This document shows positions 1-41,135 of a DNA stretch of 41,135 nucleotides, one piece after another. The DNA comes from Plantactinospora alkalitolerans (lineage in GTDB: Bacteria > Actinomycetota > Actinomycetes > Mycobacteriales > Micromonosporaceae). Positions within the stretch are counted from its first letter, which is position 1; every line of letters starts with the position of its first letter. The notes below the pieces were generated by a model. The model saw nothing but the letters and a program-made list of their open reading frames with translations, did no database searches and was not told the DNA's origin. The translations under genes and the position numbers were made by a program. The stretch spans positions 1 to 41,135 of the forward strand of contig NZ_JADPUN010000251.1 of assembly GCF_015690345.1 (NCBI RefSeq), written 5' to 3'.

Positions 1-1065
1 GTCGAGATGCGGTCGGCGGCGGCCGCGCTGGCGCTGCGGCGGCTGGCCGCGCGCACCGGTCGCAGCCGGCCGAGCGTCGTGCTCGCCGCCGTGTGCGCGT
101 TGCTCTCCCAGCGCACCGGGGCCGAGGATCTGGTCTTCCCCACCCTGGCCAACAACCGGGCCGAGCAGCACCTGCAGGGTTACATCGGTACCCTGGTACA
201 AACCGTGCTGACCCGGGTCGAGGTCGGTACGGCGAGCTTCGACGAGCTGGTACGGCGGGCGTGGCTGGCGGTGGCGGCGTCCAGCAGGCGTGGCATGTAC
301 GACGTGGACCGGCGCCGGGAGATCGACCGCCAGGTCAGCTCGGACCGCGGCATCCACTTCTGCTTCGAACCGCTGTTCAACAGCCCGCTCGTGGACCGGC
401 CCGACGACCACGAGCCGCCCGCCGCCGGACCGCCCGTGGCCGTGGCCGCGACCACGCTGGCGCGTCGACCGATGCGCCGCACGCTCACCCTGCTCCGCTT
501 CGACCTGCACGAGTACGACGACGTGATGCACCTGGAGCTGTGGACGGGCGACACCAGCCGGGTCTCCGCCGACGCGGCGGAGTCGATGCTCCATGCGCTG
601 GAGCGGCTGCTGGCAGTGGCTGCCGAGGGCGACGTGGACCACGAGCAGATGGCGCGGACGCTGGACCTGCCGCCGCTGTTGCCCGGTCCGGACCTGCTGC
701 GCGTCGACACGAGCTGGGTGGAACTGTCCGAGATGCAGCGGCTGCTGAATGACGCCTTCGGCCCCGGGCGGGCGCAGATCTTCCCGGAGGTGGGCGGCCG
801 GCAGCTCGTCGCATACGTGGCGGCGAGCGAGTCCGTGGCCACCCCGGCACAGGCGCACACCGACTGCATGGCGGCGCTGCCGGGGCGGCACACGGCAATG
901 GCGCCGCGCCACTACGTCCTGTGCCAGGTGGCGCCGGACGACCCGACCGACCCGGCGAACTGGCGGTCGGTGGTGAGCGAGGGTTCGGGCCGGACCGGCA
1001 CGGATGGCGGCGTGCCCCAGGCGCCGGACGTGGCACAGGCCACGCCGGCATCGATGAGCGGTTAG
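1..1065 (+). CDS. Stand-alone NRPS-type condensation protein, 5' end cut by window
   Basis: The reading frame is open from base 1 (the ATG at 7 is internal), so the N-terminal half, which would carry the HHxxxDG active-site motif, lies upstream. The visible part matches the C-terminal half of a condensation domain: a helix/loop that picks the partner carrier, then the floor-loop-like stretch around LVFPTLANNR and the following GYIGTLVQTVL. After the C fold (from about base 690) comes an approximately 110-aa tail resembling the small C-terminal subdomain of an adenylation domain (QLVAYVAASE, then RHYVLCQVAPDDPTDPANW). It lacks the A10 lysine and no carrier domain follows. The protein encoded at 32867-34768 has the same C-plus-tail design, so the two look paralogous. 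It ends 36 bases before the convergent glycosyltransferase gene. The role, amide or ester formation between carrier-bound acyl groups, is inferred. Confidence 0.75.
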   Translation, partial: VEMRSAAAALALRRLAARTGRSRPSVVLAAVCALLSQRTGAEDLVFPTLANNRAEQHLQGYIGTLVQTVLTRVEVGTASFDELVRRAWLAVAASSRRGMYDVDRRREIDRQVSSDRGIHFCFEPLFNSPLVDRPDDHEPPAAGPPVAVAATTLARRPMRRTLTLLRFDLHEYDDVMHLELWTGDTSRVSADAAESMLHALERLLAVAAEGDVDHEQMARTLDLPPLLPGPDLLRVDTSWVELSEMQRLLNDAFGPGRAQIFPEVGGRQLVAYVAASESVATPAQAHTDCMAALPGRHTAMAPRHYVLCQVAPDDPTDPANWRSVVSEGSGRTGTDGGVPQAPDVAQATPASMSG

Positions 1066-1101
1066 TCGGGTTGGCCCCGGCAAAGCCTGCCTCGGGTGTA
1101 C

Positions 1102-2031
1102 TCAGGCCGGAACGGGCCACACGGCCATGATCTCCCGGACCAGGGCGTGCTGCCCTTCGCGTTCCAGGGTGACCGCGAGCCGCCGGAGGAAGCGGGCGGT
1201 GAGGTCCGGTCCGGCGGAGGGGTCGAGAGTGCCCCGCTCGATGGCGATCCGCATCGCCTGCTGGAATCCGTCGGTCTCGACCTCCGCCTTGCGTCGGTAG
1301 TACCCGTCGCCGATCCGGCTGCGGTCGGCCGAGCCTCGGGTGTCCTGTGGGATCCGGTACCGGGCAGGTGTGTCGGGCAGGAAGGCAAACGCCGACCCGC
1401 CGGCCGACATTCGAAGCCAGGCGTGGGCGTCCTCGCAGCCACGTTCCAACGGGAACGGGTGGGCGAGGGCGAGGGGGGTACGCACCGCCACCGTGGAGGT
1501 CAGCGTCGTGTAACCGACCTCGGTTCCGATCGGAATCCACCCGTTCGGTCCGTCGACCGGCGTCTCGTGTGACTGGAGGATCTCCGCGACCGAGGGCGTC
1601 AGCCGCTCCACCGGAACCGGCCGGTCTTGTTCGTCGATGACCACGAAGGTGCTGTAGAGGAAGTCGACCCCAGGGCGCTCCTCGAACAACCGTCTGGTCT
1701 GCTCAAGGCGGCGCGGGTGGGCGATGTCATCGGCGTCCTGGAACAGCACGAACTCGCAGCCCCGGTGCGCCGCCCACCGGACCCCGAGGTTACGGCCGGC
1801 GCCCTGGCCCTGGTTGACGTCCTGCCGCAGGACGACGATCCGGTCCGGCGCCAGGCCGGTCAGGGACCGCAGTCGGTCGCGGGCCGACGGATCGGGTGAC
1901 GCGTCGTCGACGATCACCAGGACCCAGTCGTGGTCGGTCTGTTCCAGCACCCCGCGCACCGTGCGGTCGAGGTAGTCGGCGGCCACGGGGCTGTCACCGA
2001 GGTACGAGGTGACGAAGGCGGCGGAGGGCAT
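1102..2031 (-). CDS. Family 2 glycosyltransferase (GT-A fold, soluble)
   Basis: A 309-aa protein with the GT2 hallmarks: an N-terminal nucleotide-binding strand (VLVIVDDASPD, about residues 37-47), QGQGAGRNLG at 75-83, and the metal-binding DADD at 99-102. No membrane segment is visible, so it should transfer a sugar from a nucleotide-sugar donor in the cytoplasm. An upstream in-frame start would add ten residues, but the ATG at 2031 has a clear GAGGAG six bases upstream and starts right at the first beta strand, so I chose it. It is the last gene of the minus-strand sugar operon, 112 bases after the PIG-L gene. The acceptor may be the polyketide or a sugar already attached. Family assignment is firm; substrate is unknown. 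Confidence 0.85.
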   Translation of the reverse strand: MPSAAFVTSYLGDSPVAADYLDRTVRGVLEQTDHDWVLVIVDDASPDPSARDRLRSLTGLAPDRIVVLRQDVNQGQGAGRNLGVRWAAHRGCEFVLFQDADDIAHPRRLEQTRRLFEERPGVDFLYSTFVVIDEQDRPVPVERLTPSVAEILQSHETPVDGPNGWIPIGTEVGYTTLTSTVAVRTPLALAHPFPLERGCEDAHAWLRMSAGGSAFAFLPDTPARYRIPQDTRGSADRSRIGDGYYRRKAEVETDGFQQAMRIAIERGTLDPSAGPDLTARFLRRLAVTLEREGQHALVREIMAVWPVPA

Positions 2032-2143
2032 GTGAAACTCCTCAGTGTGGGCGGGTGACACCGGTCAGCGGATGGGGTGGTGGCACGCATCCGACGTGGT
2101 GGGTCGAGGCATGGGGCGCCGGCGCGGTGGGAGGTGGCAACGG

Positions 2144-2785
2144 TCAACCAGCCGTTCCCAGCCGGAGCATGAGTCTGTCGACGTCGAACGCCTCGGCGTA
2201 CCGGGACCGGCACTCCATCCCGCGCAACCGGGCCAGTCCGAGGAACACCTCGTCGTCCCACCAGTCCCGGGACGTCTGCGACGGGAAGCACTGCGAGAGC
2301 AGGGCGGCCTTGCGCCGGGCCGTCTCCACGGTCATCGGTACGTAGACCTGGCGGGAGGTGAGGTCACCGTCCCACTTGGGGATCTCGAAGTGCATGATCA
2401 CCGTGTCGCGGAAGGCGGTGGGCACCAGGTCGCCGAGCAGCCGATGGTCCTGGTGCTGATCGGTGCGGGCCGGGGCCAGCACGAGGTCGGCGTCACCGGC
2501 TCGGGCCGCGGCCTCGACGATGGCCTTGGTCTCGGCCCAGTACGCCGGCAGCCGACCGTCCGGAAGGCAGTGCAGATCGAACGAGACATCGGCGGTGGGC
2601 AGAAAGGCAGCCGCCGCGGCGCGGGCTTCGGCGTGTCGGTCCGGCGTGCCGGTGCACGTCACGTACCGCACCCGTACGCCCGGCGGCAGGCCGAGCAGCA
2701 GACCACCAGCTCCGATCTCGATGTCGTCGGGATGGGCGCCGATCGCGACGACCGATCGCACCCCGTCGAGCGGCAGAGAACGCAT
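2144..2785 (-). CDS. PIG-L/LmbE-family N-acetyl-sugar deacetylase
   Basis: A 213-aa protein of the zinc-dependent PIG-L family, which includes MshB and the deacetylases of aminoglycoside and glycopeptide pathways. The signature AHPDDIE (residues 17-23) supplies two zinc ligands and the catalytic Asp; DQHQDHR (109-115) supplies the second His cluster. Length is normal for the family. The ATG at 2785 overlaps the stop of the upstream nucleotidyltransferase (TGATG), which fixes the start and implies translational coupling. In this setting it most likely removes the acetyl group from an N-acetylated sugar, either at the nucleotide-sugar stage or after glycosyl transfer, exposing a free amine. The exact substrate cannot be read from sequence. 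Confidence 0.85.
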   Translation of the reverse strand: MRSLPLDGVRSVVAIGAHPDDIEIGAGGLLLGLPPGVRVRYVTCTGTPDRHAEARAAAAAFLPTADVSFDLHCLPDGRLPAYWAETKAIVEAAARAGDADLVLAPARTDQHQDHRLLGDLVPTAFRDTVIMHFEIPKWDGDLTSRQVYVPMTVETARRKAALLSQCFPSQTSRDWWDDEVFLGLARLRGMECRSRYAEAFDVDRLMLRLGTAG

Positions 2786-3600
2786 CAGCCGGTCACCAGC
2801 ACCCGTCCCGCCGTGAGCACCGGCTGGCGGCGGTTCCAGAGCATCCACGGGCACGCCCCACGCTGGTACATGTCGACCAGTTCCGCGCGGTCCTTGAACG
2901 TGTCGACAGCCCGCCAGAACCCGGTGTGCCGCTGGGCCAGCACTCCGCCGCTCGGGATGAGTCGGTCCAGCGCGTGTGGCACCAGGTCCTCGCCCGGCCA
3001 CAGAACGTCGAAGATCTCGGGACGGAAGATGAAGTATCCGCCGTTCTCCCACTGCGCCAGCTCGCGGACCGGCTGGATCCCGGTCACGGCACCGGACGTG
3101 GCCAGGTGGACGACGTGGTGGGTGGAGGCCGGCGGTACCGCGAGCAGGCTCGCCGTGGCCGATCCGCGCCGAAAGCGGTCGATCAGGGTGGGCAGGTCGG
3201 CGTCGGTGAGCGTGTCGGCGTAGTTGGCGAGAAACACCGGTTCGTCGGCGACCTGCTCGCGGACCCGCATCAGCCGCTCGCCCACCGTCGAGTTCGGGCC
3301 GGTGTCGATGAAGGTGATGTGCCAGTTGGTGATGTCGGTCGAGAACAGCTGGATGTCGCGACCGTTGGCCAGGCTGAAGTCGTTGGACTGGGTCTCGTCG
3401 TAGCGCAGGAAGTAGTCCTTCACCGCCGCGGCGCCGTAGCCGAGGCACAGGACGAAGTCGGTGAACCCGAAGTGGGCGTAGTAGCGCATCACGTGCCACA
3501 GCAGCGGCCGGTTGCCGATCATCACCATCGGCTTGGGCGTGGCATCGTCCTCACCACGCATCCGCTGGCCACGACCGCCGCAGAACAGTACGACCTTCAT
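2785..3600 (-). CDS. Sugar-phosphate nucleotidyltransferase, glucose-1-phosphate cytidylyltransferase-like (RfbF type)
   Basis: A 271-aa protein opening with the nucleotidyltransferase signature (GGRGQRM at 8-14, then TPKPMVMIGNRPLLWH). The pattern PKPMV-IG-P-LWH-M-YY and the total length fit the RfbF/CDP-glucose pyrophosphorylase group better than the longer dTDP-glucose RmlA enzymes. It should activate a hexose-1-phosphate to an NDP-sugar, probably a CDP-sugar, for the flanking glycosyltransferases. The ATG at 3600 overlaps the stop of the FAD protein (ATGA), with a G-rich Shine-Dalgarno run about nine bases upstream. No sugar 4,6-dehydratase or aminotransferase is encoded in this window, so any modifying enzymes lie outside. 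Nucleotide preference is inferred by similarity only. Confidence 0.82.
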   Translation of the reverse strand: MKVVLFCGGRGQRMRGEDDATPKPMVMIGNRPLLWHVMRYYAHFGFTDFVLCLGYGAAAVKDYFLRYDETQSNDFSLANGRDIQLFSTDITNWHITFIDTGPNSTVGERLMRVREQVADEPVFLANYADTLTDADLPTLIDRFRRGSATASLLAVPPASTHHVVHLATSGAVTGIQPVRELAQWENGGYFIFRPEIFDVLWPGEDLVPHALDRLIPSGGVLAQRHTGFWRAVDTFKDRAELVDMYQRGACPWMLWNRRQPVLTAGRVLVTG

Positions 3601-5192
3601 CGATGTAGACCCCCCCGTGACGGGCCCGGCGCGTCGACGCCGAGCCTCGTGCGGATCTCGCCGGCCACCCGTTTCGCCAGGACGTGGATCCGCGGAACGT
3701 TCTCGAGCGACCAGATCTGATCCGCGCCGCGGGAGGTACCGGCGAGCAGTGGGCCGAGGACGAACAGCCCGGGCGCCGCCTCGAGCCGTTCGTTGACGTC
3801 CAGTCCGCGAAAGGACGGGTTCGCGGTGACGGTGCCCGTGGCGAGCAGGTCCCGTAGCAGCGGACCGGCTGCGGTGCGGACGTCGGCGAACCCGCGGCAG
3901 TCGATCACCGCCACCGCCGGCAGTCGGGTGTCTCCGGCCGTGACGACGAGTTGCCCGGCCGGTCCGGGCGCCACGTCGGTCACGGCGGCGCGGCCGAGGC
4001 TGAGCCGACCGGCCGCCACGAGCCGGCGGATGGCCAGCGCGTAGTCGGTCGAGGTGTGCCGAATGGCCCGGCGGTACCGGGGCGAGTCGGTCTCCACGAA
4101 GCGACGGACCTGCGTCGGTGGCAACTGGGGCAGGGCGCTCCCGAACGCGGCGCCCAACGCCGGCAACATGTCCACGATCGTGTAGCCGCGGTCGCGGCCG
4201 GCGGCGACGTCGCGGATCACCGCCTCCACCAGTTCCGCCGAGGATGGCGGCTCCGTGCCGGCCGCCCAGACGGTTTCGAGGCCGGACAGTTCGCGGCAGG
4301 TGAAGGGCTCGGCGATGCCCGAGGGCAGCCCGTCCGGAAGGCGGCCGCTGCGGGACAGCACCACGACGTCGCTGGCGACCGTACCCTCCAAGAGGTACAG
4401 CACCTCGCAGGCGGCCGCCGCCGAGCCGAGGACCACCACCCGGCGGCAACCGTCATCCGGGGCGGCCAGCAGCCGGCTCAGCCGAGCCCGGAACGTCGGC
4501 ACCTCGCGCGCCTGCGAGTAGCTGAAGAAACCCGGGTGGTCGGCCACGGGCGGTGGCGGGGGCAGCGGACTGCCCAGCCCGAGAAGCGCCGTGTCGACGG
4601 CGATCGGAGCGGGCGCGTCGAGGACCGTCAGCAGCCAGCCGTCGCCGGCCGCACGGACCGTCCGCACCTCCCCGGTCAGCACCCGCACCGGCACGCCTCG
4701 GGCCGCGAGCCGGCGCCGGGCCGCCGCGAAGCGCTGCCGGAGGAACTCACCGAGCAGGACCCTGGGCAGGAACAGGTCATCGAACCGGTCCTGACACAAC
4801 TGGTCGGCGTGGTCCGCCAGCCACGCCGCGACCAGCGGTTCCGGATCGGCAGCGAGGTCCGCCACCCACCGCTTGCGGTGGGTGGCGAGCCAGTGTGCGA
4901 ACCCGATGCCGGTGGAGTCGATCGCGGCCAGCCGGTCGTTGAGCAGCAGGGCGGCGCTGGTCCCGGCGGCATGGGGTTCGCCACCCCCGGTCTCCCCGTT
5001 GCGGTCCAGCAGGATGACCTCCCACGGCACGGGGGCGCCCGTGGCCGGAAGCTCGTCGGCCAGCGCCGCCAGCACGCTGGCCGCGACCGGACCTCCACCG
5101 ACCAGGGCCAGCCGGCGTACGCCAACCGACGCCGCCGGCCCCTGCGCGCCGGGGCCGGTCGGTTCGGCACGCGGCCGCACGTCCGTGGACAT
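3597..5192 (-). CDS. FAD/NAD(P)-binding protein (NAD_binding_9/COG4529-like)
   Basis: A 531-aa protein with an N-terminal dinucleotide-binding fold (RRLALVGGGPVAASVL, about residues 26-41, with the GxGxxA glycines). A second Rossmann motif lies in the middle (RVVVLGSAAAACEVLYLLE). It resembles the poorly characterised FAD-NAD(P)-binding family that is distantly related to ornithine/lysine N-hydroxylases and Baeyer-Villiger-type monooxygenases. The ATG at 5192 overlaps the stop of the membrane glycosyltransferase (TGATG); a TTG one codon earlier is less likely. It overlaps the nucleotidyltransferase by four bases. Its place in the sugar operon suggests oxidation of a sugar, possibly an amine, but that is a guess. 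The reaction is not identifiable from sequence. Confidence 0.7.
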   Translation of the reverse strand: MSTDVRPRAEPTGPGAQGPAASVGVRRLALVGGGPVAASVLAALADELPATGAPVPWEVILLDRNGETGGGEPHAAGTSAALLLNDRLAAIDSTGIGFAHWLATHRKRWVADLAADPEPLVAAWLADHADQLCQDRFDDLFLPRVLLGEFLRQRFAAARRRLAARGVPVRVLTGEVRTVRAAGDGWLLTVLDAPAPIAVDTALLGLGSPLPPPPPVADHPGFFSYSQAREVPTFRARLSRLLAAPDDGCRRVVVLGSAAAACEVLYLLEGTVASDVVVLSRSGRLPDGLPSGIAEPFTCRELSGLETVWAAGTEPPSSAELVEAVIRDVAAGRDRGYTIVDMLPALGAAFGSALPQLPPTQVRRFVETDSPRYRRAIRHTSTDYALAIRRLVAAGRLSLGRAAVTDVAPGPAGQLVVTAGDTRLPAVAVIDCRGFADVRTAAGPLLRDLLATGTVTANPSFRGLDVNERLEAAPGLFVLGPLLAGTSRGADQIWSLENVPRIHVLAKRVAGEIRTRLGVDAPGPSRGGLHR

Positions 5193-6877
5193 CAACCTGC
5201 CTCGCCCGGACGGTCTGCCGCAGCGGGCGCGGGTCGGCCGTCCCGGTCCGGTGACAGGGGCGGACGGGCCAGTCGGTGCGGCGGGCCCAGCTCACCCGCC
5301 GCCAGTCGGTCCAGCACCCAGTCGACCCGAGCGGCGCCAGCCAGTCCGGTACCGGGCTCGGTTTCCCGAGCCCGTTCGAAACGCCGGAGGTAGCCGAGGA
5401 ACAACGCGAGTCCCGCCGCCTGGTAGAGCGCGACGGAGACGTTCCATCCCACCTGTGCCGACCAGCCGGCGCCCGGCCGGAGTGCCCAGCCCACGCTGCC
5501 CAGCGCTCCGGCAAGCAGCATCGGCAGCACCCACCGGGCCCAGTGCCGGTCGACCCGTACGCCGTCCTTACGCGACCAGGCGAACTCCCGGGTCCGGACC
5601 AGCACGCCGAGCGCGCCGCTGACGAGAGCCGGCATGACCCCCCAGGCGTACGCCTCCAGGTACCGCGCCAGCGTGGTCCCCCGGTGCAGCGCCACGGTGA
5701 CCGCGAGACTCAGCAGGTACCAGCCGACCCATACCGGACCGAAGACCAGGTACGGCACGGTCACCGGGCTCTCCCCGGTGAGCAGGATCGCCATCGGCAC
5801 CAGCAGCAGGCCCAGCCGGGCCAGGCCGGCGAACTGACCCAGCAGGTAGCCGAGGAACACCAGCCGGACCCGAAACGACAGACCTGCGGTGCGCAGCGGG
5901 GAGTCCGGTGAGCGGACGAGCAGTTCCAGCGCGCCGGCGGCCCAGCGGCGCCGCTGGGTGTGGTACTCGCGGAAGCTGGTCGCCTCGAGACCGAAGGCCA
6001 ACGGCTCCGGAACGGATACGGCGGTCCATCCCCGCGCGTGCAACCGCAACGAGGTGTGTACGTCCTCCGTCACGCTGCCCTCGGCGAATCCCCCGATCTC
6101 GTCGAGCGCGGCACGGCGTAGCACCGCCGTCGAGCCCATGAACATCGGTGCCCGGACGGCGTTGCGTGCGAGTTGCTGGCACAGGTAGAACGGGTACTGC
6201 TCGTTCCAACCGGTGGGGTTGTCCCGCAGCGGGCGGAACAGGAACGACCCCGTGTTGTAGTAGGTCTGTGGGGCCTGGACGTAGGCGACCCGGGAGTCGT
6301 CGAAGTAGCCGACCACGTGGTCGAGCAGGTCGGGCCGGGCGATGTGGTCCGCGTCGAGGACGAGGACGAGGTCGGCGTCGGTGTGCCGCAGCCCGTTGTT
6401 GAGGTTGCCTGCCTTGGCCGCCATGTTCGTGCCACGGGGCAGATAGGTGACGTCGTACCGGCGGCACAGGTGACGTACCTCGGACCGTTCGGCGTTCCCG
6501 AGCAGCAGGACCCGTCGGACGCCCCGAATCCGGCGCGCGGCGATGACCGTCGGCTCGATGATGGCGACGTCCTCCAGGTGCGTCGGGAGCAGGCAGTCGA
6601 TGACGAGCCCGTCCTTCTCCGCCGGGCCGGGTCGTGGCACGTACAGCCGCCGGGCGGGAAGCACGCCAGCGGCGGTGACCAGGACCGCCACCAGGTCGAC
6701 CGCGAGGGCGACGGGGCCGAGCACGGTCGTCGGGTCGGTCCAGACGATCCGCACGCAGAGGTACGGCACCAGCAGGACTGCCCAGGCCCGGTACAGGACC
6801 GAGCGGTGCCAGGGATCCGCCACCTGTCGGTATCGCACCACGCGGCCGGACGGGTCCGGCCGGACAACTTGTTCCAT
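5192..6877 (-). CDS. Membrane-bound family 2 glycosyltransferase (cellulose synthase-like)
   Basis: A 561-aa integral membrane protein. Two N-terminal membrane segments (about 30-75) precede a cytoplasmic GT2 catalytic domain with DAD (175-177), TED (270-272) and QRRRW (308-312), the D,D,D,Q(Q/R)xRW set of processive GT2 enzymes. Four or five further membrane helices follow. The ATG at 6877 has an AAGG-type ribosome site upstream and marks the beginning of homology; longer upstream extensions lack such a site. It is the first gene of a five-gene minus-strand operon with near-zero spacing. Enzymes of this type polymerise or transfer sugars at the membrane, so the operon could serve an envelope glycan or a glycosylated product. 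Divergent to the E1alpha gene. Confidence 0.85.
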   Translation of the reverse strand: MEQVVRPDPSGRVVRYRQVADPWHRSVLYRAWAVLLVPYLCVRIVWTDPTTVLGPVALAVDLVAVLVTAAGVLPARRLYVPRPGPAEKDGLVIDCLLPTHLEDVAIIEPTVIAARRIRGVRRVLLLGNAERSEVRHLCRRYDVTYLPRGTNMAAKAGNLNNGLRHTDADLVLVLDADHIARPDLLDHVVGYFDDSRVAYVQAPQTYYNTGSFLFRPLRDNPTGWNEQYPFYLCQQLARNAVRAPMFMGSTAVLRRAALDEIGGFAEGSVTEDVHTSLRLHARGWTAVSVPEPLAFGLEATSFREYHTQRRRWAAGALELLVRSPDSPLRTAGLSFRVRLVFLGYLLGQFAGLARLGLLLVPMAILLTGESPVTVPYLVFGPVWVGWYLLSLAVTVALHRGTTLARYLEAYAWGVMPALVSGALGVLVRTREFAWSRKDGVRVDRHWARWVLPMLLAGALGSVGWALRPGAGWSAQVGWNVSVALYQAAGLALFLGYLRRFERARETEPGTGLAGAARVDWVLDRLAAGELGPPHRLARPPLSPDRDGRPAPAAADRPGEAG

Positions 6878-7125
6878 GAGACCGCCTTGTCGTCGCGGCC
6901 CGGATGACGGCCTTGGATCCGCGGCGATCCGGTACGCCGCCCAGCCCGAAGCCAGATCAATCTCTGCGACGGCCGATCGGAGTGTCAAGGCCGCCGGGGC
7001 AGGTGATGGACGGGTGAGGCAGGCACGAACCGGCTGGCCGGATGTGGCCACCGGAGCTGTGTAGACGCGGTGTACCTGCACTCGGCAGCCTGTCGGCACG
7101 GGCGTCGCACGACGGGGAGGTGGCG
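6878..7125. promoter_or_regulatory. Divergent intergenic region between the sugar operon and the E1/E2 operon
   Basis: 248 bases separate two divergent start codons. On the minus strand a perfect -35 TTGACA sits at 6988-6983, followed 18 bases later by GAGATT (6964-6959), a weak -10. This would give a leader of about 75 bases before the glycosyltransferase ATG. No convincing plus-strand promoter was found. The plus-strand gene has a strong GGGGAGG ribosome site at 7114-7120. Confidence 0.4.
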
Positions 7126-8082
7126 ATGGATACCCGATCACGGGTGTCCTGGTCGGCGGAGTCGACTGGACCTCCAGACGGCCCTGCGGTCCCGCTGTCC
7201 CTGGACCCCACCGACCTCGACATGCTCCTGCTGATCCGGCATGTCGAACTCGGTCTGCTCAAGCTGTTCGCTGCCGGGCACCTGGGTGGTACGACGCACA
7301 CCTGCCTGGGGCAGGAGTACGTTCCGGTGGCCCTGAACCCGTTGCTGCAGCCGGCATTCGTGTTCAGCAACCATCGGGGCCACGGTCACTACCTCGCCCA
7401 GTTCGGTGACGTCGCCGGACTGATCGCCGAGGTGACCGGCCGGGAGGGTGCCGTCTGCGGCGGCCGTGGCGGAAGCCAGCACCTGTACCGGACCGGCTTC
7501 TGTTCGACGGGCGTGCAGGGCGAAAACGTCCCGGTCGCCCTCGGCGCCGCACTGCACTTCCGGACGTCCGGCTCGGATTCGCTGGCGGTCGCGTACATCG
7601 GCGACGGCACGTGGGGTGAGGGCGTGGTGTACGAGGCACTCAACATGGCGCGGCTGTGGCGGGCGCCGCTCGTCGTGGTCGTGGAGAACAACGGCATCGC
7701 GCAGACCACGCCGACGTCGCGGGCGATGGCGGGATCGATCGCCGCCCGGGCTGCCGCCTTCGACGTGCGGTACGCCCACGTCGCCGTCAACTGTGTCCGT
7801 ACGATCCGGGCCGAGCTGGCCGAGCCGCTGCGGCAGACCCGGGCCGGCGCGGGCCCGCTGGTCATCGAGTTCCGCACCGACCGACTCGGACCTCACAGCA
7901 AGGGCGACGACACCCGCGATCCGGCGGTGGTGCGCGAGCTGTGGGAACGGGACTGGGCGGCCGGCTACGCCCGGGCCTATCCCACCGAGTTCGCCTCGGC
8001 CGACGAGCGGCAGCGGGAGTTCGTCGCCGCGGTGACCGCCGAGGTGCTCGCCCGGCCACTCGTCGGGTCGGCCGCCGGATGA
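7126..8082 (+). CDS. 2-oxoacid dehydrogenase E1 component, alpha subunit (thiamine diphosphate-dependent)
   Basis: A 318-aa E1alpha subunit. The thiamine diphosphate/Mg motif runs from GDG (159-161) to ENN (187-189) with the normal spacing. SNHRGHGHYLA (81-91) and GGRGGSQHL (112-120) match the AcoA/PdhA-type alpha chain. With E1beta it decarboxylates a 2-oxo acid and passes the acyl group to lipoyl-E2. The ATG at 7126 has GGGGAGG five bases upstream; the 28 extra upstream residues in frame look non-coding. First gene of a seven-gene operon. No E3 (dihydrolipoamide dehydrogenase) is encoded here, so a housekeeping E3 would be needed. The oxo-acid substrate (pyruvate, branched-chain or other) is not evident. 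Confidence 0.9.
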   Translation: MDTRSRVSWSAESTGPPDGPAVPLSLDPTDLDMLLLIRHVELGLLKLFAAGHLGGTTHTCLGQEYVPVALNPLLQPAFVFSNHRGHGHYLAQFGDVAGLIAEVTGREGAVCGGRGGSQHLYRTGFCSTGVQGENVPVALGAALHFRTSGSDSLAVAYIGDGTWGEGVVYEALNMARLWRAPLVVVVENNGIAQTTPTSRAMAGSIAARAAAFDVRYAHVAVNCVRTIRAELAEPLRQTRAGAGPLVIEFRTDRLGPHSKGDDTRDPAVVRELWERDWAAGYARAYPTEFASADERQREFVAAVTAEVLARPLVGSAAG

Positions 8083-9095
8083 GCGTCGCGATCACCGGCC
8101 GGCGGGTTTCCGCTGGCCTCAACCAGGCACTGCACGACCTGTTCGCCGGGGACGACCGCCTCTTCCTGCTCGGCGAGGACGTCGTCGACCCGTACGGCGG
8201 CGCCTTCGGGGTGACCCGTGGGCTGTCCACCGCGTACCCGGACCGGGTGCTCGGCACCCCGATCAGCGAGGGCGGCATCACCGGGGTCGCGGCCGGTCTG
8301 GCGCTCTGCGGCGACAGGGCGATCGTCGAGGTGATGTTCGGCGACTTCATCACCCTGTGCGTGGATCCGCTGGTGAACTTCATCAGCAAGTCGGTGACGA
8401 TGTACGGCCGCCGGCTGCCGATGGGGGTGGTGGTGCGCTGCCCGGTGGGCGGTAATCGCGGCTACGGACCGACCCACAGCCAGAACCTGCAGAAGCTCCT
8501 GTTCGGAGTGCCCAACCTGCAACTCCTGGAGCTCTCACCGCTGCACGATCCGCGGCGGACGCTGGACCGCGCCCTCGCCGGCGGCGAACCCGCCGTGTTC
8601 TTCGAGGACAAAGTACTCTACACCACTCCCGAGTACCGCGCTGGCCGCATTGACAACTGCCTGCGCTTCGCCCCGGTCGACGAGTCGTGGATGCTTGTCG
8701 ACGCCGACGACGGCCCGGCCGACTGGGTGGTCATCGCCCCGGGGGGCCTGGTGCCCCGGCTACTACCCGCGATGCGGGCCGCCCTCGTCGACGACGAGGT
8801 GCTCACCCGGGCGCTGGTCCCCGACCGGCTGTGGCCGCTCGATCTGGACCCGGTGCTGCCGGTTGTCGGCGACGCGACCCGGGTCCTCGTGGTGGAGGAC
8901 GGCCCTGCCGGCGGTGGTTGGGCCGCCGAGGTGACCAGGGTCTTGTACGAGCGGCTGTGGGGGCGGCTGCGGCATCCGGTGCGGATCCTCCAACCGCCCT
9001 GCGCTGTGATTCCGGCCGCCACTCATCTGGAACGTGACCTGCTTCTGCAATCGGAGATCATCTACCGGATACTCGCCGGAGGCGACGATGGGTGA
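8079..9095 (+). CDS. 2-oxoacid dehydrogenase E1 component, beta subunit
   Basis: A 338-aa E1beta/transketolase-like subunit. LLGEDVVDPYGGAFGVTRGL near the N-terminus, the TPISEGGITGVAAGLAL stretch with the conserved cofactor-activating Glu, and EVMFGDFITLCVDPLVNF are the usual family blocks. The C-terminal transketolase domain follows (WVVIAPGG, VLVVEDGP). Its ATG overlaps the E1alpha stop by four bases (ATGA), as expected for subunits of an alpha2beta2 heterotetramer made in equal amounts. It overlaps the E2 gene by eight bases. No odd residue was noticed in the blocks. Confidence 0.9.
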   Translation: MSVAITGRRVSAGLNQALHDLFAGDDRLFLLGEDVVDPYGGAFGVTRGLSTAYPDRVLGTPISEGGITGVAAGLALCGDRAIVEVMFGDFITLCVDPLVNFISKSVTMYGRRLPMGVVVRCPVGGNRGYGPTHSQNLQKLLFGVPNLQLLELSPLHDPRRTLDRALAGGEPAVFFEDKVLYTTPEYRAGRIDNCLRFAPVDESWMLVDADDGPADWVVIAPGGLVPRLLPAMRAALVDDEVLTRALVPDRLWPLDLDPVLPVVGDATRVLVVEDGPAGGGWAAEVTRVLYERLWGRLRHPVRILQPPCAVIPAATHLERDLLLQSEIIYRILAGGDDG

Positions 9096-10236
9096 ACTGA
9101 CCGTGCCCCGGCTCAACAGCACGGACGACAGCTACGTACTGGTGGAATGGCTCGCCGCCGCCGGCGACGCGGTGGACGTCGGCGACGTGGTGGCGACGGT
9201 GGAGACGTCCAAGGCGGTGACCGACCTGACCGCGGAGGCCGCCGGTTTCCTCTCCCACGAGCTGCCTCCCTCCAGCGTCTGCCGGCCGGGCGACGTCGCG
9301 GGACGGCTGTGGAGCACGGCCGGCGAGGCGCTGGCCCGACCGGCGGCCCCGCCGCCGCGCCCGGCCGAACCGGTCACACCCGCACCGGCCGACGCGTCGA
9401 CGGTGATCACTCGTGGCGCCCGGGAGCTGATGCAGCGGCACGGCATCACCGAGGCCGCCGTCGAGGCGCTCGGGAAGCGGGTGGTCAAGCAGGCCGACGT
9501 CGAGTCCCTCGTCGGTGCCGTCGAGGCGCCCGGCGTTCCGCTCCCGGCTCACCAGCGCGCGGTGGCCCAGGCGGTCAGCCAGTCACATGCCACGATCCCC
9601 GCGGCGTTCACGGTCGTGAAAATCTCGGCCGAGGAGCTCCGCCGACGGCGTCGGAGCCTGGGTGAGAGGACCCGGACCGCGGTCGGGACGACCGAACTGT
9701 TGGTCGCCGCCGTCGCGGCACTGCGGCCGCGATTTCCGCTGTTCTTCGCGAAGGTACGCGACGACCTCGCGGTGACCACGATGGACCGTTCGGACGTCGG
9801 CGTCACCCTCGATGTCGGTCGGGGATTGTCCATCGGGGTGGTCCACGACGAGGTTGCCCTCGACCCCACCGCCGCCGCCAACCGGCTGATGACGCTCCGG
9901 CTGCGGGCGATGCGGGGCACGTTGCGGGAGGACGACCTGGCCGGGCCGACCATCGTGGTGTCACTGCACACCGAGCCCGGCGTCGTCCTGGCCCAACCGA
10001 TCATCCTGCCGGGACTGTCCTGCACGCTGTCCGTGGCTGGCATGCAGCAGGAGCTGCGGCTCGATGCCGACGGGCGACCTGTTCCCCATGAGTACCTCTA
10101 CGTCGGTGTGGCCTACGACCACCGCGTGATCAACGGTGCCGACGCGGTCGCCTTCCTCACCGCGTTGCGCGACGACCTGGAGACCCGGCCGACGGATCCA
10201 ACCGGAACCTCGACCAGCGGAACGAACGGAGTTTGA
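9088..10236 (+). CDS. 2-oxoacid dehydrogenase E2, dihydrolipoamide acyltransferase
   Basis: A 382-aa E2 with the complete three-part layout: one lipoyl domain (1-80) with lipoylation Lys42 in ETSKA; a proline-rich linker and peripheral subunit-binding domain (about 105-142, TRGARELMQRHGI); and the CAT-like catalytic domain (about 150-365). The active-site motif is DHRVINGAD with His345 and Asn349, where most E2 proteins have HxxxDG. The Asn form is known from some functional E2 chains, so activity is plausible. It would transfer the acyl group from lipoate to CoA or, given the free ACP gene three bases downstream, to the ACP phosphopantetheine. The start is fixed by the eight-base overlap with E1beta. 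Confidence 0.9.
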   Translation: MGELTVPRLNSTDDSYVLVEWLAAAGDAVDVGDVVATVETSKAVTDLTAEAAGFLSHELPPSSVCRPGDVAGRLWSTAGEALARPAAPPPRPAEPVTPAPADASTVITRGARELMQRHGITEAAVEALGKRVVKQADVESLVGAVEAPGVPLPAHQRAVAQAVSQSHATIPAAFTVVKISAEELRRRRRSLGERTRTAVGTTELLVAAVAALRPRFPLFFAKVRDDLAVTTMDRSDVGVTLDVGRGLSIGVVHDEVALDPTAAANRLMTLRLRAMRGTLREDDLAGPTIVVSLHTEPGVVLAQPIILPGLSCTLSVAGMQQELRLDADGRPVPHEYLYVGVAYDHRVINGADAVAFLTALRDDLETRPTDPTGTSTSGTNGV

Positions 10237-10239
10237 CGG

Positions 10240-10506
10240 ATGCGCGACTGGCCGCAGGAGTTCGAGGACGTGCTCCTTCCCCACCTCCCGGACCACGACG
10301 CCACGGAGCCGCTGGATCCGGACGCCCCCCTCGGCGACGCGGGCCTGACCTCGCTCGCCGTGGTGGGACTGATGGTCGACCTGGAGAACGCGTTCGACTT
10401 CGAGTTCGAGGAGGACCGGGTGACGGCGGACACGTTCTACTCGCCGCAATCGCTCTGGACCGTTGTGGCGGAGCACCGGGCCGCCGACCCGCTTCCGACC
10501 GGCTGA
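10240..10506 (+). CDS. Free-standing acyl carrier protein
   Basis: An 88-aa acidic protein of carrier-protein size. GLTSLAVVGL (about residues 35-44) aligns with the DSL phosphopantetheine-attachment motif, so the Ser of TSL should carry the 4'-phosphopantetheine arm; the usual Asp is Thr. Four helices are predicted by pattern. It starts three bases after the E2 stop, which argues that it accepts the acyl group released by the E1/E2 complex, but the coupling is inferred. It differs from the FkbJ-type ACP encoded at 18911-19207. Confidence 0.85.
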   Translation: MRDWPQEFEDVLLPHLPDHDATEPLDPDAPLGDAGLTSLAVVGLMVDLENAFDFEFEEDRVTADTFYSPQSLWTVVAEHRAADPLPTG

Positions 10507-10539
10507 CCCGGCGTCCGGTACCGCAATCAGGGGGAACAG

Positions 10540-11133
10540 GTGGACCAACACCCGACACGACCGGAACCGGCCCGCCGGCCGTTACTGCTCGTCTGCGCCG
10601 TGAACGACCGGCGGGCGGCGGCGGTGCGACGTGCTGCCGTGGTCGGCCTCGGCAACGTTCCAGGACTCGATCACATCGACATCCGCACCGTCGTCCCGCC
10701 GGCCGGGCCACCGCCGGGCTGGTTGGCCGGTGCGGTCGCCGCGACCGTGGACCGACCGTACGCGCTACTGGTGGAGTCGACGGCGGTTGGCGAGGCGTTC
10801 GACCTGGGCGGCCGGACGCTGACGCCTTACCCGTTGTTGCAGGTCCTCGTGGCCGGCGTGCCCGAGGCCGGTGCCGCCGTGCCGGTTCATCCGGCCGGGG
10901 TGTCGCTGGTGGCCCTCGTGCCGGCCGGGGCTCCGGAGGCGACCCGGAACGCCGCCGTCGGGTGGCGCCGGTGGTCCACCGGTCTGGTCGTCCGGGTGCT
11001 CGACCACGGATCAGACCTGCTCGTCGACAGCCCCACCGACGTCCTGCGGGTGGCCTGCGAGGAGTTGGGGGTCCTGCCGGCCGTCATCCCCACCGGCCCG
11101 GTCGTCCGTACGCCGACGGGAGCACCCGCGTGA
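10540..11133 (+). CDS. Unknown protein, 197 aa, with a TTA codon
   Basis: I do not recognise this protein. It begins with GTG preceded by a GGGGGA ribosome site and overlaps the next gene by four bases (GTGA), so it is surely translated as part of the operon. The sequence alternates hydrophobic strands (LLLVCAVND, YALLVESTAVGEAF, VSLVALVPAG, TGLVVRVLDHGSDLLVD), suggesting a compact alpha/beta cytoplasmic protein without signal peptide or membrane helix. No catalytic motif is visible. Codon 15 is TTA (10582-10584), the only in-frame TTA I found in any gene of the window. Its place between the ACP and the transglutaminase-like gene suggests a partner or accessory factor of that step. Confidence 0.75.
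   Translation: MDQHPTRPEPARRPLLLVCAVNDRRAAAVRRAAVVGLGNVPGLDHIDIRTVVPPAGPPPGWLAGAVAATVDRPYALLVESTAVGEAFDLGGRTLTPYPLLQVLVAGVPEAGAAVPVHPAGVSLVALVPAGAPEATRNAAVGWRRWSTGLVVRVLDHGSDLLVDSPTDVLRVACEELGVLPAVIPTGPVVRTPTGAPA
10582..10584 (+). promoter_or_regulatory. TTA leucine codon (possible bldA-type translational control)
   Basis: Codon 15 of the 197-aa gene is TTA. In high-GC actinomycetes TTA codons are rare and are often read by a developmentally regulated tRNA (bldA). A TTA this early in the gene could make the protein, and the coupled downstream genes, depend on that tRNA. Presence is directly seen; the regulatory effect is inferred. Confidence 0.5.
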
Positions 11134-12098
11134 CCGGCCCGGGCGTGACCGCCACCAGGATGGGCCGAACGGCCGTGACCGGCGCCGAGTTGGCCGCGAG
11201 GACGGCCGAGGTTGTGGCGGCGCTGACCCGCATTCCTTGGTCGGTGCGGCGGTTCGCCGTTCCGGCGGCAAGCGTCGCGACGACGTACCGGCTGGACCGG
11301 ACGGTGCTGGACATGGCCACCCGCGCCGGCCTGCCGTGCATCGGTACCGCCGACGACGCGCTGTACGACATGCACGATCTGACGAACCTCGCCCTCTACC
11401 TGCCGATGCGAACGCCGCACCGGGCGGCCATGCGGTTCTGGGCGCAGGTGCTCGACCGGCCCGACGGCGAGCAGCGGACCTACCGGATCACCTATCGGAC
11501 GGCCTGCCCCGCCCCCGGCCACGGCGGGCCCTGTGTGATCACCTTTCACCTCCCGGACGGCACCGCGGTGACGGTTCCCGCCGAGGACGGTCGCCCGGTC
11601 GAACACACCGTCGACGTCGTGCTGCGCAACGACTGGCCGGCACTGCCCGCGCCACTGGCCGACCTGGCGGAGGAGATGTCGGCCATCCAGTTCTTCCGGC
11701 TCCCCGACGCGATCCGGTGGGACGTCGACTTCTCGACCGCGAATCTGGTCGCCGACTGCGCGGGGATCGCCCGGCTGCTGGCCAACGGGGCGATGGAGCG
11801 GGGTTGGCAGAGCCGGGTGCGGTACGGGCTGATCGTGGCGCCGCCGTTCTCGATGCCGCACTTCTGGGCGGAGTTCCGGATCGACGGCCAGTGGGTTCCC
11901 TGTGATCCCGGTCTGATCAACGGCATGGTGCGCTGGGGTGTCCTGCCCGCCGGCCGGTGGACGCCCGACCGTTCCCTCGGCGGCCTGCTCGCCGGCATCT
12001 CGTCCCACTACCGCATGGCCGCCTTGCACAACGGGTTCCCCATCGACTCCTCCTTCCCCACCCACCAGGTCCAGCGCCCCGACGGAGTCCGACCATGA
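11130..12098 (+). CDS. Transglutaminase-superfamily protein, possible amide synthase
   Basis: A 322-aa protein from the overlapping GTG at 11130; an ATG at 11160 is the alternative. A papain/transglutaminase-like triad is visible: Cys210 in VADCAG, His244 in MPHFWAEF, and Asp259 in VPCDP. Spacing and flanking sequence (helix after Cys, strand with His, W-V-x-x-D-P) match the family. AdmF of andrimid biosynthesis is a precedent for such a protein forming an amide between carrier-bound thioesters, and the neighbouring ACP and C protein make that role attractive here. A protease or deamidase role is possible. Overlaps both neighbours by four bases (GTGA, ATGA). The fold call is good; the reaction is inferred. 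Confidence 0.75.
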   Translation: MTGPGVTATRMGRTAVTGAELAARTAEVVAALTRIPWSVRRFAVPAASVATTYRLDRTVLDMATRAGLPCIGTADDALYDMHDLTNLALYLPMRTPHRAAMRFWAQVLDRPDGEQRTYRITYRTACPAPGHGGPCVITFHLPDGTAVTVPAEDGRPVEHTVDVVLRNDWPALPAPLADLAEEMSAIQFFRLPDAIRWDVDFSTANLVADCAGIARLLANGAMERGWQSRVRYGLIVAPPFSMPHFWAEFRIDGQWVPCDPGLINGMVRWGVLPAGRWTPDRSLGGLLAGISSHYRMAALHNGFPIDSSFPTHQVQRPDGVRP

Positions 12099-13474
12099 CC
12101 GCACCTACCGCGAGTTTCGACGGGCTGACCAGCCGGACCGGGCCGCTCACCTGGGCCCAGCGGTGGTCGTGGGACGTGCTACGGGAGCTGGTGCCGAAGG
12201 AGGACCGGCTCAACATCGTGATCCGGGCCGAGGTCACCGCCGGGTTGGGTACCGACAAGGTCCTCGCGGTGGTCACCGACCTGGTGGGTCGGCACGAGAC
12301 CCTGCGCACCACCTATTCCGTGCTGCCCGACGGCGATCTCGAGCAGGTGGTGCACGGCAGCGGTGAGGTGCCGGTGACCATCCGGGACGCAGGCGACGAT
12401 CCGATCGACGGGGTCGTCGAGGAACTGGCCATGGAGTTGTACCGGGGTCGCTTCGACCTGGCGGCCGACCTGCCGATCCGGGTAGGCGTGGTCACCCGTT
12501 CCGGCGAGGCCACGCATCTCGTGGTGGTCCTGTCGAACATGACCGTGGACGGTTGGGGGATCTATCTGCTGGAGCGGGAGCTGGCCGCCCGGCTGGCCGG
12601 CGACGGGGTGTCCCGGGCGCCGTGGCCGGGGCAGCAGCCGCTCGACCAGGCAGCCGACGAGCGGAGTCCGGCGGGGCTCCGGGTGGCGGCTGCGGGCACC
12701 CGGCACTGGGCGCGCGAACTGGCCCGAATCGCCGAGATTCCGCAGCCGCTGCGGCGCCCGGCCGGGGAACGCCCCCGTTTCTGGTGCGCCGAGTTCACCT
12801 CGGTGGCCCTGTCGCAGGCCGCGCACCTGATCGCCGAGCAGCGACGGGTTCCGCCGTCGGCGGTCCTCCTCGCGGCGGTGTCGGCGCTGGTCGGTCGTCA
12901 TCTCGGACAGCCCTCCTGCGGGTTGTTCGTGGTGGTCAGCAACCGCTACCAGCCGACGGTACGCGGCACCGTGGGGAAGCTCTTCCAGTCGTCACCGGTC
13001 TGCCTGGACCTGGTCGGCGAGTCGTTCGGCGACCTGGTGGAGGCGACGTCCCGTCGGCTGCTGAGGGCGTCCAGGTTCGGTCAGTGTGATCCGCTCCAGG
13101 TGGCACCGCTGGTACACGGCGATGGACCGCACCGGGGAGCGCACCTGGCCCTGCCGATGGTGTACGACTACCACCATCGGGAGGAGGCTGGGGCCGACCG
13201 CGTGGTGGACGGGATCGACGGGCTGCGGGCCGCCGCGGTCCACTCGACGTTCCGCTGGCTGGACGCGTTGGACGAGGAGAACATGTGCCTCTATGTGCAG
13301 GTGCACGAGTTCGGCGTGCGGGCGCGGGTGGTGTTCTGGATCGACACCAACTACCTGTCCCGCGCCGACCTGGCCGCCATCGTCTTCGGCGCGGAGCGCC
13401 TGCTGATCGAGGGGGCCGCCGCCGAGGTGCCGCTGGATCGAATCGAGGTGGTAAGCGGCCTCAACACCAAGTGA
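12095..13474 (+). CDS. Stand-alone condensation-domain protein with degenerate active-site motif
   Basis: A 459-aa protein covering one complete C domain and nothing else. TWAQRWSWD (about 19-27), RHETLRTTY (66-74) and the later floor-loop VVVSNRYQP and GTVGKLFQSSPVCLDL are typical C-domain blocks. The HHxxxDG motif reads SNMTVDG at 147-153, so both histidines, including the catalytic second one, are replaced (Ser147, Asn148), while Asp152-Gly153 are kept. The protein may be a non-catalytic partner, a carrier-docking scaffold, or use unusual chemistry. The ATG overlaps the stop of the transglutaminase-like gene (ATGA). Last gene of the operon that starts at 7126. Confidence 0.85.
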   Translation: MTAPTASFDGLTSRTGPLTWAQRWSWDVLRELVPKEDRLNIVIRAEVTAGLGTDKVLAVVTDLVGRHETLRTTYSVLPDGDLEQVVHGSGEVPVTIRDAGDDPIDGVVEELAMELYRGRFDLAADLPIRVGVVTRSGEATHLVVVLSNMTVDGWGIYLLERELAARLAGDGVSRAPWPGQQPLDQAADERSPAGLRVAAAGTRHWARELARIAEIPQPLRRPAGERPRFWCAEFTSVALSQAAHLIAEQRRVPPSAVLLAAVSALVGRHLGQPSCGLFVVVSNRYQPTVRGTVGKLFQSSPVCLDLVGESFGDLVEATSRRLLRASRFGQCDPLQVAPLVHGDGPHRGAHLALPMVYDYHHREEAGADRVVDGIDGLRAAAVHSTFRWLDALDEENMCLYVQVHEFGVRARVVFWIDTNYLSRADLAAIVFGAERLLIEGAAAEVPLDRIEVVSGLNTK

Positions 13475-13833
13475 GCGCTCTGTCACAGAAGAGCAACCGT
13501 CCATTATCGGTTGACGTCGGCGAAGCGCCTCGACTCTTCGGTTGAAGGGTTGCCAAAAAACGACCACCGGTCCGCTACCGCACATCACACCCCGGCGTAT
13601 ATATTGAACGACCAAATTGATCATGGTGGCGAGCGAGGCAGAAGTCACCGAATGTGAATGACCGGTAGTCCTCCGAGGTCGACACCATCTCAACCGAGGC
13701 GACATCCATAACAGACAACGCGAATCCGCGCTCGACTTACGCCCGAGGCATTGACCTTGACCACCCCACACCAGCTCACTACAATGCGACTCGCAAACGG
13801 TTGATCATCGAATCTCGCACGGGGGAGTCAAGG
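13475..13833 (+). promoter_or_regulatory. Intergenic leader region before the LuxR-type regulator
   Basis: 359 bases without a gene. It is clearly less GC-rich than its surroundings (for example around 13595-13625). Just after the C-protein stop, AACCG (13496-13500) and CGGTT (13509-13513) form a weak inverted repeat without a T-run, so a terminator cannot be claimed. The promoter at 13757-13785 lies near its right end. Confidence 0.5.
13757..13785 (+). promoter_or_regulatory. Housekeeping sigma-type promoter for the regulator/ABC operon
   Basis: TTGACC (13757-13762) and TACAAT (13780-13785) are separated by 17 bases, each one mismatch from the consensus -35 and -10. Transcription would begin near 13792, about 42 bases before the regulator ATG at 13834. 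A second TTGACC sits immediately upstream at 13751-13756. This is the best promoter I found in the window. Confidence 0.6.
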
Positions 13834-14160
13834 ATGCCAGAGCCTGAGCTCAACACACAATCCAAGCGTGATTTTTCGGACAACCTTCCCCTGAGCAAGC
13901 GCGAGCTCGAGGTACTGGAGCTTGTCAAGGACGGCAAGACAAACCGCACCGTAGCGGCCCGTCTCGGCATTTCTGAGCGCACCGCGCGAGAGCACGTCGC
14001 TCGAATCCTCCTCAAACTCGGCGTCGGTTCCCGCGTCGAGGCAGCGGTCATTGCGACGGAATGGCGGATCCGGCGCCAGATACATGGTTCGCACATGCCA
14101 GAGAATTTGCCGGACGGTCAGCCGAATAGGCAAGGGACCGGTGTCAAGGCGAATGTCTGA
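13834..14160 (+). CDS. Small LuxR-type (NarL/FixJ-like) DNA-binding regulator
   Basis: A 108-aa protein that is essentially one LuxR/GerE helix-turn-helix domain (about residues 20-85): LSKRELEVLELVKDGKTNRTVAARLGISERT, with the helix-turn-helix and the following HVARILLKLGVGSR block all present. There is no receiver or sensor domain. The ATG at 13834 has GGGGGAG six bases upstream; a TTG at 13801 would add eleven residues without such a site. Base composition at its 5' end is lower in GC than the neighbours. It overlaps the ABC ATPase gene by eight bases, so it probably controls that exporter and perhaps the pathway. Confidence 0.85.
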   Translation: MPEPELNTQSKRDFSDNLPLSKRELEVLELVKDGKTNRTVAARLGISERTAREHVARILLKLGVGSRVEAAVIATEWRIRRQIHGSHMPENLPDGQPNRQGTGVKANV

Positions 14161-15046
14161 CGATAGTCTTGTCGCCACGGATCTGGTCAAACGGTACGGC
14201 TCGGTGGCCGCGCTGGACGGATTCCACCTGACGGTCGCGCCCGGAGAGATTGTCGGACTCGTTGGTGCCAACGGTTCCGGAAAGACCACCTTCGTGGAGG
14301 TGGTCACCGGCCTCACCCGGGCCGATCAAGGCGAGGTCCGGGTGCTGGGCATCGACATCCGGCGAAAGGCGCGGGAGGTCCGGCGCCACATCGGATTCAC
14401 CCCACAGGACATCTCCCTGTACTACTCCGCCACCCCACGGGAGAACCTGCGCCTGTTCGGTGGCCTGGTCGGCCTGCGCCGTGCCGCGCTGGCGAGTGCC
14501 ATGGCCGAGGCCATCGCCGAGATGCAGCTCGACGCGGTGCTCGACCGGCCGGTCGGTCTCCTCTCCGGCGGCCAGCAGCGGCGGGTCCAGGTCGCCAGCG
14601 CCATGCTCGGAGCGCCCGCCCTCATGCTGCTCGACGAACCCACCGCCGGGGCCGATCCGCCGACCAGGCAGTCCCTGCTGGCCGCGGTCCGGAAACGGGC
14701 CGAAGCCGGCGCCGCGATCGTGTACACCACCCATTACCTGCCGGAGCTGTCCGACCTGGACGCCACACTCGCGGTCATCCGCGACGGCCGCGTGGTTGCC
14801 CGCGGTGATCAGGCCACCCTGCTGTCCGGGCTGGTCGGCGAGGTACGTGTCCGGCTCGCCGACGCCGTACCCGACCGGCTTCGCGATCGTGGCGAGGTCG
14901 TGGACGGTGAACTGCGGATCCCGTCCGCCGATCCGGCACAGACCCTGGCCGAGCTACTGGCCGACGGCCACGTACCTGCCTCTGTCGACCTTCGGAAGCC
15001 AAGCCTGGACGACCTGTACCGGGCGCTGGAGGTGACCACGCCGTGA
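14153..15046 (+). CDS. ABC transporter ATP-binding protein (DrrA-like)
   Basis: A 297-aa ATPase with Walker A GANGSGKTT (38-46), the Q-loop after FTPQD, the signature LSGGQQRR (about 137-144) and Walker B ALMLLDEPTAG. The C-terminal extension of about 80 residues is typical of ABC-2 drug exporters of the daunorubicin-resistance type. It would energise export of, and self-resistance to, the cluster product. The ATG lies inside the end of the regulator gene (eight-base overlap) and the stop overlaps the permease GTG by four bases. Confidence 0.93.
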   Translation: MSDDSLVATDLVKRYGSVAALDGFHLTVAPGEIVGLVGANGSGKTTFVEVVTGLTRADQGEVRVLGIDIRRKAREVRRHIGFTPQDISLYYSATPRENLRLFGGLVGLRRAALASAMAEAIAEMQLDAVLDRPVGLLSGGQQRRVQVASAMLGAPALMLLDEPTAGADPPTRQSLLAAVRKRAEAGAAIVYTTHYLPELSDLDATLAVIRDGRVVARGDQATLLSGLVGEVRVRLADAVPDRLRDRGEVVDGELRIPSADPAQTLAELLADGHVPASVDLRKPSLDDLYRALEVTTP

Positions 15047-15813
15047 CCGACTCCGCCGTCTGGACCAGGGTCGGTTCCCTGGTCCGCCTCAACACGACGC
15101 TGCTGCTGCGCGAGCCCGGCCCCGTGATCAGTCGGCTGCTCATGCCGCTGATCCTGATCGCCGTGCTGCACCCGCTGTACCGCGCCGCGCTCTCCGGCAG
15201 CGGAGCCGCCGCCGGCACCACCCAGATCGTCGCCGGGATGCTGGTGATGTTCTCGCTGCTCGCCCTCTCCATCGTCGGCTCCGCCATCCTCACCGAACGG
15301 GTGTGGCGCACCTGGGACCGGCTACGGGTCACGCCCGCCGCAGCCTGGGAGTTGATCGCGGGCAAGGTGGTGCCCTCGTTCGTCATCCTGGTGCTCCAGC
15401 AGGTGCTGATCCTCGCCTTCGGGGCGCTGCTGTTCGGGCTCCCCGTACGCGACATCCTCCTGCTCGCCGCGGCAGTCGGCCTCTGGGTGGTCACCCTGCT
15501 CTGCATCGGAACCGCGTTGGGCACGCTCGCCCGCAGCCACAGCGAACTCGCGGTCCTCTACGACATCGGTGGCCTCGCGCTCACCGTGCTCGGAGGCGCC
15601 CTCGTACCGCTGAGCCTGATGCCGGACTGGGCCCGGATGGCGGCGCCGCTGTCGCCGGGATACTGGGCGATGTCCGCCTTCCGCTACGCGCTGGAAGGCG
15701 ACGTCACCGCCATGATGCGGGCCAACGGCGTGCTGCTGTCGCTGGCGGTGGTGTTCGGCGCCGTCGCGAGCTGGCGGATCCGTCGCGGCTGGGGTCGCTC
15801 TCACCTGCTGTGA
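15043..15813 (+). CDS. ABC-2 type transporter permease (DrrB-like)
   Basis: A 256-aa membrane protein with about six hydrophobic segments: ISRLLMPLILIAVL, IVAGMLVMFSLLALSIVGSAI, VVPSFVILVLQQVLILAFGALL, ILLLAAAVGLWVVTLLC, the GGLALTVLGGALVPLSLMP segment, and a last one near the C-terminus. The ABC-2 block ERVWRTWDRLRVTP lies in the second cytoplasmic loop. It pairs with the ATPase just upstream, which it overlaps by four bases (GTGA). It ends at a perfect hairpin shared with the convergent thioesterase operon. Confidence 0.9.
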   Translation: MTDSAVWTRVGSLVRLNTTLLLREPGPVISRLLMPLILIAVLHPLYRAALSGSGAAAGTTQIVAGMLVMFSLLALSIVGSAILTERVWRTWDRLRVTPAAAWELIAGKVVPSFVILVLQQVLILAFGALLFGLPVRDILLLAAAVGLWVVTLLCIGTALGTLARSHSELAVLYDIGGLALTVLGGALVPLSLMPDWARMAAPLSPGYWAMSAFRYALEGDVTAMMRANGVLLSLAVVFGAVASWRIRRGWGRSHLL

Positions 15814-15829
15814 ACCCCTCACGCGACGA

Positions 15830-15875
15830 CGTGGGAAGGGAATGCCGGCCCCGCCGGGCACATTCCCTTCCCACG
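15830..15875. terminator. Bidirectional hairpin between convergent operons
   Basis: A perfect 15-base inverted repeat: CGTGGGAAGGGAATG at 15830-15844 and its exact complement at 15861-15875, with a 16-base GC-rich loop. It lies between the ABC permease stop (15813) and the thioesterase stop (15896), in the right place to end transcription from both sides. No long T-run follows, which is usual in actinomycetes. Confidence 0.8.
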
Positions 15876-15895
15876 TTTCGAGGTGGTACGTCGGC

Positions 15896-16663
15896 TCAGG
15901 AGGCTTCGGGGACCAGTCGTGCTGCCAGTCCGTCGACGATGCGGGAGTGTACGAACGCCGCCTGCCGCACCACGGCGAAATGGTCACCGGGCAGGACATG
16001 CAGGGTGAACGCGCAACTCGTCTGGGCCCGCCAGGCCGCCACCCCTTCCCGGCCGGCCCGGCGGTCCGCGGTGGCCGCGAACGCGGTCACCGGCACGTCC
16101 AGCGGGGGCTCCGGGGCGTACCGGTAGGTCTCGTTCACCGACAGGTCGGCCCGCAGCAGCGGCAGGATGGTGGCCAGCAGATCCGGGTCGTTCAGCACCG
16201 CCTCGGGGGTACCGCCCAGCCCGCGCATCTCCGCGACCAGCTCCTCGTCGCTGACGTCGTACAGCGGCGCCGAGGTGGCGGCCAGGTGCGGCGCGTGCCG
16301 CCCGGCCACGAACAGGTGCTCGGGCGCCGGCCAACCCCGCCTGCGGATCTCCCGCACCAACTCGAAGGCGAGCAGCGCGCCCATGCTGTGCCCGAACACC
16401 GCGAACGGCTCGTCGAACACCGGCGCGAGCGCCTCCACCAGGTCGGCCGTCAGCGCCTCGGCGTCCCGGTACGGCTCGTCCCAGCTCCGGCCCTCCCGAC
16501 CGGGTGGCTGCGCCAGCACCGGCACCACCGTGGAGGCGAGCCCCTGCGACCAGGCCCGGTAGACGGAGGCGCCGGCGCCGGCGTGCGGCAGGCAGACGAG
16601 CCGGACCGCGCCGGGGGGCCTGGTGCCGGTGCCGAACGGCAACCAGGGTGTCCGCGCGGTCAC
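15896..16663 (-). CDS. Type II thioesterase
   Basis: A 255-aa alpha/beta hydrolase of the external PKS/NRPS thioesterase family. The nucleophile Ser93 is in GHSMG, the acidic residue is in the ATADRRAG region, and the catalytic His is in GDHF near residue 227; LVCLPHAGAG (22-31) supplies the oxyanion loop. Such enzymes remove wrong or stalled acyl groups from carrier proteins, so it would edit the PKS and free ACPs of this cluster. The GTG at 16663 overlaps the FkbH-like stop (GTGA). It is the last gene of the minus-strand extender-unit operon. Confidence 0.92.
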   Translation of the reverse strand: MTARTPWLPFGTGTRPPGAVRLVCLPHAGAGASVYRAWSQGLASTVVPVLAQPPGREGRSWDEPYRDAEALTADLVEALAPVFDEPFAVFGHSMGALLAFELVREIRRRGWPAPEHLFVAGRHAPHLAATSAPLYDVSDEELVAEMRGLGGTPEAVLNDPDLLATILPLLRADLSVNETYRYAPEPPLDVPVTAFAATADRRAGREGVAAWRAQTSCAFTLHVLPGDHFAVVRQAAFVHSRIVDGLAARLVPEAS

Positions 16664-17754
16664 GGCGTCGCCGTCCGGATCGGATCGGTAACCAGGCGAA
16701 CGTAGGAGGCTTCCGGAAGCTCCAGGTCGGCATCCCGTTCCAACACCACCCGGTCCCCGTCGCGGGCGATCTCCCGGAATCCGGCGAAGGCGTACGTGAC
16801 CTGCATCATTCGGTTGCGACCGGTCTCCACGAAGTCGGCGCGCAGGGTCGCGCCGTCATCTCGGGCCAGCCGCGTGACGTGGTTGAGGAGCACCATGCCC
16901 ACTCCGCGGGACACCACCCGGCAGGACATCAGCAACAGCCGCAGGTCCCAGTGCAGATCGCCCTTCTCGACCAGCGCGAGGCCGATGGTGCCGTAACTGC
17001 CGAACGTGTCGGTGAGCGAGGCGACCAGCAACAGGTGGTCGTCGCGGACCCGGATCGCGTCGAGTTCGTCGTACGAGTACGTGCGACCGGTCGAGTTGAG
17101 CTGGTTGGTACGTAGCGTCAGTTCCTCGGCCCGCTGCAGGTGCTCCCGCTCGGCGTGGACAATCGTGAACACCATGTCGAGGCTGCGAAGAAAGTCCTCA
17201 TTGGTGCCGGCGAACTCCCGCTCGGCCTCGGCGCGAACGCTCTGCGTCCGGTACATCTCCCGACGGTTGCGCGACTCCTCCGTGACGAACCGCGGCTCGA
17301 ACTCCGGCCACCGGATCGCGTCGGCGAGGTCGACGACGTCGACGCGGAGCACCTCCGGTACGGCGTACGCCACCTCGGCCAACTCGAACGGTTGGTCGTC
17401 GACGAACGCGATGGCGTCCAGACCGATGTTGAGCGACGCGGCGATCCGCTGGATCGACTCCGACTTTGGCTGCCAGCCGATCTCGGGGTGCAGGAACAGG
17501 TCCGTCAGGCCCAGCTCCGTGAGCCGTTGCCAGGCCGCTGCCCGGTCGTTCTTGCTGGCGATCGAGTGCAGGATGCCGACCGAGTCGAGGTGACGGATCA
17601 CCTCCACCACCTCGGGCCGGACGTCGCATGCGTCGCCCTCCAGCAGGACGCCGTTCCACAGGGTGTTGTCGAGATCCCAGACCACACACTTGACCCGGCC
17701 ACGTCGGTGCGCATCCGGCACCTCGGGGCCGCGCACCGCACTATCCGTAGTCAT
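16660..17754 (-). CDS. FkbH-like HAD-superfamily glyceryl-ACP synthase
   Basis: A 364-aa protein of usual FkbH length. The HAD motif I is DLDNT (27-31) in VVWDLDNTLWNG; SKND, GWQPKSESI and FVDDQPFE give the remaining HAD blocks. A GNAT-like C-terminal half follows (from about 180, including the YGTIGLALVEKG and SCRVVSRGVG segments). The family takes 1,3-bisphosphoglycerate, removes phosphate and loads a glyceryl group on a dedicated ACP. Together with the next three genes upstream this makes an oxygenated C3 extender unit. The ATG overlaps the acyl-CoA dehydrogenase stop (ATGA). Confidence 0.93.
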   Translation of the reverse strand: MTTDSAVRGPEVPDAHRRGRVKCVVWDLDNTLWNGVLLEGDACDVRPEVVEVIRHLDSVGILHSIASKNDRAAAWQRLTELGLTDLFLHPEIGWQPKSESIQRIAASLNIGLDAIAFVDDQPFELAEVAYAVPEVLRVDVVDLADAIRWPEFEPRFVTEESRNRREMYRTQSVRAEAEREFAGTNEDFLRSLDMVFTIVHAEREHLQRAEELTLRTNQLNSTGRTYSYDELDAIRVRDDHLLLVASLTDTFGSYGTIGLALVEKGDLHWDLRLLLMSCRVVSRGVGMVLLNHVTRLARDDGATLRADFVETGRNRMMQVTYAFAGFREIARDGDRVVLERDADLELPEASYVRLVTDPIRTATP

Positions 17755-18914
17755 CTCACAACCCTCCGGAACACCTCGTCGGCAATGGTGATCTGCTGGA
17801 TTTCCGTGCTGCCCTCGATGATTTCCATGACCTTCGCGTCTCGGTAGAAGCGGGCGACGGGGGCGTCCTCGGCGCAGCCCGCCGCACCGTGGATCTGCAC
17901 CGCGGCACTGGCATGCCGGGCGGCCGCCTGAGAGGCGAAGTACTTGGCGATGAACGTGGCCATGAGACTGTCGGCAGCGCCGGCGTCCTTCAGCCGGCCG
18001 GCCCGGTCACAGAGCGCGCGGGCCGCGTACAGGTCGGTCACCATGTCGGTCAACCTGGCCCGGATCAACTGGAGGTCACGCAGCGGTCCACCACCGACCC
18101 GGCGGCTGGTGGTGTATTCGGCACAGGCATCGACGCAGGCCTGGACGATGCCGACGGACCCGGCCGCGACGCTGTACCGGCCGAGATCGAGCACGCCGGT
18201 CATCACCATGCCGGCGGCGAACCCGTCCGGCCCGAGCAGCGCGTCCGGGCCGGCCACGGCGTCCCGCAGACGGACCTCGGCGAGCATGCTGCTGCGCGTG
18301 CCGAGCATTCCGTCGATCGGCACCACCTCGACGCCAGGAGCGTCCCTGGGCACCAGAAACGCGGCGACACCCCGCTCGGTGCGGGCCAGGACGAGGAACA
18401 GGTCGGCCCGCTGTCCGTTCGTGATCCATCTCTTGATGCCGGTGAGCACCCAGTCGGAGCCCCGGCGTCGCGCGCTCGTCGAGATCTGGGTGGCGTCGCT
18501 GCCGACCTCCGGTTCGGTGAGGCAGAACGCGCCGAGGACCGAGCCGGAGGCCAGCCCGGTCAACCACCGCGTCCGCTGTCCGGTGTCACCCCAGCGCTGC
18601 ACCGCCCAGGCGACCATGGTGTGGACGGTGAGCAGGCTGCGCAGGGAGGAGCAGCCCCGTCCGACCTCCTCGTGGACCGCGCCGAGCGTGAGCAGGTCAA
18701 TGCCCTGCCCACCAGCCTCGACCGGCAGAAACGGGGCCCACAGACCGGCCGCCGACACGGACGCGAGCAGATCCTCGGGGACCCGTCCGGCCCGTTCGTA
18801 CTCGGCCACCCGGGGTACGACCTCGCGATCGACGAACCGGGCCGCCGAGGCGCGGTCGACCGGGGCCGACGGGTCGGCGGTCGCCGTTGCCGCGATGGCC
18901 GGCACCGGCCTCAT
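17751..18914 (-). CDS. Acyl-CoA dehydrogenase-type oxidase of the hydroxymalonyl-ACP pathway (FkbI-like)
   Basis: A 387-aa flavin enzyme with the acyl-CoA dehydrogenase fold: an N-terminal helical domain, the middle beta domain with FCLTEPEVGSDATQI and WVLTGIKRWITNG, and a C-terminal helical domain ending in YRDAKVMEIIEGSTEIQ. In the FkbI/ZmaE pathway this enzyme completes oxidation of the glyceryl-derived ACP-bound unit to hydroxymalonyl-ACP. It sits between the FkbJ-like ACP and the FkbH-like gene with four-base overlaps on both sides, the classical arrangement. Confidence 0.93.
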   Translation of the reverse strand: MRPVPAIAATATADPSAPVDRASAARFVDREVVPRVAEYERAGRVPEDLLASVSAAGLWAPFLPVEAGGQGIDLLTLGAVHEEVGRGCSSLRSLLTVHTMVAWAVQRWGDTGQRTRWLTGLASGSVLGAFCLTEPEVGSDATQISTSARRRGSDWVLTGIKRWITNGQRADLFLVLARTERGVAAFLVPRDAPGVEVVPIDGMLGTRSSMLAEVRLRDAVAGPDALLGPDGFAAGMVMTGVLDLGRYSVAAGSVGIVQACVDACAEYTTSRRVGGGPLRDLQLIRARLTDMVTDLYAARALCDRAGRLKDAGAADSLMATFIAKYFASQAAARHASAAVQIHGAAGCAEDAPVARFYRDAKVMEIIEGSTEIQQITIADEVFRRVVR

Positions 18915-19207
18915 CCGGAGACGGCGACCGGGGCGGCCTCGGCCGGAGAACCACCGGAGCGCATGCGCTCGAACAGGGAGACCATCCGGTCGACGGAACG
19001 GAAGTTGTCGATCTGCAACTCCTGGTTCGGGATCGTGGCCCCGAACACCTTCTCCAGGAACACCACGAGTTCCATGGCGAACAGGGAGTTGACGTAGCCG
19101 AGCGCGAAGATGTCGTCGTGGTCGGCGATCTCCTGCTGTGGGTACCGGCCGGCGATGAACTCACGGACCTGCGTCCGGATCTCGGTGAGCGTGAGCTCGG
19201 ATGACAT
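18911..19207 (-). CDS. Dedicated acyl carrier protein for the hydroxymalonyl/methoxymalonyl unit (FkbJ-like)
   Basis: A 98-aa carrier protein. The attachment site is GYVNSLFAMEL, with Ser in NSL; this NSLFAM sequence is characteristic of FkbJ-type ACPs and differs from DSL of module ACPs. It carries the glyceryl, hydroxyacyl and finally malonyl-level unit. The ATG at 19207 has an AAGGCGG-type site upstream; the longer in-frame extension upstream is antisense to no feature and looks non-coding. It starts 11 bases after the dehydrogenase gene and overlaps the next gene by four. Confidence 0.92.
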   Translation of the reverse strand: MSSELTLTEIRTQVREFIAGRYPQQEIADHDDIFALGYVNSLFAMELVVFLEKVFGATIPNQELQIDNFRSVDRMVSLFERMRSGGSPAEAAPVAVSG

Positions 19208-19218
19208 TGACGACCGCC

Positions 19219-20088
19219 TTATCTGGCCGGGAGCACCCGTCCGTACTCGTCGTAGCTGTAGAAGCCCTTGCCCGTCTTGCGACCGTGCAGCCCCGCGTCG
19301 GTCATGTGCTTGAGCAGCGGGCAGGGCCGGTACTTGCTGTCGGCGTAGCTTTGGTAGAGCACCTCTACGCTGTAGAGAATGGTGTCGACCCCGATCAGGT
19401 CGGCCGTCTCCAGCGGGCCCATCGGGTGGCCGAAACACTCCCGGAAGACCTCGTCGACGGTCGGCGCGTCGGCCACCCCCTCGTGCACCAGGCAGGCCGC
19501 CTCATTCACGGTGAGCATGAGCACCCGGTTGGAGACGAAGCCGGCGGAGTCCTTGACCTCGATCGCCTTCTTGCCGATCGCGCCGAGTACCTCGCGGATG
19601 CGGTGCATCGTCTCCGGCGAAGTGTGGTGTCCGGGGATGAGTTCCACCGCGGACTTCATCGGCACCGGGTTCATGAAGTGCACCCCGACGACCCGGTCCG
19701 GCCGCCGGGTGACCGACGCGATCCGGGTGATCGGGATGGCGGAGGTATTCGCGACGAAGATCGTCCGGGGCGGACACACCCGGTCGAGCGATCCGTACAG
19801 CTGCTGCTTGAGGTCCCAGTTCTCGGTGATGTTCTCGATCACCACGTCGGCCTCGGCGAGCGCGTCCACCTCGACGTCCACCGTGATCGCGGCCATCATC
19901 GCGGCGACGTCGACGGCCGGTCCACCGACGAGTCGGCTCAACCGTCCGTTGCGCTCGATCTGCGTCAGGGCCTTCTCCAGGGACGCCTTGTCGACATCGA
20001 CAAGGACCACCTGGTGCCCGGTCTGGGCGAAGTTCTGGGCGACGCCCACGCCCATCACCCCGGCGCCCACCACTCCCACGACGGTCAC
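19219..20088 (-). CDS. 3-hydroxyacyl-CoA dehydrogenase-like enzyme (FkbK-like)
   Basis: A 289-aa NAD-dependent dehydrogenase. The Rossmann motif GAGVMG is at about 8-13, IENITENWDLK and NTSAIPITRIA are typical of the family, the catalytic His lies in GVHFMNPVP, and the C-terminal helical domain ends in GRKTGKGFYSYDE. It oxidises the glyceryl-ACP hydroxyl in the FkbH-K/ZmaG-type pathway. The GTG at 20088 is preceded by GGGGGAG six bases upstream. First gene of the five-gene minus-strand operon ending with the type II thioesterase. No O-methyltransferase (FkbG) accompanies it. Confidence 0.93.
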   Translation of the reverse strand: MTVVGVVGAGVMGVGVAQNFAQTGHQVVLVDVDKASLEKALTQIERNGRLSRLVGGPAVDVAAMMAAITVDVEVDALAEADVVIENITENWDLKQQLYGSLDRVCPPRTIFVANTSAIPITRIASVTRRPDRVVGVHFMNPVPMKSAVELIPGHHTSPETMHRIREVLGAIGKKAIEVKDSAGFVSNRVLMLTVNEAACLVHEGVADAPTVDEVFRECFGHPMGPLETADLIGVDTILYSVEVLYQSYADSKYRPCPLLKHMTDAGLHGRKTGKGFYSYDEYGRVLPAR

Positions 20089-20606
20089 GACTGGCTCCCC
20101 CTAGAAGCGGCTGAGAATGGGCTGGACAGTGCGGAACCCTTGCGGGCAGGCGCGATGAGGTGGCGCCCGACCGGGCGGTAACCAGCCGGCGGGCCGGGAA
20201 GCCCGACCCGGGTGACGGCGGCGGTCGGGGACCGCCCCCGAGAACGAGACCCCCACTATGGACGATCGTCGCGACCGTCACAACCGGCGGAGCGGCCACG
20301 GCCGATCGGCCTAGTCCGGTTGGCCAATTGCTTGCGTGACCTGCTCCGGGCAACACTGCCGCAAGTGATGGGAGCGTGCCCACGCCGTCGGCAGGGAACG
20401 AGCCGGTTCCTCTGCCGAGGGCTCGGACAACCGCCATTCGACCGGTCGAACTGTGGTTACCTCCACAGTCTGGCCATCCCCCTTGACAACACCCGTATCC
20501 AGACGAACCACACCGGCACATCCGCTCGGTGGATCCACCCGCCAGCCAGCGACCAGCAGCGATGCGCGAGCCACCGCCTCGGTGTGGTCCGATCGAGGAG
20601 TTGAAT
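20089..20606. promoter_or_regulatory. Divergent intergenic region between the FkbK-like gene and a LuxR-type regulator
   Basis: 518 bases with no supported gene. A perfect TTGACA is present on the plus strand at 20483-20488, but no good -10 lies at the right distance. A 20-base dyad is at 20450-20469. The regulator's ribosome site GAGGAG is at 20595-20600. No clear minus-strand promoter was found. Confidence 0.45.
20450..20469. promoter_or_regulatory. Perfect dyad, candidate operator
   Basis: ACTGTGG and CCACAGT form a perfect 7-base inverted repeat with a 6-base centre. It lies 13 bases upstream of a consensus -35 hexamer in the divergent region, where a dimeric regulator such as the adjacent LuxR-type protein could bind. 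Function is inferred from position only. Confidence 0.4.
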
Positions 20607-21689
20607 GTGACTCGTTCCATGTCTCTGGCCGTCGACACCGGCGGATCCGAGCCCGTCGACCACACCGCGTCCACTCAGGACGAGTGGCGTACGCAGCCGG
20701 CACCGCACCCCACCGACCTCGAACTCGGCGACACCGCGGCCGCCGTGTACGCGCACGCGCTGCACAGCGGCCAGATCGGTGGTGCGGAACAGGCACCAGT
20801 GCTCAACATGACCCGCGAGGACCTGCGCGCGGTGATCGACCAGCTCGTCGACCTGCGCCTGCTCCGACCGGTCGGAGGCGACCCCGACCGGTTCGCCCCG
20901 CTGAATCCCGAGATCGCGGCGGCATCGCTCATCTCGCCGCTGGAAGCCGAGATCCACCAGAGGCAGACCCTGATCACCAGCATCCGAGCCCAGATGGAAC
21001 CGTTGCGTCCGCAGTTCGAAGAGCGGCTACGGCGGCGCACCGAGCCACCGTCGACGGTACGGACGCTGCAGGACACCGCAGAGGTCCTGGGCTCGCTGCA
21101 CGTCGCCGTCGACCGGTGCCGCGAGGAGGTGTCGTCGGTACGCCCGCGCCGGACCAGATGGGACGACAGCCTCGACGCCGAGCTGGCCCGGGACATCTCC
21201 GTGCTGCGCCGGGGTATCCGACTGCGCGTGCTCTACCAGCACGCCGCCCGGGCCGACCTGGCCACCCGGGCGTACATCCGGAAGATCACCGCGGCCGGCG
21301 CCGAGGTGCGTACCACCGATCAGGCGCCACGGCCATTCGTCGTGTTCGACAACGAGATCGCGATCGTGCCGGATGCCGAGGGAGCGTTGGAGATCAGGAG
21401 CAGCCCGCTCGCCCGGGTCCTCTGCGACGTCTTCGAGAGCCTGTGGCGCGCCGCACTGCCGCACCGCCCCGACGAGGCCGGCTACCAGGACGCCGCCGGG
21501 GAGATGCAGAAGACCATCGCGCGGCTGCTCGCCGAAGGACTGACCGACGAGGCGGTCGCCCGCCGGCTGGGTATCTCGCCACGGTCCTGCCGCCGGCACA
21601 TCGCCGCCCTGCTGAAGCAGCTCAACTCGGTGAGCCGGTTCCAGGCGGGCATGCTCGCCGCCAAAGCCGGAATAATTCCGCATGACTGA
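20607..21689 (+). CDS. LuxR-type regulator with large N-terminal domain
   Basis: A 360-aa protein. The C-terminal 60 residues form a LuxR helix-turn-helix (IARLLAEGLTDEAVARRLG, then SPRSCRRHIAALLKQLN). The N-terminal part begins with a winged-helix-like region (DTAAAVYAHALHSGQIGG, LRAVIDQLVDLRLLRPVGG), followed by a coiled-coil-like helix and a domain with RPFVVFDNEIAIVPD. This layout resembles TrmB-like/LuxR regulators found in actinomycete clusters. GTG at 20607 is six bases after GAGGAG; an ATG at 20619 is the alternative start. It faces the PKS side and converges with the acyl ligase gene, so a pathway-specific role is likely. Confidence 0.85.
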   Translation: MTRSMSLAVDTGGSEPVDHTASTQDEWRTQPAPHPTDLELGDTAAAVYAHALHSGQIGGAEQAPVLNMTREDLRAVIDQLVDLRLLRPVGGDPDRFAPLNPEIAAASLISPLEAEIHQRQTLITSIRAQMEPLRPQFEERLRRRTEPPSTVRTLQDTAEVLGSLHVAVDRCREEVSSVRPRRTRWDDSLDAELARDISVLRRGIRLRVLYQHAARADLATRAYIRKITAAGAEVRTTDQAPRPFVVFDNEIAIVPDAEGALEIRSSPLARVLCDVFESLWRAALPHRPDEAGYQDAAGEMQKTIARLLAEGLTDEAVARRLGISPRSCRRHIAALLKQLNSVSRFQAGMLAAKAGIIPHD

Positions 21690-21734
21690 GGACCGGCCGG
21701 GTGCCGGCTGGCCACTGCCCTGGACCGGCCGCCG

Positions 21735-23264
21735 TCACCGGGTGAGCCGACCCGCGAGTGCCACCCGGTCGGGCTTGCCGTTGGCGGTGAGCGGGATCGC
21801 CGGAAGCACCCGGCAGTCGGTGGGCACCTTCGCCGCCTCCAGCCGGATCGCGAGTTCGCGGAGCACCTGCGCGGGGGTGAGGTCGGTGGCGACGAACAGG
21901 ACGATGTCTCGGCCGGCCGCCGGCGGCAGCAGGGCCGCGCCCGTGACACCGGGGATGTCCTGGGCGGCCGCCTCGATCTCCACTCCGCTCGCGCGTACCC
22001 CGTTCCGCTTGAAGATCTCGTCCCGGCGGCCCACGAACACCAGCTCACCGTCCGGGTGAAGATAGCCGTAGTCGCCGGTGTGCAGCCGGACCTCCCCCGT
22101 CTCGGGCGAGCGCCGGAAGGTCCGGTCGGTCAGCTCGGGCGCCCGCCAGTAGCCCGCCATCACATGCCCGCCACGCACCACGATCTCACCGACGGTCATC
22201 GGCGGCACCGGGCGTTCCGCCTCGTCGACCACCAGGACCTCGGTGCCGGGCAGTGCCGGGCCCACGGAGTCCGGCCGCAGCAGGTCACCGTCCTCCGGCT
22301 CCCGCACCGTGATCCGCTTGCATTCCGTGGTGCCGTACATCAGGGCGATCGAGGCGCCGGGAAAGCGATCCAGCAGGAGGCGGACCGCCGGGGCGGGCAA
22401 CGCGGCACCGGTGTTGGTGAACAGTCTGACCCCGGTCGGGCGCGGGTCCCGCGCGGCCAGCGTGGTCAGCATGGTGGCCACCGACGGCACCAGCGGAACC
22501 ACCGTCGCACCGGCCGCACGCACGCTGGCGAGCAGCCCGGCGTTCGGGGCGTCCGCGGCGAGGACCACCTCGGCACCGGCGAGCGCCCCGAGGAACACCT
22601 GGTAGAGACCATAGTCGAAGGAGAGCGGGAGCCGGCAGAAGATCACGTCGTCGGGCCGGTAACGAAGCACCCGGGCGATCGCGGCGGCAGCGAAGACCAC
22701 CGCGCGGTGCGGGCAGACGACCGCTTTCGGCGTCGCGGTCGTTCCGGAGGTGTACAGCAGCAGCGCGACGTCCTGACCGATCACTCCGGTCGTCGAACGG
22801 TCGAGGTCGTGACCGGTGGCGGCGGCGAGCACGTCCGACAGGGCGACCGCGCCCGCCACGCCCGACAGGTCCATCTCGTGCTCGTCGAGCACGAGCAACG
22901 CCGGTTCGGCATCCGCGACCACGGCAGCAAGGTGGAACGGCTTCATCTGGACACTGATCGGCGCGAACGCGGCACCGACCCGGAACGTCGCGAACATCAG
23001 CGTGACGAGGTCCCGCTGTCGCCGGGTCCGCACCAGCACGCGGTCGCCCCGCCCGATGCCACGCCCACGCAGCCAGCTCGCCAGGCGACGGCTCGTCGCG
23101 TCGAGTTCGGCCCAGGTCCACACTCCCCCACCGTCACGCAGGGCCGGCCGGTCGGGAAAGCGCTCTGCCGCGTCGTCGAGCAATTCGTGTACGAGTTCGC
23201 CGAGGGGGGCGGCACCTTCGCCGAGGTGGCCGACACCGGAGTGGGCCAGGGTAGCGCCAGCCAT
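21735..23264 (-). CDS. AMP-dependent acyl-CoA/acyl-ACP ligase
   Basis: A 509-aa adenylate-forming enzyme. YTSGTTATPK (171-180) is the P-loop, with Thr-Ala in place of the common Gly-x. YGTTE, LHTGD, GRRDEIFKRNGVR and the C-terminal LTANGKPDR with the adenylation Lys complete the set. There is no attached carrier domain, so the acyl adenylate goes to CoA or a separate carrier. The gene is divergent to PKS1, whose first domain is an ACP with no loading enzyme of its own; this ligase is the obvious candidate to prime it. The ATG at 23264 follows GAGGTGA by six bases. The acid is not predictable by eye. Confidence 0.9.
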   Translation of the reverse strand: MAGATLAHSGVGHLGEGAAPLGELVHELLDDAAERFPDRPALRDGGGVWTWAELDATSRRLASWLRGRGIGRGDRVLVRTRRQRDLVTLMFATFRVGAAFAPISVQMKPFHLAAVVADAEPALLVLDEHEMDLSGVAGAVALSDVLAAATGHDLDRSTTGVIGQDVALLLYTSGTTATPKAVVCPHRAVVFAAAAIARVLRYRPDDVIFCRLPLSFDYGLYQVFLGALAGAEVVLAADAPNAGLLASVRAAGATVVPLVPSVATMLTTLAARDPRPTGVRLFTNTGAALPAPAVRLLLDRFPGASIALMYGTTECKRITVREPEDGDLLRPDSVGPALPGTEVLVVDEAERPVPPMTVGEIVVRGGHVMAGYWRAPELTDRTFRRSPETGEVRLHTGDYGYLHPDGELVFVGRRDEIFKRNGVRASGVEIEAAAQDIPGVTGAALLPPAAGRDIVLFVATDLTPAQVLRELAIRLEAAKVPTDCRVLPAIPLTANGKPDRVALAGRLTR

Positions 23265-23746
23265 TTTCTCACCTCAGGCTTTTCCAGGACCGTGATGGTT
23301 TTCGTCCAGCGGCCGCCGAATTGTTTGCCAACCCACACCGTCGGTCGTTTCGGGCGCCGTCCCACATCCGCCGGCGTTTTGCGCGGTCGGCCGTTGAGTT
23401 CGGCCCGGACACGACGCCGGGGGTTCATTCCCCACCCGGACCGCGACCCGGGGAGAATTCCACCGACCTGGATCTCGGCCAGCCACGAGCAACTTGCCGC
23501 CATCCTGACAGCGCCGTCGCCGGCAGTCCATCTACCGGTGCTGGCAGCATGTTGCTGTCCGCATCCTGCCAGCGCCATTCGGCACAGCACCCCCCGCGGG
23601 CGCTTGACACCCCTCGGTCCCTCGCATTGGGATTGACGCCGATCCGTTTTCACTTTTGACAATTCCGCCGCGACGCACTGGGCCGCGTCGCGCCAAGCGC
23701 GCGTCACATTCTGGGTCTGGGACCCTCCTCACGGCTTCGAGGTGCC
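23265..23746. promoter_or_regulatory. Divergent promoter region of the acyl ligase and PKS1
   Basis: 482 bases with no supported gene. On the plus strand TTGACA (23604-23609) is followed 18 bases later by TGGGAT (23628-23633), a weak promoter for PKS1; a second TTGACA at 23656-23661 lacks a -10. GCTGGCAG (23540-23547) and CTGCCAGC (23566-23573) form a perfect 8-base dyad. A 15-base near-direct repeat (CATCCTGACAGCGCC at 23501, one mismatch at 23562) overlaps it. These are candidate regulator sites. Confidence 0.45.
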
Positions 23747-26700
23747 ATGTTGGGAAACGAGCAGTCATTCCACAAATACACCGAGCTCCTGAGGGCGTAC
23801 CTCCCGTTCTCGGGTCCTACCCCACTCCAGCTCTCCGACGACCTGGCGGAGCTCGGCCTGGACTCGCTCAACACCGTGGCGCTGCTGGTAGAGATCGAGG
23901 ATGCGCTGGGCGTGACCATCCCGGACGAGGCGCTGACGGTCGAGACCTTCTCTACCGTGGGATCACTGTGGTCCACGGTGTCCGCCCTGGCCGAGGACGC
24001 CGCCCGGACCGACCAGGACGCCGCCGGACCTCCGCAGCCCGCCGCTCCGCGGTCGTCCGTCGACGGCGCCAACGCTTTCGACCACGGTGGCCCGCTGACC
24101 GTCACACCACCGACCATGGAGGCGGAGACGTCAGTAGGGGCGGAGACGTCAGCAGGAGCGGAGACGTCCGTGCCGACGCGGGCCACCGTACGGCCCGTGA
24201 CGCCCGTCGAGCCGGACCGGCGGATCGCCGTCATCGGCATGGCCGGCCGGTTCCCGGGAGCGTCCGACGTCACCGAGTTCTGGCGCAACATCAGCGGTGG
24301 GATCCAGTCGCTGACGACGTTCACCGAGGAGGAACTGCTGACGGCCGGCGTCGACCCGGCGCTGGTCAAGGACCCCCAGTACGTGGCGGCCCGACCGGTA
24401 CTCAAGGACATCCGGGGCTTCGACGCGGAGTTCTTCGGCTACAACCCCCGCGAGGCCAAGATCGCCGACCCACAGCAACGGGTCTTCCTGGAGTGTGCCT
24501 GGGAGACCCTGGAGGTGGCCGGCTACGCGGTACCCGACCGGCGCGGCCGGGTCGGCGTCTTCGGCGGGACGAACCTCAGCACGTACTCGCTCGACCGGTT
24601 CGCCCTGCATCCCAGCATGATGGAGATCACGCCGTTCGAGCTCATCATCGGCAATGACAAGGACGCCCTGGCCACCATGGTGTCCTACAAGCTCAACCTG
24701 ACCGGACCCAGCATCGCCGTGCAGACCTTCTGTTCGACGTCACTCTCGGCGGTCCACCTCGCCATCCAGAGCCTGCGCCGGGGCGAGTGCGACATGGCAC
24801 TGGCCGGCGGCGTCTGCATCCGGGTGCCGGACCGCATCGGCTACCTCTACCAGGAGGGCGGCCAGGAGTCACCGGACGCCCACGTCCGCACCTTCGACAA
24901 GAACTCCCAGGGCGGCGTGTTCGGTGACGGCGCCGCCGTCGTGCTGCTCAAGCCCCTGAACCGGGCCATCGAGGACCGGGACACCATCCTCGGCGTGATC
25001 CGCGGCTCGGCGATGAACAACGACGGCGCCCAAAAGTTCAGCTACACCGCGCCGAGCGTGGTCGGCCAGGCACGGGCGGTGGCCGACGCGCTGGTCGACG
25101 CCGAGGTCAGCCCACAGGACATCTCGTACGTCGAGGCGCACGGCACGGCCACCGAACTGGGCGACCCCATCGAGGTGGCGGCCCTGACCCGGGCCTACGG
25201 CCCCGACGCCGGCCGGCAGTACTGCGCCATCGGTTCGGTGAAGACCAACGTCGGCCACCTGGACCGGGCGGCAGGGGCCACCGGCCTCATCAAGATCCTC
25301 GAATCGATGCGCCACGAGGAACTGCCGGCCACCCTGCACTACACCGGCCCCAACCCGGAGATCGACTTCGCCAACAGCCCGTTCTTCGTCAGCGCGGAGA
25401 ACCGGCCCTGGCCGCGAGTGGCCGACCGCCCCCGCCTCGCCGGGCTCAACTCCCTCGGCGTCGGTGGCACCAACGTCCACGCCGTGATCGAGGAGCCGCC
25501 GCTGCCGGTTTCCCGCCCGACCACCAGCCGGCGTTGGCAGGTGCTACCCGTGTCGGCCCGGTCGGAGAAGGCGGTCCGGGAGTCGTGCACGCGGTTGGCA
25601 CAACACCTGCGCGAGCACACCGAACTTCCGATCGCCGACGTCGCGTTCACCCTCCAGGTCGGCCGGGACCTCTTCGATCACCGGCGAGTGGCCGTGGCGG
25701 GCTCCACCGCCGCCGCCGCGGGCACCCTCGACGGGACCGCGTCGACCAACCGGCTGCTGTCCCGCGCCGACTCGACACAGGGCCGGGGCGTCGGCTTCCT
25801 GCTCGCCGGTGTGGGCGAGCACCACCCCGGCATGGTTGCCGACCTGTACGCCCACGAACCCGTGTTCCGCGCCCACGTTGACGACTGCCAGCGGCTACTG
25901 GCCCAGCACTCGGCCATCGACGTCGTCGCCGCCCTGACCGGGTCCGGCGCGGCGTCCTCGGACGTACCGGATCTCGCCCAACTGATGGGCCGCGTGGCCG
26001 ACGCGCCCACGACGGGCTGGATGGACCGCACCGAGATCGCCCAGCCGGCGGTCTTCGTCGCGGAGTACGCCCTGGCCCGCACGCTGATGGACTGGGGTGT
26101 CACGCCGAGCGTGCTGGTCGGTTACAGCGTCGGCGAGTACGTCGCCGCGTGCCTGGCCGGTGTGCTCTCGCTGCCAGACGCGCTACGGCTGGTGGCCCAC
26201 CGGGCGCAGCTCATCGCCGCACTGCCGGCCGGCGCCATGCTCGCCGTGGCGTCCAGTGCGGACGACCTGCACGACCGCGTGCCCGACCTGCGCGAGCGCG
26301 GCCTCGACATCGCCGCGCTCAACGGCGCCCAGATCGTCATCGCCGGTCCGGTCGATGCCGTGACCGAGGTCGCCGGCCTGCTGCGCGGCACCGGAGTCGC
26401 CTGCCGGAACCTGCAGACCACCCACGCGTTCCACTCCCGGATGCTGGCGCCGGCGGCTGCCGCCCTGACCGACTGGGTCGCCCAGCACATCACCCTCAAC
26501 CCGCCCACGATCCCGTACGTCTCGAACCTGAACGGACAGTTGGTCGACGCCGACCTGGTGACCGACCCGGGCTACTGGGCCCGGCACATGTGCGGCACGG
26601 TGCGCTTCGCCGACAGCCTCAGCACCGCGCTCGACCTGCCCGACATCGCCTTCCTGGAGATCGGTCCAGGCAAGTCGCTCGGCGCGATGCTGCGCACCCA

Positions 26701-28990
26701 CCCGAACTGCGGCATCGAGCGGTGGCCGCTGATCGTCTCGACACTTCCCGCCGCCGCCGAGTCCCTTGCTGCGGACGCCACCCTGGCTGACGCGCTGGGC
26801 CGGTTGTGGCTGGCCGGTGTGCTCGTCGACTGGGACACCTACCACAACGGCGCGGCCCCCGGCGGCTGGAAACCCGGCCGGCTACACCTGCCCACCTACC
26901 CGTTCCAGCGGCAGAACTACTGGTACGACGAGAACCGCCCGGCGGGTCAGACCGGGATCGCGGCTCCGCCGGCCACCGGCGGGACCGATCTCGACTCCCT
27001 TCCCCGGCTTCCGGAGGAGCGGTGGCTGCACGTTCCGGTGTGGCGGCAGACCGCTCCCCGGCCGGCCGTCCCGGCCACCGCCACCCACTGGCTGGTCTAC
27101 ACCGACGTGGGTATGGCCGACGCGCTGGTGGGCCCACTCGCCGACGCGCTCGCCGCCGGTGGCGACCGGTTGACGTTCGTCCGTCCGGGCGAGGGCTTCG
27201 AGGATGGCGTCGACGGATTCCGGATCCGGCCGGGCAGCGCCGATGACACCCTGGCCCTGTTCGCGGCGCTGCACGACGGGGCGGGCCTGCCGGACCGCGT
27301 GCTGCACCTGTGGACGCTGCCCGACGAGGCCGGGCCGCGACCGCCGACCGAGGACCGAGGTGAGATCGCGGCGATCATCCAGCGGGGGTTGCACACCCTG
27401 GTCGCGCTCGCCCGGACGGCGCAGGAGAGCGGGCTCTCCCGGTGGTCCCTCGACGTGGTCAGTTCCGGCACCCAACGGATCGATGACGAGTTGCTGCACC
27501 CGGCGCGGGCGACCGTGGTCGGCCCCTGTCGGATGATCCCGGTGGAGTATCCGCTGGCCACCGCCCGGCTGATCGACCTTCCACAGGACGCCGTGACGCC
27601 GATCATGGACCTGATCGGTGAACTGCGGGCGGCACCGAGCGACCGGATCGTGGCGCTACGCCGCGGTCGCCGCTGGGTACCCACCTACGACGTCCTGCAG
27701 GCCGCCGAGGACACCGACGTGGCGAGCGCGGGCGTCGCCGCCGACCGCGTCGCCGGGACGGCCATCCGCCACGGCGGCACCTATCTCGTCACCGGAGGGC
27801 TCGGCGGCATCGGACTCGCCCTGGCCGAGCGGCTCGCCGACCAGCACGGGGCCCGGTTGGTGTTGTTCGGGCGCACCCCGGTACCGCCGCCGGCCCAGTG
27901 GGACGACGTACTGGCCGATCCGCAGGCGAACGCCGAGGTCCGGCGCCGGATCGAAGGTCTACGCCGGCTGGAGGCCAGCGGCGCGCAGTTCGCCCTCGTC
28001 GCGGGCGACGTCGCCGACCCGGCCGACGTGCGACGCGCCGTGGACGTCGCCATCGAGCGTTTCGGTGCCCTGCACGGTGTGCTGCAGGCCGCCGGTGTGC
28101 CGGGGGTCGGTCTGATGCAGTTCAAGACGAACGCCGACATGGACCGGGTGCTGGCACCCAAGGTGGCCGGCACGGTCGCGCTGGCCCGCGCGCTCGACGG
28201 GATAGCGGTCGACTTCGTCGTCCTGTTCTCCTCGGTCGCCTCGGCGACCGGCGCCCTCGGGCAGACCGACTACTGCGCGGCCAACGTGTTCCTGGACGCG
28301 TTCGCCCAGAGCGGCGCCCTGCCGCAGACCCGGGTCGTGTCGATCGGCTGGGGCGAGTGGCTGTGGAACGGCTGGACCTCCGGGCTGGGCGGCTACGAAC
28401 CGGCGGTCCGCGAGTTCCTGCAACGGCACCGGGCGCACTTCGGAATCAACTTCGACGAGGGCTGGCGGGCCATGCTCCGGGTGCTGGACAGCACGATCCC
28501 CCACGTGGTGGTCTCCACCCAGGACTTCGCCGCCCTGGTCGAGCGCAGCGCCGACTACAGCCTGAGCCAGATGCAGGATGCCGCACAGCAGGTCCGGGGG
28601 GTGGATCGCCATCCACGGCCCGACCTCTCGACCCAGTACGCAGCGCCACGGACGCCGGCCGAACAGACCGTCGCCGACGTCTGGGCCGAGTCCCTGGGAC
28701 TGGAGAAGGTCGGTATCCACGACAACTTCTTCGAGCTGGGTGGCACGTCCCTGATCGGCGTCGGCATCGTCGACGCCGTCCGGCGGGCACTGAAACTGCC
28801 ACAGTTGCCCGCGCACATCCTCTACCAGTCCCCCACCGTCGCGGCGCTGGCGGTGAGCGCCGTCTCCGGGACGGCCGGGTCCGGCACCGAGGCGGACGAG
28901 TCAGACAGCAAAGCGGCCGAACGGGCGAAACAGCAACGATCCCGGGTCCAGAAACGACGCGAGAGCCTGCGGGGCGGGAGACCGGCGTGA
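23747..28990 (+). CDS. Type I polyketide synthase PKS1: ACP-KS-AT-KR-ACP
   Basis: A 1747-aa protein. An N-terminal ACP (1-85, Ser in GLDSLN) is followed by a repeat-containing linker. The KS (about 158-585) has Cys329 in TFCSTSL and its two His in EAHGTAT and NVGHLD. The AT (about 680-1050) has GYSVG with Ser794 and HAFHS at 893-897, the malonyl-type sequence; the usual His before Ser is Tyr. The KR (core about 1343-1560) has LVTGGLGGIG and catalytic Ser, Tyr and Asn (YCAAN). The second ACP has Ser1668 in GGTSL. A basic/acidic C-terminal tail (about 1715-1747) looks like a docking helix. With an ACP first and no loading AT, the starter must be attached in trans, probably by the divergent ligase. 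The gene overlaps PKS2 by four bases (GTGA). Confidence 0.93.
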   Translation: MLGNEQSFHKYTELLRAYLPFSGPTPLQLSDDLAELGLDSLNTVALLVEIEDALGVTIPDEALTVETFSTVGSLWSTVSALAEDAARTDQDAAGPPQPAAPRSSVDGANAFDHGGPLTVTPPTMEAETSVGAETSAGAETSVPTRATVRPVTPVEPDRRIAVIGMAGRFPGASDVTEFWRNISGGIQSLTTFTEEELLTAGVDPALVKDPQYVAARPVLKDIRGFDAEFFGYNPREAKIADPQQRVFLECAWETLEVAGYAVPDRRGRVGVFGGTNLSTYSLDRFALHPSMMEITPFELIIGNDKDALATMVSYKLNLTGPSIAVQTFCSTSLSAVHLAIQSLRRGECDMALAGGVCIRVPDRIGYLYQEGGQESPDAHVRTFDKNSQGGVFGDGAAVVLLKPLNRAIEDRDTILGVIRGSAMNNDGAQKFSYTAPSVVGQARAVADALVDAEVSPQDISYVEAHGTATELGDPIEVAALTRAYGPDAGRQYCAIGSVKTNVGHLDRAAGATGLIKILESMRHEELPATLHYTGPNPEIDFANSPFFVSAENRPWPRVADRPRLAGLNSLGVGGTNVHAVIEEPPLPVSRPTTSRRWQVLPVSARSEKAVRESCTRLAQHLREHTELPIADVAFTLQVGRDLFDHRRVAVAGSTAAAAGTLDGTASTNRLLSRADSTQGRGVGFLLAGVGEHHPGMVADLYAHEPVFRAHVDDCQRLLAQHSAIDVVAALTGSGAASSDVPDLAQLMGRVADAPTTGWMDRTEIAQPAVFVAEYALARTLMDWGVTPSVLVGYSVGEYVAACLAGVLSLPDALRLVAHRAQLIAALPAGAMLAVASSADDLHDRVPDLRERGLDIAALNGAQIVIAGPVDAVTEVAGLLRGTGVACRNLQTTHAFHSRMLAPAAAALTDWVAQHITLNPPTIPYVSNLNGQLVDADLVTDPGYWARHMCGTVRFADSLSTALDLPDIAFLEIGPGKSLGAMLRTHPNCGIERWPLIVSTLPAAAESLAADATLADALGRLWLAGVLVDWDTYHNGAAPGGWKPGRLHLPTYPFQRQNYWYDENRPAGQTGIAAPPATGGTDLDSLPRLPEERWLHVPVWRQTAPRPAVPATATHWLVYTDVGMADALVGPLADALAAGGDRLTFVRPGEGFEDGVDGFRIRPGSADDTLALFAALHDGAGLPDRVLHLWTLPDEAGPRPPTEDRGEIAAIIQRGLHTLVALARTAQESGLSRWSLDVVSSGTQRIDDELLHPARATVVGPCRMIPVEYPLATARLIDLPQDAVTPIMDLIGELRAAPSDRIVALRRGRRWVPTYDVLQAAEDTDVASAGVAADRVAGTAIRHGGTYLVTGGLGGIGLALAERLADQHGARLVLFGRTPVPPPAQWDDVLADPQANAEVRRRIEGLRRLEASGAQFALVAGDVADPADVRRAVDVAIERFGALHGVLQAAGVPGVGLMQFKTNADMDRVLAPKVAGTVALARALDGIAVDFVVLFSSVASATGALGQTDYCAANVFLDAFAQSGALPQTRVVSIGWGEWLWNGWTSGLGGYEPAVREFLQRHRAHFGINFDEGWRAMLRVLDSTIPHVVVSTQDFAALVERSADYSLSQMQDAAQQVRGVDRHPRPDLSTQYAAPRTPAEQTVADVWAESLGLEKVGIHDNFFELGGTSLIGVGIVDAVRRALKLPQLPAHILYQSPTVAALAVSAVSGTAGSGTEADESDSKAAERAKQQRSRVQKRRESLRGGRPA
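24122..24175 (+). repeat. Three tandem 18-base units in the ACP-KS linker of PKS1
   Basis: Units at 24122-24139, 24140-24157 and 24158-24175 encode AETSVG, AETSAG and AETSVP. The first two differ at two bases; the third is more diverged. The repeat keeps the frame and lies in a disordered linker, so copy number probably changes only linker length. Confidence 0.85.
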
Positions 28991-31900
28991 TCGACAGAGA
29001 CTACGACTCCGCCGTCGCGATCATCGGCATGTCGGGCCGGTTCCCCGGCGCCGGTGGGGTCGACGAGTTGTGGACCAACCTCGTGGACGGCCGCGCCGGC
29101 CTGCGGCCGGTCACCGAAGGGGAACTGACCACGGCCGGCGTCAGCCCGGCCGAGTTGGCGAATCCCAACTACGTCCGGTGGGCGGCCCCGCTCGACGGCA
29201 TCGACCAGTTCGACGCCTCCATGTTCGGCTTCAGCCGCCGCGAGGCCGAGAGCATGGACCCGCAGCACCGGATCTTCCTGGAGTGTGCCTGGGAGTCACT
29301 GGAGTCCGCCGGATATCCGCCGACCTCGATGTCCGACAAGGTGGGCGTCTTCGCCGGCTGCGGATTCCCCGACTACCTGCTGCACGTACGCGACCGGCTG
29401 GAGAACGAGCCCGGCGGGCAACTGCTGCTGGCGGTCGGCAACGAACGGGACTCGCTGTCGTCGATGGTCTCGTACAAGCTCGATCTGCGCGGGCCGAGCA
29501 TCACCGTCCAGACCTTCTGCTCGACCTCGTTGGTGGCGGTGCATCTGGCCGTGCAGAGCCTGCTCAACTTCGAGAGCGACGTCGCGCTGGCTGGCGGGGC
29601 GTACGTCGACCTGCCGCAACCGGCCGGCTACCGGTTCGAGGAGGGCGGCATCACCACCCCGGACGGGCGGGTACGCAGCTTCGACGCCGGCGCCAACGGC
29701 ACCATCCTGGGCAACGGGGTGGCCGTCGTGACGCTCAAGCGGATGACCGAGGCGCTCGCCGACGGCGACCCGATCCACGCGGTCATTCTCGGCTCCGCCA
29801 CCAACAACGACGGGCGTGCCTGCGCCGGCTACACGGCGCCGGGGGTCGACGGACAGTCCGAGGTGATCGAACTGGCTCTCGGCGTGGCGGACGTCAAGCC
29901 CGAGACGATCGGTTACGTCGAGTGCCACGCCACCGGCACCCAACTCGGCGACTCGATCGAGTTGACCGCGCTGGGCCGGGTGTTCCAGCGGCCACCGGCC
30001 CAGCCGACCGTCCTCGGTGCGCTGAAGCCGAGCATCGGCCACCTGGACCGGGCCTCCGGCGTCACCGGTCTGATCCGCGCCAGTCTCGCCCTGCGCAACC
30101 AGGTGCTGCCCGGCACCGCGAACTTCGAGACGCCCAACCCCACCCTCGCCGCCGCCCGAGACCGGTTCGTCGTCCTGCCGAAGGACCAGCCGTGGCCCGC
30201 CGGCGACCACCCGCGCCGGGCCGGCGTCAGCTCCTTCGGCTTCGGCGGCACGAACGCGCACGTGGTCCTGGAGGAAGCGCCGGTACGGGAACCCCGCCCT
30301 GCCCAGCCGGGTCCGCACCTGCTGGTGCTCTCCGCGCGGGACCTCACCGCGCTCTACGAGGCGGTCGAGCGACTCGGCCGGCATCTGGAGTCGCACCGCG
30401 AGGCCGAACTGGCCGACGTGGCGTACACGCTGCAACAGTCCCGCACGTCGTTCAGCATGCGCTGGGCGGTGGTGTGCGACGACTACGACGACGCCGAGTT
30501 GGCGCTGGCCGACCCGGGCCGGTGGATCATCGGTGAGTCGGACCTCGCGGACGCCCCGATCGCGTTGACCATTCCCGACCCGGCGAGCGCCCCTGAATCC
30601 TGGTGGCAGGAGCTGCGCGAGGCCGCACGGCAGCTCGGTACGCCCGGTGGATCGCGGGCCGCGGTGGCCCAGGACGACGATCCGGTGGCCGAGAGCGCGA
30701 CCGGCGCGCTCATCGAGGCGCTGCTGCGCCTGCGGGTCCGGTTGGTCCAGGTGGCCGGTTCCACTGCCGGCGGCACCTTGAGCGCGGCACCGGCCGGGGT
30801 CGCGCCCGTCGAGGTGACCCTCGACCCCGCCGGTGACCAGACCGCCACGCAGTGGCTGCTCGCCGCCGTGGCGCGGCTCTGGCAGGTCGGCGCGGTCGTC
30901 GACTGGGCGACGCTGCACGACCAGCCGCGCCGGGTGCCGCTGCCGACGTACCCGTTCCAGCGGGCCCGGTACTGGGTCGACGCCGCCCCGGCGACCGGCC
31001 GACCGGCCCAGGCCAGCGGAAAGGCGAGCGACCCGGCCCGGTGGACGTACCTGCCCTCGTGGCGCCGGCAGAGCGTGGCCGGACCCGACCTGGCCGACCG
31101 GCTGCGGGCGGCCGGCCCCTGGCTGGTGCTCGCCGCCGAGGCCGGTGGTGAGGCTCTGGTCGGCCACCTGCGGGAGATCGGTGCCGACCTCACCGTCGTC
31201 CGACCCGGAACCGGCTTCACACGCACCGAAACCGGCGACTTCACCGTCCGACCCGACCACCGGGAGGATTACGCCCAGGTGCTCGGTGCGCTGCTTCTCA
31301 CGCCACGGACCCTCGTACACGGCTTCAGCCTGGCCGCTCCCGACGGTGCACGGGGGCCCGACGACCCGATCGGACACTTCGACGACGCGCAGGTCCACGG
31401 CTCGGCCTCGGTGCTCGCCCTCGCGTCCGCGCTCGACGACCTGCGCGGGCAGCCGGTGGAGCTGGTCCTGCTCACCGACGGCACGGTCGGGGTCTCCGGT
31501 GCCGACCTCCGCCATCCGGAACACGCCACCCTCGGCGGACTGGCCCCGGTCCTCGCCCAGGAGAACCCGGATCTGCGGTGTCGCCACGTCGATGTGGACG
31601 TGGACGTCCAGACCCAACGGCACCGGGCAAGCCTCGACCAGCTGGCCCGGCAGGTACTCACCGAGGCGGTCACCACCCACGCCGGGCCGGTCGCCTGGCG
31701 GACCGGGCGGCGCTGGCTGCGTGCCTACGAGGCACAGCCGCTGGCGGCTCCCCTCTCGGACGCCGAGACCACCACCGCGGAATCCACGGTGCTCATCACC
31801 GGCGGACTCGGCAGCGTCGGGCTGATCCTCGCCCGGCACCTCGCCGGGAACCGGAACTGCCGCCTGGTGCTCACGACCCGGTCACCGATCCCGCCGCCCG

Positions 31901-32862
31901 ACCAGTGGCAGGCGTATCTGCGGACGGCCGACCCGGCGACCGACCGGACGGCGCGCTACGTCGCCCGGGCCCTGGAGCTGGAGGAGCGCGGCGCTGAGGT
32001 ACTCGCCATGTCGGCAGACGTCGCCGATCCGGAGGCCATGGCCGCCGTGGTACGCGCCGCTCGGGAGCGGTTCGGCGGTATCGACGTGGTGATCCACGGC
32101 GCCGGGGTCCAGCACTCCGACTTCTTCGGGCCCGCGCACGCCGTCGACTGGTCGGTCAGCCAGGCCCACTACGCCGCCAAGGTGCACGGCTTCCACGTTC
32201 TCGAACGGGTGCTCGCCGGAGAGCAGGTACGCCGCCGGATCACCCTGTCGTCCCTGTCCACGGTGCTCGGCGGAATCTCCCTCGGTCCCTACGCGGCGGC
32301 CAATGCCGCCCTCGACGCCTACGCCCAGGCGGCCCGGGACGTTGGTGGCGGCGACTGGCTGACCGTCGACTGGGATGCCTGGCGCACCGGTGGTGACCAC
32401 GGGGCGACATCGGTCTTCGAGATGAGCCCGGAGGAAGGCGTCGACGTGTTCGAACGGGCCGTCGCCGCCGGGGACGACGTCAGCCAACTGGTGATCTCGA
32501 CCGGCGCGCTCGCCGACCGGCTCCACCAGTGGGTGATCCGTCCGTCGGCGGCCGACGCCCCCGTCGACGACGCCGGCAGCGGTCAGCGTGATCCGCGTCC
32601 GGCGCTCGGCATCGCGTACGTCGCCCCGGCCGAGGGCCTGGAGACCACCCTCGCCGACATCTGGGCCGCCGTGCTGCGCCTGGAGCGGGTAGGTGTCGAC
32701 GACGACTTCTACCGGCTGGGTGGCGATTCGATCGTGGCGATCGAGTTGATCGCCCGGATCCGCAAGGAGTTGCAGCTCGCCGTGCCGGTGACCGCCCTCC
32801 TGGAGGACGCGACGGTGCGCCTGCTGGCGCGGCGGCTGGCAGCCGCGGGCGGGGGTGGCTGA
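28987..32862 (+). CDS. Type I polyketide synthase PKS2: KS-(AT deleted)-KR-PCP-like carrier
   Basis: A 1291-aa protein starting at an overlapping GTG. The KS (about 10-430) is intact: Cys178 in TFCSTSL, His in ECHATGT and SIGHLD. After it the KS-AT linker and the post-AT linker (PLPTYPFQRARYW, about 651-663) are both present, but only some 220 residues separate them, against about 460 in PKS1 and 450 in PKS3. No GHSxG or HAFH/YASH motif exists, so the AT core is gone. The KR (core about 934-1130) has ITGGLGSVG and catalytic Lys, Ser and Tyr (YAAANAALD). The carrier has Ser1248 in LGGDSI, closer to NRPS PCPs than to PKS ACPs, and a condensation protein gene follows. Extender loading must come in trans. 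Confidence 0.92.
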   Translation: MIDRDYDSAVAIIGMSGRFPGAGGVDELWTNLVDGRAGLRPVTEGELTTAGVSPAELANPNYVRWAAPLDGIDQFDASMFGFSRREAESMDPQHRIFLECAWESLESAGYPPTSMSDKVGVFAGCGFPDYLLHVRDRLENEPGGQLLLAVGNERDSLSSMVSYKLDLRGPSITVQTFCSTSLVAVHLAVQSLLNFESDVALAGGAYVDLPQPAGYRFEEGGITTPDGRVRSFDAGANGTILGNGVAVVTLKRMTEALADGDPIHAVILGSATNNDGRACAGYTAPGVDGQSEVIELALGVADVKPETIGYVECHATGTQLGDSIELTALGRVFQRPPAQPTVLGALKPSIGHLDRASGVTGLIRASLALRNQVLPGTANFETPNPTLAAARDRFVVLPKDQPWPAGDHPRRAGVSSFGFGGTNAHVVLEEAPVREPRPAQPGPHLLVLSARDLTALYEAVERLGRHLESHREAELADVAYTLQQSRTSFSMRWAVVCDDYDDAELALADPGRWIIGESDLADAPIALTIPDPASAPESWWQELREAARQLGTPGGSRAAVAQDDDPVAESATGALIEALLRLRVRLVQVAGSTAGGTLSAAPAGVAPVEVTLDPAGDQTATQWLLAAVARLWQVGAVVDWATLHDQPRRVPLPTYPFQRARYWVDAAPATGRPAQASGKASDPARWTYLPSWRRQSVAGPDLADRLRAAGPWLVLAAEAGGEALVGHLREIGADLTVVRPGTGFTRTETGDFTVRPDHREDYAQVLGALLLTPRTLVHGFSLAAPDGARGPDDPIGHFDDAQVHGSASVLALASALDDLRGQPVELVLLTDGTVGVSGADLRHPEHATLGGLAPVLAQENPDLRCRHVDVDVDVQTQRHRASLDQLARQVLTEAVTTHAGPVAWRTGRRWLRAYEAQPLAAPLSDAETTTAESTVLITGGLGSVGLILARHLAGNRNCRLVLTTRSPIPPPDQWQAYLRTADPATDRTARYVARALELEERGAEVLAMSADVADPEAMAAVVRAARERFGGIDVVIHGAGVQHSDFFGPAHAVDWSVSQAHYAAKVHGFHVLERVLAGEQVRRRITLSSLSTVLGGISLGPYAAANAALDAYAQAARDVGGGDWLTVDWDAWRTGGDHGATSVFEMSPEEGVDVFERAVAAGDDVSQLVISTGALADRLHQWVIRPSAADAPVDDAGSGQRDPRPALGIAYVAPAEGLETTLADIWAAVLRLERVGVDDDFYRLGGDSIVAIELIARIRKELQLAVPVTALLEDATVRLLARRLAAAGGGG

Positions 32863-32866
32863 CTCG

Positions 32867-34768
32867 ATGCCCGGCGAACGCTCCGCCAGCCTCTGCTGGG
32901 GCCAACGGTATGTCTGGCTGAACCACCACCATCTTCCGCCGGGCTCCCGGCACGAGCTGAACCTCTCGCTGAGTTACGACCCCCCGCCGGGATCGACCGT
33001 GGAGAACCTGCGGACCGCGGTGGAAGCACTGGTCCGCAGGCACGAGGCGCTGCGTACCACGCTGCACTGGGATGGCACCGACGGCCCGGTGCAACGGGTC
33101 AGCCCGCCCATGTCGGTGCCGCTCACGGTCCGCGAGGTCCGCCACGGCTCGGTCCGACCCGCCGACGTGATCAACGAGCAGGTCACCACCCGGTTCCGGC
33201 TCGACGAGGAGTTCCCGTTCCGGGCGTGCATCATCACCTCCGATTCGGTGCCCCGGCTGCTGGTGGCGACCGGGAACCACGTCGCGGTCGACGACTGGAG
33301 CCTTGAGACGATCAAGCGCGAGTTCTGGGAACTGCACACGGCCGTGCTGGCCGGACGGCCGGTCACCCTGCCGCCGGTGCGGCAGCATCCGGTGGACCTG
33401 GCCAGGTACGAGGCGTCCACCCCGGCACGGCGTACCCACGAGCGGGCCATGGCGCACTGGTCCGCCGCGCTCGAACGGATTCCCGCCGACCTGTTCAGCC
33501 GCCGCCGCCGGCCGGACGTGGCCGGTGCGTACAGCGCCTCGCTGTCGTCGCCGGCCGCGTTCGCCGCCGCCAAGAAACTGGCCGCCCGCTACCACACCTG
33601 GCCGTCCCTGATCTGCACCGCCGCCTACGTCACCCTGATGGCCGCCTACACGGCAGGCGACTCCGTCTCCTTCACCACCTACGCCGGCAACCGCGATTCC
33701 CGACAGCACAGCGACCTGCTCACCTGCCTCTTCCAACCGGTCATCGTCGACGTGCCCTGCGACGACGACCCCACCTTCGACGTACTGGTCCAGCGAACCA
33801 CCGAACGCGCCGGGCAGGCCCTCGCCAACTCGTACTCGTCGTACGACGAGGTGGTGGCACTGGTCGCTCGGCACAGCACCGAACGCGGGTTGGCCCTGCG
33901 GGTCACCAACGCGTTCAACTACATCCGGCACAGCGCCACGTCCCGTGGTGGCACCCGCACGCTGCTCACCTGGAATGCCGAACCGGTCACCTGGTCCCAG
34001 CTCGAGAACGACTCGTACCTGCGGGTCCACGAGTGGCAGGACTGCCTGATGACGACGCTGAGCGTGCGGGCGCCGGTGATGGATCGCGAGGACGTCGCGC
34101 GGTTCCTGCACGGCCTGGAACGCCTCCTCGTGGAGCAGGCCGAGAGCGATGCGCCGATACGGCTCGCCGAGGTGGCCACGCTGGCCGGCTTCGACACCCC
34201 ACCGGCTCATCCCCCCGGCACCGTGACCCTGGACCACACGCCGGTCCATCCGCCGACCGTCGCCGACTGCCTCGCGAGGTTCCCGGGCGTCCGAACGGCG
34301 CGGGCGTTCGCCCACGACAACGAGCTGACCGCCTACGTGGTCGCCGACGACGCGGAAGTCACCCCGGCCGCCCTGCGCGGGTACCTCCTCGGCCGGATGT
34401 ACGACCTGGACCGGGTGCGCTGTCCCGACCGGTTCGTGGTCTGCCGGCGGGCACCGGCCGACCCGGAGAACGCCGGTGCCTGGACCGCGGTCGACGCCGC
34501 GCTCAGCGGTGACGGGCGGGACGGCCCCGTCCGCCGACCGCGGCACGAGATCGAACATCTGCTGTACGAGTCGGTCCGGGCCGTCAACGGCCTGCCCGAG
34601 GTCGATCTGTCGCAAAGCTACATCGGGGCCGGTGGTCGGGTGCTGAACATCCCACGGGTGCTCGAACTGCTCGGGCAGAGCGGCTGGGTGGGGCCGACGG
34701 TGTACGACCTCGCCAGCGCCCGCCCCCTGGCGGCGGTCGCCGCCGCGTTCGTTCCGAACCCCGAGTAG
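32867..34768 (+). CDS. Condensation protein with relic adenylation tail and serine-less carrier domain
   Basis: A 633-aa protein. The C domain (about 1-430) has RRHEALRTTL and an active-site motif NHVAVDD at 137-143: the catalytic second His is kept, the first is Asn and the Gly is Asp. Residues about 445-540 resemble the C-terminal subdomain of an adenylation domain (ELTAYVVADD, CPDRFVVCRRAPADPE) but lack the A10 Lys, and the large A subdomain is absent. Residues about 555-628 align with a PCP, but at the phosphopantetheine Ser there is Val592 (GAGGRVLNI). I chose ATG 32867, four bases after the PKS2 stop; GTG 32855 would overlap it. It probably releases or extends the PKS2-bound chain using a separate donor or acceptor carrier. 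Confidence 0.85.
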   Translation: MPGERSASLCWGQRYVWLNHHHLPPGSRHELNLSLSYDPPPGSTVENLRTAVEALVRRHEALRTTLHWDGTDGPVQRVSPPMSVPLTVREVRHGSVRPADVINEQVTTRFRLDEEFPFRACIITSDSVPRLLVATGNHVAVDDWSLETIKREFWELHTAVLAGRPVTLPPVRQHPVDLARYEASTPARRTHERAMAHWSAALERIPADLFSRRRRPDVAGAYSASLSSPAAFAAAKKLAARYHTWPSLICTAAYVTLMAAYTAGDSVSFTTYAGNRDSRQHSDLLTCLFQPVIVDVPCDDDPTFDVLVQRTTERAGQALANSYSSYDEVVALVARHSTERGLALRVTNAFNYIRHSATSRGGTRTLLTWNAEPVTWSQLENDSYLRVHEWQDCLMTTLSVRAPVMDREDVARFLHGLERLLVEQAESDAPIRLAEVATLAGFDTPPAHPPGTVTLDHTPVHPPTVADCLARFPGVRTARAFAHDNELTAYVVADDAEVTPAALRGYLLGRMYDLDRVRCPDRFVVCRRAPADPENAGAWTAVDAALSGDGRDGPVRRPRHEIEHLLYESVRAVNGLPEVDLSQSYIGAGGRVLNIPRVLELLGQSGWVGPTVYDLASARPLAAVAAAFVPNPE

Positions 34769-34861
34769 GAGGTAGTCGAGAAGGCCCCGCCTTCCCGGAC
34801 ACCCTGCAAGACGTCGTCGTGACCCGGCGGCGGCGGCATCGCACAGAGGAGAACTATCCCG

Positions 34862-37800
34862 ATGGCCGACGACGAGAAGCTCCGCGAGTACCTCAAGCGC
34901 GTCACCGCCGAGCTGCACCAGACCCGGCAACGGCTGCGGGCCACGGAGGACACCCTGCGTGAGCCGATCGCGATCGTGGGTGTGGGGTGTCGGTTCCCGG
35001 GCGGGGTGGTGGACCCGCAGGGGTTGTGGGATCTGCTGGCCGACGGCACGGACGCGGTGAGCGAGTTTCCGACGAACCGGGGTTGGGATCTGGAGAACCT
35101 GTTCCACGACGATCCGGACCACCAGGGGACGTCGTACACCCGCCATGGTGGCTTCCTGCACGACGCGGACCGGTTCGATCCTGATTTCTTCGGGATCAGT
35201 CCGCGCGAGGCGACCGCGATGGATCCGCAGCAGCGGTTGCTGTTGGAAACCTCGTGGGAGGCGTTCGAGCGGGCGGGCATCGCCACGGACTCGCTGCGCG
35301 GCAGCCGCACCAGTGTCTACCTGGGCATCATGTACCACGACTACGGAGGTCGCCTCCAGCACCGTCCCCCGGAGGGTTTCGAGGGCTACGTCGGCGCCGG
35401 CAGCGCCGCCAGCATCGCGTCTGGTCGGGTGGCGTACCACTTCGGGTTGGAGGGGCCGGCGGTGACGGTGGACACGGCGTGTTCGTCGTCGTTGGTGGCG
35501 GTGCATCTGGCGTGTGACAGCTTGCGGCGGGGTGAGTCGTCGTTGGCGTTGGCCGGTGGGGTGACCGTGATGGCCACGCCCGCGATGTTCGTGGAGTTCT
35601 CTCGGCAGCGTGGGCTGTCGGCCGATGGGCGGTGCAAGGCGTTCGCGGCGGGAGCGGACGGAACGGCGTGGTCCGAGGGTGTGGGTGTGTTGGTGTTGCA
35701 ACGGTTGTCGGACGCGGTCGCGGCGGGACGGCCGGTGCTGGCGGTGGTTCGTGGTACGGCGGTGAACCAGGACGGTGCCTCGAACGGGTTGACGGCGCCG
35801 AACGGGCCGGCGCAGCAGCGGGTGATCCGGCAGGCGTTGGCGGCCGCGGGAGTGCAGCCCGGTGGGGTTGATGTGGTGGAGGCGCACGGGACGGGAACCC
35901 GGTTGGGTGATCCGATCGAGGCGCAGGCCCTGTTGGCGACCTACGGACGGGACCGGTCGGTGGACCGGCCGGTGTGGCTGCGGTCGGTGAAGTCGAACAT
36001 CGGTCACACCCAGGCGGCGGCGGGCGCGGCCGGGATCATCGCGATGATCGGCGCGCTGGACGCCGAGGTGGTGCCGGCGACGTTGCACGTGGACGAGCCG
36101 AGCCCGCACGTGGACTGGACCGCCGGTGGGGTACGGCTGGTCACCGAACCGGTGCCGTGGCCCCGGACCGCCGGTCACATCCGGCGGGCGGCGGTGTCCT
36201 CGTACGGGATCTCGGGCACGAACGCGCACGTGATCCTGGAGGAACCACCACCGACGGCGACAGCTCCGCAGGCGACTCCGGAAACGGTGCCCGGCGCCGG
36301 GGCCCCGGCCGAGGAACCGGCACCCGTGGTGTGGCATCTGTCAGCGCGCGGCGAGGAAGGACTACGCGCGGTCGCCGCCCGGCTGGCTACCCACACCAGC
36401 GGGGACCACCCGGCCAGCCGGGCCCGGGTCGAGGACGTCGCCCACGCCCTCGTGACCCACCGCGCCGCGCTGCCGTACCGGGCCGCGGTCGTCGGCGGCC
36501 GGGACGAACTGGCCTCGGGCCTGATCGCGCTGTCCGAAGGCCGCGACGCCGACAACGTCGTGCACGGCCTCGCCCGTGGTGAGCACCGGCTGGCCGTGCT
36601 GTTCACCGGACAGGGCAGCCAGCGCCTCGGCATGGGACGGGAGCTGTACGACACGTTCCCCGTGTTCGCCCAGGCGTTCGACGAGGTGTGTGCCACCCTC
36701 GACACGCACACCGACCAGTCACTGCGGGACATCGTCTTCGGCCAGCGGCCCGGAGTCGACCAGCTGCTGAACCAGACCCTGTGGGCCCAGCCCGCCCTGT
36801 TCGCCCTGCACGTCGCCCTGTGGCGGCTGGCGCACCACCACGGCGTACGGCCCGAATTCCTGCTCGGCCACTCCATCGGTGAACTGAGCGCCGCGCACGT
36901 CGCAGGGGTGCTCTCGCTCTCCGACGCCGCGCTTCTGGTCACCACCCGCGCCCGGCTCATGCAGGCCGCCCGGGCCGACGGCACCATGATGAGCGTCCAG
37001 GCCACCGCCGAGGAGCTACGGCCCCTGCTGGCCGGTCGGGAACGCCGGGTCGCCATCGCCGCGTACAACGCCCCCTCTTCCACCGTCATCTCCGGCGACA
37101 CCGACGAGGTCACCCGAATCGCCGACATCTTCGCGGCACAGGGTCGCCGCACCCGCCGGCTGGCGGCCAGCCACGCCTTCCACTCCCCCCACATGGACAG
37201 CGCCCTGGCCGAGTTCCGCGCCACGGTGGCCCGGGTGACCCTCAACCCACCCCGCATCCCCATCGTGTCCAACCTGACCGGCGCCCTGGCCACCACCGCG
37301 CAACTCAGCTCGCCCGACTACTGGACCCAGCACCTGCGCAAGGCCGTCCGCTTCCACCAGGGCGTCCGCCACCTGCACCACCAGGAGGTCACCGGCTACC
37401 TCGAACTCGGTCCCGCCCCCGTCCTCAGCACCCTCGTCCGCACCATCCTCGACGAGCGCGCCGGCACCCTCGCCATCCTGCCGACCGTCAGTGGTCAGCA
37501 CCCCGAACCCCAGAGCTTCCTCACCGCCCTGGCCACGCTGCACACCCACGGCCACGAGACCGCCTGGCCGCATCCCACCACCCCGCGACCGGTCGACCTG
37601 CCGGTCTACCCGTTCGACCGCCAATCCCTCTGGCTGCACCCGGTACCCGAGGCGGCGCCACCCGCCCCGGGTAGCCACCCCTTTCTGCCCCGCGCGACGG
37701 ACCTGGCGGACGGCGAGACGACCGTGCACTCCGGGCGGCTGTCGGTCGCCGAGCATCCATGGCTACGGGAGCACGTCATCGACGGGCGGGCCATCGTCCC

Positions 37801-40800
37801 CGCGAGCGCGTTCGTCGACCTCGTCCTGCACACCGGCCGGCGGCTCGACCGCAACCACATCGACGAACTGGTCATCGAGCAGCCACTCGCGATGCCCACC
37901 GACGGCGGCGTCGACCTACAGGTGACGGTCACCCGGGTCGACCCGGACCATCATCAGGTCACGGTGCACAGCCGGCCGGAAATCACCACGGCCGTGCCCC
38001 ATCCCGAGTGGAACCGGCACGCCACCGCCACGCTCCGGACCGCCACCACGGCGTCCGACCCCGCCGACGAGTGGCTGCCACGGGGCGCCGTCCCGGTCGA
38101 GCCCGACGGCGTCTACGCGCTGCTGGACGACCACGGTTACCAGTACGGCATGGCATTTCAACTGCTCACCGGCGTCTGGCGGCACCCGGACACGGACCAC
38201 CAGTACGCCGAGGTGGCGTTGCCCGACGGGGCGCCGGTCGAGACGTACGAGATGCATCCGGCCCTGCTCGACGCGGCCCTGCATCCACTGCTGTTGACGC
38301 ACCTGCCGGACGCCGACCCGATGGTCCCCTTCAGCCTGACCGGGCTGACGTACCACCCGCCTCGACAGCCGCCGACCGCCCTGCGGGTGGAACTGCGACC
38401 CACGAGCGCCACCGAGACCGCGATACGGATCGCCGACCCGTCCGGCGCCCCGCTGATCGACCTCCGATCGCTCACCGTCCGGCCGTTGCCCAGCGGGGAC
38501 GACGTGACACCACGGGTCGTCCGGTGGTTTCCCGTCACCGCGCGGGCCACGACCGACCCGGTCGACCACGAGGTGTACGAGGTGGCCGGTGGCGACGAGC
38601 CGGTCCCCACGGCGGTACGGAGCCGGTTGGCCGAGGTCCTCGGCGTCCTGCGGGCCTCCCTCGACGGCGACCATGACCAGGTACCGCTGGTCGTCCGGAC
38701 CAGCCACGCGGTCGCGGTGGACGAGGCCGAGCCGGTCGACCCGGTCGCGGCGGCGGTCTGGGGCCTGGTCCGCTCGGCGCAGAGTGAACATCCCGGTCGC
38801 ATCGTGCTGCTGGACGTCCCACCGGGGATCGACCCGGGGACCGCCACGGCGACCGCGATCGCCACCGGGGAGCCACAGCTCGCCATGCGCCATGACCAGC
38901 TGTACCAGCCGCGGCTCGTCGACCTGCCGACCACCGGCGGTCGGCCGGCGGGGCCGTCCCTCGATCCGGCCGGAACGGTCCTGGTCACCGGGGGCACCGG
39001 CGCGTTGGGCGGGCTCGTCGCACGTCACCTCGTCGACCGGTACGGTGTCCGGCATCTGTTGCTGGTGAGCCGCCGCGGTACGGCCGACGAGGACGCCGGC
39101 CAGCTCGTCTCCGCCCTGACCGCCGCCGGAGCCAGCGTCCAGCTCGAGGCGTGCGATGTGGGCGACGCCGAGGCGCTCGGCGGGCTGCTGTCGTCCATTC
39201 CGGCGGACCGGCCGCTGACCGCCGTCGTCCACACCGCCGGCGTCACCGAGGACGCGACGGTCACGACGCTGACCACCGATGCGCTGGAGCGGGTGCTTCG
39301 GTCGAAGGTGGACGCCGGCTGGCACCTGGACCGCCTGACCCGGCATCTCGACCTGGCAGCGTTCGTGTTGTTCTCCTCCGCCGCCGGGGTGTTCGGAGCG
39401 CCCGGCCAGGGCGGCTACGCCGCCGCCAACGCCTTCCTCGACGCCATCGCACACCAGCGCTGGACGCAGGGGTTGACAGCGACCTCGCTCGCCTGGGGTC
39501 CGTGGGCGACGGGTGACGGCATGGCCGCCCGCCTCGGCGTGGCCGACCAGCAACGCATCCTTCGGATGGGACTCGCACCGATCCCCGCGCAGCAGGGCCT
39601 GGCCATGTTCGACGCCGCCCTGACGGCTGGACCGGCGAACGTCACCACGGTCCTGCTCGAACGGACCGCGCTGGTGCGACCGGCGGGTTCGTCGCTCGAC
39701 GATCTGCCCCCACTGCTCCGGCACCGGGTACACCGGGTCGCCCCGACTGCCGGCACACCCGTGCGGCGCAGCGACCTGGCGAAGGCGCTCGCCGGAGGCA
39801 CGGACGAGGAGCGACACGACCTCATCCTGACGGAGGTTCGCCGACGCACCGCCGAGGTGCTCGGCCGCTCCGATATCACGGCGGTAGCGCCAACCCGTCC
39901 GTTCAACGAACTCGGGGTGGACTCGCTGGCCTCGCTGGAACTGCGGAACCGGCTCAACTCGGCGACCGGGCTCCGGCTGCCGGCCACCCTGATCTTCGAC
40001 CACCCGACCCCGGCGGCACTGGCCGACTTCCTACTCGCCGAACTGACCCACGCCGAGCCGGCACCGGCACCGGCCGCCGCCCGGGTCGCCGCGCCGAGCG
40101 CGGAGCCGATCGCGATCGTGGGTGTGGGGTGTCGGTTCCCGGGCGGGGTGGCGGACCCGCAGGGATTTTGGGACCTGCTGGCCGACGGCACGGACGCGGT
40201 GAGCGAGTTTCCGACGAACCGGGGTTGGGATCTGGAGAACCTGTTCCACGACGATCCGGATCATCGGGGGACGTCGTACGTCCGTCGTGGTGGCTTCCTG
40301 TATGACGCGGATCTGTTCGACGCGGAGTTCTTCGGGATCAGTCCGCGCGAGGCGACCGCCTTGGATCCGCAGCAGCGGTTGCTGTTGGAGACCTCGTGGG
40401 AGGCGTTCGAGCGGGCGGGCTTCGCCACGGACTCGCTGCGCGGCAGCGACACCAGTGTCTACCTGGGCGTCATGTACCAGGACTACGTCACGCTCGCGGG
40501 CCAGTCCGCCGACGATGTCGAAGGCTTCCTCTCCACCGGCTCCTCGGGCAGCATCGCGTCTGGTCGGGTGGCGTACCACTTCGGGTTGGAGGGGCCGGCG
40601 GTGACGGTGGACACGGCGTGTTCGTCGTCGTTGGTGGCGGTGCATCTGGCGTGTGAGAGTCTGCGGCGGGGTGAGTCGTCGTTGGCGTTGGCCGGTGGGG
40701 TGACGGTGATGGCCACGCCGGGGGCTTTTGTTGATTTCTCGCGGCAGCGTGGGTTGTCGGTTGATGGGCGGTGTAAGGCGTTCGCGGCGGGGGCGGACGG

Positions 40801-41135
40801 GACGGCGTGGTCCGAGGGTGTGGGTGTGTTGGTGTTGCAGCGGTTGTCGGACGCGGTCGCGGCGGGACGGCCGGTGCTGGCGGTGGTTTCTGGTTCGGCG
40901 GTGAACCAGGACGGTGCCTCGAACGGGTTGACGGCGCCGAACGGGCCGGCGCAGCAGCGGGTGATCCGGCAGGCGTTGGCGGCCGCGGGAGTGCAGCCCG
41001 GTGGGGTCGATGTGGTGGAGGCGCACGGGACGGGAACCCGGTTGGGTGATCCGATCGAGGCGCAGGCCCTGTTGGCGACCTACGGACGGGACCGGTCGGT
41101 GGACCGGCCGGTGTGGCTGCGGTCGGTGAAGTCGA
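34862..41135 (+). CDS. Modular type I polyketide synthase PKS3: KS-AT-DH-KR-ACP-KS..., 3' end cut by window
   Basis: The first 2091 residues are visible, with no stop. An N-terminal docking helix (1-34) is typical of cis-AT PKSs. Module 1: KS (36-460; Cys207 in TACSSSL); AT (about 575-900; GHSIG with Ser671, HAFHS at 771, malonyl type); DH (about 940-1205; His971 in HVIDGRAIVP and Asp1137 in LDAALH, both catalytic); KR (core about 1373-1560; VTGGTGALGG, Tyr1519; TED in place of LDD keeps the B-type Asp); ACP (about 1655-1725; Ser1688 in GVDSL). Module 2 begins with a KS (1748 onward; Cys1920). Module 1 should add malonate and form an alkene. The ATG follows GAGGAGA by about ten bases, after a 93-base gap that holds nothing else. 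Confidence 0.95.
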   Translation, partial: MADDEKLREYLKRVTAELHQTRQRLRATEDTLREPIAIVGVGCRFPGGVVDPQGLWDLLADGTDAVSEFPTNRGWDLENLFHDDPDHQGTSYTRHGGFLHDADRFDPDFFGISPREATAMDPQQRLLLETSWEAFERAGIATDSLRGSRTSVYLGIMYHDYGGRLQHRPPEGFEGYVGAGSAASIASGRVAYHFGLEGPAVTVDTACSSSLVAVHLACDSLRRGESSLALAGGVTVMATPAMFVEFSRQRGLSADGRCKAFAAGADGTAWSEGVGVLVLQRLSDAVAAGRPVLAVVRGTAVNQDGASNGLTAPNGPAQQRVIRQALAAAGVQPGGVDVVEAHGTGTRLGDPIEAQALLATYGRDRSVDRPVWLRSVKSNIGHTQAAAGAAGIIAMIGALDAEVVPATLHVDEPSPHVDWTAGGVRLVTEPVPWPRTAGHIRRAAVSSYGISGTNAHVILEEPPPTATAPQATPETVPGAGAPAEEPAPVVWHLSARGEEGLRAVAARLATHTSGDHPASRARVEDVAHALVTHRAALPYRAAVVGGRDELASGLIALSEGRDADNVVHGLARGEHRLAVLFTGQGSQRLGMGRELYDTFPVFAQAFDEVCATLDTHTDQSLRDIVFGQRPGVDQLLNQTLWAQPALFALHVALWRLAHHHGVRPEFLLGHSIGELSAAHVAGVLSLSDAALLVTTRARLMQAARADGTMMSVQATAEELRPLLAGRERRVAIAAYNAPSSTVISGDTDEVTRIADIFAAQGRRTRRLAASHAFHSPHMDSALAEFRATVARVTLNPPRIPIVSNLTGALATTAQLSSPDYWTQHLRKAVRFHQGVRHLHHQEVTGYLELGPAPVLSTLVRTILDERAGTLAILPTVSGQHPEPQSFLTALATLHTHGHETAWPHPTTPRPVDLPVYPFDRQSLWLHPVPEAAPPAPGSHPFLPRATDLADGETTVHSGRLSVAEHPWLREHVIDGRAIVPASAFVDLVLHTGRRLDRNHIDELVIEQPLAMPTDGGVDLQVTVTRVDPDHHQVTVHSRPEITTAVPHPEWNRHATATLRTATTASDPADEWLPRGAVPVEPDGVYALLDDHGYQYGMAFQLLTGVWRHPDTDHQYAEVALPDGAPVETYEMHPALLDAALHPLLLTHLPDADPMVPFSLTGLTYHPPRQPPTALRVELRPTSATETAIRIADPSGAPLIDLRSLTVRPLPSGDDVTPRVVRWFPVTARATTDPVDHEVYEVAGGDEPVPTAVRSRLAEVLGVLRASLDGDHDQVPLVVRTSHAVAVDEAEPVDPVAAAVWGLVRSAQSEHPGRIVLLDVPPGIDPGTATATAIATGEPQLAMRHDQLYQPRLVDLPTTGGRPAGPSLDPAGTVLVTGGTGALGGLVARHLVDRYGVRHLLLVSRRGTADEDAGQLVSALTAAGASVQLEACDVGDAEALGGLLSSIPADRPLTAVVHTAGVTEDATVTTLTTDALERVLRSKVDAGWHLDRLTRHLDLAAFVLFSSAAGVFGAPGQGGYAAANAFLDAIAHQRWTQGLTATSLAWGPWATGDGMAARLGVADQQRILRMGLAPIPAQQGLAMFDAALTAGPANVTTVLLERTALVRPAGSSLDDLPPLLRHRVHRVAPTAGTPVRRSDLAKALAGGTDEERHDLILTEVRRRTAEVLGRSDITAVAPTRPFNELGVDSLASLELRNRLNSATGLRLPATLIFDHPTPAALADFLLAELTHAEPAPAPAAARVAAPSAEPIAIVGVGCRFPGGVADPQGFWDLLADGTDAVSEFPTNRGWDLENLFHDDPDHRGTSYVRRGGFLYDADLFDAEFFGISPREATALDPQQRLLLETSWEAFERAGFATDSLRGSDTSVYLGVMYQDYVTLAGQSADDVEGFLSTGSSGSIASGRVAYHFGLEGPAVTVDTACSSSLVAVHLACESLRRGESSLALAGGVTVMATPGAFVDFSRQRGLSVDGRCKAFAAGADGTAWSEGVGVLVLQRLSDAVAAGRPVLAVVSGSAVNQDGASNGLTAPNGPAQQRVIRQALAAAGVQPGGVDVVEAHGTGTRLGDPIEAQALLATYGRDRSVDRPVWLRSVKS
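34961..35996 (+). repeat. KS repeat copy 1 (PKS3 module 1)
   Basis: Almost the same DNA as 40103-41135. Only a short block (about 35326-35400) differs strongly, with one codon more here. Around 35405-35996 the two copies differ at scattered bases only. Codons here end in G or T (ttg, gtg, ggt, tgt) far more than in the flanking AT and DH, whose codons end in C. Confidence 0.9.
40103..41135 (+). repeat. KS repeat copy 2 (PKS3 module 2, cut by window end)
   Basis: Counterpart of 34961-35996, at a spacing of 5142 bases before the variable block and 5139 after it. High identity at silent positions points to recent duplication or gene conversion between KS domains of the same gene. Confidence 0.9.

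Follow-up and report, generated by a model that had tools for sequence, protein, structure and literature searches.

Sequence comparisons slightly favour the reading that the operon at positions 7126–13474 of the window (the whole 41,135-nucleotide stretch of Plantactinospora alkalitolerans DNA analysed here) joins glycolyl-ACP to a β-aminoacyl-ACP by means of a transglutaminase-like protein (TG), in the manner of AdmF, with a stand-alone condensation-fold (C) protein as a non-catalytic or altered partner. Judged by homology, the first half of the operon is a known machine and not a new one. The sequence-only reading of this DNA had proposed a possible new assembly line, and for the E1/E2/ACP half that novelty did not hold, the loading of a carrier by E1/E2 being already known in kind from the Nap, Qnc, Din and Scl systems.

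Operon layout and the E1/E2/ACP genes

All seven tightly packed genes of the sequence-only reading were found on the forward strand (Table 1), with overlaps of 4, 8, 4 and 4 bases and gaps of 3 and 33 bases. Its lipoate-dependent E1/E2 pair adjoining a free ACP was borne out by the Pfam families (E1_dh, Transket_pyr/Transketolase_C, Biotin_lipoyl/2-oxoacid_dh and PP-binding), and the thiamine and lipoyl motifs it had called intact were present in the translations: GDG...VVENN, which we take to be the ThDP motif of E1, and ETSKAV, presumably holding the lipoyl Lys of E2. The GLTSL motif of the ACP presumably holds the phosphopantetheine Ser. No E3 was found among the seven operon proteins by Pfam family search. 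Two active-site departures had been overlooked, HRVING in E2 and SNMTVDG in the C protein.

Table 1. Features of the operon and of the remaining window, with the matches on which they rest.
Feature	Positions	Strand	Basis
E1α, ThDP-binding subunit, Nap/Qnc/Scl-type, 318 aa	7126–8082	+	PF00676 E1_dh, 128.6 bits
E1β, 338 aa	8079–9095	+	PF02779/PF02780 (Transket_pyr + Transketolase_C)
Lipoyl-E2 acyltransferase, 382 aa, HRVING replacing HxxxDG	9088–10236	+	PF00364 + PF00198
Free ACP, 88 aa, proposed glycolyl carrier	10240–10506	+	PF00550, 28.2 bits
Protein of unassigned family, 197 aa	10540–11133	+	No Pfam family at E ≤ 5
TG, triad C210/H244/D259, proposed condensing catalyst	11130–12098	+	PF01841 Transglut_core, just below cut-off
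Stand-alone C-fold protein, proposed non-catalytic or altered partner	12095–13474	+	PF00668 Condensation
VinN-like stand-alone adenylation enzyme, proposed β-amino acid loader	21735–23264	-	3wvn match, 486 bits
PKS, ACP-KS-AT-KR-ACP	23747–28990	+	Domain order

A housekeeping 2-oxo acid dehydrogenase complex was ruled out by the NCBIfam scores together with the HRVING motif of E2. The best of the 2-oxo-acid dehydrogenase models listed remained far below their cut-offs, at 166.9 versus 393.85 for E1α, 118.9 versus 321 for E1β and 88.1 versus 449 for E2. HxxxNG is present in 84 of the 87 readable cassette E2 matches, and two canonical E2s of the same genome have HxxxDG. The motif alone is not decisive, since a third E2 domain of that genome, in a KGD-type protein, departs from the canonical form too, with QG.

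Kinship of the cassette with glycolicacyl-ACP systems

The E1α/E1β/lipoyl-E2/ACP cassette belongs to a widespread family with at least 578 relatives. The Nap, Qnc, Din and Scl systems have been assigned to glycolicacyl-ACP synthesis with a ketose phosphate rather than a 2-oxo acid as donor, and for the Nap and Qnc enzymes the glycolyl-loading chemistry is published. In the case of scleric acid, residual product remained after deletion of sclQ1-4, a point against the reading favoured here, and the deletion was rescued by free glycolate. As in NapB/NapC/NapD, QncN/QncM/QncL, DinU/DinT/DinS and SclQ1-4, a ThDP-dependent E1α, an E1β, a lipoyl E2 and a small free ACP are encoded together in the window, with similar protein sizes and with gene sizes near those of SclQ1-4. 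The window differs in having E1β and E2 as separate proteins, though they are separate in Scl too, in showing no KSIII among the genes scanned, and in its condensing candidates, which are the TG and a C protein without the second His, whereas the platform uses an NRPS C domain.

Kinship to these systems runs through a member of the same family, a Streptomyces griseus BIG105 locus (L132) that was itself assigned by gene order. Its E1α, E1β and E2 counterparts are 55%, 57% and 35% identical to those of the window, and its genes run in the order E1α-ACP-(E1β-E2 fused)-KSIII and have a UvrA-like protein and an FAD monooxygenase in their vicinity, in agreement with the nap/din gene list. Identity to the compared actinobacterial cassettes ranges over 55–68% for E1α and 49–66% for E1β, with a single exception (L051, 45% and 41%), and the two parts of RenH are 43% and 35% identical to the window cassette. 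The E1α tree is poorly resolved, with 20 of 30 inner branches open and the bootstrap unsettled; the pair formed by the window and G499 is among its 7 starred branches. The ACP is 39% identical to the one adjoining the TG of Verrucosispora sediminis, and a weak free-ACP model picked up a cassette-adjacent ACP in only 31 of 93 loci, a count that says nothing about ACP absence.

From this homology, E1/E2 very probably load an acyl group on the free ACP, and there is good reason to expect that group to be glycolyl. The earlier proposal that the complex turns a 2-oxo acid into acyl-ACP is retained in part: loading through acyl-lipoyl-E2 is the most likely route, but the donor needs revision, since the nearest relatives of assigned role are ketose-phosphate/glycolyl systems.

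The transglutaminase-like protein, its partners and their recurrence

The TG scored 22.6 bits with the Pfam Transglut_core model (cut-off 23), and three homologues scored 33–41 bits. The Cys-His-Asp triad noted previously was confirmed and is invariant in all eight aligned sequences, that of the window included. A single PDB match was obtained (E 0.22), the plasmid collection gave zero matches, and the structure model, built from two sequences only, has a mean pLDDT of 46. Since at most five candidates per genome were scored in the first TG scans, their counts are lower bounds; deeper examination of 31 cassette genomes gave more. For the 197-aa protein preceding the TG, the PDB search also returned one match only (E 0.85), and no tblastn match was found in the best 80 named cassette loci.

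In andrimid biosynthesis, the transglutaminase homologue AdmF acts as a condensation catalyst with a β-amino acid acceptor. The TG of the window is likened to AdmF, by its general description, as a transglutaminase-like protein that has a Cys-His-Asp triad and belongs to a carrier-protein pathway. It would differ in having glycolyl as the donor, and a C protein without the second His adjoins it.

This C protein is a clear Condensation-family member (60.7 bits, cut-off 30.6), and at the HHxxxDG site it keeps the motif Asp and has Asn in place of the second His. The second His is absent in 9 of the 11 readable C-fold domains lying no more than 10 kb from a TG; of 144 domains in cassette loci with no TG in view, 4 lack it and 140 keep it (Fisher p 3e-10, or 3e-8 once two orthologous pairs were collapsed). 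Restricting the collapsed set to single-ORF C proteins and removing L201 and L228 left 5 of 7 versus 4 of 144 (p 4e-6). In a better matched control, made of C rows in ORFs of at most 620 aa from TG-free loci, the His was kept in 50 of 51 readable domains, 16 unreadable ones having been dropped. There are two exceptions among the C proteins at this distance from a TG, in L198 and L140, which have the second His. In the C tree, the window protein groups with two C186 proteins (96/93) and that of V. sediminis lies elsewhere, a placement that carries a long-branch warning.

The amine partner probably comes from the VinN-like β-amino-acid ligase encoded elsewhere in the window. It aligns over 485 residues to VinN, one of the β-amino-acid adenylation enzymes of macrolactam pathways, and keeps the Asp, Lys and Arg positions of VinN D230, K330 and R331 (Asp of FDYG, Lys-Arg of TECKR; residue numbers assigned by eye, at an offset of 16). 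It differs from VinN in having Tyr for F231 and Thr for S299.

The sequence-only reading had suggested searching for the gene order of the operon elsewhere. A VinN-like adenylation enzyme, C, ACP, TG, ACP and E1α/E1β/E2 are found together again in four loci of the cassette family, in two subtypes (G630, which is V. sediminis, G663, G569 and G622). In each, the TG lies about 3.6 kb from E1β and, in the stretches examined, the sole C-fold protein found has no second His and the KS model found no KS. The pairing of TG with the cassette is uncommon, since only one of the best 80 named cassette loci has a TG.

A comparable set of a C protein (Cpr47), TG-like proteins (Cpr49/50/57) and free carriers (Cpr48/55) is proposed to build the polyamide of A-102395 in the excerpted text of PMC8037709; that text makes no mention of an E1/E2 cassette, in which the cpr cluster differs from the window. 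A 2019 review (PMC6384614), as excerpted, reads as though no enzyme of this polyamide pathway had yet been characterised.

Proposed pathway and alternatives

In the preferred reading, E1α/E1β would draw a two-carbon ketol unit onto ThDP from a ketose phosphate and deliver it to the E2 lipoyl arm; from there, E2 would charge the free ACP at its phosphopantetheine, giving glycolyl-S-ACP. The carrier loaded with a β-amino acid by the VinN-like ligase would probably be either the N-terminal ACP of the PKS, the likely loading site, or a free ACP. The TG, by analogy to AdmF, would then accept the glycolyl group at its Cys and transfer it to the amine of the β-aminoacyl-ACP, and the resulting N-glycolyl amide would prime the PKS; we give this transfer and priming an even chance. 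Slightly below even stands the suggestion that the C-fold protein has a role in binding or orienting the carrier proteins, or else an altered mechanism.

The TG is proposed as the condensing enzyme because of the analogy to AdmF and because, among the condensing enzymes found by the models used, it alone has its active site intact in the four related loci. It is also more likely to do the chemistry since the C protein is without its second His. Hence, of the earlier suggestion that the last proteins join the acyl group to the product, the part concerning the TG, a likely amide or ester former, stands better than that concerning the C protein. A tentative extension is a split condensation, in which the TG does the chemistry and the C protein is a pseudoenzyme, its second His lost perhaps repeatedly, that serves as a carrier-protein platform; sugar-derived glycolyl-ACP and β-aminoacyl-ACP would be coupled in this way, replacing an NRPS C domain.

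Alternatively, the C protein may condense without its second His by substrate positioning, leaving the TG as a proofreading hydrolase or deprotecting enzyme. This appears rather unlikely, although not every C domain becomes inactive when its second His is mutated, ORF18 being active with HQxxxDM in the excerpted text of PMC11546977, and the window protein keeps the motif Asp; His loss is concentrated beside TG genes, and these genes often occur without a C protein in the stretch examined, 18 of the 28 stretches with a TG match showing zero C domains. Equally doubtful is the direct priming or extension of the PKS by glycolyl-ACP, with TG and C acting elsewhere, for example between a finished chain and an amine or alcohol. 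The recurrence of TG and cassette in the four loci where the KS model detected no PKS in the stretches examined argues against it, while a cassette adjoining PKS genes without a TG on a Paenibacillus polymyxa plasmid, and a further C protein of the window that retains the second His, located after the AT-less PKS at 32855–34768, would fit such a role.

The least probable alternative concerns the donor: the cassette would make acyl-ACP from a 2-oxo acid, and the same TG and C would use it. E1/E2 are homologous to pyruvate and branched-chain dehydrogenases, and a precedent is offered by the pepteridines of Photorhabdus, where E1 and E2-T-C proteins are proposed, in the excerpted text of PMC5384830, to prime a carrier from a 2-oxo acid. 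Lipoate dehydrogenase parts priming a carrier, followed by an atypical C domain, are common to both systems, but that text describes E2, carrier and C as fused and a 2-oxo acid as the proposed donor. Against this alternative stand the closest role-assigned relatives, which are the Nap, Qnc, Din and Scl glycolyl systems, the low scores of the listed NCBIfam models and the HxxxNG motif of E2.

For the preferred reading, the glycolyl-ACP half is known chemistry and the TG and C half is less ordinary. Should the association of the TG with a His-less C prove real, it would represent a further class, beside andrimid, of assembly-line amide formation by a transglutaminase fold, and would show that C domains can persist as non-catalytic partners. 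Such partners would bear on the debate over the role of the second His, as presented in the excerpted text of PMC11546977, and the four small relatives make the pairing directly testable with few proteins.

The operon and its surroundings

The seven open reading frames and their overlaps were found at the positions listed by the sequence-only reading, and all its domain assignments agreed, but two active-site departures were missing from it: HRVING in E2 and SNMTVDG in the condensation-fold (C) protein, where the second His of HHxxxDG is lost. The window spans all of contig 393; the genome assembly totals 9.2 Mb and has 441 contigs. Pfam and translations place an incomplete C domain at the left end of the window and, on the right, a PKS that runs off the contig, which makes truncation of the gene cluster on both sides likely.

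Features of the window and of contig 186 of the same genome
Feature	Location	Strand	Basis
E1alpha-E1beta-E2-ACP-unknown-transglutaminase-like (TG)-C operon	7126-13474	+	
Two family-2 glycosyltransferases	left of operon	-	Pfam
FAD-NAD(P)-binding protein	left of operon	-	Pfam
LuxR-type regulator	right of operon		Pfam
ABC transporter	right of operon		Pfam
Thioesterase	window, beyond operon		Pfam
HAD-type protein/acyl-CoA dehydrogenase/ACP/3-hydroxyacyl-CoA dehydrogenase	16660-20088		Pfam
Stand-alone adenylation enzyme	21735-23264		Pfam
PKS series: ACP-KS-AT-KR-ACP, AT-less KS-KR-ACP, C protein, KS-AT-DH-KR-ACP-KS (off contig)			Pfam
AT-less module KS-KR-ACP	28987-32862		Pfam
Second set: C, TG, ACP, ACP-C, KSIII	contig 186 (L022), 3380-17533		

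The set that begins with the HAD-type protein is presumably an FkbH-type route to hydroxymalonyl- or methoxymalonyl-ACP. Since Pfam detected no methyltransferase among its four genes, hydroxymalonyl-ACP is suggested as the product rather than methoxymalonyl-ACP. The PKS proteins on either side of the AT-less module have an AT.

The E1/E2 cassette and its relatives

A scan with the E1alpha alignment confirmed at least 578 relatives in named genomes, and the best 80 were kept. These loci were mostly actinobacterial, with others from cyanobacteria and Chloroflexota; E1beta and E2 were also matched in 76 of the 80, in the tight order E1alpha-E1beta-E2 in 67, and a TG match was present in one, from Verrucosispora sediminis. 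Within the window's family, E1beta was matched at E ≤ 1e-60 in 52 of 354 genomes, the window's own included. The E2 motif was readable in 87 matches among 93 loci, as HxxxNG (84), HxxxTG (2, one of them RenI) or HxxxGG (1), whereas canonical E2s of the window's genome read DHRIIDG and DHRLVDG, and its KGD-type protein DHRIIQG. Therefore, Asn in this motif is a mark of the cassette family and not of the window alone.

The Nap, Qnc, Din and Scl systems have been assigned to glycolicacyl-ACP formation, with Peng 2012 as the primary paper. According to passages of PMC6335953, SclQ1-4 of scleric acid biosynthesis are homologous to QncN/QncL/QncM, shown to direct a C2-glycolicacyl unit; residual scleric acid remained after sclQ1-4 deletion, and addition of glycolic acid restored a similar level. 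A passage of PMC7570522 assigns DinS/DinU as NapB/NapD-type transketolases, with a xylulose-5-phosphate-derived hydroxyethyl unit going to DinT.

At locus L132 of Streptomyces griseus BIG105, a small ACP lies between E1alpha and a fused E1beta-E2, which is followed by KSIII; a UvrA-like protein and an FAD monooxygenase are close by, and an M28 peptidase is present as well. The M28 peptidase aside, this content fits the nap/din gene list. Judged by gene order, L132 resembles a naphthyridinomycin/dnacin-type tetrahydroisoquinoline cluster. Compared with L132, the window's proteins show 55% identity for E1alpha and 57% for E1beta, within the 51-68% reported among named systems (DinU/NapB 68%, in a passage of PMC7570522; SclQ2/QncN 61% and SclQ3/QncL 51%, in passages of PMC6335953), while RenH of the renieramycin plasmid is further away (43% and 35%).

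The sequence-only reading had proposed a possible new acyl-ACP assembly line. Its gene set stands as described, but with widespread relatives and the Scl, Qnc, Nap and Din precedents the loader is largely of a known, glycolyl-ACP kind, and the acyl group carried by the cassette would be glycolyl.

A second, more distant E1alpha/E1beta pair was also seen in the window's family, at L051 (genome G734) and in a group at 40-46% identity; no E2 was matched beside it at L051, the one locus checked.

Transglutaminases and the second His of C proteins

With up to five candidates scored per genome, TG matches were found in at least 5 of 396 genomes of the phylum (E 1e-3) and 5 of 397 of the order (1e-8), and profile matches in at least 13 of 394 of the class (1e-5, several partial), the window's genome being counted each time; the profile was also matched in at least 16 of 392 genomes (1e-20) of the genus to which G246 belongs, presumably Streptomyces. 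A deeper look covered 31 genomes from the family's cassette carriers with a best E1beta match of at least 49% identity. TG was matched at 1e-10 in eight and strongly (1e-60 or better) in seven. Its distance to E1beta is about 3.6 kb in V. sediminis (G630), G663, G569 and G622, and 38 kb in G499 and 71 kb in G467 on the same contig; in G593 it is on a different contig. The TG Cys, His and Asp were invariant in all eight aligned sequences.

C motifs were counted with a 35-row model built without C proteins less than 10 kb from a TG. Thirty TG stretches gave a TG hit above 100 bits in 28, and 13 C-fold domains, one of which, at the left contig end, had no motif. Within 10 kb of a TG, the second His was absent in 9 of 11: N in the window, G569 and G622, N and L in contig 186, A in V. 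sediminis and G663, L in L201 (a multidomain NRPS with weak alignment) and I in L228 (extending to the end of its stretch). It was kept in L140 and L198, and in the window's other C protein, 21 kb from the TG.

As a control, 90 cassette loci with no TG in view were used; 61 contained C domains, 171 in total, and after dropping 27 unreadable ones the His was kept in 140 of 144 (exceptions P, P, K and Y). Fisher's test gave p 3e-10 for all, 3e-8 with two orthologous pairs collapsed and 4e-6 with single-ORF C proteins only, excluding L201 and L228. Most C domains in the full control belong to longer NRPS-type ORFs; for ORFs of up to 620 aa, 50 of the 51 readable rows had the His. When a different model had been applied to a smaller set of TG loci, these yielded four His-less and four His-bearing proteins, against 130 of 132 with His elsewhere, after dropping gapped rows (1 and 12, respectively). 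The C tree, with long branches, separates the V. sediminis protein from the window/contig 186 group, which, if the tree holds, would mean at least two losses of the second His.

The V. sediminis order is VinN-like A, C, ACP, partial A, ABC transporter with C39 peptidase, TG, ACP, AurF-like oxygenase, a further weak A match, E1alpha, E1beta and E2. Judged by model matches, G663 has the same pattern, and G569 and G622 form a second subtype. The models found one C-fold protein and no KS in each of these four stretches. The loci L138/L139, L220, L221 and L222 are small clusters that combine TG and a His-less C protein with the E1/E2 cassette and several adenylation matches; no KS was found in them, and an AurF-like oxygenase was identified in L138. 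In the window's genome, the family search found no second cassette E1beta; a methionyl-tRNA-synthetase-like protein, a ThiG-like protein and AMP-binding proteins lie near the contig 186 set.

Candidate amine partner and condensation step

The stand-alone adenylation enzyme matched 3wvn with 486 bits over 485 residues (next molecule, 263 bits). This structure is VinN, with key residues K330, R331, D230, F231 and S299 (passage of PMC11253843), which loads (2S,3S)-3-methylaspartate onto the ACP VinL (passage of PMC11284099). In the alignment, the window enzyme keeps D230, K330 and R331, with Tyr for F231 and Thr for S299; Asp and Lys-Arg are common to all five aligned A proteins (window, V. sediminis, Actinoplanes utahensis, G663 and G569). 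The A. utahensis locus has a VinN-like A, a His-bearing C protein and E1/E2; no TG was found in the 20 kb examined, and TGs occur elsewhere in that genome. A beta-amino acid may be the amine partner.

Gene content, motifs, recurrence and the C-motif counts are shown directly; TG is the candidate catalyst and the C protein its putative partner. AdmF, the andrimid transglutaminase homologue, is said to be a condensation catalyst (Fortin 2007). The association of C and TG as such is not unprecedented, since a C protein, TG-like proteins and free carriers were proposed for the A-102395 polyamide (passage of PMC8037709). Among the open-licence papers listed, judged by titles, abstract openings and selected passages, neither the gene set nor the pairing of TG with a His-less C was described, which is weak evidence for novelty. 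What deserves follow-up here is the TG together with the neighbouring C protein that lacks its second His.
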